A stretch of DNA of 64,000 nt from the IMG/VR virus record IMGVR_UViG_3300022868_000014, positions 32,453 through 96,452 of that record; one strand, written 5' to 3'. Of the stretch, positions 1-64,000 are shown in pieces (the first letter of the stretch is position 1; the number at the start of each line of letters is the position of its first letter). Made by a program: the position numbers and the translations under genes. The notes under the pieces were generated by a model. It did no database searches, had not been told where the DNA came from, and was given only the letters and a program-made list of their open reading frames with translations. This stretch comes from a virus.

Positions 1-1
1 A

Positions 2-1744
2 CGTAATGGGATCTATTCTCAGGCCATTAAAAAATGTGTTCGTTACTTCCTTAACGACATAGACCTGACAGGGGACGACCTAAGCCATGACACACGTAAG
101 AAATACCAAACCTTCCTAATGGAACAGATGAATATACTGGACCAGCTTGGGCAGGTAGGTGATGATGTAATCGCCTATGGTAACAGCTTCACATCAGTAT
201 CAGTACCGTTAAGGCGGTCCTTGGTATGTCCTAATAAAGATTGTGGACTATCCCGACCTCTTGAAACACTGAAGTTAGATGAAGACTACAAGTGGAAAGA
301 TTATAGCTTTGTAGGGGACTGTCCTCAGTGTAAAATGAAAGCACAAACCTTTAGACGCATTGATGCCAGCGGTGTCAGTAAGCATTCAAAAATTAAAATC
401 ATTAGATGGGCACCTCAGTATGTTTCTATTAAACATTGCTCTATCACTGGTGAATCCGATTACTACTATGAGATCCCGGCGGAAGAGAAAAGACGTATCA
501 AGGACGGTGACCCTGTGTTTATACGTTCTATGCCGTGGGAACTTATAGAGTCTGTTAAGAACGACAGGCCATTTAAGTTTAATAAGGAAACATTTTATCA
601 TCTAAAATGTAATACTGCAGCAAATCTTGTCCCTATGTTGAAGGGTTGGGGCTTACCTCTGTTTATGTCTAACTTCTCACAAGTTGTTCACCTCCAAATA
701 CTTGAGAGATTTAATGAGGCGATTGCGATGGATTACATCGTACCATTCAGAGTTCTGACTCCTCCGACAACTGGGGGCGCTTCAAAAACAGATCCTATGT
801 TATCTAATAACATGGGTAACTTTATGGGAGCTGTAAGACGTATGGTCAAACAGCATCGCCAGGACCCGACTTCTTGGCATACATTACCATTCCCTCTAGA
901 ATATCAGGCAATCGGTGGAGAAGCTAAATCACTGGTACCTGTTGAACTTATTGACAGAGCACAAGACGTACTGTTAACTAGTATGGGTGTTCCACAAGAG
1001 TTCTATCGTGGGTCTATCACTATGGGAGGCAGTGGTCCTCCAATCTCTCTTCGTATGTTCGAAAAGACTTGGACGCATTATACCACTATGCTTGACGACT
1101 GGTTAGGTTGGTTTCTAGTCCAGTGCGGTCGTATCATGGGATGGGAAGGTAACATTACCGGAAAACTTGAACGTACTAGTATTGTTGAAGACGAAATGGG
1201 TAAACAAGTTAAGCTTAATCTAGCTAGCGCTAAAGTCATCTCTAACCGTACAGCCCTTAAAGCATTCGGTATTGATATGGACCGTGAACGCGAACAGATC
1301 ATCGAAGAAGACCGTATTATGAACGAGTTAATGCGCGAAGAACAGAAGAAGGATGAACAGACTATGATGCTCACGGAGCAGATGGCTACTATTCCTCCAG
1401 ACGCAGCAGCTCAGAATATGGGTATGCCTCCGGGCGCAGAAGGTGGAGCACCACCTGCAGGCGGACCAGTAGGCGCAGCACCTATGCCTCCAGCAGGAGC
1501 AGCTCCTATGGGCGGTGGTACACCTTCTATGGATGATATGATGGCACAAGCTGAGCAGACAGCTCAGCAGATTATGTCTATGGACCCAACAACTAGACGT
1601 AATGAGCTCACTAATCTCAAGAAGAGCAATCCTACATTACACGCTCAAGTTAAGCAAATGATATCAGACATGGAGCAGGGTGTTAAATCAAACGCCCTAG
1701 CCCAAGCTAAGCAACAAGCGTCACAAGGCGGCGGTGCTATGTAA
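2..1744 (+). CDS. Portal protein (5' end beyond window)
   Basis: The reading frame is open from base 2, so the gene starts upstream of the window; an ATG at 119 is internal. At least 580 residues are present. The portal forms the dodecameric ring at the head vertex through which DNA is packaged and ejected. The assignment rests on the overall pattern: a conserved N-terminal region, a central part with LVPVELIDRAQDVLLTSMGVPQEFYRG, typical of phage portals, and position at the head of the head module. Near window residues 76-112 there are two cysteine pairs (CPNKDC and CPQC), which look like a zinc ribbon insertion. The C-terminal 130 residues are rich in Pro, Met, Gly and Ala and then become helical. 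Terminase is presumably upstream. Confidence 0.8.
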   Translation, partial: RNGIYSQAIKKCVRYFLNDIDLTGDDLSHDTRKKYQTFLMEQMNILDQLGQVGDDVIAYGNSFTSVSVPLRRSLVCPNKDCGLSRPLETLKLDEDYKWKDYSFVGDCPQCKMKAQTFRRIDASGVSKHSKIKIIRWAPQYVSIKHCSITGESDYYYEIPAEEKRRIKDGDPVFIRSMPWELIESVKNDRPFKFNKETFYHLKCNTAANLVPMLKGWGLPLFMSNFSQVVHLQILERFNEAIAMDYIVPFRVLTPPTTGGASKTDPMLSNNMGNFMGAVRRMVKQHRQDPTSWHTLPFPLEYQAIGGEAKSLVPVELIDRAQDVLLTSMGVPQEFYRGSITMGGSGPPISLRMFEKTWTHYTTMLDDWLGWFLVQCGRIMGWEGNITGKLERTSIVEDEMGKQVKLNLASAKVISNRTALKAFGIDMDREREQIIEEDRIMNELMREEQKKDEQTMMLTEQMATIPPDAAAQNMGMPPGAEGGAPPAGGPVGAAPMPPAGAAPMGGGTPSMDDMMAQAEQTAQQIMSMDPTTRRNELTNLKKSNPTLHAQVKQMISDMEQGVKSNALAQAKQQASQGGGAM

Positions 1745-1809
1745 TCACGGAATGGCCAATAGTGCTTTCTGAGGTTATATTAATAGTATAAATATGTAGG
1801 AGTAAAACT

Positions 1810-2634
1810 ATGAACAGCATTCAATTTGTTGAATATATGAATAAACAGGCAGGACCTGGTTACACAGATGACACTATAAAAGCCGCTAAGGGTATATATG
1901 GTGATGATAAACCGGGTGCATTGGATGCCCTCAAAGGCAGAGCAAAGGCTCAGTGGCAGATGCAGCGCGCTGCTCCATCGGCCGCCCAGGCCAGAGAACA
2001 GGGAAACCTTATATCATCTTCTGATGCAGGTCTTTCTATGGACCAGCTCAAAGCAAAACGTGAACGCGTAGCCCGTGTTGATAAACCCTTCAGAGCTCAA
2101 TCCAAAGTTTCACTTACAACCCCCGCCCAGTCACGATACACATCAGGCGTTGCTAGTCGTATGGGCAAGCACCTAGGAAAAGAAGACAGCACGTTTGATA
2201 AGTTTCTAGGATGGGCAACAGGGTCTCAGAATAGGAAAGCAACGGAAATGGATGCCCTATTAAAAGATATCAAAGCCAACCCTGACGGAGAAGCAGCCCG
2301 GCAGGCAGGGTTTACACCCGGCTCCCTCTGGAATCCCAGTACGTGGGGTTCAAGTGCTATTAATAGAGGAATTGTAGATAAGTCAGTAGCCGCCAATATA
2401 CCAGCCGCTGTAAAGCAACAGCAGCAAGAAGCTTTAGCAGCCTTCTGGGCTAAGAATAAAGAGTGGTTAATTGCAGCAGGTATCGGCGTAGGTGGATTAG
2501 GTCTATTACTCACAACCCTCATGATGTCAGGCGGGCAACAACAAGCCCAACAACAGCAGCAACAACCACAAGCACCCTCACCGTGGTGGGCTAATAAAAA
2601 CTTTAGAGGCTATAACTTCAGAGGTAGAGCATAA
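1810..2634 (+). CDS. Hypothetical head-block protein with C-terminal membrane segment
   Basis: 274 residues with a good AGGAG ribosome site 7 bases before the ATG. I do not recognise a family. The N-terminus reads FVEYMNKQAGPG, an instance of the hydrophobic-x-K-x-A motif found repeatedly in this module. A strongly hydrophobic glycine-rich stretch near residues 219-240 (AAGIGVGGLGLLLTTLMM) could cross a membrane, followed by a poly-glutamine run and a WW/aromatic C-terminus. The stop overlaps the next start (TAATG). The position between portal and polymerase suggests an internal head or ejection protein; that is inference. Confidence 0.7.
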   Translation: MNSIQFVEYMNKQAGPGYTDDTIKAAKGIYGDDKPGALDALKGRAKAQWQMQRAAPSAAQAREQGNLISSSDAGLSMDQLKAKRERVARVDKPFRAQSKVSLTTPAQSRYTSGVASRMGKHLGKEDSTFDKFLGWATGSQNRKATEMDALLKDIKANPDGEAARQAGFTPGSLWNPSTWGSSAINRGIVDKSVAANIPAAVKQQQQEALAAFWAKNKEWLIAAGIGVGGLGLLLTTLMMSGGQQQAQQQQQQPQAPSPWWANKNFRGYNFRGRA

Positions 2635-3473
2635 TGGATGATAGGTTAGCAAAAGAAGCATTTGTGGATGATATGTTGGACCAAGTCGGTAAATTCGACT
2701 TAGCATCTATTCCTAAGACATGGCGCAAGATGACTGGGAATCCACTAGGGTCCGCACTTGCCACAGGAGCAGCTGTTGCTTTGCCTGCTTACTTCATGGC
2801 TAGACCAATGGCTAGAGGGCTCACAAATTTAAAAGGTAGACTACTAAGGCAGTCACCTGAACAGATCCAAGCTGAATTAGCTAAGGTAAACAATGCAGGA
2901 GACTTCAGAGGTCGCCTAGCTACTATCTTAGGTTTACTAGCAGCAGGTGGGTCTTTAGCACACAATTATGTACCTAAGTCAGTGCAGCCAGACAGTGGAG
3001 GGCTTAAGAGCCTTCTAACCTGGGATCACAAGTGGCCTGACGATGGTACGATGTCTCCAGACGAGTTTAATAAGAGGAAGGACGCTATCCCAAAGATACC
3101 GCCTAACTATCTTCAGAAGCAACAGATGGCTAAAGAAGCAGGCTACAATGCAGCTTATATGAATCCTTTACACGACCATCCTGGTATTCCTGTTGATTAC
3201 TCGCTTGACCTTATATGGGGAGACAAGTATCTTAATGGTAAAGAGAAGATCAATGCCAGCAAACCATTTGAGAATGCTGGGGAAGGTAAATCAGGTATGA
3301 TCTCCACAGGGGATCTCGCACGAGGCGCACTACGGGCCGGGTTCGGAGCAGGCGCAGGTTATCTTCTAGCCAATACAATGGGTAAAGTATTAAGTGCACC
3401 ACAGGCAGTCACCCAAACACTGTCAGCAACAGGTGCCTTAGCAGGTATGTTAAAGAATACAGGAGTAATTTAA
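2634..3473 (+). CDS. Hypothetical membrane-associated head-block protein
   Basis: 279 residues, start overlapping the previous stop. Unrecognised. Three glycine/alanine-rich hydrophobic stretches are visible: residues 36-60 (SALATGAAVALPAYFMARPM), about 92-110 (RLATILGLLAAGGSLAH) and about 230-250 (GAGAGYLLANTMG). The motif LAKEA occurs at residues 5-9 and MAKEA again internally. The stop TAA is directly abutted by the next ATG, so the genes are translated as a unit. It may be a virion protein that enters or crosses the host membrane during DNA delivery, by analogy with other phage internal proteins; no direct proof is visible. Confidence 0.65.
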   Translation: MDDRLAKEAFVDDMLDQVGKFDLASIPKTWRKMTGNPLGSALATGAAVALPAYFMARPMARGLTNLKGRLLRQSPEQIQAELAKVNNAGDFRGRLATILGLLAAGGSLAHNYVPKSVQPDSGGLKSLLTWDHKWPDDGTMSPDEFNKRKDAIPKIPPNYLQKQQMAKEAGYNAAYMNPLHDHPGIPVDYSLDLIWGDKYLNGKEKINASKPFENAGEGKSGMISTGDLARGALRAGFGAGAGYLLANTMGKVLSAPQAVTQTLSATGALAGMLKNTGVI

Positions 3474-3809
3474 ATGTCAAAACCAATAGAACAATATTGT
3501 AACTATATGCATAAAGAGGCGGTTAATCCATTAGCAGCCTTATATATAGCTTATACATCTGGAGAAGCACTCTCAGGACAGGCTATGTCCATGGGGCTCG
3601 CTCTAGCTGCACTAGCAGGAGGAACCGGAGGTTATGTCGCGTCTAAACTCACCTCTCCAGGTAAGAGAGATGTTAAGAACGTACAAAAAGCTTTCCTTCG
3701 GGATAAATTGCAGAGTGAACTGTCGAGGTCTAATCGCGAGGAACAGCTCTCTCAGTTAAAAGAACAGAGTTTACCTGGGGCTCCCAAACCTAAGAGTTTA
3801 CATATATGA
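3474..3809 (+). CDS. Small glycine-zipper protein, N-terminus shared with the protein at 16550
   Basis: 111 residues. The N-terminal region (YMHKEAVNPLAALYIAYT) is clearly related to the N-terminus of the 90-residue protein at 16550 (YLAKEAVDPLTGLYQAYT), so the two genes share a module. A hydrophobic stretch MGLALAALAGGTGGYVASKL follows at about residues 39-58, then a basic, helical C-terminus. AGGAG precedes the start. Unknown function; a small structural or membrane-inserting protein of the head is the best guess. Confidence 0.65.
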   Translation: MSKPIEQYCNYMHKEAVNPLAALYIAYTSGEALSGQAMSMGLALAALAGGTGGYVASKLTSPGKRDVKNVQKAFLRDKLQSELSRSNREEQLSQLKEQSLPGAPKPKSLHI

Positions 3810-4141
3810 GTGACACAATTAAGGAGGTAGAAGAACCCACATCTATCAAGATAACAGGGGACTTCGAGGGAATACCATATAGAGGTGTTCCAATCAATCT
3901 GAAGAAGACGGATAAGCCCGAAGACTTCATGAAGTTGAACACGGTATTATACGTCAAACGGTTTGAGCTGTCTGATGAGAAACAGCTTAAAGAATATGAA
4001 GAAGTATGTCAAAAAATACAGGATGGCCACGCACAACAATCCTATGAGAAAATGGAGTACATACCTGATGAAAAGCATTGGGTAGCTTTAGTACGATGGA
4101 TAGACTACTGGTACAGTCCACTGGGAGAACCTGAAAAATGA
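3806..4141 (+). CDS. Hypothetical acidic soluble protein
   Basis: 111 residues, overlapping the preceding and following genes by four bases each (ATGA). No membrane segment and no hydrophobic-x-K-x-A motif, unlike its neighbours. It is rich in Lys, Glu and aromatic residues (IPYRGVPINLKK, WVALVRWIDYWY). I do not recognise the family. Tight translational coupling indicates that it is produced with the head-block proteins. Confidence 0.6.
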   Translation: MSDTIKEVEEPTSIKITGDFEGIPYRGVPINLKKTDKPEDFMKLNTVLYVKRFELSDEKQLKEYEEVCQKIQDGHAQQSYEKMEYIPDEKHWVALVRWIDYWYSPLGEPEK

Positions 4142-5226
4142 TAAAGAAACAAGCCGAGTCCACATCAGAGATGACTCCCGGTACACTCGCGAATCTCGCA
4201 CTGAATCCGTGGGCATCAGTACTGCCGGGTTCTAAATACTTTATACCCGAGTTTATTGAGAATATGAAGGCTAAGTATAGGGATAACCCTCCAATACCCT
4301 TTACAGGTAATGCATCTTTTGATAAGAATCTGTTTCATGGTATGGCAACAGGTGGTACAGCTATGGCTCTAGCAGCATTGGCTCGGTACATCATGCATAC
4401 ATCGCAGGATAAAGAGCTAGACAAAACACTTAGAACAGACTCACGTGAGGCGACCGTAGGCGCTACTAATCCTATATTCTCACCAGACCCCTACTTAGAT
4501 GATTTAGCAGAAGAGCAGGCCCAGCAGGGCATAGGCATCGATAAGTCTGCGGAAGAAGCTGTCAAAGAAGAACCCAAGCCTGATACAGGCGGCGTCGATA
4601 TCAGCCCATGGCTCAAAGCTATAGTTCCTTTATCCATGATGATAGGCGGCGGTATGATAGGATATCAAGGTGTTGATAAAATATTAGAGCGTAATCGTAA
4701 AAGTGAACTAGACACTGACATTGATGAGCTTAGTAATAAATTAGATAAGGCCAACTATACTAAATTAATGAGAGCACGGGGCCTAGATCCAGATGAGCTA
4801 CCACCTCCTGTACCACCTGGACAAGAGATGAGCGCAGACGGGCAGGTATCTCCTATACCTAAACAAGCCCTTGAGGATTCAGCTAAAAATGCAATTAAAT
4901 CTATGGCAGCATTAGTTATGCTAAGTGTTGCAGCGAGTAGTGGTGTACTTACGAAACGATATTTCGACGGAGAAGATCCACAGAGAGCAGAGTACAGCGA
5001 AATGCAGCAGGCTCTTAAAGAGTTAAAGATGAGAGAACAGCGTAAAACTCCTATATCAATAGCTCCAATAGCACCAGCGCTCGAACAGAACCTTAACAAA
5101 CACCTGGGTAGCCCACAATCAGCAGTAAGCCATAGTTTACCGTCCAAAATCGAAGAGACCCCTGTAGACATGCCTGTCTCAGGTCTCAACAAAGATAAGT
5201 CGGACAGAACAATGGCATTACTATGA
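4138..5226 (+). CDS. Hypothetical multi-pass membrane-like head-block protein
   Basis: 362 residues starting MIKKQAEST. Three hydrophobic glycine/alanine-rich stretches lie near residues 63-86, 156-178 and 248-270, separated by charged coiled-coil-like segments (for example ELDTDIDELSNKLDKA) and a proline-rich loop. The stop overlaps the polymerase start by four bases. It resembles the proteins at 1810, 2634 and 12770 in style (small Gly/Ala hydrophobic segments plus K-x-A motifs) though not in obvious sequence. It may be an internal virion or ejection protein; function unproven. Confidence 0.65.
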   Translation: MIKKQAESTSEMTPGTLANLALNPWASVLPGSKYFIPEFIENMKAKYRDNPPIPFTGNASFDKNLFHGMATGGTAMALAALARYIMHTSQDKELDKTLRTDSREATVGATNPIFSPDPYLDDLAEEQAQQGIGIDKSAEEAVKEEPKPDTGGVDISPWLKAIVPLSMMIGGGMIGYQGVDKILERNRKSELDTDIDELSNKLDKANYTKLMRARGLDPDELPPPVPPGQEMSADGQVSPIPKQALEDSAKNAIKSMAALVMLSVAASSGVLTKRYFDGEDPQRAEYSEMQQALKELKMREQRKTPISIAPIAPALEQNLNKHLGSPQSAVSHSLPSKIEETPVDMPVSGLNKDKSDRTMALL

Positions 5227-8200
5227 CCCAAACATTTTTATCGGAATTAAAGAAGCAACCTACGTACAGGTATGACATTTTAGATTTTGATGGCATAAGA
5301 AACGCCACAATGGATAATGTCAAAGCTGCTGTATCGCAACGTTTCCCTTTAGAGAATGATGATTATACTCTAGCTGTAGATGAAGTGGATTACGATGGCC
5401 CGGATAGTTATTCCCTAAAGGAGCAGAAAGAAGCAATCCTAAAAGGTAGAAGCCTAGGTCGTAGACTTAAGGGTAGATGGACACTTACCGATAAACTCAC
5501 AGGCAAACCAGTAAGCCAGACTAAGAAAGTTACTTTACTTAATGTTCCTTATATTACTCCACGTGGTACTTATATCCGTAATGGCCATGAGATGACTATT
5601 GGACACGTGCTGCGCCTAAACCCGGGTGTTTACTCGCGGGTAAAGGCTAATGGATTATATGAGGCCCATGTTAATGTAGAACAAGGTACAGGTTCCCAGT
5701 TTAAGATGGAGATCGACCCAGAGACTGGTGTATTTAATATTCGTAAGGGTAATGTCAATGCAAGGCTTTATCCTATTCTCAGATCCATGGGTATCCCTGA
5801 TAAGAAAATAGAGGAGATGTGGGGCACTGAATTGCTCAATACCAACAGGCTGGCAAGTTCCGGAACTATGGTAACACGTAATCTTCAAAAGCTACTACCC
5901 AAGGAAGCCTCTGACGGCACGAAAGCCAATTACGTGACTCTGAGTCCGGATGATGCTAAAGCGCTCTTAGAATCGTTTGGAACGATGCGACTAGACCCTG
6001 TATCCACAGAAGCCACTCTTGGCAAGCCTTATGACAGAGTATCACCTGATATGCTGTTAGGTACATCGGATAAACTATTAAGATTAGCTAAAGGCACATC
6101 AAAGGCAGATAATAGGGATAGCATGCAGTTTCAGAAAGTATATGGACCTGCTGAGATTTTTGCAGAACGTATTGTCAAAGATGGTGGCCGACTAGGCCGT
6201 GCCCTCTTATGGAAGGCTACAAACAAAAAGAACCTGGACTTTATGTCATCTGGTGCACTTAATGCACATGTTGACGGAGTCTTTAATGAATCAAAATTAG
6301 CACAGTACATTGACGGGTCAAGCCCTTTTGATGCTATTGACTCAGCTACACGTATTACACGTCTAGGCGAGGGAGGCTTGAGCAGCCAACGTTTAGCATC
6401 TGATGAGATGAGATTGGTACAGAACTCCTTTAAAGGATACATAGACCCGATCAGATCACCAGAGTCTCTCGCCGTGGGACTACAAATGTTCATGACACAG
6501 AATACACGTAAAGGACATGATGGCCTACTATATACACAGTTATTCAACCCACGCACAGGTAAGAAAGAATGGGTAGACTCTAAGACAGCAGCAACAGCCA
6601 ATATAGCTACTTCGGAGTACATGGATACTAAAGACCCTTATATCCCTCTAGTGGGTGGAGAGCGTGGTGTACATATAGCACCCCGTAAAGATGTGGACTA
6701 CTATCTTAGTGATGATAATAACATGTTCTCATTGGGTTCTAACATGGTACCATTCAAGGGCGGTGTTAAAGGTATGAGATTATTGATGGGGTGCCTGGCT
6801 CCTGATACTAATATTATAATTAAAAAAGCTGATAATAGTATATTTTATGGTCATATAGAGAATTACGAATGGCACCAAGGAGACCAAGCGCACTCAGTTG
6901 ATCAGACTACTGGAAAGACAACCTGGAGAGGGGTTGAGCGATTGGTGCCTAATTATAATAAAATAGATATGTTAGAAGTTAAATTAAAAAGTGGTAGAAA
7001 ACTAACTACAACTGTTAATCATAAATGGGTGACTATGAGTGAACAAGGAACTTTAGAAAAGATCACAGCTCAGAATCTAGTTATGGGTACACCCATCCCC
7101 AGAGAAGGTTGGTTAGACTTCCCCATGGAAGAAGGCATCACATCTGTGACCATAGGGAAGGGGGCCAAGCATAATAGTTTTTCGGGCTTTGAGATGGAGC
7201 TCACAGAGGGCGTGGGATACATGCTGGGTTTATATACTGCAGAGGGCTGGTTACAAGGAGATAGGGGCCATGGATATGGTACAACAAGCTGGGCAGTTGA
7301 TAGACCGGAATTGCAGAAGAGATTATGTGCTGTATTAGATGACTTGGATCTTAAGTATAAAATAAGACGCAATGGTGCCGACCCTCATAAGAAGGTAGTG
7401 GTCAATCACTCAGGGTTTGCACGTTGGTTACATGCTAATTTGGAAACGGGTTCTTACAAGAAGAAGGTTGCGGGACTGATCCTGCAGGCCCCCTTAGGGT
7501 GTAGGGAAGGTTTTATAGCTGGATTTTTTGACGGAGATGGTACTGTGATGGATAGAAGAGGCTACGCCAGGCTAATTACAGGTGTGAGAAGTTATGACCT
7601 TATAGAGGGTTTGTCGAACCTATTCAGCACACTACAGATTGATACAGTGGTTAGAGAAACCACAGCCCTCGATAAACCTATCTACTTACTCGAAGTAAGG
7701 TCCCAGCATTTACATAAAGTCCCGGTGCTTACTCATAACGAAAAAGCTAAGAGGATGTCTACGCTGAAACTGTGGTCCGGTAAAAAGAATATAGATTACA
7801 TACCTATGTATAAAGATCTTCATGCCAGCGTACTACAGCGATCTACCCGTAAGGAGCACTTTAGACATCGCGCATATGTTAATCAACATACGAAACAATC
7901 ATTACAAGAGCGCATATCCTCCGAGGAATGCATCTGGTTAGATAGTGAGATAAGGTGGGATAGCGTGGTTGGTATAAAGGACGTAGACCCTGTAGCCATT
8001 ACATATGATCTGGATCTCAATGACCACACATTCTCAGTAGGTCAAGGTATATTTGTACATAATAGTAAATACGCTACACAGGCTTTACCCTTAGTTAATA
8101 GAGAAGCAGCACTAACACGTAGCGCAGATGGTACAGGTACCGGTTCTGTAGAAAGATTAGCAGGTAAATACACAGGAGCGGTCCAGGCACCTAAAGCAGG

Positions 8201-11200
8201 TGTCGTAAAACAAGTACGTAAAGATAAAATAATCGTTGAATATATAGACGGGGAACAAGCAGAGCATGAGCTTTATGATAACTTCCCGGCCAACCAGAAG
8301 GGTTACCTAAGGAGCCATGCTGAAGTTAAAGCTGGTGATACGTTTAAGAAAGGTCAAGCACTAGCCTCAAGCAACTACACAGCTAATGATGGTGTGTTCG
8401 CGGGTGGTTTGAATCTTCGTACAGCTTTCATGAACTTTAAAGGCTCTAACTATGAGGATGCTATCGTAATATCAGAGGCAGCAGCTAAGAGATTAACATC
8501 CGAGTATATGTACAATACAAAGCTACCTAAAGAAAAACATCTATCCACAGATACCAAACGATATGTTAACATGTTCCCGGGCAAGTATACGGCAGATCAA
8601 TTTGATAAGATGGATCCTAACGGTATGATTAAAACGGGTTCAGTTGTTGACAAAGGTGATCCACTTATACTAGGTATCAGAGAGAACCAGCCATCCCCCG
8701 GTACCGCGGGTCGTCGTACATTTACAGATGTCTCCGAGAAGTGGGAACATGATTACCCGGGAGTTATAACAGATGTAGTTACAGGTCGCGAGAATCACAC
8801 AGTCTTCTCCAGAGCCAATGTACCTATGAAGGTAGGCGATAAGATGTGTTACTCTGAGGATACAGATCTGCTAACCTCAAAGGGGTGGAAGAATATTACG
8901 ACTGTAACACTGGCTGATGAATTGGCCACCCTAGATCCTGATACAAAAAACATACAATACATCAACCCTTCAGCATTGCATAGCTACGACCACTCTGGTA
9001 GTATGCATGTAGTAGAAACAACACAGGTCAGCCTGTGTGTTACTGAGGAGCATAAACATTATGCAGCCCTTAGAAAGGGTAAAGAAGCAAGGTGGGAATA
9101 TGGTCTTCATAAGGCCTCTGATTTATATGGTAAAAAGTACAGGCTGGAAAAAACGGGTAAGTGGAAAGGCATACACCAGGATACGTTCAAATTACCACCC
9201 GTTGTTATGGGTGTAGGTAGAACCATGAAACTTGTTGAGGGGCCTGAGGTTTCGATAGAGGCTTATCTGACTATAATGGGCATCTACCTATCCGACGGCA
9301 ATTCAGTGTGGCAGCCTAGTAGTGGTTCTTATGGTTTTGATATAAGCCAAACAAAAGGTAATAATAAATATATACTGCAAAAGGCCTTTACCAGATTAGG
9401 TGTGAAGTGGTGTGAAGGGTCTCATTCTGAAAAAATAAGAGTGTATAGTAAGCACTGGGCTTCTTATCTCAAACAATTTGGAAAAGCACCCGAAAAGTAC
9501 ATACCTGATAACATACTGACCCTGTCACCTGATCTTTTGGCCATTTTTTATGAGTGGTTCATGTTCGGCGACGGGCACAGAACCCAAGCAGGACACGGAA
9601 TAACTACAGTCTCCAGCCGTCTCGCAGGGGATTGGCAAAGATTATGTCTTCATATGGGAATGTCCGCCACTGTAAGACTTACAGATAAAGGTGGACCACG
9701 CATTATATGCGGACGAAATTGTTTTGCTAAACCATCCTACACGGTAAGCACATACCGATATAAAAACCAACCCACGATCAACCACGGGCATGCCAAGACA
9801 CAGAAGGGTCAGACGGAATACTGGGATGAAAACTATTCAGGAAAGGTCTATTGCCCTGAGATGCCTTTTAATCACATAGTCTATACGAGACGTAATGGTA
9901 AAACAGTGTGGTCCGGTAATTCAAATAGATATGGTTCAAAGGGAGTAGTAGCAGAGGTTGTACCTGATAACCAAATGCCTTTAGATAAGAAGGGTAAACC
10001 ATTCGAAATATTAATGAGTCCTCTAAGCGTCGTTTCCCGTACTAATCCGGCCCAGTTAATTGAAGTTGCCTATGGTAAGATAGCCCAGAAAAGAGGTAAA
10101 GCCATAGATCTACCGGCCTTTATGACTGAAGATGCGGCGGAGAAGGCGATGGCTGATCTAAAAGAAAACGGACTATCAGATACAGATGATCTGCTTGATC
10201 CTGAAACTGGTAAGACTATTCCTAAGGTATTTAACGGGATGGCTTACTATTATAAATTAAAACATACAGCTGAATCTAAAGAGTCAGGCCGTGGTACAGC
10301 TGGATATACAATGGATAACGTCCCAGCGTCAGGTGGCTATGAAGGTAGCAAACGGCTTGGTGGCTTAGAAACCTCAGCTTTAATAGGTCACTCTGTTATG
10401 GAAGTCCTTAAAGATGCTAAGATAGTTAAAGGGCAGGCCAACGATGAGTTCTGGCGTGCATTTAAATTTGGTAAGACTCCTACTATGCCTGGTACACCTT
10501 TAGTACATAGCAAGTTCTTTGAACACCTAAAGGGTGCTGGTATTAATGTACGTAAAGGCAAAAGCAGTATTGATATCTTCGGTATGAACAATGATGATGT
10601 AGGCCGTCTCAGCCAGGGTCGACAGGTTAAGTCAGCTGATACATTTGAGACTAACACATACAGACCAATTGATGGTGGCTTGTTCGGTAAAGATGTATTT
10701 GGACCGGACGGTAACCAGTGGGGTTATATCCCATTAGATGAACCTATCCCTAATCCTGTAATGGCTGATAGCTTACGCAGATCCTTAGATATGACATTAA
10801 AAGATTTCGAAGCAGTAGCAGAGGGCCGTAAAGAGTTGAATGGTGATACAGGGGGTAACGCATTAAAGAAAGCCCTAGGTAAGATCGACCTTACCAGAGA
10901 GGTCAAGTATGCCATGGAAGATATAAAGCGTAGCACGGGTACGCGTAGGGACAATGCGATTAAGAAGTATAGAGCATTAGCCAGCATCAAACTGCAGAAG
11001 ATGCACCCTAAAGACTTCATGCTTGATAGAATACCAGTCCTACCACCTAAGTACAGACCTATTACATCTGTAGATGGTATGACAATGGTTGCTGATGCTA
11101 ACTACCTCTATAAAGCACTGATAGATGCTAACAAAGATTTTAAAGACGCCAGAGAACAACTACCTGATGATATGCTGGGAGATGCTAGAGCTCAGATCTA

Positions 11201-11960
11201 TAGAGGCTTTAAAGCAATAACAGGATTACACGACCCAGATGGAATTAAGCTACAGCAGAAGAATGTAGGTGGATTACTTAAGTGGGTATTCGGTAAGAGT
11301 TCCCCTAAGTATGGTGCCTTCCAACGCCGTGTTGTAGGATCTGCTGTTGACATGGTGGGCAGAGGAACAGTCACACCTAACCCAGCATTAAAGCTTAATC
11401 AGATCGGACTCCCAGAGGAACAGGCTTGGAACATCTATGAACCATTTGTTGTTAAAGCACTCATACAGGGTGGATATAAAGCAACAGACGCAGTTAAGAT
11501 GACAGCTGAGAAACACCCAGCGGCTTATTCTCTACTACAAAAGGCAGTTGAGGAACGTCCTGTAATTCTGAACAGAGCACCTTCACTCCATAAGTTTAGC
11601 TTAATGGGTTTCTGGCCAGTACTGACAAAGGGTAGCACTATACAGGTTAGTCCTAGTATTGTAGGACCATTCAATATGGATTTTGATGGAGATGCAGCAA
11701 ACTTCCACGTACCTGTATCACGTAAGGCGGCACAAGAAGTTGCGAGCAAGATGATGCCCGAACAGAACCTTTTGGATATAAAAGACTTTAAAGCTCATTA
11801 TAAACCAATGAGGGAATATTTGCAGGGCCTTAACATAGCAACAAGACAAAAACCAGGTCCACCTGTTAAAGTTTTTAAGAGTAAGGCAGACGCCAAAGAA
11901 GCTTACAGGAAAGGCGAGATAGACGTAGATGATCCTATTCGTATAGTGGACAAAAGCTAA
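5223..11960 (+). CDS. Phage DNA-directed RNA polymerase: beta subunit fused to N-terminal part of beta-prime, with two inteins
   Basis: 2245 residues; about 1463 after removal of two inteins. It synthesises RNA from DNA as the catalytic core of a multisubunit polymerase. Beta features: VTLLNVPYITPRGTYIRNGHE (N-terminal), PIRSPESLAVGL, KGMRLLMG..SKYATQALPLV (split by intein 1), GDKM..SNRYGSKG with the conserved lysines (split by intein 2), MSPLSVVSRTNPAQLIE, and the beta C-terminal GGYEGSKRLGGLE. From about residue 1810 beta-prime starts (DGGLFGKDVFGP), then IPVLPPKYRPI, VILNRAPSLHKF and the catalytic NMDFDGD at residues 2151-2157 with all three Asp present. The first beta-prime zinc site is absent. 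The chain stops about 90 residues after the catalytic motif; the remainder is encoded at 13570. It overlaps the preceding gene by ATGA. Confidence 0.95.
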   Translation: MTQTFLSELKKQPTYRYDILDFDGIRNATMDNVKAAVSQRFPLENDDYTLAVDEVDYDGPDSYSLKEQKEAILKGRSLGRRLKGRWTLTDKLTGKPVSQTKKVTLLNVPYITPRGTYIRNGHEMTIGHVLRLNPGVYSRVKANGLYEAHVNVEQGTGSQFKMEIDPETGVFNIRKGNVNARLYPILRSMGIPDKKIEEMWGTELLNTNRLASSGTMVTRNLQKLLPKEASDGTKANYVTLSPDDAKALLESFGTMRLDPVSTEATLGKPYDRVSPDMLLGTSDKLLRLAKGTSKADNRDSMQFQKVYGPAEIFAERIVKDGGRLGRALLWKATNKKNLDFMSSGALNAHVDGVFNESKLAQYIDGSSPFDAIDSATRITRLGEGGLSSQRLASDEMRLVQNSFKGYIDPIRSPESLAVGLQMFMTQNTRKGHDGLLYTQLFNPRTGKKEWVDSKTAATANIATSEYMDTKDPYIPLVGGERGVHIAPRKDVDYYLSDDNNMFSLGSNMVPFKGGVKGMRLLMGCLAPDTNIIIKKADNSIFYGHIENYEWHQGDQAHSVDQTTGKTTWRGVERLVPNYNKIDMLEVKLKSGRKLTTTVNHKWVTMSEQGTLEKITAQNLVMGTPIPREGWLDFPMEEGITSVTIGKGAKHNSFSGFEMELTEGVGYMLGLYTAEGWLQGDRGHGYGTTSWAVDRPELQKRLCAVLDDLDLKYKIRRNGADPHKKVVVNHSGFARWLHANLETGSYKKKVAGLILQAPLGCREGFIAGFFDGDGTVMDRRGYARLITGVRSYDLIEGLSNLFSTLQIDTVVRETTALDKPIYLLEVRSQHLHKVPVLTHNEKAKRMSTLKLWSGKKNIDYIPMYKDLHASVLQRSTRKEHFRHRAYVNQHTKQSLQERISSEECIWLDSEIRWDSVVGIKDVDPVAITYDLDLNDHTFSVGQGIFVHNSKYATQALPLVNREAALTRSADGTGTGSVERLAGKYTGAVQAPKAGVVKQVRKDKIIVEYIDGEQAEHELYDNFPANQKGYLRSHAEVKAGDTFKKGQALASSNYTANDGVFAGGLNLRTAFMNFKGSNYEDAIVISEAAAKRLTSEYMYNTKLPKEKHLSTDTKRYVNMFPGKYTADQFDKMDPNGMIKTGSVVDKGDPLILGIRENQPSPGTAGRRTFTDVSEKWEHDYPGVITDVVTGRENHTVFSRANVPMKVGDKMCYSEDTDLLTSKGWKNITTVTLADELATLDPDTKNIQYINPSALHSYDHSGSMHVVETTQVSLCVTEEHKHYAALRKGKEARWEYGLHKASDLYGKKYRLEKTGKWKGIHQDTFKLPPVVMGVGRTMKLVEGPEVSIEAYLTIMGIYLSDGNSVWQPSSGSYGFDISQTKGNNKYILQKAFTRLGVKWCEGSHSEKIRVYSKHWASYLKQFGKAPEKYIPDNILTLSPDLLAIFYEWFMFGDGHRTQAGHGITTVSSRLAGDWQRLCLHMGMSATVRLTDKGGPRIICGRNCFAKPSYTVSTYRYKNQPTINHGHAKTQKGQTEYWDENYSGKVYCPEMPFNHIVYTRRNGKTVWSGNSNRYGSKGVVAEVVPDNQMPLDKKGKPFEILMSPLSVVSRTNPAQLIEVAYGKIAQKRGKAIDLPAFMTEDAAEKAMADLKENGLSDTDDLLDPETGKTIPKVFNGMAYYYKLKHTAESKESGRGTAGYTMDNVPASGGYEGSKRLGGLETSALIGHSVMEVLKDAKIVKGQANDEFWRAFKFGKTPTMPGTPLVHSKFFEHLKGAGINVRKGKSSIDIFGMNNDDVGRLSQGRQVKSADTFETNTYRPIDGGLFGKDVFGPDGNQWGYIPLDEPIPNPVMADSLRRSLDMTLKDFEAVAEGRKELNGDTGGNALKKALGKIDLTREVKYAMEDIKRSTGTRRDNAIKKYRALASIKLQKMHPKDFMLDRIPVLPPKYRPITSVDGMTMVADANYLYKALIDANKDFKDAREQLPDDMLGDARAQIYRGFKAITGLHDPDGIKLQQKNVGGLLKWVFGKSSPKYGAFQRRVVGSAVDMVGRGTVTPNPALKLNQIGLPEEQAWNIYEPFVVKALIQGGYKATDAVKMTAEKHPAAYSLLQKAVEERPVILNRAPSLHKFSLMGFWPVLTKGSTIQVSPSIVGPFNMDFDGDAANFHVPVSRKAAQEVASKMMPEQNLLDIKDFKAHYKPMREYLQGLNIATRQKPGPPVKVFKSKADAKEAYRKGEIDVDDPIRIVDKS
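6792..8063 (+). mobile_element. Intein 1 in RNA polymerase beta
   Basis: 424 residues (524-947 of the precursor), translated in frame. It begins with Cys (CLAPDTNI) after extein LMG and ends FVHN followed by Ser of the C-extein (SKYATQ), the expected junction for protein splicing. A block B-like TTTVNHKW is present. Two LAGLIDADG-type motifs (VGYMLGLYTAEGW and REGFIAGFFDGDG) mark a homing endonuclease domain. Removing it joins LMG to SKYATQALPLV, which matches the conserved bacterial beta motif LMGANMQRQAVPLL. Splicing is inferred from junction residues. Confidence 0.93.
8847..9920 (+). mobile_element. Intein 2 in RNA polymerase beta
   Basis: 358 residues (1209-1566). It starts with Cys (CYSEDTDLLTSKGWKNI) directly after GDKM and ends WSGN before Ser of SNRYGSKG. 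Removal restores GDKMSNRYGSKGV, equivalent to the bacterial GDKMAGRHGNKGV, which carries conserved beta lysines near the active centre. LAGLIDADG-like motifs (YLTIMGIYLSDGN and LAIFYEWFMFGDG) are present; the endonuclease may be intact. The penultimate residue is Gly rather than the usual His, a known but less common variant. Confidence 0.9.
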
Positions 11961-11993
11961 ATACCCACGTATATTTAAGGATGTATCTAAAAA

Positions 11994-12009
11994 GTCTAAC
12001 GCGTTAGAC
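11994..12009. repeat. 16-bp palindrome, copy 1
   Basis: GTCTAACGCGTTAGAC, a perfect palindrome lying 34 bases after the polymerase stop and 26 bases before the next start. The same 16 bases occur at 32368 and 44045, always between genes. It could bind a dimeric regulator or form an RNA hairpin; here it is preceded by AAA and followed by ATTT. Confidence 0.9.
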
Positions 12010-12035
12010 ATTTCAAATATAAACAGGAGAATACA

Positions 12036-12773
12036 ATGATTGATAGAAAACTGCTTAAAGGAGCGCGAGAAAGCCTCAAAAAAGAAGCCTTCGTACCCCT
12101 CACACCAGAAGCACAAGCGGCAGCAGCCGGCGGAGCACCTCCAATGGACCCAGCTATGATGGGCGGAGCACCTCCAATGGACCCAGCTATGATGGGTGGA
12201 GCACCTCCAATGCCACCAATGGACCCAGCAGCTATGGGCGGAGCCCCTCCAATGGATCCAGCTATGATGGGCGGAATGCCTCCAATAGACCCAGCAACAG
12301 GAATGCCAATAGACCCAGCAACAGGAATGCCGATGGACCCAGCTATGCTGGGCGGAGCACCTCCAATGCCCCCGGAAGAAGAAGGTGACGATGTCGTTAA
12401 AGTAAGTATGGATGATCTTAAAGCACTGATGGAAGAAGTAGCAGGCGCCAAAGCAGGCGACGCTGAAAAACCACGTCGTGCAACCAATGCAGAGATCATG
12501 GACAAATTAACAGAGTTGGAAACGTCACTTTCGGCCCTCGTGGGCGGAGAACCGACTCCAGCTGATACAGGTATGATGCCTCCTGAATTAGAGGGCGCAC
12601 CAATGCCTCCAGGATCCCCTGAAGAAATCTCAGCATTACTACAGAGCACAGGAATGGGAATGCCCCCAGAAGGAGCAGCTCCACCTATGCCTCCAGGAAT
12701 GCCTGTACAAGCAGCAGCCAAGTCTAACACTATTGCTAGCCTAGTTAGCTCTTTAAAGGAGAAACAGAGATGA
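12036..12773 (+). CDS. Pro/Met/Gly-rich repeat protein encoded between the two polymerase genes
   Basis: 245 residues behind an AACAGGAG ribosome site. Residues 1-30 are basic and helical and include LKKEAFVPL. Residues about 31-110 consist of repeats of GGAPPMDPAMM. A charged helical segment (DDVVKVSMDDLKALMEEV, ELETSLSALVGG) follows, then another Pro/Met-rich stretch and a basic helical end. Similar Pro/Met composition occurs in the portal C-terminus and the scaffold. I do not recognise the family. The gene overlaps the next by ATGA, and sits with it between the two beta-prime pieces, so it may be involved in packaging or assembly of the polymerase; that is speculation. Confidence 0.7.
   Translation: MIDRKLLKGARESLKKEAFVPLTPEAQAAAAGGAPPMDPAMMGGAPPMDPAMMGGAPPMPPMDPAAMGGAPPMDPAMMGGMPPIDPATGMPIDPATGMPMDPAMLGGAPPMPPEEEGDDVVKVSMDDLKALMEEVAGAKAGDAEKPRRATNAEIMDKLTELETSLSALVGGEPTPADTGMMPPELEGAPMPPGSPEEISALLQSTGMGMPPEGAAPPMPPGMPVQAAAKSNTIASLVSSLKEKQR
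12132..12360 (+). repeat. 33-bp coding repeats (GGAPPMDPAMM)
   Basis: Direct repeats of a 33-base unit starting GGAGCACCTCCAATGGACCC, the first two copies at 12132 and 12165 being identical, then decaying to shorter variants (ATGCCAATAGACCCAGCAACAGGA twice). They encode the Pro/Met/Gly repeats of the host gene and could expand or contract by slippage. Confidence 0.85.
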
Positions 12774-13567
12774 GCCAGAAACTTAGAGATGAATTACATA
12801 AACTAGCCAATATACAAGTGACCAAGCTACAGAAAGAAGCAGCTGAAGGGGACGCCCCAGCACCAGTAGGTGCTGCTCCTGTAACACGTGAGCTTAGCAA
12901 GGGTGAGATTATTAAGTTTATGCTTCTCTATGGTGGCGGAGGTGCAGCACTCGGCGCAGGTCTAGGCGCTGTAACAGGTGGTATGGATAATGTCGGCGCG
13001 ATAGCAGGCGGCGGCATCGCAGGCCTAGCAGGCGGATCTTTACTTGGAGTAATGGCTTTGAACGCTCGTAGAATCAGAGAACACTCTGCAGCGCGCGAAC
13101 AAGGAGCAGGGACAGAGCTTATGAATAGAAGCTGGAACTTAGGGGAAGGTGGTTTACTAGAAAGCACTCCAAGTGCGGCAGCATTAGGAGCCGGAACAGG
13201 CGTAGCTGCCCAAATGTTAAGTAGTGGATCTTTAAACAAGGTGCCCGGGGCTGTAACCAAGATACCTGGGGCCTTAAAAAAGGTACCTAAACTCTTCAAG
13301 ATGCCTAACTTTAAAAAATTCAAGATGCCTAGTTTCTCTAAACCCAATCTTAAACCTGGTAATCTACAAATGGGTGCTAACGCCGGTAAGTACGTGAAAG
13401 GTGGCAGTAAAGGTAGCATTAATGGTGCTAGTATCTATAAAAACCTCCAGGGAGGAGCGAAGAAGGCCGCTTTGTTTGCACTAATGGGTATAGGTGCACA
13501 AATCGGCATCAATGAGTACAGAGGCCAGGCAAGGCATAAACGTCTTTCAAAACTACCCCCTGAATAA
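12770..13567 (+). CDS. Glycine-zipper membrane-type protein encoded between the polymerase genes
   Basis: 265 residues, ATGA overlap with the preceding gene and AAAGGAG upstream. The N-terminus is helical and carries LQKEAAEGD, another hydrophobic-x-K-x-A site. Residues about 48-92 form glycine-rich hydrophobic repeats (GGGGAALGAGLGAVTGG, AGGGIAGLAGGSLLGV), typical of glycine-zipper membrane segments. The middle has an unusual run of KVPGAVTKIPGALKKVPKLFK followed by repeats of K-[MF]-P-x-F-K. Function unknown; the basic repeats could contact DNA or RNA. Placement suggests a virion protein made together with the polymerase. Confidence 0.65.
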   Translation: MSQKLRDELHKLANIQVTKLQKEAAEGDAPAPVGAAPVTRELSKGEIIKFMLLYGGGGAALGAGLGAVTGGMDNVGAIAGGGIAGLAGGSLLGVMALNARRIREHSAAREQGAGTELMNRSWNLGEGGLLESTPSAAALGAGTGVAAQMLSSGSLNKVPGAVTKIPGALKKVPKLFKMPNFKKFKMPSFSKPNLKPGNLQMGANAGKYVKGGSKGSINGASIYKNLQGGAKKAALFALMGIGAQIGINEYRGQARHKRLSKLPPE

Positions 13568-13569
13568 AC

Positions 13570-16548
13570 ATGATCACGACAGTAGGCAAAGAACTAGTTA
13601 AAGATGCTTTACCTGCTGCTTATCGTTCTTATGCCGAAGAGGCTATAGATGGTAAGCGGATCGGTGATCTTATGACTGATCTTGCTAAGAAAGATCCAGG
13701 TAAGTATAACGACACCCTCCAAAAACTTAATAACATAGGTCGTAATGTAGCAACTACATATGGCCGTGAAGCTAGTATTAGTCTCAAAGATTTAACAGTC
13801 CCTGCCTCCATCAGGAATAAGAAGCAAGAACTCAAGCAAAGAATACACCTTATAACAAATAGCACAGGCCTTACATCTGAGCAGAAGCTTGATGAGATTA
13901 CGAAGGTAACCAATAAAGCCTCCAAGAACTTATCCGAAACAGTATATAGGGATCTCTTGGCCCGTAACAACTCTATGGCCAGACAAATAGAAAGTGGCTC
14001 CAGAGGGAATAAGACACAGCTTATGCAGACTGTCTTCGGTGATATGCTTATGGCAGATTCTACAGGCAAGACAATACCATTCCCAGGACTGGACTCCTAT
14101 GGTAGTGGTGTATCTCCTTTACCTTATTGGCTTGGTGCTCAATCCTCCAGAAAGGGCATGTGCCTCGCAGGAAGCACATTGGTTAGAATGGCTGATTTCT
14201 CCGTTAAAGCTATAAAAGACATAACCAAAGGTGAGAGGGTAATAGGAGCCGATACTGAAGGAAATACTTTTCCGGTAGAGGTTATCGACACTTTTGATAA
14301 TGGGGAACGAAAAGTTAATGATTACACGTTCAGGGTAGGAAGGATGGATAATCTTGTAACACTAACAGCTACAGAAAACCATAAAGTCCTCTCTGTCATT
14401 AAGAATGGACAGGCAACACCTCATCTAAGAATCCCTTCTAAGCTACCTCTCAGCCAGGCATGGCGTTGTTTTGGCATGACACCGGCCGGCACCTATCAAT
14501 GTAAGGCAGAAACCTCACAGCCGTATGCTCGTTTATTGGGCTTATTATTAGGCGATGGACATTTAAGCGAGAAATATAGTGTTACGTTATCTTCAATAGA
14601 TGTTGATCTAATAGAGAAGCTTAACAAGGATCTAAACAATGTTCAGCTTAAACATATAAAGAGGAATAGAACGTCCGGAGAGCCCTCCTTAGAGTACGTA
14701 GTAATTGGAAAAGGGATTAGAGACCAAGCAAAACACAGAAACCCTATAAAAAGATGGCTTGATACCTTTGGATTACTGGGCACACATTCCCATACTAAGT
14801 TTATACCAGAGGAGAGTAAGAGATGGTCAAATGCTGATATAGCTAATTTGATACATGGGTTATATGAGTCGGACGGTTGGTGCCGCAAAGGTAGTAATAC
14901 ATCTAACTTACCAGGTGTAGGCTGGTCGATGTCTTCAGAAATATTATTGAACCAACTAAAAGAACTGTTACAAACCAGGTTTGGCATCTACACAACAACT
15001 GTAAGCCCTGTTAAACTTTCAAAGACCAGATCCTTTAATAAGAGTGGAAAAGAGATAATACACAGACTTGATATGTACACCCTTAGAGTAACTAATGAGT
15101 CTTCTATTTATAAATTTAATAAACTACTGGCGTATGGAAGAAAATCAGATGAATTTAGAGAACTACTTAGTAAGCATACCCCTAATAACAGGGACGATAG
15201 TCTTGTTTTCGGGTATACAGGTAAATCAGACTCCTATAAAATAAATACGTATGATTTATCAGTGAACCACCCTGATCATCTATTTGTACTAGCTAATGGA
15301 ATGGTAGTATCTAACTCCGATACACAATTCAGTACAGCTGAGTCAGGCTATTTAAGCAAACAATTAACAAACGTAGCCCATCGTAATATAGTAACTATGC
15401 CCGACTGCGGAGTTACACAAGGCCTTAAAGTAGAAGGTGACGACTCTGACAATGTAGGCAGTATACTACTGCAGCCTGTCGGTACCCTTAAAGCCGGTAC
15501 AATTATACAAGCAGAACACTTACCCCTTATGACCGACAAGAAAGTAACAGTACGTAGCCCTTTAACATGTGAAGCACCAGAAGGCGTATGCCAACAGTGC
15601 ACAGGTGTAAGAGAGAAAGGTACCTTACCTGATATAGGCGAGGCTGTGGGCATCAATGCTGTACGTTCCTTTGTAGAGGCACTAACACAATCCGGTCTTG
15701 GTTCGAAGCACATAGGCGGAGTAGGCGGTAAAGACGAAGAGGAAGTAGGTCTAACAGGTTTCAAAGAAGTAAATCAATTTGTACAAGTCCCTAAAGAGTT
15801 TGTAGGTGGTGCAATATTATCAGAAGCTGATGGTAAGGTGGCAAAGATACAAGACGCCCCTCAGGGTGGTAAATACATCATGGTCAGCGGTAAGCAGTAT
15901 CATATTCCACGAGAACTCCACACAGCAGTAAAGATAGGCGATAATGTAGAAGCAGGTGATGTCCTTAGCAACGGAGTACCCAACCCTTCAGAGATTGTAA
16001 AGTATAAAGGTATAGGCAGTGGCAGACGTTACTTCATGGAACAGTATCATAAAATATTAAAGAAGAATGGAGCAGGTACTAACAGGCGCAATCTGGAACT
16101 CTTTGCCCGTAGTTTCATATCCAAAATTAAGATAAATGATCCCGAGGGTTACAATGGCCATATGGTAGGTGACGTTGTGGATTATGATTATTTAGCATCC
16201 AGATGGCAACCTAGAGAGGGTTCTAAGTTGAAATCAGTCACAAGTGCAAGTAATTTATATCTAGAGAAACCCTATTTACATTATAGTATAGGGACACGAA
16301 TTACGCCGAAGGTATCTAAGGAACTGAGGAGTAACGGAGTAGGACTGGTTGCAACGCATCCTAAACCACCTCCCTTTGAACCGTTTGTCGTTCGTGCTCA
16401 GGATTTTACACAACATGATAAGGATTGGATGACTCGCTTAGGCGGAGAAAATCTCAAACGTTCAACATTAGGGGCCGCTGCACGCGGGGGCACTAGCGAA
16501 CGTAAGAGTACATCATACTACCCAGCAATAACAAATATTGGAGATTAA
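13570..16548 (+). CDS. Phage RNA polymerase beta-prime C-terminal part, with one intein
   Basis: 992 residues; about 607 after splicing. It continues beta-prime: TTVGKEL at the start matches the region just after the NADFDGD domain in bacteria. SPLPYWLGAQSSRKGM..SDTQFSTAESGYLSKQL is the bridge-helix/trigger-loop region, and it is interrupted by an intein. Cysteines at residues 613, 667, 674 and 677 (PDCG, LTCEAPEGVCQQC) match the second beta-prime zinc site. IGEAVGINAVRSFVEALTQ..HIGG corresponds to the bacterial GEAVGIIAAQSIGEPGTQ segment. The gene is separated from its other half by two unrelated genes. There is no clear ribosome site before the ATG, so expression may rely on coupling. Confidence 0.93.
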   Translation: MITTVGKELVKDALPAAYRSYAEEAIDGKRIGDLMTDLAKKDPGKYNDTLQKLNNIGRNVATTYGREASISLKDLTVPASIRNKKQELKQRIHLITNSTGLTSEQKLDEITKVTNKASKNLSETVYRDLLARNNSMARQIESGSRGNKTQLMQTVFGDMLMADSTGKTIPFPGLDSYGSGVSPLPYWLGAQSSRKGMCLAGSTLVRMADFSVKAIKDITKGERVIGADTEGNTFPVEVIDTFDNGERKVNDYTFRVGRMDNLVTLTATENHKVLSVIKNGQATPHLRIPSKLPLSQAWRCFGMTPAGTYQCKAETSQPYARLLGLLLGDGHLSEKYSVTLSSIDVDLIEKLNKDLNNVQLKHIKRNRTSGEPSLEYVVIGKGIRDQAKHRNPIKRWLDTFGLLGTHSHTKFIPEESKRWSNADIANLIHGLYESDGWCRKGSNTSNLPGVGWSMSSEILLNQLKELLQTRFGIYTTTVSPVKLSKTRSFNKSGKEIIHRLDMYTLRVTNESSIYKFNKLLAYGRKSDEFRELLSKHTPNNRDDSLVFGYTGKSDSYKINTYDLSVNHPDHLFVLANGMVVSNSDTQFSTAESGYLSKQLTNVAHRNIVTMPDCGVTQGLKVEGDDSDNVGSILLQPVGTLKAGTIIQAEHLPLMTDKKVTVRSPLTCEAPEGVCQQCTGVREKGTLPDIGEAVGINAVRSFVEALTQSGLGSKHIGGVGGKDEEEVGLTGFKEVNQFVQVPKEFVGGAILSEADGKVAKIQDAPQGGKYIMVSGKQYHIPRELHTAVKIGDNVEAGDVLSNGVPNPSEIVKYKGIGSGRRYFMEQYHKILKKNGAGTNRRNLELFARSFISKIKINDPEGYNGHMVGDVVDYDYLASRWQPREGSKLKSVTSASNLYLEKPYLHYSIGTRITPKVSKELRSNGVGLVATHPKPPPFEPFVVRAQDFTQHDKDWMTRLGGENLKRSTLGAAARGGTSERKSTSYYPAITNIGD
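14161..15315 (+). mobile_element. Intein 3 in beta-prime trigger loop
   Basis: 385 residues (198-582). It starts with Cys (CLAGSTLVRM) after RKGM and ends VVSN before Ser of SDTQFSTAESG. Block B-like TATENHKV is present, with LAGLIDADG-type motifs YARLLGLLLGDGH and IANLIHGLYESDG. Excision restores SSRKGMSDTQFSTAESGYL, matching the bacterial trigger loop ARKGLADTALKTADSGYL. An unspliced protein could not be active, so splicing must occur for polymerase function. Confidence 0.93.
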
Positions 16549-16549
16549 A

Positions 16550-16822
16550 ATGACAGACAGTAAAAGACACGGATACCTAGCAGGCTACTTGGCGAAGGAA
16601 GCAGTAGATCCTTTAACAGGCCTTTACCAGGCTTATACTAAAGGAGGCGTTAAAGCAAAACCAGCCCTGGGTAAAGCTATGACCCCGTCACAGAGTGCAC
16701 ATTTCGAGGCGGATAAGCCCATAGCTAAGAAGCTGGGCCCTGTTGATTTGGAAACACTTAAGGGAAGTTTTAAACCCGTAAGAGCAACAGGAAAAGGATG
16801 TTCTAAAAAACATGGCTCCTAA
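16550..16822 (+). CDS. Small protein with module shared with 3474 gene
   Basis: 90 residues if started at the ATG at 16550, which has GGAG 6 bases upstream; a TTG at 16538 is in frame but poorer. The N-terminal YLAKEAVDPLTGLYQAYTKGG parallels the N-terminus of the protein at 3474. The remainder is basic and ends KGCSKKHGS. Function unknown; probably a minor head component. Confidence 0.65.
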   Translation: MTDSKRHGYLAGYLAKEAVDPLTGLYQAYTKGGVKAKPALGKAMTPSQSAHFEADKPIAKKLGPVDLETLKGSFKPVRATGKGCSKKHGS

Positions 16823-16921
16823 TAAAGTCTTGAGATGGTACATGAATAAACTAGGCCTATAAACAACATTGATGCCTAGATATAAGTAAAGTAAGTACAA
16901 CATTAACACAAGGAAATTACC

Positions 16922-18988
16922 ATGGCAGGTTCAAATTTCGAAGTTCAACTAGGGCAGCTGGCCGACTCGCAAATTGCGCAGGACGCCCCAGCATTAACCC
17001 CTTATAAGGTCGGCTTTCAGCTCATCGATAAAGATGATGATGAGACTCGAGGAGTCGGTGTATCAGTATTCCAATTGAATGATCAATGGATTTACATCCC
17101 AATCTTTTATCTCAATGGACGGATCAAAGGACTCGATCTCATGTTCTTACCGAACAGAGGACAGTTTGTTCCAACCAAAGAAACTTGGATCTCATATCTC
17201 AAAGGACAGCAACCGCTGGAATTAGGAGAATCAGGAGAACAGGAAGAAGAAGAAAGCGCTAAGACAATGCAGGGTAAACCTGGTTCAGTCAATCTCACAG
17301 AAACTGATCCTTTCCTTAAAGGTGCAGCACTCTTAGAGAAGGACGCGTGGGAGAACATGCAGACACCTGTTAAATTCGACCGAGACGTATTTGACCTGAA
17401 AGAATGGGTACCTAGGCTGGGTAAAGAAGCATCTTTCCAGTTTACAGCCACCATGATTAAACACCCTGAATTCGCTAACGCAATTCTCAAGTATTATTCT
17501 GCGGATGATTTACGCGGATTAGCTAAGACAGCTGACGAAGTAGGAGTAGATGAGTTGGACATACCTGCCGCCGACGGATCTTCTCAAGGTCAGACTGTAC
17601 TTAAAGTAATCACACCTGATTCCCCAGACGCATCTGAATTAGAAGATGCAGAGAAAGAAGTGTTAATGCGTGACCGGGTCTTCTTTGTAGACAACCGTAA
17701 GGAAACATCCACTGTATTTAAAGGTGAAGTAGATCATACGAAACTAAGCACTCCTACGTGCACAGGTCTCTATGATGTTCTTATGGCTGATGGTACATTT
17801 GATCGTTTCTATGTTTTGTTTCCAAACAAGATGGAAAATAAACCGGACAACAGTGTACTGAATACACGTGATGCTAAATTCTTATTGGTTCCTTTGAACC
17901 ATAAAGATAAGTATCTCGCAGGCAAAGGATGTATCCAAGCTAAGCAGCTAACTATCACCAATGATGAAGATACAACTCTTCTTAAATCACTTGGTAGGGA
18001 TCTCAAACGTATCATCAGAGAACGCTCCAATGATGCAGTGATTGTAGACCCTTATGCTAATAGCTACCAGGTTTACTTCAATGGACCTAAGACAGCCTAT
18101 GGCAATAAGATTAAAATCAGCCTAGGACTTGGAACAGCAGCTTGTATGGATCTTGGTCGTAAAGTAGATTGCATGCAGTTCACTGATAAACCTGGTAAAC
18201 TCTTCATTGGTGCGGATACATTATATGTTCCTAACAATGCTAAAGTTATTGACAGAGCAGATTACAAACTTAATCAGAAGTATGGTTTCGGTAATCCTAA
18301 TACTCTAGTTAACAGCCTGATCAATAAGGTACAGCTCACTCCTGTTAAAGTATACAGCGATGGAGCATCTATTACACTTAGTAATGCTGACGTATCTGAC
18401 GGCCCTATCAATAAGACAGCAGCCATGATTAAGTTAGTTAGAGATTACGGTATCGCAGCACCTACTGCTAAGAAAATGGTTAAGGAAGCAGCTTCTCAAC
18501 ATAGACCAAACTCTATGCGGTATCTTGTTAAACTGGCCAAAGACCCGTTCATCAATACAGCTGAGAACTCTATAGGAGCAGCAGCTGCACCTAATGATGT
18601 AGAAGAAGTAACAGCCCCTCAAGATGGGCTTGATGATATAGACACAGCAGTTAAGGCATCCGAGAACGGTGTCAAAGAAGTTATGGACGTATCCGTACTC
18701 CGTACATTGGCAATGAACAGTAAAGCAATCGACATGGTTGAGGATTACCTCCCTGACCTACTTCGTGGTCTCGACCGCGTAGGTAGACTGTTGTTCCTGT
18801 TCTACTGGCACAATGATGACTTCCAGGACCGTTATGGTACTGATGAGCTGACTGAGTTAGAAGAAAGCCTTCGTGATGTATTCCAGTCCTTAAGTGACTT
18901 GGTATTGTTCCTCAGTAAAAAGACTGTGGCACCTGATACATCCACCGAAGCCTTAGCAGGAGATCTTTCAGAAGATCTAGGTGCATGA
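16922..18988 (+). CDS. Large head-block protein of unknown function
   Basis: 688 residues with AAGGAAA upstream. The first 150 residues look like a compact beta-rich domain (YKVGFQLIDKDDDETRGVGVSVFQLNDQWIYIPIFYLNGRIKG), followed by an acidic linker. Motifs of the type hydrophobic-x-K-x-A recur (LGKEASF, LAKTADE, MVKEAAS). The C-terminus is helical and acidic (ELTELEESLRDVFQSLSDLVLFLSKKT). I do not recognise the family; its size and position between polymerase and protease suggest an abundant internal or structural head protein. The stop overlaps the next gene (ATGA). Confidence 0.7.
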   Translation: MAGSNFEVQLGQLADSQIAQDAPALTPYKVGFQLIDKDDDETRGVGVSVFQLNDQWIYIPIFYLNGRIKGLDLMFLPNRGQFVPTKETWISYLKGQQPLELGESGEQEEEESAKTMQGKPGSVNLTETDPFLKGAALLEKDAWENMQTPVKFDRDVFDLKEWVPRLGKEASFQFTATMIKHPEFANAILKYYSADDLRGLAKTADEVGVDELDIPAADGSSQGQTVLKVITPDSPDASELEDAEKEVLMRDRVFFVDNRKETSTVFKGEVDHTKLSTPTCTGLYDVLMADGTFDRFYVLFPNKMENKPDNSVLNTRDAKFLLVPLNHKDKYLAGKGCIQAKQLTITNDEDTTLLKSLGRDLKRIIRERSNDAVIVDPYANSYQVYFNGPKTAYGNKIKISLGLGTAACMDLGRKVDCMQFTDKPGKLFIGADTLYVPNNAKVIDRADYKLNQKYGFGNPNTLVNSLINKVQLTPVKVYSDGASITLSNADVSDGPINKTAAMIKLVRDYGIAAPTAKKMVKEAASQHRPNSMRYLVKLAKDPFINTAENSIGAAAAPNDVEEVTAPQDGLDDIDTAVKASENGVKEVMDVSVLRTLAMNSKAIDMVEDYLPDLLRGLDRVGRLLFLFYWHNDDFQDRYGTDELTELEESLRDVFQSLSDLVLFLSKKTVAPDTSTEALAGDLSEDLGA

Positions 18989-19845
18989 GTAAACAATCAG
19001 ATCAGAGTTGCGTTCTCGATAATGCGCCTGATTGGCGTTGGAAGCGAGCACTGTATGAGCGGAAGAACGAGAAGGAAAGTAATAAAGACTTCGTCGCCTA
19101 CGCTGATGCAACAGTTAAACTGGCTAAGCGATTCTTAGAGGTATGGGAAGACGACCGATTCCAAGGTGCCCCAGCAAGAGAGCTTATGCCCGCAATGGCA
19201 TTCTTATACGACCTACATCAGGAGAATTCTCCGGGTTGTACGAAGCATGCACTTGAAGCAGCTCTAGTGGCGAAAGCAAAGCCACAGTTCATACAATCAA
19301 ATATTCATAAGAAACTGACACCTTTCATGATCAGAACTTATGAGCTTTTGTTTTATGATGTGAGAACTAAATTAGATTCACCCTTTTGGGTAGAGAAGTA
19401 CATATTCGCACCGGCAGCCACACATAAGAAGGATGACTATCTGAACTCAGATTTGATCTGGAAAGTTGTGGGGTGGTCCGGAGGACCAGAGCGTCTACTT
19501 ATGGATTGCATAAGAGGCCATACATATAAAGGCAAGACTGCCGACTGGATTATAGACCATGTGGTAAGCCAGAACGCGAGGGAAACTTTGAAATACGTGC
19601 ACACTAGTGGTAAATTACCAAAAGAGCTTACTATACCTACGCAGCAACGCACATTGAGTGTTTGGGAAGATAGAACATACAAGCTTGATGAGCTCGCTGC
19701 TCAAGATGACGACGGGTTAATACCTGATAGTTTAGCTACATTTCATGGTAGAATCAAACTGAAAGATGCAGAAGCAGTAGTAAAGAAGATAGAGAAGTTA
19801 GACGCGAACATACATAAATATGAAGATGGAGATTTAGACAAATGA
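18985..19845 (+). CDS. Hypothetical soluble head-block protein
   Basis: 286 residues, overlapping both neighbours by ATGA. It is helical, with many aromatic residues (DNAPDWRWKRALYERKN, PFWVEKYIF, VVGWSGGPERLLMDCIRGHTYKGKTADWIIDHV). There is no membrane segment and no hydrophobic-x-K-x-A site that I can see, so it may be an assembly or accessory factor rather than a cleaved head protein. I do not recognise it. Confidence 0.65.
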   Translation: MSKQSDQSCVLDNAPDWRWKRALYERKNEKESNKDFVAYADATVKLAKRFLEVWEDDRFQGAPARELMPAMAFLYDLHQENSPGCTKHALEAALVAKAKPQFIQSNIHKKLTPFMIRTYELLFYDVRTKLDSPFWVEKYIFAPAATHKKDDYLNSDLIWKVVGWSGGPERLLMDCIRGHTYKGKTADWIIDHVVSQNARETLKYVHTSGKLPKELTIPTQQRTLSVWEDRTYKLDELAAQDDDGLIPDSLATFHGRIKLKDAEAVVKKIEKLDANIHKYEDGDLDK

Positions 19846-21467
19846 TCGACAAACTATCCGCCAGTCAAGAGCGTCGAATCATGCGAGGCATCGAGAAAGC
19901 AGTAGCTTCAACGAGGTCTGGTAGTTCACCCAATGATGCGCTTATAAAGATGGCAACTGAGTTGGAATTCACGCCGGAAATCACTAAGCGTGCATGTGAA
20001 GCCTTTAATAAATCCAAAACTGTACACGTACTATCTAGTCGTAAGTCGAGTGACCGGGCGGAATCATTCGAGCACGCAGACCCTAAAGAAGTCGTTAAGG
20101 CTATCTTTGGTGGAACAGAAAAGGCAGCTTCAATTACACTACCCAAACAAGATTTCTCTGAAATAGGTCTTAAGCTGGAAATGTCCTTCGAGAAGGCAGC
20201 AGCTGAGAAACCTGTAGAAGAACCCATCGACAGAGATGCTATGCTTAAAACAGCTAGTGATGTCGAATATCGTAGAGATATGAATAAACGCATGGAAGTA
20301 CTTGATAACTTTGATCGTCAGAAGAGCACAGTTAATCAGTTACGCCTATCTACACAGGACTCCCTGATGAAAGCGGCTGAGCATATGCGTTATACTAAAG
20401 ATAAAGAATTACAGAAGATTGCTCATGTTATAGTCAATCGTTTCGGTGACCAAGGCGCTAAGATGCTCCAGGTTATCGGTGCTAAGATTCAACGTGACCT
20501 TCCCCTAGAGAAGACAGCCAATGGTGCTGTACTTCCTTTCAACTCCCCTTATCCTGAGATTGATCAAGCTATCAGACATGCCCGCGAGTACGCCGACGAG
20601 AAGGCTGAGCTCACGAAGCTGGCAGAAGATGCTAGAGATTTTTTTTTTGAAAAAGACGCTGCTCCCTTAGATACAAAAAGTATATTAGAGAGCGGTAAAT
20701 TCATGGGAGCAACTGCCCCAGGTTTCGCAGCAGGCGCAGTAAAAGGCGGTGTTAAGAAAGGCTTAGACACTATCTCCGACGAAGTCCAGAAATGGTCTGA
20801 CATTACAAGCGCCAATCCAGATCCTAAAATGTTAAAAGTAATGGACCCGGCATTTATGGGCAACATTGATAGTATCGACAATATGCAGGGCTGGGTAGCT
20901 ATTGCATCTGATCAGTCTATTAAGAACTATCCTATAGAAGACATAACAGAAGCCTATAACAATATTATTAATGTCTCACCTATGATGCGCGATAAAGCAA
21001 TGCAACCAGCTTTAAAATCTATGGTTAAACGTCAACTGGCCCAGAAACAATTAATGGACCCAGCTGAAATCTCTCAATTAGTTGACCTGGAGAAATCCTA
21101 TACAGCTAGTGAGAAGACTCGTAGAGAACTTGACGAAGCTCAGAACATGGCAACAGTTGGCGGAGACACTGGACCATCTGCAGATCTCTTGGATGTTCTA
21201 CGCATGGGTGGTAAAGACAAGGACGGCGAGGCTAAAGAGAAGAAGATGCCTATAATTACACAGCTTGCTGAGCTCCTTGATAAACATAATGCCGAGAAAG
21301 GAAGATCCCCTCAAGAGCCTGCTAATGATCAAGGCTATAACGAGGAGACAACCGACAAAGCAGGCCCCGGTGATAGTAGACAAGGTAGTTCAGGTTCAGA
21401 AAGTCTTTCAAGATATCTAGGTCAACGTAAACCTAAGAAGGATACAAACGCTAGATTAGGATTTTAA
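19842..21467 (+). CDS. Helical head-block protein rich in K-x-A motifs
   Basis: 541 residues. The sequence carries many copies of the motif (ALIKMA, SFEKAA, MLKTA, LMKAA, PLEKTA, LTKLA), with charged helices between. The middle has a Gly/Ala-rich hydrophobic stretch (FMGATAPGFAAGAVKGGVKKG), and the C-terminus is polar and disordered. A run of ten T at 20639-20648 encodes FFF in frame. Unknown family; the profile resembles a core or internal head protein that is processed during maturation. Confidence 0.65.
   Translation: MIDKLSASQERRIMRGIEKAVASTRSGSSPNDALIKMATELEFTPEITKRACEAFNKSKTVHVLSSRKSSDRAESFEHADPKEVVKAIFGGTEKAASITLPKQDFSEIGLKLEMSFEKAAAEKPVEEPIDRDAMLKTASDVEYRRDMNKRMEVLDNFDRQKSTVNQLRLSTQDSLMKAAEHMRYTKDKELQKIAHVIVNRFGDQGAKMLQVIGAKIQRDLPLEKTANGAVLPFNSPYPEIDQAIRHAREYADEKAELTKLAEDARDFFFEKDAAPLDTKSILESGKFMGATAPGFAAGAVKGGVKKGLDTISDEVQKWSDITSANPDPKMLKVMDPAFMGNIDSIDNMQGWVAIASDQSIKNYPIEDITEAYNNIINVSPMMRDKAMQPALKSMVKRQLAQKQLMDPAEISQLVDLEKSYTASEKTRRELDEAQNMATVGGDTGPSADLLDVLRMGGKDKDGEAKEKKMPIITQLAELLDKHNAEKGRSPQEPANDQGYNEETTDKAGPGDSRQGSSGSESLSRYLGQRKPKKDTNARLGF
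20639..20648 (+). repeat. Homopolymer run of ten T inside a gene
   Basis: Ten consecutive T encode Asp-Phe-Phe-Phe in frame. Such a run is prone to slippage by polymerases; one-base slips in either direction reach a stop within about eight codons, so they would give a truncated product of about 270 residues. Confidence 0.8.
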
Positions 21468-21468
21468 T

Positions 21469-24090
21469 ATGATACCCAAGATTATACATCCAGACGCATT
21501 TGATTTCGGAATGCCCACAGTGGCATTGATTGATACATATTCTAAAGGCTTCCGTATGGAGACCCTACAGAAACGTGCAGCAGAGTTCGACACTGACCTA
21601 AATGAAATTGAACGTAAACCCGGGTATACATACCTGCATCTTATAACTACAGGTGCCCAAGAGACTTATGGTTTTAATAATAATGGAGATGGCTTCCCCC
21701 GTGAAAGTTACATGTTTACTCCTTTCTTGAATAAGTCAGCTGCTCCCTATAGAACAGGGGGCGGTATGTTGGAATATCATAACCCTACATTTATGGAATT
21801 TGGTAAGGTATATAAAAATCACTGCTTTCCGGGGAGGACCCTGGTTCAGAGTGGTGAGGGCTCTTATAAGCCAATTGAGTCCTATGCTCAGGGGGATGCT
21901 GTCAATACTAGAAAAGGCCCTCGTGCAGTGAGTCATATTTTTAAAAGACCTTATAAAGGAGCAGGAGTGAGCGTAGACTGCTCAGATCTCAGATCCTTCA
22001 AATGTACAGTAGATCATCCTGTTTTTGTATTACGAGCAGTTGATACATGTTGTAAGCACAAGTATACAATATTAAATAAACAAAAATATCAAGGGCACAG
22101 TACACATTGTAGAGAGTGGGCTTCTAAGAATAAAAAAGAAATTACATCCCTTATAACCGAGGTACCCGCATATAGCCTGCAGAAAGGTGATTGGTTGGTA
22201 TCCCACGCTGTTAGCGGAGGCACAACTTCTTTACCGACTTACATGGCCCGTTTAATAGGTTGGACGGCCGCTGAGGGCTATCTAGCTAAGAATGGCTGTC
22301 ACATACAATATACAATAAGCCAGAAAGATCAGTATGCTATAGATGATATATGTGACTGCATAAAGAAAGCAGGCTACAATGTCACGCTTACACCTACTAA
22401 ATACGGGTGCATAGCAATAAATACAGGCTCCAAATTGCTACATCATGAGCTTTCACAATATATAAAAGGCACATACTCTGATAAAACACTGACAGCCGAG
22501 TTATTCAAACTGGATAATGAATCCAAATTACATTTACTGGGAGCATATGTTGATGGTGACGGGTGTTACACCAAGCCCGAAGGTCCCACGCCAGGCTATC
22601 TTCGTATAAGAAGCTCCTCACCCTCCATGCTCAGGATGTTATCCGACCTAGTTAGCTCCTTAGGCATAGCGGCAAACACCTTATGGGACAACAACTCGTC
22701 TACTATGATATCCCCTACCAACGGTAAGACTTATAAATCAAATGGCAGTGGCTACGTTAGCGTGGCCTCGTCTGATAATCTTGATATGACTGATTATAGT
22801 AATAAATATGTAAGGGTAAGCATTGGACGGAGACGTTCCGCCTTCGTTACAGTTATGTTGGATGATATGCGTTTACATAAAATAAAAGACGTAAGCCCTT
22901 GTGAACTGGATGAGTTGGTATATAATCTCGAGGTGGAGGATGCACCTGAATATTTTGTAGAGGGTTTACTGGTTCATAACTGTAATAGACATAAGAACGG
23001 TACACCTTCCGGTTATATCGTAAAGGCGGCTTATAATAATGATATGAACCGAGGGGAACTTATTGTAGGTGTCGAAAATGATAAATGGGATAAAGAACTG
23101 CAGAAAGTTGCAAATGAGAAGCCCATCTTTTTTTCAATGGCGGCGGATGTTAAGTACGACATTTGTACAGCCTGTGGGAATAAGGCCTCTAAATTATCTG
23201 ATTATTGTGATCACCTGAAGAATGATATGCTTACTATTACTAAAGAAGGGCACCAGATAGGTGCTATAAATGATAAACCTTTATTTCACGATATCAGCGG
23301 TGTATTCAAACCTGCAGATAAGATCGCATTTGCTCTCCGTAAGGTAGCATCTGATCGTGTCCTGTCTTCAGCTGAGTTAGCTGACCTTCACGGGTTAGCC
23401 CCACGTGTTGATATAATGAGAAAGTATGCCGGCGTCAAATCCTCAAATCGTATAGCGCTTTTAAGTAAGCTTGCTGCGATAGAGAAGGAGATACTGACTG
23501 CTACATCTGATTCACCCATGAACTCTCTAACTGTTCCCTTCCGTTCTGACGACGGTAAAGTGAAGGAGCTAGAGAACTCTACGGTGAGTGCAATGAAGAA
23601 CCAAGATCCCGGTGCTCTATTTGGGTCACTTAAGGATAAGATGGTTGTTCTGCCAATGGAATCTTTTTATAAGGTTACCACAGGGGACAACTTTGACAAG
23701 GTAGCCAGTCTTCTACCAGGTGCTAAGAACGCTCTTAACGGCGTATTCGGACGCATGCTTAATGATCCATGTATTGAATCATTACTGGAAGATGGAAGCT
23801 ATGAACCCTCCGGCTCGTACGGAGGCCAGGAACTTGAAAGTGAAGTCAGTCGCCTTATTGGGTCCCACTCCTTGGCGGCAAGTCCTATAAACGATCGCGT
23901 GATACGTAATTCAATCAGCGGTTGTACTGGACTTGATGGTGGGATGCTGAAATGTGCCTCAGAAATACATGATGCCGCGGCTGATTTCCTTGCCAGGGAG
24001 TATGCGAGATACGTTATCTCGTTCGTTGATGGTTTACCCGAAGACAAGTTGAACTTGACAGTAGGTCAAACTATCGCTAATAGTATATAA
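21469..24090 (+). CDS. Head maturation protease with intein
   Basis: 873 residues; 487 after splicing. The protease is expected to cleave scaffold and other head proteins inside the prohead. Family features as I know them from large phages: NNNGDGFP near residue 68, LEYHNP and GKVYKNH..CNRHKNGTPSG around the conserved His region (split by the intein), the RGELIVGVE strand, FSMAADVKYDICTACG, YCDHLK, and FHDISGVFKPADKIAFALRKVA. Several K-x-A sites (LQKRAAEF, LNKSAAP, LQKVANE, LRKVASD, LSKLAAI) may be self-cleavage points. It is followed by scaffold and capsid genes, which supports the role. The catalytic class is not certain from sequence. Confidence 0.75.
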   Translation: MIPKIIHPDAFDFGMPTVALIDTYSKGFRMETLQKRAAEFDTDLNEIERKPGYTYLHLITTGAQETYGFNNNGDGFPRESYMFTPFLNKSAAPYRTGGGMLEYHNPTFMEFGKVYKNHCFPGRTLVQSGEGSYKPIESYAQGDAVNTRKGPRAVSHIFKRPYKGAGVSVDCSDLRSFKCTVDHPVFVLRAVDTCCKHKYTILNKQKYQGHSTHCREWASKNKKEITSLITEVPAYSLQKGDWLVSHAVSGGTTSLPTYMARLIGWTAAEGYLAKNGCHIQYTISQKDQYAIDDICDCIKKAGYNVTLTPTKYGCIAINTGSKLLHHELSQYIKGTYSDKTLTAELFKLDNESKLHLLGAYVDGDGCYTKPEGPTPGYLRIRSSSPSMLRMLSDLVSSLGIAANTLWDNNSSTMISPTNGKTYKSNGSGYVSVASSDNLDMTDYSNKYVRVSIGRRRSAFVTVMLDDMRLHKIKDVSPCELDELVYNLEVEDAPEYFVEGLLVHNCNRHKNGTPSGYIVKAAYNNDMNRGELIVGVENDKWDKELQKVANEKPIFFSMAADVKYDICTACGNKASKLSDYCDHLKNDMLTITKEGHQIGAINDKPLFHDISGVFKPADKIAFALRKVASDRVLSSAELADLHGLAPRVDIMRKYAGVKSSNRIALLSKLAAIEKEILTATSDSPMNSLTVPFRSDDGKVKELENSTVSAMKNQDPGALFGSLKDKMVVLPMESFYKVTTGDNFDKVASLLPGAKNALNGVFGRMLNDPCIESLLEDGSYEPSGSYGGQELESEVSRLIGSHSLAASPINDRVIRNSISGCTGLDGGMLKCASEIHDAAADFLAREYARYVISFVDGLPEDKLNLTVGQTIANSI
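21823..22980 (+). mobile_element. Intein 4 in head maturation protease
   Basis: 386 residues (119-504). It begins with Cys (CFPGRTLVQSGEGSYKPI) after YKNH and ends LLVHN before Cys of CNRHKNG. TVDHPVF fits block B, and YMARLIGWTAAEGY and LHLLGAYVDGDG fit LAGLIDADG motifs. It sits within the conserved His-containing region of the protease, so the enzyme would be inactive until splicing. A cysteine cluster (VDTCCKHKYTIL..THCRE) lies inside the intein and may bind zinc. Confidence 0.93.
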
Positions 24091-24123
24091 TAGGAATAGA
24101 CATAACTCAACACAGGAATAGTT

Positions 24124-25275
24124 ATGAAGAATTATGGTGATGTAGTAACAATGATGGGCGACTTTCTACATTCAGTAGAAGAAGAAAAGTCCATGGCTAA
24201 AACAGCAGCTGACGCAGCAGCAGAAGCAGTTGTTGAAAAAACAGCCGAAGCTCCGACTCCAGGACCCAACGATAACGCCAAGACTGAGCCAGAAGGCAAG
24301 ACTAGCGAAAACGTAGCCGACACCCCAGCGGGACAAGGCGCAGCGGGCAAAGAGAAGCAGCAAGATATGGAAGCCGGTATCGCAGGCGTTGAAGCAGACT
24401 CTCCTGAAGCCACCAATAATGATGGTGACGGTGAAGAACCTACAGACGACCAGGGACCAAAATCTCTTGATGCCAGTGAAACAGTGACAGAAAATATAAC
24501 TGTTGAAACCACTCCGGAAAAAGTAGCGCGTGCAGAACGCCTTGGTAATGCAATTCTTAGTAGGGTCGCAGACCTTCAGAAGAACGCAACCGAAGCAACC
24601 CCAGAGGCAACCCCTGAAGCAAAGCCAAAACAGGAAGCTAGTATTCTTGAAAAATTGGCTTCCGAGAACCCGGAAATGGCAGCCCACATCTCTCAGTCAT
24701 ATCATGACTTTGCGACTGGTTGGCTAGAAGGTTTTAACCAACGTCAAGATGACCTCCAGGAATGTATGGAAAGCGGTATCTTCAAGTCAGCTGCGGAAGC
24801 AGATGCAATGCTTGATGCTGTAGCAGCAGAAGATCCTGGCGCGATTGCACCTCCAGGTATGGAAGCTCCAATGGGAGAAGCTCCTATGGAAGAAGCTCCT
24901 GTAGAAGGCGGTGATTTGGGAATGGGTGCACCTGAAGAAGGTGGCGAAATGGACCCAGAAACAGCAGCGCAGTTAGATCAACTCGCGGACGAAATGGAAG
25001 CAGCTGGTGTTTCTCCAGAGGATTTAGTCCAAGCGGCTAAGCAATTGGAAGAACTGACAGCAGCAGGCGTTAGTCCTGATGAGATCATCCAAGCAGCTGG
25101 CGAAGTAGAAGGCGAAGGCGGTGGAATGGGAGAAGCTCCCTTAGAAGAAGCACCGATGGCTGAAGAAGCCCCGATGGAAGCAGCTCCAGAAGTTCTTCCT
25201 GAAGAAGCTGAAAAACTCGCAGCAGAACGTAAAGAGCACATCAAAGATTATATCCGCGGTCTACAACAAGACTAA
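24124..25275 (+). CDS. Scaffold / prohead core protein
   Basis: 383 residues, very acidic and rich in Ala, Glu, Pro and Met, with low complexity (MGEAPMEEAPVEGG, AGVSPEDLVQAAKQLEEL repeated with variation as AGVSPDEIIQAAGEVE). It carries at least six hydrophobic-x-K-x-A sites (MAKTA, VEKTA, LQKNA, LEKLA, EKLA). Scaffold proteins guide capsid assembly and are then removed by the protease encoded just upstream; composition, length, gene order and a helical basic C-terminus (ERKEHIKDYIRGLQ), which may contact the capsid protein, fit that role. Confidence 0.75.
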   Translation: MKNYGDVVTMMGDFLHSVEEEKSMAKTAADAAAEAVVEKTAEAPTPGPNDNAKTEPEGKTSENVADTPAGQGAAGKEKQQDMEAGIAGVEADSPEATNNDGDGEEPTDDQGPKSLDASETVTENITVETTPEKVARAERLGNAILSRVADLQKNATEATPEATPEAKPKQEASILEKLASENPEMAAHISQSYHDFATGWLEGFNQRQDDLQECMESGIFKSAAEADAMLDAVAAEDPGAIAPPGMEAPMGEAPMEEAPVEGGDLGMGAPEEGGEMDPETAAQLDQLADEMEAAGVSPEDLVQAAKQLEELTAAGVSPDEIIQAAGEVEGEGGGMGEAPLEEAPMAEEAPMEAAPEVLPEEAEKLAAERKEHIKDYIRGLQQD

Positions 25276-25286
25276 GGAGGTATACT

Positions 25287-25628
25287 ATGAATGAAGCACT
25301 TTATAATGAAGTAGTAGATTACATTGATCTCACTGATACAGTTATTAGTGAGTTAAAGGATCAACCTAAGTTTTCTGAAGAAGCTTTAACAAAGGCAGCT
25401 TCTGCATTAGCAGACGCGTCTATGATTAAGGCCGAAGAACAGGATGAATTGGTTGAATTATTTCGCACAGACCCTGATAAGGCTCTTGAAAGTATTGCGA
25501 AGGTTGCAGCAAGCCTACCTAAGGCACCAAGTGATTACTCACTAGGTGAACAGGCCGGCGAAGCACGACCATCAAGATTCACTAAAGAATCCGACCGGGT
25601 TTTATACGAGAAACTGGGGCTAGTATAA
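25287..25628 (+). CDS. Small helical head protein
   Basis: 113 residues behind AAGGAGG. It is helical, contains LTKAASALADAS, IAKVAASLPKAP and similar motifs, and sits between scaffold and decoration genes. It may be a second core component or an assembly chaperone. I do not recognise a family. It ends 26 bases before a hairpin that overlaps the next ribosome site. Confidence 0.6.
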   Translation: MNEALYNEVVDYIDLTDTVISELKDQPKFSEEALTKAASALADASMIKAEEQDELVELFRTDPDKALESIAKVAASLPKAPSDYSLGEQAGEARPSRFTKESDRVLYEKLGLV

Positions 25629-25652
25629 TACTGGTTCCACAAGACAGTGTTA

Positions 25653-25674
25653 AGTAACACTTAACAGGAGAATA
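25653..25674 (+). promoter_or_regulatory. Hairpin overlapping the ribosome site of the decoration gene
   Basis: TGTTAAGT and ACTTAACA form an 8-bp stem with loop AAC; the 3' arm runs directly into CAGGAG, so the ribosome site is next to, and partly inside, the stem. It could tune translation of the decoration protein or mark an RNA end. Function is inference. Confidence 0.6.
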
Positions 25675-25678
25675 TTTA

Positions 25679-26275
25679 ATGGGTACATTAACTCCAGCTC
25701 AAATGTTCGATACATCGTTGAATGTCATTAAAGGACCTTCATTGATGCATAGACTCGACTTTAGAGCTGCACCAGCTGTAGGAGAAACCATCTACGCGGG
25801 TTCTGTTTGCTCTATCAACGCTGCAGGCACATTAGTTGCCGGCTGTGGTGTTGGAGCTGCAATGAATAGGCCTATGCCTATGTTTGCAATTCAGAACATC
25901 GACGATTTTGATACTAACTCTGATGTTGGTAATATCAGCGGAGGCGTGATGAGCGCAATCGTTGCGACGGGTGGTTTCGAAATTGAAACTACAGAGTATG
26001 ATGCTACTGGAACTTACAATCCTAATGATCTTCTTACCGCAGACGGCGTCAATACTGGCGATGTCAAACGTATGGGCGAAAACCCTTACGGTGGTCAAGT
26101 AGCAGTAGGATGTGTCAGCGAGGGTGTAAGCACCAACGCAGACGGTAAATCAGTAGTTCGTTTTTGGACAGTTTACTTGCCAGGCGGCGCAGCAGGACAT
26201 GACGAAAGTAGCACTAGTGAATCTAGTACTAGCGAATCTAGTGCCAGCACAGCAGCCATGAGCACAAGTAGTTAA
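25679..26275 (+). CDS. Head decoration-type protein, copy 1
   Basis: 198 residues, encoded immediately before the major capsid protein, the usual place for a decoration or stabilising protein. It is rich in small residues and beta-prone (YAGSVCSINAAGTLVAGC, SAIVATGGFEIETTEYD). A second gene at 39338 encodes a protein about 85% identical over the first 176 residues. The C-terminal 25 residues are Ser/Thr-rich (SSTSESSTSESSAST) and short compared with the copy. A role on the capsid surface is inferred from order and duplication. Confidence 0.65.
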   Translation: MGTLTPAQMFDTSLNVIKGPSLMHRLDFRAAPAVGETIYAGSVCSINAAGTLVAGCGVGAAMNRPMPMFAIQNIDDFDTNSDVGNISGGVMSAIVATGGFEIETTEYDATGTYNPNDLLTADGVNTGDVKRMGENPYGGQVAVGCVSEGVSTNADGKSVVRFWTVYLPGGAAGHDESSTSESSTSESSASTAAMSTSS

Positions 26276-26289
26276 CACAGGAGATAGTT

Positions 26290-27249
26290 ATGAGAATGGA
26301 TCCCGATGTTCGTTTGCTGAACGAAACCATTGTTAATGGACTTACCTCCACTGACGATGTGTTGCGCAAGCAAGCTAAAGAAGGTGTTGATGATTGGCTT
26401 CGTATTAAGATGCGTGAAGATGGCTTCGCCCGTAGGATTCTTCCTCCGGTCCCAGTTACACCCGCAGACCTTGATCGCCAGGTCGACACACCGAAACCTG
26501 TTATTGTAAAGGACCAGGAACCTAATTCCGCTGGAGCATATACTGTTCCCTTCGGAACTACTCCTATGGACCATTACATCATGGGCCCAAGATACCGCGT
26601 CATGTTTGACCGTATCCTGAGTCGTAGATATAACAGCGATGTTAACAACCTCTTAACTTATGACATGGACATCCGTCAGATCCTTAATGACTTTCTTTTG
26701 AAAGACATTATGGCTGAAGAAGACAGAAAGTTCATGGCTGTAGTTGACTCTATCGTAGGCGTAGCCAACACTGTTGACGCGACTCTCGAAAGTTGTCAGA
26801 ATATTACAGTAGGTCCGTTGACTCGTCAATCGTTGGCACATTCCCGTAAGGGCCTGCCATCAACCAACCGTCACTTGAATGCATCAGTTGCACTCGTGAA
26901 TAACATCACTATTTGGGATGTTGTTGCATTAGGCAGAGATGACATTGGTGGTGACCTTGCTGAAGAACTACTGGTTAACGGTTTCGCCGAACGCCAGATC
27001 ATGGGACTCAAATGGGCCATTACTATCAAGACTGACTTGGTAAGCGATGACGAATTGTACATGTTCGCAGAGCCTAAGTACACTGGGGACTTCTTTGTTC
27101 TCGATGACGTTACGATCAGTACTAAGCATGAGGATTATTTTATCGAGTTCTTTGCGTATGAGTGCATAGGAGCTACTATCCAGAATACGGCTAGTTGTGC
27201 CAAAGTTTCCTTCGTGGGAAGTCAGGTCGATTGGCGGACTGGGGTGTAA
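26290..27249 (+). CDS. Major capsid protein
   Basis: 319 residues with CAGGAG upstream. It is placed after protease, scaffold and decoration genes and before a strong terminator, as expected for the capsid gene of a large phage. Visible features are an N-terminal helix with LRKQAKEGVDDW (a possible processing site near residue 30), a long helical segment near residues 120-155 (NLLTYDMDIRQILNDFLLKDIM) and a beta-rich C-terminus. I infer an HK97-type fold from context. Residues 101-157 have diverged relatives in two small genes at 28899 and 29089. Confidence 0.75.
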   Translation: MRMDPDVRLLNETIVNGLTSTDDVLRKQAKEGVDDWLRIKMREDGFARRILPPVPVTPADLDRQVDTPKPVIVKDQEPNSAGAYTVPFGTTPMDHYIMGPRYRVMFDRILSRRYNSDVNNLLTYDMDIRQILNDFLLKDIMAEEDRKFMAVVDSIVGVANTVDATLESCQNITVGPLTRQSLAHSRKGLPSTNRHLNASVALVNNITIWDVVALGRDDIGGDLAEELLVNGFAERQIMGLKWAITIKTDLVSDDELYMFAEPKYTGDFFVLDDVTISTKHEDYFIEFFAYECIGATIQNTASCAKVSFVGSQVDWRTGV

Positions 27250-27281
27250 GCACCTATTCATAAGTAAGTTATGATATATTT

Positions 27282-27315
27282 AAAACCTCCGGTCTAAGGG
27301 CCGGGGGTTTTTTTT
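27282..27315 (+). terminator. Rho-independent terminator after the capsid gene
   Basis: AAAACCTCCGG pairs with CCGGGGGTTTT (one G-T pair) across a short loop TCTAAGGG, then continues into a T run of eight. It ends the head operon. Confidence 0.9.
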
Positions 27316-27328
27316 CGCCCATAGCCAC

Positions 27329-27356
27329 TTGACATATCTGAAAAGCACGTTATATT
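27329..27356 (+). promoter_or_regulatory. Sigma70-like promoter for the HNH gene
   Basis: TTGACA, a 16-base spacer and TATATT. The start of transcription would fall at about 27362-27364, at the ATG of the next gene, which has no ribosome site. The message may be leaderless. Confidence 0.75.
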
Positions 27357-27362
27357 GGTAGT

Positions 27363-28127
27363 ATGGCGAAAAGAAATACATATAATGATAAGCAACAGCG
27401 CAGTAAGAAATATGGGCGGTTGCAGCCTCTTAAGAGCATACTTAAGGGTAAAAACATTTACTGGGAATGTGAGTGTGATTGTGGTCAGATGGTTACTAAA
27501 CGTAAAAACCATCTGATATCCGGAGCAACCACCAGCTGTGGGTGCTTCAATAAAGAAGCATTAATTAAAAGACATGGTGATGCTAATAAAGATTTCGTTG
27601 GAACAGTATTTGGTAGACTAACAGTATTAGAGAGGGCTGAGAATGCCCCTGATGATGCAACGAGATGGCACTGTCGTTGTGTGTGTGGGGAAAAAACTGT
27701 TGTTCTAAAGAACAGTTTGTTGAGGGGTAATACGAGATCGTGTGGGTGTCTGTCTGTTGAGAAGTCCTCAGAACGCATTAAAAAACTTATTGCTAATTAT
27801 AAGGGGGCGAAGCATCCCAGGTGGAACCCCGCCCTAACGGACGAAGACCGTACAGCACGTAGGCACATCCCAGGCTATAAGGAGTTCGTAAAAGAAGCAA
27901 TGGTCAGGGATGATTACACATGCCAGGTATGCACCAAGCATGGAGGTGATCTAGCAGTCCACCACCTGAACTCTTACTCTCAGCACCCGGAGGAGCGCAC
28001 AGAGCTCTCTAATGGTACCACCCTATGCGCAGGATGCCATTCGGCCTTTCATGCGCTCCATGGCTACGCGGAGGCCTCTAAAGAGGACTTCCAGGGATGG
28101 ATCAAAACTAACGCCATTTGTAAATAA
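27363..28127 (+). CDS. HNH endonuclease with repeated zinc-binding modules
   Basis: 254 residues. The C-terminal part has the HNH signature: YTCQVC, AVHHLNSY, TLCAGCHSAFH. The N-terminal half has two copies of a module with CxCxCG..SCGC (CECDCGQMVTKRKNHLISGATTSCGC and a similar one later), also found once in the AP2/HNH gene at 43341. HNH proteins of this type are usually free-standing homing endonucleases. The gene has its own promoter and follows the capsid terminator, consistent with insertion as a mobile unit. Confidence 0.85.
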   Translation: MAKRNTYNDKQQRSKKYGRLQPLKSILKGKNIYWECECDCGQMVTKRKNHLISGATTSCGCFNKEALIKRHGDANKDFVGTVFGRLTVLERAENAPDDATRWHCRCVCGEKTVVLKNSLLRGNTRSCGCLSVEKSSERIKKLIANYKGAKHPRWNPALTDEDRTARRHIPGYKEFVKEAMVRDDYTCQVCTKHGGDLAVHHLNSYSQHPEERTELSNGTTLCAGCHSAFHALHGYAEASKEDFQGWIKTNAICK

Positions 28128-28155
28128 CAATATGTTGTGTATAGTAATTATGTAA

Positions 28156-28231
28156 GAGGCGGTCGTCTATCGGTAGGACACCTGGTTTTCATCCAGGCAA
28201 GCGCTGGGTTCGATTCCCCGTCGCCTTACCA
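28156..28231 (+). tRNA. tRNA-Glu (UUC)
   Basis: A cloverleaf can be drawn: acceptor pairs with two G-U ends, D-stem GTCT/GGAC, anticodon loop TTTTCAT (anticodon TTC), one mismatch in the T-stem, and encoded CCA. Confidence 0.85.
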
Positions 28232-28235
28232 ATGA

Positions 28236-28311
28236 TGCGGGATGGACAAGCGGTTAAGTCGTTGGTCTCATAATCCAAAGATCGGTGGTTCGAATCCACC
28301 TCCCGCAACCA
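28236..28311 (+). tRNA. tRNA-Met (CAU), possibly Ile2
   Basis: Acceptor TGCGGGA/TCCCGCA, anticodon loop CTCATAA (CAT), T-loop TTCGAAT, encoded CCA. CAU could also be modified to read AUA; sequence alone does not decide. Confidence 0.87.
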
Positions 28312-28331
28312 ATTAAATAGGAGGACTTAGT

Positions 28332-28520
28332 ATGAGTAAGGCATACATCGAAGAGTATTCGGTAGAGACAGCAAGAGCACTTATGTCTAGTAATTGTGAT
28401 AGATGCGGTTGGAAGGGGAAAGGCGACTGCGATGAGACTATAGGCTCAATAGCCTGCCTCGATGTTGCAGAGAGATGTGGTTATAAGATTATAGGATTAG
28501 ATGCATTAAAGGAGGACTAG
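28332..28520 (+). CDS. Small cysteine-containing protein
   Basis: 62 residues behind GGAGGA. CDRCGWKGKGDC resembles a small zinc-knuckle, with two more Cys later (IACLDVAERCGY). Unknown function; one of several short cysteine-rich genes in the tRNA island. Confidence 0.6.
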   Translation: MSKAYIEEYSVETARALMSSNCDRCGWKGKGDCDETIGSIACLDVAERCGYKIIGLDALKED

Positions 28521-28521
28521 T

Positions 28522-28593
28522 ATGCCGGAAGCTATTATAGTAGGATCAGTCATTGTATTTTTTGGATTAATATTCAACGCAGTAATGAGATAA
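28522..28593 (+). CDS. 23-residue single-pass membrane peptide
   Basis: ATG to TAA, 24 codons, with AAAGGAGG 8 bases upstream and another gene starting 10 bases downstream. After MPEA the rest is almost wholly hydrophobic (IIVGSVIVFFGLIFNAVM) with a final Arg, consistent with one membrane helix. The strong ribosome site supports translation. Function unknown. Confidence 0.6.
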   Translation: MPEAIIVGSVIVFFGLIFNAVMR

Positions 28594-28602
28594 GGAGTAT
28601 TT

Positions 28603-28899
28603 ATGACTAGAAGACCCGACTTAAAAGATTTAACAGTGTTGGTAAGGAAGACCTGCCCCAAGTGTGAGGGTACCGGCTTTTATGGACCAGCAGGCGCGTT
28701 GTGCTCCTGCCCTAACTGCAGGGGAGTAGCGGGTTGCAGGGTGGATGAAGAGGTACCCCTGTTAGAGCTTATATGTATGATTGAGCAGTATAAACAGGAT
28801 AATGCCTTAGAGCTTTCTGATGGCCTTAGGGAACTCTTTGATGCTAAAGCAGCACGCTTGAACCCAGGGCGTAAAAGGCCTTACAACGGAGAACTATAA
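28603..28899 (+). CDS. Small zinc-finger protein, DnaJ-like CxxCxGxG
   Basis: 98 residues with AAGGAG upstream. CPKCEGTGF and CSCPNCRGVAGC resemble the CxxCxGxG repeats of DnaJ-type zinc domains. The C-terminus is helical and basic. Could bind RNA or protein; specific role unknown. The stop and the next start overlap. Confidence 0.6.
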   Translation: MTRRPDLKDLTVLVRKTCPKCEGTGFYGPAGALCSCPNCRGVAGCRVDEEVPLLELICMIEQYKQDNALELSDGLRELFDAKAARLNPGRKRPYNGEL

Positions 28900-29102
28900 T
28901 GCCTAAGCCTAAGATAAAGACAAGAGAGGATGAACAGATTGAAAAGTTCGTTGAGCACTTAGCAGCAGAGGACATTGTTATTATGGACCCAGAGGTGTGG
29001 ACGAATATAATTATGAGGGATATAATGAAGGAAGAGGACCAGAAGTTCATAGACGCAACAAATGCAATACTGGAGGGTAGTACTAAAGATGACATTGACT
29101 AA
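28899..29102 (+). CDS. Capsid-fragment-like small protein A
   Basis: 67 residues. The first part (DEQIEKFVEHLAAED) is shared with the next gene (DEQIEKFVKHLEAED). The second part (IIMRDIMKEEDQKFIDATNAILEG) resembles major capsid residues 134-157 (FLLKDIMAEEDRKFMAVVDSIVG). The DNA differs, so the similarity is at the protein level. The gene has GGAG upstream and overlaps the following gene. It may be a residue of a capsid gene duplication, or a protein that uses the capsid sequence to interfere with or steer assembly. Confidence 0.7.
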   Translation: MPKPKIKTREDEQIEKFVEHLAAEDIVIMDPEVWTNIIMRDIMKEEDQKFIDATNAILEGSTKDDID

Positions 29103-29493
29103 AGATGAAATAGACCTAATAGCAACGTCCTTATGCGAAGAGGAGGCTAATAAGCCAGTCGATGAACAGATTGAGAAGTTCGTTAAGCACCTTGAAGCTG
29201 AGGATAAGAAGCGATACGAGGTTAAGTTTGATAGCAAGGTGACAGCCAGATACAGTGCTGATAGCATGGTGACAGCCAGATACAGTGCTGAGGATAAGAA
29301 GCGATACGAGGTTAAGTTTGATAGCAAGGTGACAGCCAGATACAGTGCTGATAGCATGGTGACAGCCAGATACAGTGCTGATGTTGAGATGATCCAAACC
29401 TATGACATGGATATAAGAAAGATACTGGAAGACCAGATACTTAAAGATATGGATATACCAAAGGAGCTGATGCATGGCAGGCAAAACAGATAA
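29089..29493 (+). CDS. Capsid-fragment-like small protein B with internal repeats
   Basis: 134 residues, started at the ATG at 29089; an upstream in-frame ATG at 29062 lacks a ribosome site. Residues 18-32 match protein A. Then two 30-residue repeats (EDKKRYEVKFDSKVTARYS..) are followed by ADVEMIQTYDMDIRKILEDQILKDM, which aligns with capsid residues 117-140 (SDVNNLLTYDMDIRQILNDFLLKDI). Each repeat start, RYEVKFDSKVTARYS, itself resembles capsid RYRVMFDRILSRRYN. Thus nearly the whole C-terminal half is capsid-like. Function unknown; see findings. Confidence 0.7.
   Translation: MTLTKDEIDLIATSLCEEEANKPVDEQIEKFVKHLEAEDKKRYEVKFDSKVTARYSADSMVTARYSAEDKKRYEVKFDSKVTARYSADSMVTARYSADVEMIQTYDMDIRKILEDQILKDMDIPKELMHGRQNR
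29197..29376 (+). repeat. 90-bp tandem direct repeat, two copies, with nested 30-bp repeat
   Basis: Two apparently identical 90-base units begin at 29197 and 29287. Inside each unit, GTGACAGCCAGATACAGTGC appears twice at 30-base spacing. The unit is in frame (30 codons) and contributes the repeats of capsid-like protein B. Confidence 0.9.
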
Positions 29494-29653
29494 ACGTAGA
29501 CCGGCAAGGATAACAGAGAAAGAGTGGTCTGATAACTGGGCTTTAGCATTTAAAACTGCAAAGAAGAACCATGGTAAGTGGACAGCAGTACACCCTAAGT
29601 GGCGGAACAAACAATCAGACATAACTAATTTACCGGAGATTGAAGATGAGTAA
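29474..29653 (+). CDS. Small basic protein, 59 residues
   Basis: ATG to TAA, overlapping the end of the preceding gene by 20 bases in another frame, with AAGGAG at 29460. It is basic and Trp-rich (ITEKEWSDNWALAFKTAKKNHGKW). The next gene begins within its last codons. No family recognised. Confidence 0.5.
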   Translation: MAGKTDKRRPARITEKEWSDNWALAFKTAKKNHGKWTAVHPKWRNKQSDITNLPEIEDE

Positions 29654-29855
29654 GCGGACAATAAAGCTTAAAGGCACGGACAAGGAACTTAAACTTACTA
29701 AGGTATCTATGGTAAAATTTGAGCATAGTAAGAGCGAGTTTATATACTTGGAGAAGATTAAAGGCACCGAGGATGAGTGGCGCCTTACATACACGGAGAA
29801 GACTATACCAGAGATCAAAGAGTTAACAGCCATGGAGATTATAAGAGATGAGTAA
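29646..29855 (+). CDS. Small charged protein, 69 residues
   Basis: Started at the ATG at 29646 with GGAG eight bases before it. A Lys/Glu-rich, beta-prone sequence (TIKLKGTDKELKLTKVSMVKFEHSK, EWRLTYTEK). Overlaps neighbours on both sides. Function unknown. Confidence 0.55.
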   Translation: MSKRTIKLKGTDKELKLTKVSMVKFEHSKSEFIYLEKIKGTEDEWRLTYTEKTIPEIKELTAMEIIRDE

Positions 29856-30567
29856 CACACTTAGAGACGGTACAATGACTGAAGACATACGCCTTGACCG
29901 TATAGAAGAATTTGATGAACGCAGTAAGGAGTACCCTTTAATGCTTGCACCCAGCAAGAAAGCCAGATCATATACATGGCGCTGCAATGCCCACCTCGAC
30001 CAGGGCACAGAAGGGAGTTGTGTCGGCCACGGCATTGCCCATGAGCTGGCAGCCAGACCGGCAGAGGTGGTAGGCATGACACATACGTATGCTAAGGAAA
30101 CTATCTACTGGGCAGCACAGCGCATTGATAGATGGCCAGGCGGGGCATACCCGGGCGCGAAGAACGACGGGCGCTTCTATGAAGGCACCGCTGTACTAGC
30201 AGGAGTAAAGATAGCTCATAAGCTTGGTTGGTTCGATAGCTACAGATGGGCCTTTGGCATAGACGACCTTATTATGGGAGTTGGCCATAACGGCCCAGCT
30301 GTGATGGGACTTAAATGGTACGAAGGAATGATAAACCCAGATACTAATAACTTTATACAGCCAACAGGAAAGACCATAGGAGGCCATTGCTTGCTCTGTA
30401 ACGCAATAAACGTTAAAGAGTCATACTTCACCCTACATAATAGCTGGGGTGCTCAGTGGGGCTTTAAAGGGGAATGTAAGATAACATTTGATGATATGGA
30501 TAAGTTATTGAAGCAACGAGGAGAAGCAGTCTTCTTCCAAAAGAGGCATAGAAATGCTCAACCATAA
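29848..30567 (+). CDS. Papain-like cysteine peptidase
   Basis: 239 residues. Papain (C1-type) features are clear: QGTEGSC with Gln52 and Cys58 in the papain Q-x5-C spacing, His180 in GGHCLL, and Asn198 in LHNSWGAQWGFKGECKI, the family's NSWG..WG..G signature. No signal peptide or propeptide is visible, so it may act in the cytoplasm, for instance on host proteins or on phage proteins at a set stage. It lies in the tRNA island, overlapping small genes on both sides, far from the structural operons. Confidence 0.88.
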   Translation: MSNTLRDGTMTEDIRLDRIEEFDERSKEYPLMLAPSKKARSYTWRCNAHLDQGTEGSCVGHGIAHELAARPAEVVGMTHTYAKETIYWAAQRIDRWPGGAYPGAKNDGRFYEGTAVLAGVKIAHKLGWFDSYRWAFGIDDLIMGVGHNGPAVMGLKWYEGMINPDTNNFIQPTGKTIGGHCLLCNAINVKESYFTLHNSWGAQWGFKGECKITFDDMDKLLKQRGEAVFFQKRHRNAQP

Positions 30568-30742
30568 GATGGGTGGTAGTTACCTTTCATGTAATAAGTG
30601 CCACAGCTATATATGTAAGGTTAATATATTAGGCATTAAGCAGCTGACAAAGATGGAGGTTAAGCGCCACTATTGTGGTGACTGTATACTTAAACGACTA
30701 GAGAAGTACGCAGATAAGAAGGGGTGTAAGTATGTATTTTAG
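30554..30742 (+). CDS. Small zinc-ribbon protein
   Basis: 62 residues; the ATG overlaps the end of the peptidase gene and has AGAGG upstream. CNKCHSYIC and YCGDC give two Cys pairs for a zinc ribbon. Basic overall. The stop codon abuts tRNA-Gly. Function unknown. Confidence 0.55.
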   Translation: MLNHKMGGSYLSCNKCHSYICKVNILGIKQLTKMEVKRHYCGDCILKRLEKYADKKGCKYVF

Positions 30743-30817
30743 CGGGTGTAGCTCAATTGATAGAGCATTACGTTGCCAACGTAAATGTCATCGGTTTGAA
30801 CCCGGTCTCCCGCACCA
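30742..30817 (+). tRNA. tRNA-Gly (GCC)
   Basis: Acceptor GCGGGTG/CTCCCGC with one T-T mismatch, anticodon loop TTGCCAA (GCC), T-loop TTTGAAC, encoded CCA. Confidence 0.87.
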
Positions 30818-30849
30818 TATGGTTGACGGTAGCAATATGGTATCTTATG

Positions 30850-30926
30850 GTGGACGTAGCCAAGTGGCCTAAGGCGTGCGGATGTGGCCCGCATTATCGA
30901 GAGTTCGAATCTCTCCGTCCACACCA
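30850..30926 (+). tRNA. tRNA-His (GUG)
   Basis: Acceptor GTGGACG/CGTCCAC, anticodon loop ATGTGGC (GTG), T-loop TTCGAAT, encoded CCA. The base before the acceptor (30849) is G and could serve as G-1, but the discriminator is A rather than the usual bacterial C73. Confidence 0.83.
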
Positions 30927-30927
30927 G

Positions 30928-30947
30928 TATCCGGAAATTTCCGGATA
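30928..30947. repeat. 20-bp perfect palindrome between tRNA-His and tRNA-Asp
   Basis: TATCCGGAAATTTCCGGATA, two bases after the tRNA-His CCA end. It may be an RNA processing hairpin, weak terminator or operator. A second inverted repeat follows at 30971. Confidence 0.85.
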
Positions 30948-30970
30948 GATTCCGGTTAGAGACAATTTAA

Positions 30971-30985
30971 GCGACATAGTGTCGC
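30971..30985 (+). other. Hairpin before tRNA-Asp
   Basis: GCGACA, loop TAG, TGTCGC: a 6-bp stem four bases before tRNA-Asp. It may help processing of the tRNA transcript. Confidence 0.6.
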
Positions 30986-30989
30986 GAAT

Positions 30990-31066
30990 GGGATGTTAGC
31001 TCAATTGGTTAGAGTATCTGATTGTCTATCAGAAAGTTGCGGATTCGAGTTCCGCACATCCCGCCA
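30990..31066 (+). tRNA. tRNA-Asp (GUC)
   Basis: Acceptor GGGATGT/ACATCCC, anticodon stem TCTGA/TCAGA with loop TTGTCTA (GTC), T-loop TTCGAGT, encoded CCA. Confidence 0.9.
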
Positions 31067-31075
31067 GTAAGATGA

Positions 31076-31151
31076 AGTCGTATAGCTCAGTCGGTAGAGC
31101 GCGATCCTGATATGGTCGATGTCCTAGGTTCAAATCCTAGTGCGACTACCA
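31076..31151 (+). tRNA. tRNA-Ile (GAU)
   Basis: Acceptor AGTCGTA/TGCGACT, anticodon stem CGATC/GGTCG with loop CTGATAT (GAT), T-loop TTCAAAT, encoded CCA. Confidence 0.9.
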
Positions 31152-31159
31152 GTAAGTAA

Positions 31160-31235
31160 TCGGAAGTAGTTCAGTTGGAAGAACAGTGTCCTGTTAAGGC
31201 ACATGTCCCTGGTTCGAGCCCAGGCTTCCGAGCCA
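31160..31235 (+). tRNA. tRNA-Asn (GUU)
   Basis: Acceptor TCGGAAG/CTTCCGA, anticodon loop CTGTTAA (GTT), T-loop TTCGAGC, discriminator G and encoded CCA. Confidence 0.9.
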
Positions 31236-31237
31236 AT

Positions 31238-31311
31238 AGGCCTATCGTCCAATGGCAGGACAGCGGTTTTTGATACCGCTAATCTAGGTTCGAATCCTAG
31301 TGGGCCTACCA
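31238..31311 (+). tRNA. tRNA-Gln (UUG)
   Basis: Acceptor AGGCCTA/TGGGCCT, anticodon stem GCGGT/ACCGC with loop TTTTGAT (TTG), T-loop TTCGAAT, encoded CCA. Confidence 0.9.
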
Positions 31312-31330
31312 ATAACAACAGGAGAACAAT

Positions 31331-31672
31331 ATGAGTAGTAGAGCAGCACACAACAGAGAATGTATGGAGAAGCTGGGCGAGGACTTTGACCATGTCAACG
31401 CCTGGATCGATGGATGCGCAGCAGTAAAGAACTTGGAGGGTGTATCATGCCTGGACATAAATCACAGGATACACAGGCACCACAAGGAAGGCGTGGAGTA
31501 CATACGGCAGGAACACGGTGACCGTGCAGCGGAAGCCGCCGAACTCCATATTATTAATGATATGGGTGAGGTAATGAGCGAAGAAGATATGATACAGCTC
31601 TATGGTACTACAAAGAGACCTGTACCATGGGCAGATATCTTCGGTAAAGAATGGGAAGAAGGAAAGAGCTAA
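31331..31672 (+). CDS. Hypothetical His-rich small protein
   Basis: 113 residues behind AACAGGAG. It is acidic and helical with a His-rich centre (LDINHRIHRHHKEGVEYIRQEHGDRAAEAAELHI) that could bind a metal. The C-terminus PVPWADIFGKEWEEG is Trp-rich. I do not recognise it. The stop overlaps the next start. Confidence 0.6.
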   Translation: MSSRAAHNRECMEKLGEDFDHVNAWIDGCAAVKNLEGVSCLDINHRIHRHHKEGVEYIRQEHGDRAAEAAELHIINDMGEVMSEEDMIQLYGTTKRPVPWADIFGKEWEEGKS

Positions 31673-31872
31673 TGGATGATGAATTTAAAATAGAACTGGG
31701 TGACAACTTCGGTACCGCAATATGGGTAACCTCCACTAGTGAGGACGATCATTTTGTTGTAATGAGGTCTGATTCCGTAGGCGCAGCACACGCCACCATC
31801 AGGGTTAAGAGCTTTGAAGATGGCGTTAAGCTTGCACAGCTTATGGCACAAGTCACCATAGTTAAAGCATAA
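31672..31872 (+). CDS. Small acidic protein, 66 residues
   Basis: Started at the ATG overlapping the previous stop (TAATG); an in-frame upstream ATG at 31651 is less likely. Beta-prone and acidic (MDDEFKIELGDNFGTAIWVTSTSEDDHFVVM). Ends two bases before tRNA-Ala. Function unknown. Confidence 0.55.
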   Translation: MDDEFKIELGDNFGTAIWVTSTSEDDHFVVMRSDSVGAAHATIRVKSFEDGVKLAQLMAQVTIVKA

Positions 31873-31873
31873 G

Positions 31874-31947
31874 GGGCTAATAGTATAACGGTATTACTCC
31901 CGGTTTGCATCCGGGCAATTAGAGTTCGATTCTCTATTGGTCCACCA
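31874..31947 (+). tRNA. tRNA-Ala (UGC)
   Basis: Acceptor GGGCTAA/TTGGTCC with G-U pairs, anticodon stem CCCGG/CCGGG with loop TTTGCAT (TGC), T-loop TTCGATT, encoded CCA. Confidence 0.87.
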
Positions 31948-31952
31948 CTTAA

Positions 31953-32030
31953 CGGAGTGTAGATCAGTCTGAATAGATCGTTGCGTTTGGGACGCAAAAG
32001 TCGCAGGTTTGAATCCTGCCACTCCGACCA
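31953..32030 (+). tRNA. tRNA-Pro (UGG)
   Basis: Acceptor CGGAGTG/CACTCCG, anticodon stem TTGCG/CGCAA with loop TTTGGGA (TGG), T-loop TTTGAAT, encoded CCA. Confidence 0.9.
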
Positions 32031-32197
32031 CTTTGAAGATATAAAACGTAGACGGTAGAATGGCAAGTACAATAAAAACCGAACTTACACGTAATGCGAG
32101 CAGACCGCGAAATAATGTCTGATCGAACGCTTGTCTATCTTCATCCTTGTAATTACCTGAACCTATGTATATGTTATTAACATAAAGGAGAAGTATT

Positions 32198-32365
32198 ATG
32201 GAAGACCCAAATGTATCTGCAGAGTTTGCCGGCACCTGTCGAGGATGTGGCGGTAATGTTAATGTGCTTATTGAGGATGAAGAGCACACCTATCAATGTG
32301 AAAACAATAAATGTGAGTATAGCGAAGGGGAAATTAATGACGCAGAACCTGAGTGGGTAGACTAA
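32198..32365 (+). CDS. Acidic zinc-ribbon protein, 55 residues
   Basis: ATG to TAA with AAAGGAG upstream and a hairpin (TATGTT/AACATA) before it. CRGCGG and YQCENNKCEY give four Cys (14, 17, 34, 39) that could bind zinc. Strongly acidic otherwise. The 167 bases before it, after tRNA-Pro, show no gene; their ends are complementary (GAAGATA/TATCTTC) but I could not fold a convincing tRNA. Confidence 0.6.
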   Translation: MEDPNVSAEFAGTCRGCGGNVNVLIEDEEHTYQCENNKCEYSEGEINDAEPEWVD

Positions 32366-32367
32366 TT

Positions 32368-32383
32368 GTCTAACGCGTTAGAC
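32368..32383. repeat. 16-bp palindrome, copy 2
   Basis: GTCTAACGCGTTAGAC, two bases after the stop of the zinc-ribbon gene and followed by TTTT, then tRNA-Ser. As RNA, the hairpin plus U run could be a weak terminator or a processing site. Confidence 0.9.
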
Positions 32384-32387
32384 TTTT

Positions 32388-32477
32388 GGAGGGGTGGCTC
32401 AATGGTACAGCACCGCACTGCTAATGCGGCATTCGCTTTATAGCGATCTCCCCGTTCAAGTCGGGGTCCCTCCGCCA
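32388..32477 (+). tRNA. tRNA-Ser (GCU)
   Basis: Acceptor GGAGGGG/TCCCTCC, anticodon stem CCGCA/TGCGG with loop CTGCTAA (GCT), long variable arm built on TCGC/GCGA, T-loop TTCAAGT, discriminator G and encoded CCA. Confidence 0.9.
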
Positions 32478-32493
32478 GTAAGAATTGAAAGAT

Positions 32494-32525
32494 TGTAGTA
32501 AGAGTTCTCCTCCTCTCTTACTACA
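32494..32525 (+). other. Strong 11-bp hairpin after tRNA-Ser
   Basis: TGTAGTAAGAG pairs perfectly with CTCTTACTACA around a 10-base pyrimidine loop. No T run follows, so it is not a standard terminator. Confidence 0.7.
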
Positions 32526-32744
32526 TAGCATGATCGAGGTTAACGATTTAAAAACCGGATTTTAATTCGGTGTACATGCAACGGAGCTGGTAGCGCCCGT
32601 TTAACTAAGCTACCACCAATTTCAGCCCTGGCCCATGGGCGAGAACCAAAACATGGGCTACGGATGGCCGACCAAATTAAAACAGACACCAAGTGTGTGT
32701 ATAAAGGATCCAGGCCGCCCTGGTTAGATAAAAAGGGTCCTTCT
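32526..32744 (+). ncRNA. Possible structured noncoding RNA between tRNA-Ser and tRNA-Thr
   Basis: This stretch has no gene but is full of complementary arms: TGGTAGC/GCTACCA at about 32588-32614, GCCCATG/CATGGGC at about 32631-32658, and an AAGGATCC/GGGTCCTT arm enclosing CCAGG/CCTGG at about 32704-32742. It does not match any RNA family that I recognise (no RNase P, tmRNA or group I core seen). It may be a phage regulatory RNA or a degenerate tRNA region. Confidence 0.4.
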
Positions 32745-32819
32745 GCTCTGGAAGCATAAATGGTGATGCAATCGGTTTGTACCCGATTTAAGGGAGTTCG
32801 ATTCTTCCCCGGAGCTCCA
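32745..32819 (+). tRNA. tRNA-Thr (UGU)
   Basis: Acceptor GCTCTGG/CCGGAGC, D-stem GCAT/ATGC, anticodon stem ATCGG/CCGAT with loop TTTGTAC (TGT), T-loop TTCGATT, encoded CCA. Confidence 0.88.
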
Positions 32820-32837
32820 GTTTAATAAGGAGAGAAT

Positions 32838-33359
32838 ATGAAGACACTACAACAGGTGATTAAAAAGGTTAAACCCGGACAGCTCCGTAAACTAGCCTTT
32901 AAATACTATGATGAAACCCACGATGGCTACGAGAAACTTCTTAAGCTACTACAGACCGTTCCTCCCGAAGACTCAAAGTTCTCTATTAGTATCTCTTATA
33001 TAGAGGAGGAATTTGATAGAACCCTTGAAGACTACGAGAAATACCACAATGTATCAGGCCATACCCCTGATGATCCTGACAATACTTACAGCATGAGCTT
33101 CTCTACATGGGCAGAGTGGGCAGGCATGGAAGTGGAGAAGGCTACCATTAAAAACTACAAAGCAGTGGAGATTGCTGTTCATTGTATTTATGAAATGACC
33201 TTCTATGGGTGGGACCCTAAAAAGATAGATGAAGTTAAGGTCGATTTAAAGGAGCGTTGTGATGAACTTGATAAGTGGATAGAGGAAGGGACACTTGACG
33301 AGCACACTATTACAATGGATGAGCTTTTTGATGAATTGGAATTGAAAAAAGACAAGTAG
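32838..33359 (+). CDS. Hypothetical acidic protein
   Basis: 173 residues with AAGGAG upstream. It is acidic and helical at both ends with an aromatic centre (STWAEWAGMEVE, YEMTFYGWDPKKIDEV). I have the impression of a widespread bacterial hypothetical family but cannot name it with confidence. It closes the tRNA island. Confidence 0.6.
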   Translation: MKTLQQVIKKVKPGQLRKLAFKYYDETHDGYEKLLKLLQTVPPEDSKFSISISYIEEEFDRTLEDYEKYHNVSGHTPDDPDNTYSMSFSTWAEWAGMEVEKATIKNYKAVEIAVHCIYEMTFYGWDPKKIDEVKVDLKERCDELDKWIEEGTLDEHTITMDELFDELELKKDK

Positions 33360-33424
33360 TGTTTTATATTACCAATAACAACATATTGTTATAATTTAAT
33401 TAAACTAAATAACAGGAGGATGCA

Positions 33425-34183
33425 ATGGCTGCCATTACACCTATCGTAAGAACCCACGTAAGCAACGTAACAAGAACAGATGTTAAATATGGTTGGTACC
33501 CACCACACGGATTGTATGTACCCGCCCGCGGCTGTGTAGTCGTAGATGGTGATGTTATGTCACTCTGCACTAAAGACACATTTAAACAGCTTCTACTTAA
33601 TGACCTTAGTAACAGGAGAGTCAAACTGTCACTCGAAGTGATTGCACAGAAAGGCGTATCCCTTAGAGCCGGCGACAAGACTGTTGCCCCTAAGATCCCT
33701 AAGGTTAAACCTGTAGAGAAGCCTGAGGTTAAGAAAGCCCAGCAAGAAGCAGACCTTAACGAAGAAGCCATTATAGACAAGCTAGCGAAGCTTGAAACCG
33801 GAGAAGAACCAGTGGAACCATTTTCAGAAACATTCAAGAACAAGACTATCGAAGAGATGAAACCCCCAATAACTAATATGTTCGGGGATGATTGGGAAAA
33901 GCAAAGCTCTAAGAAAGCTGACGTAGAGACTGTTGATATGTTCGGTGCCGACGCATTCGGTGACAAGGCTGACACAGTAGCAGACAAAGCCAGAGCAGTA
34001 GCTGCAGAGAAAGTAGCAGCCGTAGCAGCTGAGACAGAAGCGAAAGCAGCAGCCGTAGAGGCCGTAGCAGCAGCTAAAGATAAGAAAGCAGCTAGTATTG
34101 CTAAAGGTTTAGCTACCCGTAAAGCCAATGCAGCAAAGAAGGCCGCCGCATTAGCAGCAGATAAATTCGGAGACATGGAGTAA
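33425..34183 (+). CDS. Hypothetical protein with Ala/Lys-rich helical tail
   Basis: 252 residues behind AACAGGAGG. The N-terminal 70 residues form a beta-rich domain (VKYGWYPPHGLYVPARGCVVVDGD). The C-terminal third is a long Ala/Lys/Glu helix (AEKVAAVAAETEAKAAAVEAVAAAKDKKAAS). The latter may be a coiled coil or bind nucleic acid. Its strong ribosome site suggests abundant synthesis. Four bases separate it from the glycosyltransferase gene. Function unknown. Confidence 0.6.
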   Translation: MAAITPIVRTHVSNVTRTDVKYGWYPPHGLYVPARGCVVVDGDVMSLCTKDTFKQLLLNDLSNRRVKLSLEVIAQKGVSLRAGDKTVAPKIPKVKPVEKPEVKKAQQEADLNEEAIIDKLAKLETGEEPVEPFSETFKNKTIEEMKPPITNMFGDDWEKQSSKKADVETVDMFGADAFGDKADTVADKARAVAAEKVAAVAAETEAKAAAVEAVAAAKDKKAASIAKGLATRKANAAKKAAALAADKFGDME

Positions 34184-34187
34184 ACTT

Positions 34188-35690
34188 ATGACACAGGGAA
34201 TTATATATCTGAATCAGGGCGAGAAGTGCATGATCCGAATACTAGTGTCTGTGTTTTCATTACGCAAGCACTATGACGGACCTGTCTCTGTAATAGCTGT
34301 TGACGAGCAGAAACAATGGTTCGTTGATATCCTTAAGGACATGAACGTTGATATAGTGCCAGTCAAGAATATCCCGAAGATCCGGCCCCTAGTACGTAAA
34401 GCACGTTTACAGGAGAACAGTCCTTATGATGTTACCATGTTTATTGATGCTGACACCCTTATACTCCAGCCTATCGATGAGTACTTTGAGAAGATCAAAG
34501 AGTACAAGTTTTGTACAGGCGAGTTTGCAGGTTGGAAGACCAGCGGTGGTACTATGTCAAAGCGCATTAGGGGTTTTGGTAAAGTAGTACCTGACTATGT
34601 GAAGGGTGCCCTTTCCTACGGTAAAGCTACTAACACAGGTATCTTCGGCTTCACTAAAGATGCTGAGATACTTGATGAATGGAAATGGATTGCAGAAGAA
34701 GGTTGTAAGCAGAACTGCTCCCGCATACCTGATGAGGTAGGGTGCCAAATGCTCTTACATAAATATAGACACTGGCTTGCTCCTGTAGAGTGGGGTACAA
34801 GTGTTAAGTATGGTGCGCTTGGTGATAAGATTAAGATTGTTCATTACCATGGACGCAAACACGTAGCCCCTTTCCCTTTATGCAATCTATGGATACAGCA
34901 TTACTGGGAATTAAGATACAAGCTTAAAGGGAAACTACAGGAAGAGTTTAGTAAACCATGGCATGACCGGAGACTTAAGAGATATCTTGGTACGATCGGA
35001 TCTAATGTAACAGTGGTTACTGCTGTGAACGAGAAGTACCTTAATAGACTCGAGGCTAACCTCCCTCTATGGTTAAAGACTCAGGGTATCTATGAACACC
35101 CCATGGTCATATACGTAAACGGGATAGACATCGCGGATCCGAAATTGGACTTCGCGCGCAACCGGGCGACCCTCATCCCTTGGGACTTCCCTCAGGCAGC
35201 TAATACACGTGAGCTTATGCTTACAGCATTCGTATTAGGTACAGCCAAGGATATTAAGACCAAGTGGTGGTTGAAAGTCGATTGTGACACAACACCCAAA
35301 GAATCAGGTTATAAAGATTTCCAGTACACACTAGATATGCCTGATGAAGCCTGGGATAGGTCTATCTTCGGGAATAAGTGCGGTTATACTAAGAGCAAAC
35401 AATGCTATAACGAAAAACACTTTCTCAATACCTTGGATGAATGGTGGGAGGAGAAGACAGGCGAACCGCCTATGTTCCCACTTAATATTCCTTGGAGAGA
35501 AAAACATGGTCATTCAAGGCTTGCATCATTCATATGCCTACATAAAACGGTATTTGTGCAGAAGTATGCAGCTATGTGTGACGGTCGTTTACCTATCCCA
35601 AGTCACGACACGTTTTTATTTTACTGTGCGGAGCGTGGTAAGAGGGATAAGTGGGGTAGCACAAATTTTAAAAAGAGGTTTCAACCATGA
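34188..35690 (+). CDS. Two-domain glycosyltransferase (GT-A type)
   Basis: 500 residues. The N-terminal half has the GT-A pattern with DAD at residues 87-89 (TMFIDADTLIL), a region that would bind the nucleotide sugar with a metal ion. The second half begins near residue 272 with TVVTAVNEKYLNRLEANLPLWL and has DCD at 365-367 (WWLKVDCDTT), suggesting a second transferase-like domain. It opens a cassette with methyltransferase, cupin and another glycosyltransferase, overlapping the next small gene by ATGA. Likely modifies phage proteins, DNA or host surface; target unproven. Confidence 0.8.
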   Translation: MTQGIIYLNQGEKCMIRILVSVFSLRKHYDGPVSVIAVDEQKQWFVDILKDMNVDIVPVKNIPKIRPLVRKARLQENSPYDVTMFIDADTLILQPIDEYFEKIKEYKFCTGEFAGWKTSGGTMSKRIRGFGKVVPDYVKGALSYGKATNTGIFGFTKDAEILDEWKWIAEEGCKQNCSRIPDEVGCQMLLHKYRHWLAPVEWGTSVKYGALGDKIKIVHYHGRKHVAPFPLCNLWIQHYWELRYKLKGKLQEEFSKPWHDRRLKRYLGTIGSNVTVVTAVNEKYLNRLEANLPLWLKTQGIYEHPMVIYVNGIDIADPKLDFARNRATLIPWDFPQAANTRELMLTAFVLGTAKDIKTKWWLKVDCDTTPKESGYKDFQYTLDMPDEAWDRSIFGNKCGYTKSKQCYNEKHFLNTLDEWWEEKTGEPPMFPLNIPWREKHGHSRLASFICLHKTVFVQKYAAMCDGRLPIPSHDTFLFYCAERGKRDKWGSTNFKKRFQP

Positions 35691-35782
35691 AGTTATGCAG
35701 AATAGAGAGTTGTGCAGGTTCTTTTTATGCAAAAGATTTATGTAAGAAGCATTATACTAGATTACTCACAAGAGGCCTATAG
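35687..35782 (+). CDS. 31-residue cysteine-rich peptide
   Basis: ATG to TAG, overlapping the upstream stop by ATGA and with the next ATG directly after its TAG. CRIESC and LCKKHYTR resemble the C-x4-C..C-x2-H zinc knuckle often found in phage HNH proteins. Both overlaps support its translation. Function unknown. Confidence 0.55.
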   Translation: MKLCRIESCAGSFYAKDLCKKHYTRLLTRGL

Positions 35783-36385
35783 ATGCGTTATAACAAACAT
35801 TTCCACCAAAAGCGAGTCGGACATCCACGTTACCCTATTATGGCTGACGCGGTGCTTAAAAGCTATGCAACGGCGTTTCCTGATTTAATACTACCGGACA
35901 AGGTAGCGGATGTAGGCTGTTCAGTAGGTGCACACCTTAAAGCTATTAAAGATCTTGGCTTTGATTGTGAGACCCTGGGAATAGATTACAGCGTCAATAT
36001 AGATGACGTACTAGAAGAGGTTGATGTTTATTATAACTTAGATCTTACAAAGGCTATTAAGCATTCGGCATATGGTCATAGTGACATAGTAATATGCCAG
36101 GAAGTAGCAGAACATATTGAAGCAGAGCATACAGGTAAAGTATTGGATTTTATAACATCACTTGCCTTTGCTGCAGAAAGTCTGCTGGTATTCGGGGCTG
36201 CCCACCCAGGACAACCAGGTCGCCATCATGTAAATTGTCGAACAAAGGAGTTTTGGGCTAAGTGCTTAAAGAAACGAGGATGGGAATTAGATGAGGCAGC
36301 TACGGCAGTCTATTTGGAAGTATTAGCTAAAGGTGGAATTATAAAAGGATGTTACGTGGATAACACACAATGTTTCACAAGGTAG
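35783..36385 (+). CDS. SAM-dependent methyltransferase
   Basis: 200 residues. VADVGCSVGAH at residues 41-51 is the glycine-rich motif I of class I methyltransferases, followed by TLGIDYS (motif II acidic residue) and DIVICQEVAEHIE (motif IV-like). It resembles small-molecule or sugar methyltransferases encoded in glycosylation clusters. The neighbours are glycosyltransferases and a cupin, so it may methylate a sugar. Substrate unknown. Confidence 0.8.
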   Translation: MRYNKHFHQKRVGHPRYPIMADAVLKSYATAFPDLILPDKVADVGCSVGAHLKAIKDLGFDCETLGIDYSVNIDDVLEEVDVYYNLDLTKAIKHSAYGHSDIVICQEVAEHIEAEHTGKVLDFITSLAFAAESLLVFGAAHPGQPGRHHVNCRTKEFWAKCLKKRGWELDEAATAVYLEVLAKGGIIKGCYVDNTQCFTR

Positions 36386-36394
36386 GAGGATACC

Positions 36395-36742
36395 ATGATA
36401 AAGTCCGGAAAGTTCTGGGGCGAGACTAGCCCTATATTTAATAAGAACAATGTAGAGATACACCGCCTAACAGGTAAGCAGGGAGGATACTCTTCTGTGC
36501 ATAAGCATCATGCTAAGTACAATATGTTCCTTGTTGAAGAAGGGGAGATAAAGATTACAACATGGAAGGACGACTCAGGTAAACCAGATGAGACTATTCT
36601 CAACACAGGTGATACCTGCATAGTGCCTCCGGGATTGTTCCATAAGTTTGATGTAATGCATCACTGTGTAGTTTATGAGATCTATTGGGTAGAACTAGCG
36701 GTGGATGATATTGAACGTAAGGACCATGGAGGCGTAAAATGA
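36395..36742 (+). CDS. Cupin-fold protein, possible sugar epimerase/isomerase
   Basis: 115 residues behind TAGGAGG. HKHH at 36-39 with a Glu downstream (VEEGEIKI), and GDTCIVPPGLFHKF near 72-85 are the two cupin motifs for metal binding. Such small cupins often act on sugar nucleotides or regulate their enzymes. Being inside a glycosyltransferase cassette supports a sugar role. It overlaps the next gene by ATGA. Confidence 0.75.
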   Translation: MIKSGKFWGETSPIFNKNNVEIHRLTGKQGGYSSVHKHHAKYNMFLVEEGEIKITTWKDDSGKPDETILNTGDTCIVPPGLFHKFDVMHHCVVYEIYWVELAVDDIERKDHGGVK

Positions 36743-37473
36743 AGATTGAAATCGCAGTACAGACACATTTCTTCCAGCAGAGACTATGCTGGATGCTTTC
36801 ATCTATAAGGCAGCAGATCCTACCTGACGATTTGGAGCTGAGTGTATCTGTTGCATACATCCCAGGGCTTGGTACCCCGACAACAGAAGCTGTTACAGGC
36901 TTGTTTAAAGCTTTAGGTATGAAAATTAATGACTGCACCTATCCAGACCAATCTGAATTCCAATATAGAGGTTGGACACGCAATAGGCAGTTAGATGAGT
37001 GCGAAGCAGACTGGATCGTATACGCAGACACTGATATGGTGTACCCTCCTAGCTTCTTCGCCAAGACGGCCGAGAAGCTTAAGAACGAGTACAAGGATAA
37101 CCCCCACTGCCTATACAGCAGAAGGTTCTCTACAACATTACCGGAGACTAAGGAGCTTATGGGTAAATATAGTTATCCCTGTATAGTCCGTCAGGCGCAC
37201 GCGTATGCAACAAGACTTCCCGGTAAACTCAAGGGTAATGTAGGGGCAGGCTACTTCCAGATGGCTAATGTTAAACTATTAAAAGAAAACCATGGCTACT
37301 ACCAGATCCCCGGTAAGAAATTAGACCGCAGCTGGGATAGGGGTCAAAAAGCAAAGAGTGATATGCACTTCCGTAAAATGCTCGGTAGGGAGGCAATAGA
37401 TCTCCCCCTACAAATACATCTTCAACATGAAAGGGACTCCGACTTCGGAGAACATGTGGAGATACAAAGGTGA
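36739..37473 (+). CDS. Glycosyltransferase (GT-A type)
   Basis: 244 residues. DTD at 97-99 (WIVYADTDMVYPP) fits the metal/nucleotide site, preceded by RNRQLDECEADW, which resembles the region before it in family 2 enzymes. The N-terminus (IEIAVQTHFFQQRLCWMLSSI) matches the first strand and helix of the fold. It follows the cupin gene in the same operon. Confidence 0.78.
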   Translation: MKIEIAVQTHFFQQRLCWMLSSIRQQILPDDLELSVSVAYIPGLGTPTTEAVTGLFKALGMKINDCTYPDQSEFQYRGWTRNRQLDECEADWIVYADTDMVYPPSFFAKTAEKLKNEYKDNPHCLYSRRFSTTLPETKELMGKYSYPCIVRQAHAYATRLPGKLKGNVGAGYFQMANVKLLKENHGYYQIPGKKLDRSWDRGQKAKSDMHFRKMLGREAIDLPLQIHLQHERDSDFGEHVEIQR

Positions 37474-37477
37474 CCAT

Positions 37478-37693
37478 ATGAACTGTCCGGACTGTAAAGA
37501 CAGATGTAAATGTATTGACTCCCGTGACGCCTTGACCTATGGTCTGGGTGACGAGGATCTCCTTGATGATTCCCCTGTTAAGGAGAGGAAGTACGTTTGT
37601 AAGAATTGTGAACGTGTGTATATTACACAAGAATACATAGCGACTTCCTATAAAGGAAAGTCGAAAGATAAGAGACTTCAACCATCAAGGTGA
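37478..37693 (+). CDS. NrdR-like zinc-ribbon protein
   Basis: 71 residues from ATG 37478 (AAAGGTG upstream). MNCPDC..CIDSRDA..RKYVCKNCERVYITQEYI closely follows the zinc-ribbon half of NrdR (CPFC..VIDSR..RRREC..C..RFTTYE), the repressor of ribonucleotide reductase genes. The ATP-cone half is missing. It may act as a regulator or only share the fold. Confidence 0.6.
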   Translation: MNCPDCKDRCKCIDSRDALTYGLGDEDLLDDSPVKERKYVCKNCERVYITQEYIATSYKGKSKDKRLQPSR

Positions 37694-37744
37694 TGGCGGT
37701 GCACTTGTTATGCATCGAGAAACAATAACAAACAGGAGATTATT

Positions 37745-38704
37745 ATGCCTAGAATGACCCCTATGGGTAACGACAAGAACGACGAGACCTTCCTAAGGAA
37801 CTCACCCCGCGAATTCGGCCATGCAAACTTTGGATCAACTGTTCCGATGTTCTTCACGCGCTATGGTGCGCCTGTTGATATGATAGGACAATACTATGGA
37901 GCAACCTGCTTCCTGGTATCTAATGGTCCAAGCCTACTTAAGCTAGACCTTGAAAAGCTTAAACAACCCGGAGTTATGCTTATGTCCCTTAATAATGGTG
38001 CATCAACACTATTACAGAATGGTATCATACCTGACTTCTGGACATGCGTCGATCAACCAAGTAGATTCGTTAAGCAGATCTGGCTTAACCCTGCGATAAA
38101 GAAGTTTATTCCTACAGCAACCTTTGAGAAGGAACTATGGGATAACGAGGAATGGAAAACACTAAAGGACAGTATTGGTATTAAGTTCCCTAAGGACTGC
38201 CCCAATGTCATAGGGATTAAACGTAACGAGAAGTTCGCAGCACATAGGTTCTTCACAGAAGCCAGCTTTAATTGGGGGTGCCATAAAAAGTGGGGTGGTT
38301 GCCGTACGGTATTACTACCAGCTATACGTTTACCATATGTACTTGGTTTCCGTAAACTATGCCTGCTTGGTGTGGACATGAGTATGAACGAGACTGATAA
38401 GTATCACTTCGATGAAGGGCGTACTAAATCAGCTATTAACAATAATAATAATACATATAAGCGTATTATTACTGAATATGGCCCAGGTATACAGAAAGCC
38501 GCAAAGGAACTAGACTACCGTATAGTAAACTGTAACCCTGATAGTGGCTTAGATTGCTTCGAGCAGCAGTCCTTTGATGATGCCCTCAAAGAAGCAGTAA
38601 TACCATCCAACCCTATCAGCACAGCTGGTATGTATGTTGAATGGACCAAAAAGGTAGGTATGACTAAGGACCAGGCCCTCAAATCAACAGGCCATAGCAG
38701 TTGA
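37745..38704 (+). CDS. DUF115 / MAF-like protein, possible glycosyltransferase
   Basis: 319 residues with AACAGGAG upstream. VSNGPSLLKLDLEKLK at residues 58-73 and LNNGAST at 82-88, IPDFWTCVDQP, and VLGFRKLCLLGVDMS match the DUF115 group that includes 6-hydroxymethylpterin pyrophosphokinase-like (MptE) proteins and the motility-associated (MAF) proteins that glycosylate flagellin. In this context a transferase that adds a sugar to Ser/Thr residues is attractive, because a poly-serine virion protein is encoded next to it. Inference. Confidence 0.7.
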   Translation: MPRMTPMGNDKNDETFLRNSPREFGHANFGSTVPMFFTRYGAPVDMIGQYYGATCFLVSNGPSLLKLDLEKLKQPGVMLMSLNNGASTLLQNGIIPDFWTCVDQPSRFVKQIWLNPAIKKFIPTATFEKELWDNEEWKTLKDSIGIKFPKDCPNVIGIKRNEKFAAHRFFTEASFNWGCHKKWGGCRTVLLPAIRLPYVLGFRKLCLLGVDMSMNETDKYHFDEGRTKSAINNNNNTYKRIITEYGPGIQKAAKELDYRIVNCNPDSGLDCFEQQSFDDALKEAVIPSNPISTAGMYVEWTKKVGMTKDQALKSTGHSS

Positions 38705-38784
38705 AAAGTCCCCCTTCATACGATATAGTAGTGTAGATGATTATATGCATTTACAATTAATATTAGAATTAACAGGAGAAAAAT

Positions 38785-39102
38785 ATGGGTAACTCATTAA
38801 TATCCCACGGCGGTAACCCACCTGAGGGCTACGATGTAGCTACAACAGGTACAAGAGTCGCCACAAGACAGGTGCTCAGGAAATACTGGGCTGCTGTGAA
38901 CACATCAGATACAGCAATCTATTTAGCTTTATACCAGGTCGGTACAGGCGACACCAACACAGCTGTCGTAGGCAGTGGTATCTATCTTGCACCCAATGGC
39001 GGATCCTTTGAACTGAACAATGTCAATATGTACTATGACGAAATATGGGCAATCCATGATGGAACAGGTACAAAGAGACTCAGTGTACAACAGGGCCGGT
39101 AA
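38785..39102 (+). CDS. Hypothetical small virion-type protein
   Basis: 105 residues behind TTAACAGGAG. Beta-rich with Gly/Thr/Asn turns (AVNTSDTAIYLALYQVGTGDTNTAVVGSGIYLAPNGG), typical of small decoration or fibre-associated domains. It precedes the second decoration gene by a short interval. Unknown family. Confidence 0.6.
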   Translation: MGNSLISHGGNPPEGYDVATTGTRVATRQVLRKYWAAVNTSDTAIYLALYQVGTGDTNTAVVGSGIYLAPNGGSFELNNVNMYYDEIWAIHDGTGTKRLSVQQGR

Positions 39103-39127
39103 TTAAAATCCAATAACGGAGCCTATT

Positions 39128-39241
39128 GTGCTTAAAAGTGAAGATAAAGACGAGCTCAGCTTTACAGTGAGTGATGATTTATCAGGACTTTTACACCTAA
39201 GGATCAGCGCAGGCAGTAAGATAGAAGAACGAGAACTATAG
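39128..39241 (+). CDS. Possible 37-residue protein with GTG start
   Basis: GTG to TAG, with CGGAG before the start. The translation is acidic and plausible (SEDKDELSFTVSDDLSGLLHLRISAGSK). Support is only the ribosome site and composition, so it may not be real. Confidence 0.4.
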   Translation: MLKSEDKDELSFTVSDDLSGLLHLRISAGSKIEEREL

Positions 39242-39254
39242 TAGACACCTTTAT

Positions 39255-39283
39255 TTGAACTACGCGCCTACAACGTGTATTAT
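39255..39283 (+). promoter_or_regulatory. Sigma70-like promoter for the second decoration gene
   Basis: TTGAAC, 17-base spacer, TATTAT. Transcription would start about 45 bases before the ATG at 39338. Good spacing and an intergenic position. Confidence 0.65.
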
Positions 39284-39337
39284 ATAGATATGACGAAATA
39301 AACTTTAATATCCAGTAATTTAACAGGAGAAATAATA

Positions 39338-40123
39338 ATGGGTACACTAACACCAGCTCAAATGTTTGATCATACTTTGAACGTCATAAAAGGACCTTCA
39401 CTTATGCACAGACTAGACTTTAGAGCAGCACCGGCCGCTAGCGAAGCAATCGCTGCCGGATCTGTTTGTTCGATCAACGCCGCAGGGCAACTAATTGCTG
39501 GTTGTACCGTCGGAGCCGCAATGAATAGGCCTATGCCTATGTTCTCAATTCAGAACGTCGATGACTTTGATGCCAACTCGGACGTAGGCAATATAAGTGG
39601 TGGTGTTATGAGTGCGATCGTAGCAACAGGTGGATTTGAAATTGAAACTACAGAATATGATACAGCAGGTACATATAACCCCAATGACTTTCTAACAGCA
39701 GACGGAGTCAATACTGGCGACGTTAAACGCATGGTCGAGGCACCTTATGGAGGCCAAGTAGGCGTTGGTGTTGTAAGTGAAGGTACTAGTACCAATGCAG
39801 ACGGCAAATCAGTAATTCGCTTCTGGACAGTTTATCTACCAGGCGGAGCCGGTGGCTATGATAACAGCAGCTCAAGTAGCTCAGACATTCTGAATTACAG
39901 CTCAAGCAGCAGCAGCTCAAGTAGCACACTAGCTAAGAGTACAAGTAGCTTAAGCAGCTCAAGCAGCTCAAGCAGCTCAAGCAGTAGCACAGATGTTCTA
40001 GACTACAGCACAAGCAGTGTTAACAGCTCAAGCAGTACTTCAGAGGTCTTAGACTACAGTACAAGCAGTGATAACAGTGCAAGTACAGTAGGCAAGAGTA
40101 CAAGCAGTACTAGCGTACCATAA
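39338..40123 (+). CDS. Head decoration-type protein, copy 2, with poly-serine tail
   Basis: 261 residues. The first 176 are about 85% identical to the protein at 25679; many differences between the two genes are synonymous, so both are under selection. The extra C-terminal part (from about residue 176) consists of long Ser runs separated by short spacers (DILNYS, TLAKST, TDVLDYSTSS, SEVLDYSTSS). It would present a flexible tail from the capsid surface. It has its own promoter and AACAGGAG site, and lies next to glycosylation genes. Confidence 0.75.
   Translation: MGTLTPAQMFDHTLNVIKGPSLMHRLDFRAAPAASEAIAAGSVCSINAAGQLIAGCTVGAAMNRPMPMFSIQNVDDFDANSDVGNISGGVMSAIVATGGFEIETTEYDTAGTYNPNDFLTADGVNTGDVKRMVEAPYGGQVGVGVVSEGTSTNADGKSVIRFWTVYLPGGAGGYDNSSSSSSDILNYSSSSSSSSSTLAKSTSSLSSSSSSSSSSSSTDVLDYSTSSVNSSSSTSEVLDYSTSSDNSASTVGKSTSSTSVP
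39862..40110 (+). repeat. Serine-codon repeats (AGC/AGT/TCA), decoration copy 2
   Basis: Repeated AGCTCAAGC units encoding poly-Ser with DYS/KST spacers. Mixed Ser codons show selection for Ser or slippage followed by drift. Confidence 0.9.
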
Positions 40124-40144
40124 GCCAACAGATTAACAGTTAAT

Positions 40145-40162
40145 GCCCGGGTAAAACCGGGC
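40145..40162 (+). terminator. GC hairpin after decoration copy 2
   Basis: GCCCGG, loop GTAAAA, CCGGGC. A short strong stem after the stop; no T run follows, so termination is uncertain. Confidence 0.45.
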
Positions 40163-40195
40163 AACTAGCTTAAAGTGTTTAAGAGGGATATTGAG

Positions 40196-40648
40196 ATGGC
40201 ACCAAAAAAGCAACAAATAGTAACCACTGAAACCCAACTATTTGCTATAATGACCAAATTAGCGGACGCCCGAACTGACGCAGACGAGTCAGCCCATGAA
40301 GATATTAAGGATGCCCTTGCTAAACTTGATGAGAAGGTTGTTACATTAGATAAGTCTATAAGAGGCAATGGCGCCCCAGGAATTAAACAGGAACTGGTCT
40401 TATTACGTAAAGACGTAGATACCCACCTAGACGACTGTAAACAAAACGCAATGTCTACTAGATGGAAGGTCGGAATAATACTGGCCTCTATACTGGCCTC
40501 CATACCCGCTGTAGCTGCTTTCCGCCAATTACTCAGTATGGGTGATGCGGATGAAAAGATACACACAAAGGCGCTAGTACTGGAGATTATAAGAGATGTT
40601 ACTCGTTTACCTGTAGAGCTTGACCCTCCGAACCCCGACACACCATGA
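40196..40648 (+). CDS. Coiled-coil plus membrane-anchor protein (holin/XhlA-like)
   Basis: 150 residues from ATG 40196 (GAGGG upstream). Residues 15-85 are a charged coiled coil (DIKDALAKLDEKVVTLDKSIRG), then one membrane helix at about 91-108 (KVGIILASILASIPAVAAF). This layout resembles XhlA/hemolysin-type phage lysis proteins. A lipoprotein and a tail-anchored protein follow, so it may be a lysis cassette, though no endolysin is seen nearby. Confidence 0.6.
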   Translation: MAPKKQQIVTTETQLFAIMTKLADARTDADESAHEDIKDALAKLDEKVVTLDKSIRGNGAPGIKQELVLLRKDVDTHLDDCKQNAMSTRWKVGIILASILASIPAVAAFRQLLSMGDADEKIHTKALVLEIIRDVTRLPVELDPPNPDTP

Positions 40649-40878
40649 AGAAACTTTATTTAGGTATATTAGTACTCATACCCTTCTTACTGGTAGGGTG
40701 TATGGCTAATCCCCTTTATAAACCTTCCCTAAGACTAAACAAGCATGTATTACCTGAATATTATAAATATGTCCAAGATGATCCGAAACTAACCCAAGAA
40801 CAGAAAACGCGTAGACACAACGCATGTGATGATTATGGCAGATTACTCAAAGATTACGGAGAGACTGAAGGAGATTGA
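40645..40878 (+). CDS. Phage lipoprotein (possible outer spanin)
   Basis: 77 residues, ATGA overlap with the preceding gene. The N-terminal signal MKKLYLGILVLIPFLLVGC has a lipobox (LVGC) cut before Cys19. The mature part is 59 residues, charged and helical (LPEYYKYVQDDPKLTQEQKTRR). Spanin outer-membrane subunits are of this size; the identity is tentative. It suggests a Gram-negative host. Confidence 0.65.
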   Translation: MKKLYLGILVLIPFLLVGCMANPLYKPSLRLNKHVLPEYYKYVQDDPKLTQEQKTRRHNACDDYGRLLKDYGETEGD

Positions 40879-41185
40879 TTGGAAGCCTATAGCTGACAAA
40901 GCCCTGGATGTTCTTAAAGACACAAGCTCTGATGAGCTGACTGAGCTCTCCCCTGAAGATAGAACCCGCTATGAAGCGGCCGTAATGGATGTTGCACGCC
41001 TTACTATCCTACACATGACAGCTAACCAAGAAGAACGTGAACTCATAGAGAATGAAATGGGATTCGTTAAGATATCCATGGAGAGCATGGAAGCACGTAA
41101 TAATCTCTTTTCTTATCGTAAAACTGTAGAGATTATAGGTGCAATACTGGCCGCTACCATCGCTGTAGCACTTGCAGTAGCCTAA
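40829..41185 (+). CDS. Tail-anchored membrane protein
   Basis: 118 residues if started at ATG 40829 (40835 also possible; no ribosome site), overlapping the lipoprotein gene by about 50 bases in another frame. Helical charged body ending in one hydrophobic helix (VEIIGAILAATIAVALAVA) at the very C-terminus. It could be a holin partner or inner spanin-like protein; unproven. Confidence 0.55.
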   Translation: MIMADYSKITERLKEIDWKPIADKALDVLKDTSSDELTELSPEDRTRYEAAVMDVARLTILHMTANQEERELIENEMGFVKISMESMEARNNLFSYRKTVEIIGAILAATIAVALAVA

Positions 41186-41365
41186 GAACTAGCCTCAAAA
41201 AAACAATCCGTTGTAATTTAATTTGCTTTTTTTCTTTTTTATGCTATTTTATACTTGTGGACAAAAAAGATCTTCGAGTGTCTTTTAATAGTTAAGGAGG
41301 AATTATTATAATCGAGTTCTATGATTGTCCTCAGAAGCAATTTATAATATAACAGGAGTACGTTT

Positions 41366-42136
41366 ATGAAAAAGCGACTAATAGTAATTGGAGATCTTCA
41401 TTGTGGGCATAGAGGAGGACTAACACCCCCAGCTTGGCAGATAAGTGGAGGTAAGAGCCCTAAGATTAACGCCCTTCAATCAGAGATGTGGAAGAAGTAT
41501 AGAGAACTTGTACGTAAGTATAAGGCCTTTGACGGGAAATTAATGCTAGTATGTAATGGTGATGCCATTGACGGTGACGTAGCAAGAGGCGAACTAACAG
41601 AGTCCGACTTGCTACAACAGGTTAAGATGGCGCAAACGTGTATTGATGTATGGGGAGCAAAGGAGCATTTCTTCATGGAAGGAACACCATTCCATACAGG
41701 TAAGGTAGTACGCTTCGAGGAAGTGTTAGCTGATAAATATGACGAAGAGCTCCTCGAGGAAGAATTCCTCACAATAAATGGTCACGTGTTTTATTTCAGA
41801 CATAAGGTAGGTCGTAGTGGTTTACCACACGGTAGGCATACAGCACCCGCTAAAGAAAGTATGCTTAATAGACTGGAATACGAACGAGGCCAATGCCCTA
41901 AAGCAGACACTCTTTGTTTTAGTCACGTTCATTATCACACGTTTTGCGGGTACCCGGGTACCACAGCTATGACGCTACCCGCGTTGCAGACCATATCTAA
42001 TTATGGCGGAAGAGAATGCAGCGGACAGATTGACTGGGGTATTACTGTCTTTGATGTGGACAACAGCGGCAGCTGCTCATGGGTAGCAGATACTCAAATA
42101 ATCGAAGGAACTAAAAAAGTAGCGAGGAAAGCATAA
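41366..42136 (+). CDS. Calcineurin-like metallophosphoesterase
   Basis: 256 residues with AACAGGAG upstream. GDLHCGH at 9-15, NGDAIDGD at 64-71 and SHVHYH at 186-191 are the metal-binding motifs of the family; a GTPFH segment near 106-110 fits the conserved His/Asn block. Substrates in phages include nucleotides, RNA ends and DNA ends; not determined. The 180 bases upstream are AT-rich with T runs and a stray GGAGG at about 41298, but no convincing gene. Confidence 0.85.
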   Translation: MKKRLIVIGDLHCGHRGGLTPPAWQISGGKSPKINALQSEMWKKYRELVRKYKAFDGKLMLVCNGDAIDGDVARGELTESDLLQQVKMAQTCIDVWGAKEHFFMEGTPFHTGKVVRFEEVLADKYDEELLEEEFLTINGHVFYFRHKVGRSGLPHGRHTAPAKESMLNRLEYERGQCPKADTLCFSHVHYHTFCGYPGTTAMTLPALQTISNYGGRECSGQIDWGITVFDVDNSGSCSWVADTQIIEGTKKVARKA

Positions 42137-42420
42137 TGAGGCATACAACACACAAGGTAAAAAAGATGACGATCGATCCCGGTCTCAAGAAGGAGCTTGA
42201 TGCTCTTGTGGTACAGGAACAGCACTCAAAACGCTGGACGGATGAAGCGGAAGCTGTTCTGATTCATTATTATACCGAGACGGATGTCTCGGTGACAACT
42301 GTCTGTAAGATACTAGCGAAGGCCTTTCCTAAGAAGGATTGGCCTTATGCTATCGTTAACGGTAAGATACAGTACTTAAGGCGACAAGGTTGTTTCGGGT
42401 CTGTAAAGGGTGTAAAGTAA
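42136..42420 (+). CDS. Small basic, possible DNA-binding protein
   Basis: 94 residues, start overlapping the phosphoesterase stop (TAATG). Basic ends and a helical centre (SKRWTDEAEAVLIHYYTETDVSVTTVCKILAKAFPKKDW). The segment WTDEAEAVLIHYYTE..TTVCKILAKAF..RLRRQG-like could be a SANT/helix-turn-helix type domain. Uncertain. Confidence 0.5.
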   Translation: MRHTTHKVKKMTIDPGLKKELDALVVQEQHSKRWTDEAEAVLIHYYTETDVSVTTVCKILAKAFPKKDWPYAIVNGKIQYLRRQGCFGSVKGVK

Positions 42421-42434
42421 CATAGGAGGATAGT

Positions 42435-42830
42435 ATGGAAGAGAAAGATCCCAAAGAGGGTTTTAACATGGTGGGCGCAAGCCCTCCACCAGAAGATCCA
42501 GGTGCAAGTCTTGGCATGTTCCTACCCAGGTCAGCCATAGAGGCCCTGAACAAGCTCCCCGAAGAGGAGCACAAGTTTTTACAATCTTTACTAGAACGGT
42601 TGAGCGTCGACATGCAAGCGATGCAGACCGCTACGAGTGAGGAAGATATGGAACGGATGATGTCTACAATCGGCAACGATTTAGCCACGGCTGTTAATTT
42701 AAAGTCGTTGGAGAAAGCAGAGGCCGAAGAATTGGCAATTAACATGGTCAGTGCAGTAGCGGCATCCGGTACAAGATGTCTATTCCTTACTCTACTGAAC
42801 CAGGCCAAAATGCCAGAGGAAGAAAAATGA
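42435..42830 (+). CDS. Hypothetical helical protein
   Basis: 131 residues behind ATAGGAGG. Helical, Met- and Glu-rich (LLERLSVDMQAMQTATSEEDMERMMSTIGND). No family recognised. Ends overlapping the phospholipase-like gene by ATGA, so they are co-translated. Confidence 0.6.
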   Translation: MEEKDPKEGFNMVGASPPPEDPGASLGMFLPRSAIEALNKLPEEEHKFLQSLLERLSVDMQAMQTATSEEDMERMMSTIGNDLATAVNLKSLEKAEAEELAINMVSAVAASGTRCLFLTLLNQAKMPEEEK

Positions 42831-43261
42831 AAGATATATTCCCTAAGTTTAGTAATAGACACTTATATAATATAAAAGATGTTTATGAGCAAGCTGGCCT
42901 AGACATGTCAGACGAGCTTAGGGAATTATCTAATTCTGATGCGAAGAAGCTATGGAATGGCATAGGAGCAGTAGCTCACTGGTATAATTGGTTAATACCC
43001 AAGACCTGTGGTTTTCTGAATGTTGAAATATGTAGTGCCGATCATGACATAGCCTACCAGTTCGGGCAGACGCAGGAAGATAAAGAAGCAGCAGATGCTA
43101 GGTTTAAGTATAACATGATAACATGGATACGGTTGCATACGGATCCCGGGTATCGTTGTCTCTTGGCATGGAGAATAAGAAGAGCCCGTGAAAATTACTG
43201 GTTTGTTAAAGAATTTGGAGATGCGGCTTATTGGACCGGTAAAAATAAAAGAGGTAACTAG
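42827..43261 (+). CDS. Phospholipase A2-like protein
   Basis: 144 residues from the ATG that overlaps the previous stop (ATGA). NVEICSADHDIAYQFGQTQEDKEAADARF (residues 65-93) resembles the catalytic helix CxxHDxxY followed by a helix with Asp, as in secreted PLA2 and the PLA2 domain of parvovirus capsids. The His-Asp pair is at 73-74. Such a protein could help membrane passage. No signal peptide is seen. Tentative. Confidence 0.6.
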   Translation: MKDIFPKFSNRHLYNIKDVYEQAGLDMSDELRELSNSDAKKLWNGIGAVAHWYNWLIPKTCGFLNVEICSADHDIAYQFGQTQEDKEAADARFKYNMITWIRLHTDPGYRCLLAWRIRRARENYWFVKEFGDAAYWTGKNKRGN

Positions 43262-43340
43262 GGCATCGAACCCGAACAACAGCGTCACTCACTGTTTGTT
43301 GCCTCTCACTTTAGAGTGCTTAACATAGTAGGAGTGTATT

Positions 43341-44027
43341 ATGTCAAAAAAGATAATTGCCCATGTAGGTGACCGCTTTGGGCGTCTAGTACTAGCAGCA
43401 GAGGTCCCCGAAGGCGTCAGAACCCCTTCCCGTTACAAGTATCCATGTATATGTGATTGTGGTACTAAGGTTGATGTACTCCTTTCATCCTTACGATCAG
43501 ACAACACTACGAGTTGTGGATGCTACGGAAGGGAACAGAGAGCAGCGGCTGCTACAAAACATGGACTAAGAAAACACCCGCTTTATACAGTATGGGATGA
43601 TATAAAAGGGCGTTGCTTCCGTGAAAAGGCCACTGGATATATTTATTATGGTGGGAGAGGTATTCTAATGCACAGACCATGGGCAGACGACTTCAAATGC
43701 TTTTATGATTGGTGCATAGAGAACGGTTGGACCAAAGAACTAGAGCTTGATAGAAGAGAAAATGATGGTAATTATGAGCCCTCTAATTGTCGCTTTGTGA
43801 CGCATAGGCAGAATAGTTTAAATACAAGGGCACAGAAGAGCTTAAGTGGTTATACAGGAGTACATCCCGATAAGAATAGCTGGGCCGCCCGTATTATTGT
43901 TAAAGGGACTTTATTTTTATTAGGTAATTTCCCTACAAAAAGAGATGCTGTAGTTGCTCGCAACACATTCATCAAGTCCCGGGGGCTGGAAAATGAGTAC
44001 GAAATTCAGACTATAAAGGGTATTTAA
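43341..44027 (+). CDS. AP2/HNH-type homing endonuclease
   Basis: 228 residues with TAGGAG upstream. N-terminal module CICDCG..SCGC like that in the gene at 27363; then an HNH-like part ELDRRENDGNYEPSNCRFVTHRQN; then an AP2-type DNA-binding domain (GYTGVHPDKNSWAARIIVKGTLFLLGNFPTKRDAVVARN). Free-standing homing endonucleases of this type are common in large phages. Confidence 0.85.
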   Translation: MSKKIIAHVGDRFGRLVLAAEVPEGVRTPSRYKYPCICDCGTKVDVLLSSLRSDNTTSCGCYGREQRAAAATKHGLRKHPLYTVWDDIKGRCFREKATGYIYYGGRGILMHRPWADDFKCFYDWCIENGWTKELELDRRENDGNYEPSNCRFVTHRQNSLNTRAQKSLSGYTGVHPDKNSWAARIIVKGTLFLLGNFPTKRDAVVARNTFIKSRGLENEYEIQTIKGI

Positions 44028-44044
44028 TACCAGCTGTCAGAAAT

Positions 44045-44060
44045 GTCTAACGCGTTAGAC
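44045..44060. repeat. 16-bp palindrome, copy 3 (extends to 24 bp)
   Basis: GTCTAACGCGTTAGAC with AAAT before and ATTT after, so the perfect palindrome is 24 bp (44041-44064). It lies between the AP2/HNH gene and the tail operon, 45 bases before the next gene. Confidence 0.92.
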
Positions 44061-44109
44061 ATTTGAAAATACAGTGCTTTATGGGTACATTATTAACTTA
44101 GGAGGATAC

Positions 44110-44418
44110 ATGTCAGAGAAGGATAATAAAGAGAAGAAAACGTTTAAATATGAATACAATCATTATGATCTCGGTTACGGAATGCATTACGGTATGCACA
44201 GCTTTTTTGGGGAGCATATCGCCTTTGGAAAGGGATCAAATATGGTTCATATCTACCCCTATAAAATATATATTGGGGATGATCAAGAACACGCTATTGA
44301 AATAACACCGGAACAGCAGCGTGTATTAAAAAATGTGTTTAAAATAATAGGTCGTCGGATTGAAGCTGCAAAGCTTAACCCTGAGAAACATCAAGGGGAA
44401 TTGACCGAGGACAAATAG
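44110..44418 (+). CDS. Hypothetical protein opening the tail module
   Basis: 102 residues from ATG 44110 with GGAGGA upstream. Tyr/His/Gly-rich N-terminal half (YEYNHYDLGYGMHYGMHSFFG) and a charged helical end. I do not recognise it. It is first behind the palindrome. Confidence 0.55.
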   Translation: MSEKDNKEKKTFKYEYNHYDLGYGMHYGMHSFFGEHIAFGKGSNMVHIYPYKIYIGDDQEHAIEITPEQQRVLKNVFKIIGRRIEAAKLNPEKHQGELTEDK

Positions 44419-44427
44419 AGGGTTAAT

Positions 44428-45441
44428 ATGCCACTTCCAGATGTTTGTTTAGGATCAGATGTACCGGGCGCAGGCGGTCCAAGTGGAGGCGCCGGCCCAG
44501 GTGCACCAGTAGATAGTACAGTACCTATAGCCCCGGGAGGGGCCATAGGCGATCCAACTAATAGCGGTCCTGTAGAAGGGCCTTTAACTAATTACAACCC
44601 AGGCTTTGGCTCAGTAACAACAGGCTGGCCCTATATAATGCTTACACAGGAGATGCGTAAAGTCATCTACCTACAGTTAAAGGATTATGTGTGTGGCGGT
44701 GTCAACTCTGATTTTACGCAGGTTGACCATATAGAGTTTGTTGCCAAGGAGTGGCTCAGTGCTCCTGAGGTGTACCTCACCAAGACATGTACAGTTGTAG
44801 ATGCGGATGAGGGTCTTATCTCGATTAACTTCAAACCCAAGAATATTCCCTACGCAGGCATATGGCCATCCGCTATAGTTTGTTATAATGCTTCTAACGA
44901 AGTGATAGCACACTATAAGTGTTACCTATACATCCAACCCAATATTAACTTAGTGGGTACCAATAGATTAATGTCCTATCCTATTCAGGTACATGAGATC
45001 AGGCTTCAGATGCGTGATACCTGTCCTGAAGCTAATACACTCCTAGAGGACGTAGAGTTCTCTGACCTGGAGATCATGTGGGCAATACAACGTCCTATCG
45101 AAGAATGGAACGAAACCTCACCTGACCTAACTGGTAGCGGTTATTCCTTTACACAGAATACATTCCCGTGGAGAGAGCACTGGCGTAGAGCAGCTATGGC
45201 TTACCTCCTACAATCAGCAGCTATACACCAGCAACGTAATAACTTTAAGTATAGTGCAGGTGGCGTCAGCGTTGATGACCTTGATAAGGCTACACCTTAC
45301 TTAGGTATATCTAAGATGCTTATAGATGAGTGGAGAGAATGGTTACTGATGAAGAAGCGTGAGATTAACATAGGACTATGTTACGGATCAATCACATCCG
45401 TTAGTTTTGGAAGTTCCTATAACTATGGTAGACAGTGGTAA
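44428..45441 (+). CDS. Neck / head-tail connector protein (putative)
   Basis: 337 residues. A Pro/Gly-rich N-terminal arm (GAGGPSGGAGPGAPVD) is followed by a beta-rich domain and a helical C-terminus. Position at the start of the tail genes, directly before another neck-like protein and the sheath, suggests a connector or neck protein. No direct family match from memory. Confidence 0.55.
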   Translation: MPLPDVCLGSDVPGAGGPSGGAGPGAPVDSTVPIAPGGAIGDPTNSGPVEGPLTNYNPGFGSVTTGWPYIMLTQEMRKVIYLQLKDYVCGGVNSDFTQVDHIEFVAKEWLSAPEVYLTKTCTVVDADEGLISINFKPKNIPYAGIWPSAIVCYNASNEVIAHYKCYLYIQPNINLVGTNRLMSYPIQVHEIRLQMRDTCPEANTLLEDVEFSDLEIMWAIQRPIEEWNETSPDLTGSGYSFTQNTFPWREHWRRAAMAYLLQSAAIHQQRNNFKYSAGGVSVDDLDKATPYLGISKMLIDEWREWLLMKKREINIGLCYGSITSVSFGSSYNYGRQW

Positions 45442-46298
45442 TGGATTATTTTGACAGAGTATCAGTGGTTGCTAACCCAGCCAACTATAAAATAGTGACG
45501 TGGAAGATGCGTACCCTACAGGGTTTACCGTCTTCCGTTGACTTCTTTGTAGACAAAGCCCGTAGTGGTGGAGACTGGAAGGAGATAGCTGGCCCCCTTA
45601 CCGACACATGCCAATTTGTAGACACCCTTAAATGGAACTGGAACAAAGATAAGAATACCTTCTACCGTACACGCTTCTTGCTTGACGGCGAATGGCAACT
45701 ATCAACACCAGCCCAGGCCATAGGTGAATGGAACCACAGTGACTACCTCAAAGCTAAAGAGATCTGCCGTAAGGAATATCTCCGCATGAGGGTCGCGGGC
45801 GAGAGCGGAATCCTTCTTAAACGTAAGGAGTGGGGTGCTAGATGTGGCTGCACCGATTTCGACACAGGTGAGGTGGTTAGCAGTAGATGCCGTAATTGCC
45901 TAGGGACAGGTATTATAGGGGGCTACTATGCACCTATAACTCTTCCTATGGTTGGAGACCCCAACGAAAAGTCTACCAGCTTTAAGCAACAAGGCCTTGT
46001 TCACGACGAAGTCAGATCTGGCAGAGTAGTTGCTTATCCTCTTATATCAAATGATGACATATGGATCAACTCCAGGTCCAACGAAAGATGGCAAGTGAGG
46101 AAGCTAAGTACTGTCGCAGAGATCAGACGAATACCGATAGTTCAGAAGCTACAGTTGCATTTGATACCACAAACTGATATTATTTATAGTGAAGAGGCAA
46201 ACGAGAAGGCCTTAGAAGAACCATCCGAACAAATAGACAATGAGTATGGGTGGGAAACCGATGATAATGCTGATTGTATTAACGACTTTGATTTTTGA
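45441..46298 (+). CDS. Neck or tail-completion protein with zinc cluster (putative)
   Basis: 285 residues from the ATG overlapping the previous stop (TAATG). Beta-rich N-terminal domain, then CGCTDFDTGEVVSSRCRNCLGTG (residues about 138-160), a likely zinc-binding site, then a beta region. C-terminal tail acidic. Role by position: neck, head-tail joining or tail completion. Confidence 0.55.
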   Translation: MDYFDRVSVVANPANYKIVTWKMRTLQGLPSSVDFFVDKARSGGDWKEIAGPLTDTCQFVDTLKWNWNKDKNTFYRTRFLLDGEWQLSTPAQAIGEWNHSDYLKAKEICRKEYLRMRVAGESGILLKRKEWGARCGCTDFDTGEVVSSRCRNCLGTGIIGGYYAPITLPMVGDPNEKSTSFKQQGLVHDEVRSGRVVAYPLISNDDIWINSRSNERWQVRKLSTVAEIRRIPIVQKLQLHLIPQTDIIYSEEANEKALEEPSEQIDNEYGWETDDNADCINDFDF

Positions 46299-46307
46299 GG
46301 AAACTAA

Positions 46308-47003
46308 ATGGCACTAATAGATGAACCAACCTGGGAAGTAGACGAAGAGCTCATACAGAAAGCGTTTGAGGACCCTGCTGCCTTATGTAACATGAGGTTT
46401 ACACCGAGCATTGTTACAGGTATAATCCTAAGGCTAGTGCAAGCACATTTTGAGAATCCTGATAATATAAGAGACCATAAACTTAAACAATTGGTCTGGG
46501 TAGATGATAAAGTATCAAACGACTCTATCCAGTCTAATATTCTAATAGGACCGTTATATAAGTATGATAAGAGACAACTGCAGAACCGACCCGCAGTCCT
46601 GGTATTCAGGCAAGCGGCTGTTGCGCAGAAGTTTCCCCTAGACAGTAAGACACTGACTACTCTGCGTGATAATGGTAATTTCGAAGGTGAAAGATACGTA
46701 GTACCTATAAGCTGTACCCATGTGGTGCGATGCATCGCCAAAGGCGCATTCGCAGCAGATCGTATTGGAGAGGAGGTCTTTTACAGGCTTCTGGAATACT
46801 TCCCAGCTATTAAACAGGACTTCCCTTTCAGTAACATAGGGATAACGAACTTAAACGAACCAAAGAAGATCGGAGACGAATCAAATGAGAATTTCGTAGT
46901 CGACATCGCGGTACAGTGGGTTCATATCCATGGTTGGACATTGGCTCCGATTGCACCTATATTAAAGAAAGTGCGATTCGAAGATAGCACATTCAATCAA
47001 TAA
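46308..47003 (+). CDS. Tail completion / terminator protein (putative)
   Basis: 231 residues with TGAGGA upstream. It is mixed alpha/beta (AVLVFRQAAVAQKFPLDSKTL, FVVDIAVQWVHIHGWT), and directly precedes the sheath gene where a tail terminator is often found. The assignment is positional. Confidence 0.5.
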   Translation: MALIDEPTWEVDEELIQKAFEDPAALCNMRFTPSIVTGIILRLVQAHFENPDNIRDHKLKQLVWVDDKVSNDSIQSNILIGPLYKYDKRQLQNRPAVLVFRQAAVAQKFPLDSKTLTTLRDNGNFEGERYVVPISCTHVVRCIAKGAFAADRIGEEVFYRLLEYFPAIKQDFPFSNIGITNLNEPKKIGDESNENFVVDIAVQWVHIHGWTLAPIAPILKKVRFEDSTFNQ

Positions 47004-47032
47004 ATAAACAGTAACAAACAGGAGTAACAGCG

Positions 47033-49840
47033 ATGGCTTATTCACCTCCTTCATTGAAGGTATATCAAGAGTTTGTACCGCAGCTGGCTGGAAACACTCT
47101 TCCTCTCTATGCATGTATTATTGCACCGCAATATGGATTACATAGATTTACGGACGAGAGCGAGAAGGCATTGCTGGGAGCTTACAACTCAACTATTGGT
47201 AATACCTACACGTCATGGCCTGACAAGACAGCAGGCAGCACGGTAGATGTTAGTTCGTCCGAAATATGGGTCGAAGATGGCATTCTAGAGTATTATAGTT
47301 TCACCTTAACCGGTGCAGTCGGCGATGGCTTAACAGTCAACGGCGGTAACAAGATCCGATCAAACGCATTGGTGTTTAGAACACTCAACGGGACAGCCCG
47401 TAGTAGTGTCTATGGCACACGTGACGTTGCACTCGGAGATTATGTAAAAGTACAATATGGCTCAACTACATTGGAAACAACTGTTTCTGGAGTAGAAGTC
47501 GAAGAAGCAGCGGCTGTAGTGGGAACACTAAGGGCGTCTTCAACAAATCAGGCAGCTATTGTAGCAGCTAGTGCGACAGTAACAGAGAATATCGCGTCAA
47601 CCGCGTTTGCTGTGACTGGTAGTGCAGCCGCTTATGATGGTATTGCTGAAGGTGATGCTACAGAAACATATACTGTAGTTGTTATCGCAACAGATGGGAC
47701 AGTCGATAATACGAGTCTCTCCGTCACATCAGCTTCCGGTAACGATGATGTAGCAACCAAGGCATTAAGTGCCAGTGGAGTAGCTACAGCATGTGGTACT
47801 CGTGGAGCAACCTTCACATTAACAGCCGACGGAGGCCTCGCTAGCACAAGTAGCAGTAATAGCAGCAGTAGCGTAAGCGAAAGCAGCAGCAGCTCAGTAG
47901 CGAACAGTCTAACAAGTAGTAGCAGTAGTCTTTTCAGTAGCTCCAGTGAAACACTGAGTTCTACATCTGACAGTTCTGTTACGAATAGTTCAAGCTCCTC
48001 ATCAGAGTCTTCTAATATTGATAGACAACTGGTTGTAGGTGATTATTGGACAGTGGCTGTAGCACAAGCATATGTATTGCCAATACCTACATCAGGTGGC
48101 ACATATGTTGGAACACGTGATACAACATACCTCGGTACAATAACTCAAGGTGGAGTTATTGGAACAGATACAGTTAAGGTTCAGCCTTCTACCACAAACG
48201 GGTATGATGGTGGATCTGAAGTTTCTGTCACAGTTGCGGGCGCAATTAGCCTCGGTAACTACGGCGTGACAATGACCCTCAATACTGCTGAGCAGTATGT
48301 TGCAGGTGACGTGTTTACAATTGCATCAACAGCAGCAGCTGATGGCGCGGTTAAAACACTTATTCTCGCTGATAAATTGACAGGTGCTTTGACTACTGAT
48401 ACGATTCTCGTAACACAAGGTCTAACTGCTACATTTGAACTGGATGACGTAAACTGGACAGCTTCTAGCAGTCAGTTGGTTGTCGCAGCAAGTGCAACTC
48501 AAGTCGGTACATACCTCGGGACAAGTCAATCATTTGACATTCTGTCCGGTGACCTGTACGTAGATTACAGAGAACTGTTAGTTGCTAACACAACTGTAGC
48601 AAGTTCACTGAGTAGTATTTCAGATGTTGAAGATGCTTTAGGACCTGTTCATCCTGATAATCCTCTTTCAATGATGGTTTACACAGCACTGTTGGGTTCC
48701 AATGGTACATCTGTATACTATATTGCAACTACAAGCACAACTGCCGCGGGTTATACTGATGCACTTGATCGCTTAACAGAGGTTAGCGAAGCCTATAGTT
48801 TGGTACCGCATGATACATCACGGACTATTGCAGATCTGATAGAGGCTCATGTAGATGAGATGTCGGCTCCTGACAATGCTCTTTTCCGTATCTTATGGCG
48901 CGGGCTTGACATCAAAAGGCTTACATCACTGTACGCAGCACTCGCTGATACTACTGAGATCCTAGCAACAGTAACCGGGACACAGCTTCTGGCAACTGGC
49001 GCTAAGTTTATTACCAACGGAGTAGCAGCAGCAGATATCGTAAGGATCAACTACCACCAAGATGGTGTAGGTAATATCATTTATGATAGTTACATTGTTG
49101 ATTCGGTTATTTCCGAAGATGAGATAAAACTCCTCACCGGACCTACAACTCCGATTGCAATTGCTATTAAGATGGAAGTATGGCGTAATGCATCACTGAA
49201 TCAGTATGCAGCTAATATCTCCGCTGAAGCAATTCATCATGATAACAGACGCGTAACAGCAGTCTGGGCAGAGCCTATCTCTTTACTAGGCCATTCAGGA
49301 CTCTCTAACGCTTACCTGGCAGCATTGCTCGCCGGTACTCGTTCAGCAGGTGCGCCTCATCAGCCTATGACCCTGACAGAAGTTTCTTACATCAGTATGA
49401 CTGTAGGAACAAACTTCGGAGCAACGCAGCTCAACAGCATGGCCGGTAACGGTGTATGGCTGGTAGTTCAGGATGTTGACGGGACAATCTACAACAGGCA
49501 TCAGGTAACAACTGATCCGTTTGATGTGTTCACTCGTGAGCAGACTATCACTACAAACTTGGACCACGTTAGCCGTGATTACAAGACAGCAGTATCTGAC
49601 CTATATGGTCAAGGTAATGTGTCTCAATCAATGCTACGCTTGATCGAAGGGCGTATCGATAGTACTACGACCTCTATCATAGGCCGGATCTATTCTGAGA
49701 TCATTGGTCCACAGATGGAGTCTATTAAAATAACAAGACTGGAAGCAGATGCGGTTCTTAGGGATCAAGTCTGGGTCGAAATGGACATCGTACTACCTGT
49801 ACCGTTGAACCATCTCGTACTGAAATTCCGGTTAATATAA
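47033..49840 (+). CDS. Tail sheath protein with poly-serine insertion
   Basis: 935 residues behind AACAGGAG. It forms the contractile outer layer of the tail. The N-terminal segment (MAYSPPSLKVYQEFVPQLAGNTLPLYACIIAPQYG) and the C-terminal domain (TLTEVSYISMTVGTNFGATQLN.. FDVFTREQTITTNLDHVSRDYKTAVSDLYGQGNVSQ.. DAVLRDQVWVEMDIVLPVPLNHL) match sheath proteins. Between them, residues about 269-329 are a serine-rich run that probably lies in a surface-exposed insertion domain. Confidence 0.85.
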   Translation: MAYSPPSLKVYQEFVPQLAGNTLPLYACIIAPQYGLHRFTDESEKALLGAYNSTIGNTYTSWPDKTAGSTVDVSSSEIWVEDGILEYYSFTLTGAVGDGLTVNGGNKIRSNALVFRTLNGTARSSVYGTRDVALGDYVKVQYGSTTLETTVSGVEVEEAAAVVGTLRASSTNQAAIVAASATVTENIASTAFAVTGSAAAYDGIAEGDATETYTVVVIATDGTVDNTSLSVTSASGNDDVATKALSASGVATACGTRGATFTLTADGGLASTSSSNSSSSVSESSSSSVANSLTSSSSSLFSSSSETLSSTSDSSVTNSSSSSSESSNIDRQLVVGDYWTVAVAQAYVLPIPTSGGTYVGTRDTTYLGTITQGGVIGTDTVKVQPSTTNGYDGGSEVSVTVAGAISLGNYGVTMTLNTAEQYVAGDVFTIASTAAADGAVKTLILADKLTGALTTDTILVTQGLTATFELDDVNWTASSSQLVVAASATQVGTYLGTSQSFDILSGDLYVDYRELLVANTTVASSLSSISDVEDALGPVHPDNPLSMMVYTALLGSNGTSVYYIATTSTTAAGYTDALDRLTEVSEAYSLVPHDTSRTIADLIEAHVDEMSAPDNALFRILWRGLDIKRLTSLYAALADTTEILATVTGTQLLATGAKFITNGVAAADIVRINYHQDGVGNIIYDSYIVDSVISEDEIKLLTGPTTPIAIAIKMEVWRNASLNQYAANISAEAIHHDNRRVTAVWAEPISLLGHSGLSNAYLAALLAGTRSAGAPHQPMTLTEVSYISMTVGTNFGATQLNSMAGNGVWLVVQDVDGTIYNRHQVTTDPFDVFTREQTITTNLDHVSRDYKTAVSDLYGQGNVSQSMLRLIEGRIDSTTTSIIGRIYSEIIGPQMESIKITRLEADAVLRDQVWVEMDIVLPVPLNHLVLKFRLI
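47838..48020 (+). repeat. Serine-codon repeats in the sheath gene
   Basis: AGC/AGT/TCA repeats encoding about 60 residues rich in Ser, with Asn/Thr/Glu spacers, in the middle of the sheath. Confidence 0.85.
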
Positions 49841-49852
49841 CGGAGATGCGTC

Positions 49853-50335
49853 ATGGCTCAAGATGTATATAATGTACAGATAGGCGATCCAGTTGCATGG
49901 AAACTAGATGGTTTGCTCATCAACTTTGATGATAATAATGCAGACCTTCTGGCTACCGGTTGTAACTTAAGTTACGCTAGGAACCTGACAAGCACTTTTC
50001 CGATTAATACCAATAAGAGATTAATAATCTCAGGGATACCTCAGGGGTCCCTTACTATTGGTAGTATCATCGGTCCAATAGGTGACTTGAAAGCGTTTTT
50101 AGATCGTTACGCTGATGTGTGTAACATCAATCGCAATGTAATAACAATTAGGCCGGGCGGGATTACCCCCTGTGAAGGCGACGACACGAACTTTAAGTTC
50201 TTGAAACTCACCTTAACTGGTTGCTTAATCCAATCCTTCGGTTTAACCGTTGAGAATCGTGATGGCATGGGTATGGTTAACTCTACTATTGCTATGCAGT
50301 TTGTTGGTCTCCAGACCGAAAATACAAACGATTAG
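49853..50335 (+). CDS. Tail tube protein (putative)
   Basis: 160 residues with CGGAG upstream, immediately after the sheath gene, the usual place of the tube. It is beta-rich with TFPINTNKRLIISGIPQGSLTIGSIIGP and ENRDGMGMVNSTIAMQFVGL, compatible with a tube fold. Assignment by position and size. Confidence 0.65.
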   Translation: MAQDVYNVQIGDPVAWKLDGLLINFDDNNADLLATGCNLSYARNLTSTFPINTNKRLIISGIPQGSLTIGSIIGPIGDLKAFLDRYADVCNINRNVITIRPGGITPCEGDDTNFKFLKLTLTGCLIQSFGLTVENRDGMGMVNSTIAMQFVGLQTENTND

Positions 50336-50369
50336 TTTATTATAATAATTAGTAGAGGGGCTTTTCTAT

Positions 50370-52967
50370 ATGCCACCATCTGTCTATAATGTTCTTGAGG
50401 CTGCGGGTTCCGATTCGCAGCCTCAATTTTTAGAGTTTGATACCGGTATAGTGTGTTATGCTATCCCGGCATTGAATGCCTATTACGTTATACCCTCCCA
50501 GAACATGGGCGGAGCAGGCGATCCTATTATGAACGTGGCCTTTGCCATGAATGGGTCAGCTCTTAAATATGGAGCCACTGTCTCTGAGTATTATCAACCC
50601 GGTACATGTGTACTAATCGCGAAAACAGGAGCAGCGGCTCACGCGGGCACACCCGAGGCTCGTAGATTTTTAGTTATAGTAGGCTCCATACCTAAAGATG
50701 CAATACTGGATCCTACCACATTCCCTACACGATCAATAATGCCAGGAGTAGGCATTGACTATGAAACTAACCCCTTTGCTAATAGTCTTAAAGCTGCCCG
50801 GGAAATCTCCACTATCATAACTGATAGGAGCTATGGACGACACATTGAAGCCTTGGCCGGTGATTGGGCTGTTATTAATGACTTCATGAACTATATACTC
50901 ATGGGTCAGAACTATGTGGGCATTGGTGCTTTGCGTGCTAGAATAGAAGCACACTCTATCCAAAATAAATTAAAACTTACAGCTGATGACTTACGAATAG
51001 AGGGCCTAGGCTCCGAGTCAGCTGACAGACCTGACCTAAAAGAATTACTATTATACAGTAGAAGGGCTCGTACCATACTTGAAGGTATGGGCAGTACCTC
51101 TGCTACCCCAGTTGTCGCTGATGATCTCGGTGACTTTGAACCTATAGAGAAGGACCAGCAAGGTATCTTCCGCCATGAGGATTATGAAGGCGAACTTGTT
51201 GATGGTATATGGAAGACTACTAAACTACCACCTGCTCTAGAGGCCGTACGTACATGGGAAGAGGATAAACCAGAACTAGGCCTTACATCCGAGCAGCTGC
51301 AGTATGATGGCCTATACGAGAGGCGTGGCGCTAACCAGGTTTCATCTGTTAAGAGCCCTTATGTACCGGTTGTCCGGGCACTAATGCCCGAAGAAAAAAA
51401 TGAAGACCCCTTCCCTGATGAAGAGGAAGGCACCAGTTGGCAGGAGAAAGAAGGTATATCTGATGAAGACTATCCTAACATAGCACCAGCTAACAGTACT
51501 GATGAATTTGACCACAACACTGCAGAATACTGGCGTAAACGTCTTCGGTCCAGGACTGATAACTGGAAGGTATACACACCAGAAGAGGTTAAGGATGAGT
51601 ATGGTCTTGACATGGATAGACGTAAAGAGATACCAGGACTGGATGAAACAGAACACGACTACCCCATCCCCGAGGTAGTAGAGATTGAAGACCCTGCAAC
51701 TGGTAAAAAATATAAATATTATGCTGCTGAATCCTTTATTAAACAGCTACCTGATGGTAGCATTTCTATATCAGATGGATACGGAGCAGAGATAAGAATG
51801 GTTAAGGGTCGTATAATCATATCAGCAGCAACTGATATAGAGCAGCGCCCGGGCCGTGACATAGTTAATATGGCGGGTAGGCACCTTGTGAACAATGCAG
51901 GTGACAGCTTATTCATGCAGGCCTCTAATGGCTCTATATACTCAAAGGCAGAGAAAGATTACAGAATACTGGCGGGTAACTCAGGTGAAGGTACTTTAAC
52001 CATAGAATCCAGAGGAAAAGCAGAGGCAGATCCTAACAGTAATGATCCAGAGAAGCGCGTTGATGGTGGTATTGTAATGAAATCCTCCTCTAACATAGGC
52101 ATCGTGGGTAAAGATATGTACATAGGTGTCTATGATAAAGATGATGCCAGCCCTAATGGATTGAAGAGGACTAAGTCCGGTACTATCATAATTGACTCCT
52201 GCGGGGGTGTACTGGGTATGCTCGGTTCATCTATGTACTCAAACTTTAAAACAAATATATCAATGACATGCACAGCAGGTAATGGTTCAGGGCTGTCATT
52301 GGGGTCCGCACGTATAGGACTCTTCGCAACAAGCTTAGACCTGGGAACAGGTAATTGTCTTATCAATGTACCATCCAGCGGGTCAGTAGCCGTCAAGACA
52401 TTAGGAGCATCAGGCGTAGTCAGTGAAAATATATCTGTAACAGGAAGGCCCATACTATCAGTCGGGGGTAACATCCAAGCCTTAACTGGTATTATGGCAG
52501 GTGGGTCCATGGGGGCTGCATCCATGTCGGCGGGTCGCGGGAGCTTTGGTGGAGCATCTAAGCATTATAGCCATAAGGGTGGTAGTACACCTACTATATC
52601 TATACCAGCCTTGGATTCTAGTGCACTTAAAGCAGCTGGTGAAAGTTTTGAAGAGAAAGTCGGAGGAGCATCCGACACATTATATAAAGGAGCTAACCTA
52701 CAAGGCACAGGCTTCGTATATCCTACAGGAGGAGACATGAGAGTTTCCTCTGATTATAAGATGTATGCTGCCAGATGGCAGAATATGATACCCGTAGAGG
52801 AGTCCAAAGCATGGGATGAGAAAATGGTTAAGTCTCCGGACGGAGCCTCAGAATCTTACATTTATCCCGGTAAAGCGCATTGGGAACGGAAGTCTTTCTT
52901 TATGGGAGTCAACAATGGGGTTATATTAAAGGATGAATATGTTATCAACACCACACAGGAGGATTGA
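50370..52967 (+). CDS. Baseplate spike-type protein with C-terminal beta-helix (putative)
   Basis: 865 residues. The N-terminal part has an OB-like beta domain (GTCVLIAKTGAAAHAGTPEARRFLVIVGS), then a helical region and an acidic linker. The C-terminal 400 residues show repeated short beta strands (GGIVMKSSSNIGIVGKDMYIGVYD, SGTIIIDSCGGVLGMLGSSMYSN) like the gp5/VgrG spike needle. It may be the central spike that pierces the host envelope. Unusual in being encoded before the chaperone and tape measure genes. Confidence 0.55.
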   Translation: MPPSVYNVLEAAGSDSQPQFLEFDTGIVCYAIPALNAYYVIPSQNMGGAGDPIMNVAFAMNGSALKYGATVSEYYQPGTCVLIAKTGAAAHAGTPEARRFLVIVGSIPKDAILDPTTFPTRSIMPGVGIDYETNPFANSLKAAREISTIITDRSYGRHIEALAGDWAVINDFMNYILMGQNYVGIGALRARIEAHSIQNKLKLTADDLRIEGLGSESADRPDLKELLLYSRRARTILEGMGSTSATPVVADDLGDFEPIEKDQQGIFRHEDYEGELVDGIWKTTKLPPALEAVRTWEEDKPELGLTSEQLQYDGLYERRGANQVSSVKSPYVPVVRALMPEEKNEDPFPDEEEGTSWQEKEGISDEDYPNIAPANSTDEFDHNTAEYWRKRLRSRTDNWKVYTPEEVKDEYGLDMDRRKEIPGLDETEHDYPIPEVVEIEDPATGKKYKYYAAESFIKQLPDGSISISDGYGAEIRMVKGRIIISAATDIEQRPGRDIVNMAGRHLVNNAGDSLFMQASNGSIYSKAEKDYRILAGNSGEGTLTIESRGKAEADPNSNDPEKRVDGGIVMKSSSNIGIVGKDMYIGVYDKDDASPNGLKRTKSGTIIIDSCGGVLGMLGSSMYSNFKTNISMTCTAGNGSGLSLGSARIGLFATSLDLGTGNCLINVPSSGSVAVKTLGASGVVSENISVTGRPILSVGGNIQALTGIMAGGSMGAASMSAGRGSFGGASKHYSHKGGSTPTISIPALDSSALKAAGESFEEKVGGASDTLYKGANLQGTGFVYPTGGDMRVSSDYKMYAARWQNMIPVEESKAWDEKMVKSPDGASESYIYPGKAHWERKSFFMGVNNGVILKDEYVINTTQED

Positions 52968-52969
52968 TT

Positions 52970-53515
52970 ATGTCAGAAGAAGAATTGAACGCAGCAGAAG
53001 CTGTAGAAGAGGGGATCAAAGCGGAACCATGCATTAGATGCGGGTTCTCAATTGATCATGAACCGTTACCTTTAGAAGAGGATATGGAAGAGTATCTGCG
53101 ATGTATCCTAGGAGGGCTATCTTTTATGAAAGAGTATTCCCTATATAATGGGAAGATCCAGTTAACCTTCAGGAGTATTAATAACAGAGAAGTAGATCAG
53201 CTTAATGATATTCTGTTTCGTATTGCTGATCATATGGATACCCAGGAAGTACAGGATAGGGGTATTAAGCTTAAGCTTATGTACTTCTTAGCTAAGGTTA
53301 AGCTATCAGACCGCGATGAGGAATATGATATTCCTACATTGACCGAGTTTGCTCAGATCCCTGAAGAGTTTAATAAACGATTCGGTGACTGTGCTGAACC
53401 TATTATAAGACTAATGAGTCAGTCTTTACTTCTTTTCATGGACCTTCAAGGTTTACTCGTATCCCAGGGATTCGATGAAAATTTTTGGAAGGGCGCTGGG
53501 CTACGCTCGCGGTAA
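52970..53515 (+). CDS. Tail assembly chaperone (short form)
   Basis: 181 residues from ATG 52970 (ACAGGAGG upstream). Helical and acidic, with CIRCG near the N-terminus. It occupies the classic G position just before the tape measure gene, and overlaps an open frame in -1 at its 3' end. A slippery heptamer A_AAT_TTT at 53479-53485 would join the two, as in the lambda G/GT system. The chaperones guide assembly of the tail tube around the tape measure. Confidence 0.75.
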   Translation: MSEEELNAAEAVEEGIKAEPCIRCGFSIDHEPLPLEEDMEEYLRCILGGLSFMKEYSLYNGKIQLTFRSINNREVDQLNDILFRIADHMDTQEVQDRGIKLKLMYFLAKVKLSDRDEEYDIPTLTEFAQIPEEFNKRFGDCAEPIIRLMSQSLLLFMDLQGLLVSQGFDENFWKGAGLRSR

Positions 53516-53814
53516 GGGCACAGCGCACGGGAGTGCTAGATTATCGCACATATGAGCAGGCTGATTCTAAGTGGTTACTTAAAGAACAACTGCTGCTCAA
53601 TGATATAGAGAATAGCGTTATGGCCGAACATTGTAGGGTATTACTCCCTATATTGGACCCGGACCAACGCCTAGACCTCTTCGACCAGATATTAGGTTAT
53701 GAGTTACCGTGGCTACTCAAAGGGATCACTGAAGGCAACTCGGCCGATCACTTGATAGCACAATATAAAGACGCAATGGAAAAGAAACATGGCAGAAGAA
53801 GAAAAGAAGCGTGA
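52970..53814 (+). CDS. Tail assembly chaperone, frameshifted long form
   Basis: Fusion made by -1 frameshift at 53479-53485: ..GFDENF then LEGRWATLAVRAQRTG.. to the stop at 53814. The second frame (53485-53814) has no ATG with a ribosome site and is helical (ADSKWLLKEQLLLNDIENSVMAEHCRVLLPIL), ending as the tape measure gene starts at 53789. The ratio of short to long product would be set by the shift site. Confidence 0.7.
53479..53526 (+). promoter_or_regulatory. -1 ribosomal frameshift signal
   Basis: Heptamer A_AAT_TTT in the zero frame, a 7-base spacer, then GCGCTG (53493) pairing with CAGCGC (53521) over a 22-base loop. It moves ribosomes into the -1 frame to make the long chaperone. Confidence 0.75.
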
Positions 53815-56236
53815 ATTCTTTAATCCTAGTTGGAAGTCTAATGACTTAGATCGGGATATGGAAAATAATTTCACCCCGGGTGCCTTGCCTATGGCAGGTG
53901 CTGGGGCTAATAATGCCGTATCTACTCTAATGAGTCAGTTGAGCCCTTTACTAGGGTCCTTAGCCAACCTTGCAGGTATTGATCAAAAGATTGTAGAAGG
54001 TATAACCCGCTCAGTAGGCGGAGTGCTATCCACACGAGGATCCTTCACAGGTGGTTCAAACCTTGCTCACCAGCTTTATAATAGTGAACAGGCTAGTACC
54101 AATGCCAAGTTACTTAAAGGGTTTGACACAGCTTCAACAGATGGGCATACTCGTTTAACCCAGCAGATATATGAAAAGATGGGCCATGACCCTGCTACAG
54201 CCGCTATTAAGGCCAAAGCAGCTATGGATAACCCATTAAAGCCTATGGGCTTAGCCTCTGGGCAGGCCTTTGATTCATATGGTATGGACCAGATGCGGAG
54301 AAGCATGACAGCCAGTAGTCTTATTGGTGGTGTACATGTAAATAACAAAGCTACTCAAGATAGATTTGCTAAATACTCATCAGACCTTGCATCCAATTAC
54401 ATGGAGAATAAGTTTGCGTTTGGAGGGTTAAGCGGTGGTGATGTGGGACAACTACAGACTGCTATGACTCAGAGAGGTCAACTAGACTTTAAGACTGGTG
54501 GTAAAGGTAACAAATCCAGTGATATGGTTAATAAGGTTAAGGACATGGCTAAGGCCATCTCCCCTCTTAAGCAACTCTTTAATGAGAGTATACCCCAATT
54601 AATGGAGAGATTGGATGAGGCTTTCGGGGTAAGCACAGCCACCTTCAGTCCAGATCAAATCTCCAGTAAAATTGCTAGAATGAAGTACACAGCATCTCAG
54701 ACAGGTGTATCTGTGGGTCAGATTATGGGTATGGCAGGTAGTGCACGTCAAATGCTTGGTAGTATGGGCATGTCCGGTATGGGTGCTGACACAGCAGCTG
54801 TACAGGCAGCAGGTATGATGGGATCAGGTGTTAACCTGGCTCGCTTAGATCCCCAGAAGTTCCGCCAACAGGTATTAAGGGATGCTGTAGGGCAACAAGG
54901 TAGCCAAGCAGCTAAAGAATTATCAGGGGCTGCTGCTATAATGATGAGATCGGGTAAACATAAAACACACCAGGCTGCTGTTGATGCTTTGATGGCTGGT
55001 TTAGGTGATGATTTTTCTGTGGGTAATATGGCAAAGGTAGCCGGTGCCTCAAGAGGACAGATAGTAGCAGCTGGTATGTCCGAGACAGCTGAGGATATAA
55101 GAACACAGACAGATGTTGCCACAAACCTCACAGAAAAAAGGTATGGAGACTTCCGAACAGTGATGGGACAGGGTCTTAGGTATAGAGCACGTAAAGCACG
55201 TGATCCTAAGGTTAAGAAAGCCTATGCGACACTCATAGCTGGTCTACGGTCGGGTGCGGTTGACAATGAAGAGAATGCAGCAAAGGCTCTAAGTGGTATG
55301 GGATTAAGTGCGGGCCAGATGGAGGCTGTACTTGGGACATACAAAGCAGAGGGTAACATAGCTGCTGGTTCTGTAGGATTTGAAGGGGGACAGCGCGGAG
55401 CAATAGCCCAATACAATGCGGAACAGAATCGTAAGCTTATCTCAGATAAAACAGAGGAATGGGTTAAAACAGAAAAATCCATCAAAGCAGCCGGGCTAGA
55501 TGAACCCGGTTATGGTCTTATAGGTATGATACAAAATAAAGACGGTAAAGGTACTAAAGTAAGTGATGCCTTCGTAAAAGCTTTTGGGCTGCCTAAACTT
55601 AATATGGATACAAGCACAATTGATGCCTTAAATAAAGAAACAGGTGGAGCATCTAGATTAACTGACTCTGTTAAGATTGCCTTTACTAATATGAATAAGA
55701 AGGGTGTAAGTGCAAAAGCACTTGCCCGTTATAAGGCTATGGGTAAGGCACTGTCCATGGATAAAGGCGCGGATAAGGTAGCAGCGTTGGCTAAAGCCAG
55801 GGATGATATCTTCCTCAATGACACAGATGAAGGTGAAGCAGTACGGAAAGTAGCAGGCTTCTCAGATAATAAGGCCTTTACTACAGATTATCTTAAAGCC
55901 ACAGCACCAGTAAGGGAGCGGATGCTTAAGAAGGCAGGTATAACAAAAGCCTTAGCAGGAATGAAGGGTGACGATGCGAATATTAAAGCATTAAAAGCCA
56001 AGATAGCCGCCGCTTCAGCAACAGATGATACTGTGAACGTTAGGGAGATGATAGCAAACAGTGGCTTAGAAGATTCACAGCAAAAAGCATTAAGCAGGGA
56101 TTACGAGAAGATAATGAAAGACGAAGCGGGAGTAGACGTCTCAGAGACAGCTCCGGACTTCCTTAAACGTATTCTGGCAGCATTGGAAAGTCTAGCTAAG
56201 GCTCCCATACTTGGCGGCAAAGCAGAAACAGATTAA
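53789..56236 (+). CDS. Tape measure protein
   Basis: 815 residues, long and mostly helical with Gly/Ala/Met-rich segments (MAGSARQMLGSMGMSGMGADTAAVQAAGMMGSG), encoded right after the chaperone pair. It sets tail length and may be ejected. At about 800 residues it predicts a tail of moderate length (in contractile tails roughly 0.15 nm per residue, hence near 120 nm; a general rule, not measured here). Confidence 0.75.
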   Translation: MAEEEKKREFFNPSWKSNDLDRDMENNFTPGALPMAGAGANNAVSTLMSQLSPLLGSLANLAGIDQKIVEGITRSVGGVLSTRGSFTGGSNLAHQLYNSEQASTNAKLLKGFDTASTDGHTRLTQQIYEKMGHDPATAAIKAKAAMDNPLKPMGLASGQAFDSYGMDQMRRSMTASSLIGGVHVNNKATQDRFAKYSSDLASNYMENKFAFGGLSGGDVGQLQTAMTQRGQLDFKTGGKGNKSSDMVNKVKDMAKAISPLKQLFNESIPQLMERLDEAFGVSTATFSPDQISSKIARMKYTASQTGVSVGQIMGMAGSARQMLGSMGMSGMGADTAAVQAAGMMGSGVNLARLDPQKFRQQVLRDAVGQQGSQAAKELSGAAAIMMRSGKHKTHQAAVDALMAGLGDDFSVGNMAKVAGASRGQIVAAGMSETAEDIRTQTDVATNLTEKRYGDFRTVMGQGLRYRARKARDPKVKKAYATLIAGLRSGAVDNEENAAKALSGMGLSAGQMEAVLGTYKAEGNIAAGSVGFEGGQRGAIAQYNAEQNRKLISDKTEEWVKTEKSIKAAGLDEPGYGLIGMIQNKDGKGTKVSDAFVKAFGLPKLNMDTSTIDALNKETGGASRLTDSVKIAFTNMNKKGVSAKALARYKAMGKALSMDKGADKVAALAKARDDIFLNDTDEGEAVRKVAGFSDNKAFTTDYLKATAPVRERMLKKAGITKALAGMKGDDANIKALKAKIAAASATDDTVNVREMIANSGLEDSQQKALSRDYEKIMKDEAGVDVSETAPDFLKRILAALESLAKAPILGGKAETD

Positions 56237-56248
56237 TAAGGAATAATT

Positions 56249-56746
56249 ATGGCAGGAAACAATATTTTTTTAGGACCCAACAATAAGGCACAGAACGCTG
56301 TTGCTATTAAGGATCCGTTTCGGGGCAGTAACGTATGCGATATACAGGTCAACGGACGGTCTCTTAATAATAAATTATATCTACTAACCGTAGCAGGTAG
56401 TGGTGCGGTTAACCTTCAGATAGATGTTAACTTTAATAATGCACTTTTTGTTACAGTATTTGGTGATAAATTAACACCATTGACCTTTAAAGGTCTAGCA
56501 ATACCTACAGTTTGTGATGGCACAGATGATGGTAGTGCTATAATAACATTCTTTAATGATTACAAGGCTGGTGCTAAGAAGTCTGATATAGATGTTATTA
56601 CCATAGCATATAACAGAGGTGACTTTGTATTTAAAGGCATTCTAACACAGATGTCCCTTAACCCTTATTCACAAGCGGGTGCTGATGCCTTCACATTTGA
56701 TATGACCCTACAAGGAAGGGTAGTCTCCAAGAACACAGGTTCTTGA
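56249..56746 (+). CDS. Tail or baseplate protein (putative, tube-like)
   Basis: 165 residues with AAGGAA upstream. Beta-rich (LNNKLYLLTVAGSGAVNLQIDVNFNNALFVTVFGDKL, TFDMTLQGRVVS). After the tape measure gene such proteins are often tube initiators or hub components. Assignment by position. Confidence 0.5.
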   Translation: MAGNNIFLGPNNKAQNAVAIKDPFRGSNVCDIQVNGRSLNNKLYLLTVAGSGAVNLQIDVNFNNALFVTVFGDKLTPLTFKGLAIPTVCDGTDDGSAIITFFNDYKAGAKKSDIDVITIAYNRGDFVFKGILTQMSLNPYSQAGADAFTFDMTLQGRVVSKNTGS

Positions 56747-56766
56747 TCTTAATAAAGGATTATAAA

Positions 56767-57438
56767 ATGAACAGAGTATATTCAATCTTAACTAAAGGGC
56801 AGAATAAAGATGCTCAAGGATACCAACGAAAGGTAGATACCACTGTAGGTTATAGCGGACTGGAAAGTGTTGCTGATATCCTGGTAACGGATAGTACTGA
56901 CAACTCCTACTACAACTACCAAGCAGATCAATTAGTCCAGGTATGCCGTAAATCGCTTTTAAAGGCCTCTCTCGCTGCAGTTGATCCTTTAAACACCTAC
57001 GAGTATACCTTCGGTGTTGTTGAGCCCTCCACGTTAATAGGAGCGCTCCCCGCTGGAGTGGCGTTGGATCTACTGGAACCGGACATGCGCCATACATGGA
57101 CATATCAGTCCTTGGTTATAGTGGTTAACCCCTCAGGGTTGGTTACTGTTAATGGTCTGCCACAGACCTTTACAGTGGCTGAGGGACTAACAACAGCTAT
57201 TATATTGGCCGATGGACTTTCCATGAAACTCAGAGGAACGCTTCCTGCTGCATCATTCAGCACCATTGTAACAGTGGTTAGACAACCGACAAGAGACCTT
57301 AAACCTGTTATAACTGCTTTAAAAGAATTCGACACTAAATGGCTACCAAAATACTCTGACTATAGACATAGTTATGATGTTAATGATTGGTTAGCCGCAT
57401 TCATTCTAAACTATTGCGAGACTGTAGATGGATCTTGA
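56767..57438 (+). CDS. Hypothetical baseplate-region protein
   Basis: 223 residues from ATG 56767 (AAAGGA 7 bases upstream); an in-frame start at 56743 is weaker. It has a beta/alpha mix and a hydrophobic central part (YQSLVIVVNPSGLVTVNGLP). It overlaps the next gene by 11 bases. No family recognised. Confidence 0.55.
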   Translation: MNRVYSILTKGQNKDAQGYQRKVDTTVGYSGLESVADILVTDSTDNSYYNYQADQLVQVCRKSLLKASLAAVDPLNTYEYTFGVVEPSTLIGALPAGVALDLLEPDMRHTWTYQSLVIVVNPSGLVTVNGLPQTFTVAEGLTTAIILADGLSMKLRGTLPAASFSTIVTVVRQPTRDLKPVITALKEFDTKWLPKYSDYRHSYDVNDWLAAFILNYCETVDGS

Positions 57439-59026
57439 TTCAGTAATTATTAATAGCTTAACTATGAGTGGTGCCGGTAAGACATACGACATTACCGACT
57501 TCTCAGCAAGCTGGGCAATTGACAGGGTACCACAGGCCAGATGCCGTGTGATCACAGGTCAAGGGGTCCTTGGCTCCACTAAGAACGTGGAGTGGGAAGA
57601 TCCCGATCCTGGTAAGCTGTGGACTATCAAGGTAAAGACAAGTGACGGCACAGAGACGCTCTTTAAAGGTTATATACTATCCGTAGCAGAGTCTGAAAGG
57701 TTATCACCAATGGGTAGTAAGGTCTCTTTATTGGTAACACTAGGAGCTGAGGCAGTTGTGCTATCCTCATTACAGTCAGCATCTTATTCCTACTGGGACC
57801 TGGAAGCCCTGGACACACAAGAGTCGAGTACACGTCAAAGACCCGTCATCAACTCGCGGTATCGCGCGCTGGCGATGAGTCTTGCTTCGATTATGGATGA
57901 ACCTGAGACTCGTAAAGATGTACAGGCGTTAACAGGGTATGGTGAGGTGAAATCCTATGATGCTCTTAATAAGTATATCATAAGCATGGCTGCTTATATG
58001 CATGACTGGGTAACTCTTGGTGAAGGCACATACAAAATATCGGATTTCTTCAAAGCTGATAGGGATATCGCATTCAAACCAGAGGACTCTGGTTTTTCCA
58101 AGACTGATAACTTCAACGCTCTTATTACCACATCCATGGGTTTAGCCTATCAAAAGATGTGGCAGTCTGGCAGTGTATGGTCTGCGGTTGTAGGGACAGC
58201 TCGTATGTTTTACTTATCAGTGATACCCCGTAAGAATAATACAGTAGAGATCGTACCTACCTTTGCATGGCTAAAGAAACCACACATAACTATCAGTAAT
58301 AGTCTTATATTAGGTGTCCAGGATACAACTAACAAAAGTAAACTCCTATACGCACCAGATCAGGTTAGGGTTGTGTCTCATCTACCAATGAACAGTAATG
58401 GTGCGAAAGCCAGTTCAGCCGGTATGTATGTGGGGTTATACCCAGAGGAACAGGGTGCAGATAAAGGTAAGACCGTATCTATGAGTATCCCTGATTGGTT
58501 GGCTGAGCATGTTAAATCTGAATTTGATGATGTACCTGCTGATAAGAAGACAAGGGTTAAAAGCGGAGAAAAGCCTGATGAGAAGAGGGACGAGCTCTCA
58601 ACTAACCAGCGTAACCTAGAGAGTACAGCCGACAGCTTAGCCAAAGTATTTTATGCCCAGAGAAAGAGTGCAGACCGTACAGTGTCCCTTAGGATACCAT
58701 GGAATAGATTCTCTATGATAAACTCTCTTGGTTATGTGGCTAAGATACCTAATCTATCCTTATACATTACCAGTGACAAACAAACACTATACGGAATGGT
58801 ACAATCAGTCGGCTTGACCATAAGCAGATCAGCAACAGGAGGTACAGCTTCTATGAATATTAATATATCTCACGTGCGTGATGAGGCTTCAAATACAAAA
58901 TTTGGGCTTGATGATAACCCTCTATACTCTTTTGACTTTGCATCAGGTGCATCAAAAATAAAGTCAGCAGTTGGACTTGGGGGCGGTAGTGGAGTAAGTT
59001 TAGGAGATAGACTTAAGCCCGGCTGA
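57428..59026 (+). CDS. Baseplate hub-like protein
   Basis: 532 residues. The beginning (DSVIINSLTMSGAGKTYDITDFSASWAIDRVPQARCRV) and GKLWTIKVKTSDGTETLFKGYILSVAESE look like the beta-rich domains of hub proteins (gp27/gpD-like). The C-terminal part (LGYVAKIPNLSLYITSDKQTLYGMVQSVGLTISRSATGGTASMNINISHVR) also fits. The reading frame continues after the UGA for 33 codons of similar composition; see the next entry. Confidence 0.6.
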   Translation: MDLDSVIINSLTMSGAGKTYDITDFSASWAIDRVPQARCRVITGQGVLGSTKNVEWEDPDPGKLWTIKVKTSDGTETLFKGYILSVAESERLSPMGSKVSLLVTLGAEAVVLSSLQSASYSYWDLEALDTQESSTRQRPVINSRYRALAMSLASIMDEPETRKDVQALTGYGEVKSYDALNKYIISMAAYMHDWVTLGEGTYKISDFFKADRDIAFKPEDSGFSKTDNFNALITTSMGLAYQKMWQSGSVWSAVVGTARMFYLSVIPRKNNTVEIVPTFAWLKKPHITISNSLILGVQDTTNKSKLLYAPDQVRVVSHLPMNSNGAKASSAGMYVGLYPEEQGADKGKTVSMSIPDWLAEHVKSEFDDVPADKKTRVKSGEKPDEKRDELSTNQRNLESTADSLAKVFYAQRKSADRTVSLRIPWNRFSMINSLGYVAKIPNLSLYITSDKQTLYGMVQSVGLTISRSATGGTASMNINISHVRDEASNTKFGLDDNPLYSFDFASGASKIKSAVGLGGGSGVSLGDRLKPG

Positions 59027-59128
59027 GGGACAGATAGCAGCGATGATTTCCCATCTTTATACGGTGGGGAAGGTACAACAGGTGCAACAACCTCGGCTGG
59101 TGATTCCTATGGCGGATTCGCAGATTAA
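59027..59128 (+). other. In-frame extension after the UGA stop
   Basis: After UGA at 59024-59026 the same frame runs 33 codons to TAA at 59128 with plausible protein sequence (GTDSSDDFPSLYGGEGTTG, ending GDSYGGFAD). It fills the only large gap in this operon and ends just before the ribosome site of the sigma gene. Readthrough, recent mutation and sequencing error are all possible. Confidence 0.5.
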
Positions 59129-59143
59129 TAAAGGAAAAGCATA

Positions 59144-59905
59144 ATGGCCAAACTAAAAGCAAATGATATGTGGATGAAGGGCACTCCGAAGGAGCTTAAC
59201 AATGCTCAGCGTGATACACCCACTACCCATGCATATGATAACTGGAAGAAGGAGCCTAACCCATTAAATGTTAAGGCCGTGCTCACAGAGCTTAAACCTA
59301 CCATAGAATCTGCTCTAACATCTTATGCCCCAGAAGATAAGGATATTCTACGCACAAGAGCCAATATAATGGCAGTAAACGCCATCAATATGTATGATCC
59401 TACTCAACGTACTAAACTAAGCTCATATGTATTTAATCATCTGAAAGGACTGAACAGGGAGAAAGCCCGTCGTAAGAATGTTGTACATGTCCCTGAGAAC
59501 ATACTACTTGAGCGTAACAAAATACAAAAGGCTACCGATTCCTTCCAATCTGAGTACGGAAGGGAACCTACCTTGGACGAATTAGCCGACGACACAGGTC
59601 TCTCTATTAAACGTATTGAATATGCATCGAAGAAGAAAGCAGCACGTAGTGGTTCACAATTACTATCTGAGAAGGGTGATTCACTCTTTACTAAAGCAGA
59701 GGATCCTCAACGTGTATGGGCTGACTATGTCTACCATGACTTAGACGGGCCAGATAAGAAGATATTTGAATGGAGTACAGGCTACGGTGGCACAGATAAG
59801 ATTCAGAAAATGGACATAGCTAAGAGGCTCAACATCAGCCCGGCAGCTGTTAGTCGTCGTATTAACAAAATAGTCTATCTATTGGAGCAAGGATACAATG
59901 TCTGA
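59144..59905 (+). CDS. Phage sigma70-family factor
   Basis: 253 residues with AAAGGA upstream. Residues 66-120 resemble region 2 (TRANIMAVNAINMYDPTQRTKLSSYVFNHLKGLNREKAR; HVPENI matches the RIPVHMI segment). Residues 121-165 match region 3 (SEYGREPTLDELADDTGLSIKRIEYA). Residues 200-248 match region 4 with a helix-turn-helix (DIAKRLNISPAAVSRRINKIVYLLEQ). It would recruit RNA polymerase, either the phage enzyme encoded here or the host's, to phage promoters. Overlaps the next gene by eight bases. Confidence 0.88.
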   Translation: MAKLKANDMWMKGTPKELNNAQRDTPTTHAYDNWKKEPNPLNVKAVLTELKPTIESALTSYAPEDKDILRTRANIMAVNAINMYDPTQRTKLSSYVFNHLKGLNREKARRKNVVHVPENILLERNKIQKATDSFQSEYGREPTLDELADDTGLSIKRIEYASKKKAARSGSQLLSEKGDSLFTKAEDPQRVWADYVYHDLDGPDKKIFEWSTGYGGTDKIQKMDIAKRLNISPAAVSRRINKIVYLLEQGYNV

Positions 59906-60266
59906 TAAACCTAATGAAATATATGATAATATAAAAGAGACCCTAGAGAATCGTCGTGATATCCTTAAAGGTGAGGGTGAAGATTATGCCTTCAAACCCA
60001 TAGAGATACTCACAGACCCTGAGCTGGCTAACGAAGATGCACAGGCAGTCATCAATGAGGTCCTCAATGAAGAAGAGGTAAACATTGCAGACGTACTAGT
60101 AGGCTATAAGGTAGCTAATGGTATATGTGGTATAGCTCGGGATAACCTAGCATTAAGCGCTAGTCGTATAGCCAATATCGTAGGCTACTTAAATGAAATT
60201 AATCTAGATATAGAAGATGACCGATTAGGGGCAGCTATCCCTGGTTACGAAGCAAAAGAGGAATAA
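59898..60266 (+). CDS. Hypothetical acidic protein
   Basis: 122 residues with AAGGA upstream, overlapping the sigma gene. Acidic and helical (NEIYDNIKETLENRRDILKGEGEDYAF). It lies between sigma and baseplate genes and could act with either. Not recognised. Confidence 0.55.
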   Translation: MSDKPNEIYDNIKETLENRRDILKGEGEDYAFKPIEILTDPELANEDAQAVINEVLNEEEVNIADVLVGYKVANGICGIARDNLALSASRIANIVGYLNEINLDIEDDRLGAAIPGYEAKEE

Positions 60267-60267
60267 C

Positions 60268-60690
60268 ATGACAGTTGACTTATCATTCACAACCAATACG
60301 ACCGAGGTTATCGAGGTACCTTTTACAATAGACGGAAGTTGCACAGGGCGGCAAGTCCTTATGCAGAAGGTACTTATATTTATGTTGACCAGTACAGATG
60401 ACCTTCTTAGAGCAGAGGGTGGCAGGTTGTATGATAACCTCAGAAGTGCTAATGTAACTGAAGATAGTTTAGAAAGAATTGAAAATATTATTAATATCGC
60501 TATTACAGACACCGTGGGGTTCATAAAAGAAGTCCAGGACGAGTTACCTGATGTACCAGATAACGAGCGTCTTAGCAGTATAGCTTTGAAGGAACTTTCT
60601 GTGCCAGAAGCAGGATCCCTTAATGTTGTATTGAATGTTATATCTGTAAGCGGCGAAGAAGAACTTACTGCATTAAACTTGGAGGTTTAA
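60268..60690 (+). CDS. Baseplate gp25/W-like protein (putative)
   Basis: 140 residues with AGAGGAA upstream. It directly precedes the baseplate J gene, the usual place of the gp25-type wedge protein, and has matching size and alpha/beta pattern (VLMQKVLIFMLTSTDDLLRAEGGRL). Sequence similarity is not clear to me. Confidence 0.5.
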   Translation: MTVDLSFTTNTTEVIEVPFTIDGSCTGRQVLMQKVLIFMLTSTDDLLRAEGGRLYDNLRSANVTEDSLERIENIINIAITDTVGFIKEVQDELPDVPDNERLSSIALKELSVPEAGSLNVVLNVISVSGEEELTALNLEV

Positions 60691-60691
60691 T

Positions 60692-62284
60692 ATGGCTGTA
60701 ACATTTGATGATGTCAGCACAGACCTGCTTAAAGATTATGAAGAAATATTAAAGGCATATTACCTAGAATTAAATCCTACTGCGGATGTATCTAATGGTA
60801 GTGCTATTCATGAACTAGTGATCAGACCTGCTGCTGCTATTTACGCACGTAATGAGGTAGCATTAGAAGACCTAAGGACACAATATTCCCTTAACCTACT
60901 GAGCGCTACTGATGATCCTGACGAAACGCTGGCCACCAACCTGGCTGCTAACTTTAAAGTCGTACGGAAAGACGGAACTCCGGGTACAGGTACCCTAGCT
61001 GTCTATACTAACCAGACTAATGATATATACCTGAACTCAGGTACAACTGTGACTGCTGGTGCTGTAGAGCTTGAGCTGACTAAGACCTATGTAGGTGTTG
61101 CAGACGACTCAGATCGTACGGACACAGATACGGTTAAGTACAGACAGTTCGTAAAGACAGGCGACACCGAATATGCATTCCTAGTACCTGTTAATACTGT
61201 AGATAATACAGCAGCTGTCGTAGAGGAAGGCGCAACAGCCACACTTACTGGCCAGAACACACAGGTAACAAGATTAGAGGTAGCATCAGCTGTAAGCGGA
61301 GGCTCCGCTGAGGAGACTACAACTGAGCTGGTTGATCGCGTTATCAACGGTATAACAGCTAAAGTACCTTCAGGTAAAGCACATATCCAAGCCCTCTTTG
61401 AGGAACAGGATGAGATCAACGTAAGAGACCTTGCCATCTTCGGCATGGGTGATCCTGAGATGCTCAGGGATAAGAACAACGTCTTCCTAATAAGCACAGG
61501 CTCCAGAGTAGATATCTATTGTAAGACAGCACAGCTGCCTGCTACACTGGTAGTACAGAAGACAGCCACCTCAACTGATGGTATAAACTGGTCTATGTTC
61601 TTTGAACGTGACGAGGCCCCCGGTTGGTATTACATATCAAAGGTGTCTCACGTAGGCAACGCAAGAGTAATAACAGATTCAGCTGAGTTTGATATCACCT
61701 TCCTTTATCAGCAGGAAGATGATGGCCCTGAAGTATTCAGTGGACTCACAGCGCGTTACAGCCCCTATCAGACCGCAAAAGTAGATTTTAGCTACGTGGG
61801 CGCAGGATCGACCTCCGCCGTTTTCAATGTATCCCTGGTTTACATGCCCCAACTAGAAGGACTACAGGAGCTGATCAATGCGCCTAGTATCCGTAACAAG
61901 CAACAAGACAATCTGGTCAAGGGAGCTGTACCAGCATATGTTGGTATGGATCTAACCTTGAACTGCCTAAACGATTGCTCAGGTATTGACCTATCTGTCC
62001 TTAAAGATTTTATAGCAGCCTACATCAATGAGCTGCCTATGGGCCGTGGCTTCCTAAGCGTGTCCGATCTGGCTGTTGTTATCAACGCCAATTATTCTAA
62101 CCTAACTCTGAGCTTCCCCTCGAAGCTTAGTTTGACTAATTATATGCCCGACGGATCTGTTTACCAGGAAGAGACACAAGAAGGTGTTCTGAATATGCAT
62201 GAAGACCTCACTCAGAGCGTCTCTGCGGAGAATACATCCTTCTTCTGTAGGCCTGGAGATATTTACATAACCATTGAGGATTAG
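60692..62284 (+). CDS. Baseplate J-like wedge protein
   Basis: 530 residues with GGAGG upstream. GSAIHELVIRPAAAIYARNEV near the start and SGGSAEETTTELVDRVINGITAKVPSG around residues 206-232 are typical of Baseplate_J proteins (T4 gp6 / P2 gpJ), which join the hub to the fibres and trigger contraction. Confidence 0.8.
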   Translation: MAVTFDDVSTDLLKDYEEILKAYYLELNPTADVSNGSAIHELVIRPAAAIYARNEVALEDLRTQYSLNLLSATDDPDETLATNLAANFKVVRKDGTPGTGTLAVYTNQTNDIYLNSGTTVTAGAVELELTKTYVGVADDSDRTDTDTVKYRQFVKTGDTEYAFLVPVNTVDNTAAVVEEGATATLTGQNTQVTRLEVASAVSGGSAEETTTELVDRVINGITAKVPSGKAHIQALFEEQDEINVRDLAIFGMGDPEMLRDKNNVFLISTGSRVDIYCKTAQLPATLVVQKTATSTDGINWSMFFERDEAPGWYYISKVSHVGNARVITDSAEFDITFLYQQEDDGPEVFSGLTARYSPYQTAKVDFSYVGAGSTSAVFNVSLVYMPQLEGLQELINAPSIRNKQQDNLVKGAVPAYVGMDLTLNCLNDCSGIDLSVLKDFIAAYINELPMGRGFLSVSDLAVVINANYSNLTLSFPSKLSLTNYMPDGSVYQEETQEGVLNMHEDLTQSVSAENTSFFCRPGDIYITIED

Positions 62285-62285
62285 T

Positions 62286-64000
62286 ATGGAAAAGACGGTT
62301 AATGGAATCAAACAAGTCCTGGGGGCTTTCTGGCTTACTATCTGGAAAGACCCTGATTTTATTGATGCCCTGACTAATGGTTATGCACAGGACGCTACAC
62401 AGCTTGAACTTGAAACTGATACCATGTCTGATGTCCTTAGTAGATATGATGTGCGATTGACTAAGGCGCGTAGATGGGACTTCTTCGAATTCAAAGAAAC
62501 AGACCTTAACTCTGAGCTGACCGCTGTTGGTGAGTTTGCAGTTGGTGATGGTTTCCGGGTAGGTGAAGACCAGACAGCTCCTAATCTATTCTACATAGAG
62601 ACGGACAAAGAGGATTGCATATTCATTACAGATAACCCCACTAATCCCACTATCATATGGAACAAGTGGCAGGACTTCTACTTTGATGATGGTAAGCTCT
62701 ACTTCTATGAGGATCCTTTTAATAAGGCCTTTAACTTCATTGCTAACGATAACGAGGGTGAGGTAGATCTAAAGGCCCAGCTCTGGTTAGTATACAGTGA
62801 AATAAGTACAACTGAATTAAAAGACTTCTTTACCGTTTATCTAAATCTTACGTTCCCCTCTGAGCCTCATTACAGGGACCTCTTCAATAGTATATGGGAT
62901 CTTTTAGTAGAGGGCGGCACAGTACAGAATATGAATGCCTTCCTTGCACGTATGGCCGATGCGGACGTCGCGCTGGCAGATGAAGATGTCCTTGATATGT
63001 GGTCTGAAAATGATCGTTGGTACATTAAAACAGCAACTAATTTATATAGCTGTGCCCAACCTGGTGTACCTATTGTACAAGTAGGCGCTACCTTGATAAA
63101 AGGGCAGATGCTCTTTGACTCTGTCGAGCTAGTTATATTGGACGAGAACACAGCAGCCACAGAGGTACCCGCGCTACATCTTGGTGCAGGCTACCTTAAT
63201 CCTAAATATGAAGGTGGGCTACTCTTCGAGAACACAGATCATGACGTACCTTTGAATTATGTACAGATAGATGGTACAGCCATACAGTATGACCCAGCAG
63301 GTAATCCTGTACTCCCTGCATCTGCTTGTGAGGGCACCACCTATGATGAGAATCTACATGACAATAGAATCGTACGTATGCCTGACATTCCTTTAGGAGG
63401 GCACGCAAATACAGTTGCCACCTACTTTGAAGACATCAGTACAAAGGCCTGGGAACTAGGCGTTGATGTATGGAACCTTATACCCACTAAAGCAAGCAAT
63501 ACGGTCAACCTAGGAGATAGTGAACTGTGGTATGAGCCCGGCTCTAGTTGGTTTATAGGGGCCCGTAATGATAGTATTAAATGGTACAAAACATCAGTTA
63601 GCAGTACCGACCCCATGCATCTATCTGGTGCAGCATGGACTACCCTTGTAGGGGGCTTACCTCCAGCACCTACTACAGCGTTTGATGGTATAGACGAGGT
63701 GGTGATAGTATCAGGTGCCGGTCGACCAGAAGCTAATGGTCTTTTCTATACTACCGGCTCTTATCAAGATGCTCCTATTTTTACTAAATGGCAAGAGAGC
63801 AGCAGTAGTTCTAGCAGTTCAAGCAGCTCAAGCAGCTCAAGCAGCTCAAGCAGTTCAAGCAGCTCTAGCAGCTCTAGCAGCTCAAGTTCTAGCAGCTCTA
63901 GCAGCTCAAGTTCTAGCAGCTCAAGTTCTAGCAGTTCTAGCAGCTCAAGTTCTAGCAGCTCTAGCAGTTTGGGCATAACAAGTTCAAGTAGCAGCTCTAG
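62286..64000 (+). CDS. Baseplate or fibre protein with poly-serine region (3' end beyond window)
   Basis: At least 571 residues from ATG 62286 (GAGGA upstream), open to the window end. The N-terminal part (MEKTVNGIKQVLGAFWLTIWKDPDFIDALTNGY) is helical; the middle is mixed alpha/beta; from about residue 505 it is almost pure serine (QESSSSSS..), broken once by LGIT. Its place after the J gene suggests a wedge or tail fibre. The poly-serine stretch may link to a receptor-binding part beyond the window. Confidence 0.65.
   Translation, partial: MEKTVNGIKQVLGAFWLTIWKDPDFIDALTNGYAQDATQLELETDTMSDVLSRYDVRLTKARRWDFFEFKETDLNSELTAVGEFAVGDGFRVGEDQTAPNLFYIETDKEDCIFITDNPTNPTIIWNKWQDFYFDDGKLYFYEDPFNKAFNFIANDNEGEVDLKAQLWLVYSEISTTELKDFFTVYLNLTFPSEPHYRDLFNSIWDLLVEGGTVQNMNAFLARMADADVALADEDVLDMWSENDRWYIKTATNLYSCAQPGVPIVQVGATLIKGQMLFDSVELVILDENTAATEVPALHLGAGYLNPKYEGGLLFENTDHDVPLNYVQIDGTAIQYDPAGNPVLPASACEGTTYDENLHDNRIVRMPDIPLGGHANTVATYFEDISTKAWELGVDVWNLIPTKASNTVNLGDSELWYEPGSSWFIGARNDSIKWYKTSVSSTDPMHLSGAAWTTLVGGLPPAPTTAFDGIDEVVIVSGAGRPEANGLFYTTGSYQDAPIFTKWQESSSSSSSSSSSSSSSSSSSSSSSSSSSSSSSSSSSSSSSSSSSSSSSSSSSSSSSSSLGITSSSSSS
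63798..64000 (+). repeat. Serine-codon repeats at window end
   Basis: AGC/AGT/TCA/TCT repeats (AGCAGCTCAAGC units) encoding about 65 Ser, interrupted once. The reverse strand shows an apparent Leu/Glu-rich frame that is only a shadow. Confidence 0.9.

Follow-up and report, generated by a model that had tools for sequence, protein, structure and literature searches.

Which RNA polymerase does a sigma factor serve when it is encoded among the baseplate genes of a phage that also carries a polymerase core of its own? This question is raised by the 64,000 nucleotides at the right-hand end of the virus record IMGVR_UViG_3300022868_000014 (96,452 bp), a stretch that is referred to as the window throughout. 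A preliminary description of the window pointed to a 253-residue sigma70-type protein and suggested that it could be the specificity factor of a complete phage holoenzyme. The features on which our analysis is based are collected in Table 1.

Table 1. Features of the window and second sigma genes of related phages (window coordinates unless a record is named).
Feature	Position	Strand	Basis or remark
Portal protein	119..1744	+	PHROG_2739, E = 6e-7
RNAP beta and beta' N-terminal fusion	5223..11960	+	2245 aa including two inteins
Intein 1, in beta	6792..8063	+	residues ~524-947, with LAGLIDADG
Intein 2, in beta (probable)	8847..9920	+	residues ~1209-1566
beta' clamp coiled coil, putative docking site of sigma region 2	11097..11222	+	E. 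coli R275/R278/R281 replaced by A/D/D
beta' catalytic motif DFDGD	11679..11693	+	intact
RNAP beta' C-terminal subunit	13570..16548	+	992 aa including one intein (~14161-15315)
Major capsid protein	26290..27249	+	PHROG_2522, E = 1.7e-9
Upstream baseplate-region gene, conserved	57428..59026	+	532 aa, hub-like by position
Phage sigma-70-family protein (P0001)	59144..59905	+	253 aa, ATG start
Sigma domain 2, residues 26-112	59219..59479	+	model helices H26-36 to H92-112; RpoD alignment
Arg72, equivalent of E. coli RpoD E407 (core interface)	59357..59359	+	charge-reversed; alignment
Sigma domain 3, residues 118-163	59495..59632	+	Pfam Sigma70_r3, E = 2e-8
Sigma domain 4 with HTH, residues 188-251	59705..59896	+	weak Pfam Sigma70_r4/HTH
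Baseplate wedge (gpJ/gp6-like) homologue	60692..62284	+	Arash gp13, PHROG_6 baseplate wedge
Second sigma, Arash gp196	L007 25657-26694	+	
Second sigma, D69 VPHD69_0246			
Second sigma, G015	C1:20186-20971		
Second sigma, G024	C1:41109-41789		

Judged from its sequence and predicted fold, the product of the candidate gene, whose reading frame is kept in relatives, is a sigma-70-family initiation factor that lacks region 1. The Pfam region 3 profile matches above its cut-off in the window protein and in 13 of 13 family members. The region 4 profile gives a weak match to the single sequence (E = 0.009, below cut-off), and Sigma70_r2 is below detection on the window protein alone and is found in 5 of the 13 family members. 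PHROG_351, annotated as 'RNA polymerase sigma factor', matches with E = 1.2e-13. An hhalign comparison of the family alignment with E. coli RpoD (E = 2e-10) pairs residues 68-248 with RpoD 403-599, which corresponds to regions 2.2-4.2; as this match starts at RpoD 403, regions 1.1 and 1.2 are absent. Principal sigma factors in the PDB are matched with E = 3e-6 by the single sequence and 6e-14 by the family profile. The AlphaFold model consists of three helical domains with pLDDT mostly ~90, a disordered linker at residues 166-185, and 24 low-confidence residues at the N terminus. In a Foldseek search of the PDB, the closest structures to this model are sigma factors (SigB 8x6g, E = 1.6e-7), and the global TM is low because the sigma domains are placed differently without a core. 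Thus, the three sigma regions, the sigma70 profile match, and the fold with domains 2 and 4 that had been anticipated for this protein are borne out. The same is not true of a relationship to T4 gp55: the profile comparison yielded no detectable similarity (hhalign probability 0.1 over 18 columns), and kinship was rejected.

Domain 2 comprises the core-binding region 2.2 and the -10-reading regions 2.3/2.4, with the motif YDPTQRTKLSSYVFNHL, and domain 4 is further backed by the alignment to RpoD region 4.2 and by the AlphaFold model. The protein resembles group 3-like bacterial sigma-70 factors (SigF/SigB, FliA, and regions 2-4 of RpoD) in the 2.2-4.2 alignment, in the domain order 2-3-4, and in having no region 1.1. 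It differs from bacterial sigma-70 in its low identity (~20%), in the charge reversal of the core-interface residue E407 to R72, and in its -10-reading residues, where W433/W434 are replaced by N/H. The Y430 position is H in most relatives and Y in the window sigma.

The placement of the gene among hub and wedge genes, as the preliminary description had it, is also supported. Lying 0.8 kb downstream is a homologue of Arash gp13, which in turn matches the PHROG 'baseplate wedge subunit', and homologues of the upstream hub-like gene sit at the same offset in six related loci. In the 12 other loci where a wedge homologue was found, its start lies 1.4-3.1 kb beyond that of the sigma gene, and the window shows the same spacing, giving 13 loci in total. 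Such a location, inside a baseplate operon with a wedge gene close downstream in all relatives compared, could mean that the protein is no longer a transcription factor and instead has a structural or regulatory role in the baseplate with a leftover sigma fold. We give this reading hardly any credence, as all three sigma domains, with the -10 and HTH regions among them, persist in phages that have diverged deeply.

Several other features of the region were recorded. The tail-region protein encoded at 62274-64000 contains a very long run of serines, 12 tRNA genes are clustered at 28156-32819, and an MptE-like (6-hydroxymethylpterin diphosphokinase-like) protein is encoded at 37745-38704. Near 27330-27360, before the tRNA cluster and upstream of an HNH endonuclease gene, stand a hairpin resembling a terminator and a good promoter of the sigma-70 type (TTGACA-16-TATATT). 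The contig upstream of the window (L004) carries ~25 tandem small paralogous genes at 3487-11805, mostly Cys-rich, each with a conserved DPLYxDLLKVKELTDE-like C terminus. Three proteins of this contig (at 16469, 16946, and 18762) have in common an N-terminal leader like MNNSYYKGYTIGYLTKKA, which is perhaps an assembly or targeting signal.

The polymerase core that had been noted in the same genome is present as two chains. The fused chain contains the Pfam domains Rpb2_3, Rpb2_6, Rpb1_1, and Rpb1_2 together with intein domains and is homologous to gp206 of Salmonella phage Arash. The second chain contains Rpb1_4, Rpb1_5, Hint, and LAGLIDADG domains and is homologous to Arash gp216. The two-chain layout is common to both phages, and the Arash chains have no inteins. 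The ends of intein 1, the Pfam-supported one, were placed by alignment with the intein-less gp206, and intein 2 is proposed from its insertion relative to gp206, a Cys start, and an Asn/Ser junction. Another large protein of the window also contains an intein (within 21469-24090), and most of the inteins of this phage carry LAGLIDADG. The beta' part of the enzyme matches bacterial beta' with E = 2e-49. No alpha subunit was found in the six lineage records searched, and a control search of 14 cellular genomes detected alpha in 13 of them. The window enzyme seems to have a short flap tip, which was counted against a pairing of the sigma with the phage core.

To determine how consistently sigma and core occur together, related sigma genes were gathered from IMG/VR and phage records. 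The core is also present in 19 of 20 sigma-bearing records of at least 96 kb, the window's own record included. The exception, G022 (131 kb), has no core on its contig and encodes exactly the sigma of the core-bearing record G023; the remaining searched records with a sigma but no core are fragments, 17-73 kb in length. In the reverse direction, the sigma occurs in all core-bearing lineage records with lengths of 100 kb and above. The sigma and beta' trees are congruent, with a Mantel r of 0.94 (0.89 on 13 non-redundant taxa). The lineage includes two cultured phages, Arash and Vibrio phage D69, whose genomes encode the same fused beta-beta'N plus beta'C core as the window. Their homologous sigmas (Arash gp10 and D69 VPHD69_0011) are 27-29% identical to the window sigma and likewise lie upstream of a baseplate wedge gene. 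The retention of the sigma with the phage polymerase across the lineage suggests that the phage probably assembles a complete polymerase itself and does not just borrow that of the host. As read from the sequences, tree congruence and linkage are signs of long co-inheritance of sigma and core and not of binding, and any vertically inherited phage gene would also give both. Recent capture of the sigma from a host was considered and rejected, given the deep tree and the lack of hits to this sigma family in bacterial genomes, within the sensitivity of the scan.

The main rival explanation is that the sigma redirects host RNAP to phage late promoters, in the manner of T4 gp55 and the SPO1-type phage sigmas, and that the phage core is served by a second sigma or by a non-sigma factor. 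Host cores are likewise present in the infected cell, which counts against a reading in terms of the phage core, and to our knowledge nearly all characterized phage sigmas work on host RNAP. Sigma-bearing jumbo phages are thought to use their sigmas in this way (PMC7598289, PMC7824862). Against host redirection stand the association of the sigma family with the phage core in 19 records, with no member detected in bacterial genomes at the search sensitivity applied, and the residues of the predicted docking interface. The beta' clamp helices of E. coli are the docking site of sigma region 2, and the sigma-32 interface pairs D77, E81, I84, and M87 with beta' R275, R278, R281, L282, L285, I291, E295, and M298 (PMC10216364). 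Holoenzyme formation is impaired by the beta' substitutions R275Q, E295K, and A302D (PMC8321222). By alignment, the clamp coiled coil is kept in 19 of 19 phage beta' chains, and in all 19 the R275 position is A, V, L, S, or M. The model of the window beta' clamp region is a helical hairpin of low confidence (pLDDT 55).

The two sides of this interface differ in charge between clades. The sigma 407 position is R or K in the window's clade and the acidic E in the clades of Arash (gp10) and D69 (VPHD69_0011). The beta' 278/281 positions are R/R in the Arash clade, whose coiled coil is basic, and mostly acidic or neutral in the window's clade, with D/D in the window itself. The 407/278 swap was first spotted by eye and scored afterwards in the same alignments, where its charge anti-correlation ranks 64 of 13,200 column pairs (407/281 ranks 156). 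The swap is largely one event between two clades, G002 breaks the pattern, and the correlation of summed charges is not significant (rho = -0.38, p = 0.23, 12 non-redundant taxa). The swap fits mutual docking and direct co-evolution of sigma and beta' and is only suggestive of them. In the window's clade, R or K would stand opposite R275, R278, and R281 of a host beta', so the window sigma should repel the host core; this suggests that it would fit host beta' poorly. For these reasons, we consider redirection of the host enzyme unlikely.

A second, different sigma bears on the division of labor between promoters. It was found in Arash, D69, the other near-complete relatives of that group, G015 (226 kb), and G024, and the partial window record shows one sigma only. 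In the Arash/D69 group its region 2 is more canonical. In D69 it is encoded on the early/middle strand with replication and nucleotide genes, and the baseplate sigma and the core are on the structural strand; in Arash it lies near the RNAP genes. Its presence in complete relatives, with early/middle genes in D69, indicates that the baseplate sigma is probably not the sole specificity factor. The second sigma would presumably handle another promoter class, and for the host-redirection reading it offers a factor that could serve the phage core in these relatives.

Candidate promoters were sought by motif analysis. In Arash (OQ632216), GGTATAAG occurs 30 times on the early/middle-gene strand and once on the other, typically ~30 nt before genes. 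The lone + strand copy, before gp9, was set aside as no more than the chance expectation. The GGTATAAG core lies within a longer GGTATAAGTAA-N-N-TGTAA (TATAAG-TAA-N-N-TGTAA) and appears in D69 (L100, L101) as nTATAAGTAA. On the structural strand, a weaker second motif, CTAAAATA, precedes portal and RNAP genes. Both motifs are candidate promoters by sequence. No motif comparable to those of Arash and D69 was found on the window contig, where the search returned a C/T-rich pattern without promoter shape and with marginal information content (IC 7.3 versus 6.5-6.9 in shuffles). Sigma-70-like promoters are not enriched in window positions 50000-64000 (26 versus 28.5 in shuffles).

The strand-specific, non-host motif TATAAG-TAA at early/middle genes of Arash and D69, and the location of both sigma and core genes within structural-gene blocks, would also suit late production of the sigma and its packaging, together with the phage RNAP, into virions for early transcription in the next cell, by analogy with the virion RNAPs of N4 and phiKZ. 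We regard such packaging as improbable. Either host sigma-70 or the second sigma could recognize TATAAG, and the Arash annotation labels many proteins structural but not gp10, gp206, or gp216.

Taken together, our best explanation is that the baseplate sigma is a promoter-specificity subunit of the phage's own alpha-less multi-subunit RNAP (msRNAP), to which we assign a probability of roughly 0.6. This pairing is favored because sigma and core co-occur, their trees are congruent, the docking coiled coil is retained and re-charged, and interface residues are altered. We infer that the sigma probably binds the phage core and may be used at late promoters. In this scheme, the beta' clamp coiled coil in the fused beta-beta' chain would receive sigma domain 2, which would recognize and open a phage -10 element, the active-site channel would take in domain 3 and the linker, and the reduced beta flap would hold domain 4. 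The earlier proposal of a complete phage holoenzyme therefore stands in part, with sigma and core encoded together, and needs modification in that no alpha was found in the six records and complete relatives have a second sigma. More tentative, and falling short of even odds, is the fuller proposal that the lineage encodes a complete bacterial-type alpha-less holoenzyme with a re-charged interface insulated from host sigma and core and with two sigmas for two promoter classes.

For contrast, eight isolates of other lineages with alignable phage msRNAP beta' genes were identified by tblastn and then searched for sigma: Rhizobium phage RHph_TM30, Vibrio phages Va2, 1.031.O, and 150E35-1, Escherichia phage IME392, Yersinia phage YerA41, Cobetia phage Carin-5, and Acinetobacter phage Ab1-TPeters. 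Two have a different full sigma, two give weak partial region-3 matches, and no sigma was detected in the other four, so a sigma is not a general requirement of such enzymes, a point that counts against the pairing. Vibrio phages 1.031.O and 150E35-1, which are outside the lineage, carry an msRNAP beta' and another sigma type, and hence the combination is not unique to the lineage. Nor is the gene itself new, since GenBank already lists Arash gp10 as a sigma factor. No published description of a conserved pairing between a sigma and a phage core was found in the literature searched, and such a pairing appears not to have been described previously. The lineage would allow direct tests of whether a viral core continues to work with a true sigma, how an alpha-less enzyme assembles a holoenzyme, and whether charge reversal gave rise to an orthogonal sigma-core pair.

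Among known systems, T4 gp55 is similar in its working only, as a phage-encoded late sigma, and T4 has no RNAP core of its own. The phiKZ gp68 and AR9 gp226 proteins are analogous in working as phage-encoded specificity subunits of phage msRNAPs. AR9 gp226 has no sequence similarity to sigma and phiKZ gp68 is sigma-like in structure only (PMC7598289, PMC13282480); these published descriptions set both apart from the window protein, a plain sigma-70 homologue. The mReC phages (Weinheimer and Aylward 2020, PMC7481178) are tailed and have readily alignable beta and beta', like the window lineage, and the TerL of Arash is of the PF03237 type, as in mReC phages. However, mReC capsid proteins match PF07068, whereas the window and Arash capsids match PHROG_2522 and not PF07068, and because this marker fails to match, the window phage was not placed in mReC. 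The main text of the mReC paper makes no mention of sigma (PMC7481178). Reviews describe msRNAP jumbo phages without a recognizable sigma and sigma-bearing phages without an RNAP (PMC7598289, PMC7824862, PMC13282480). Unlike this two-way split, the lineage of the window, Arash, and D69 has both a sigma and an msRNAP in every near-complete genome examined.
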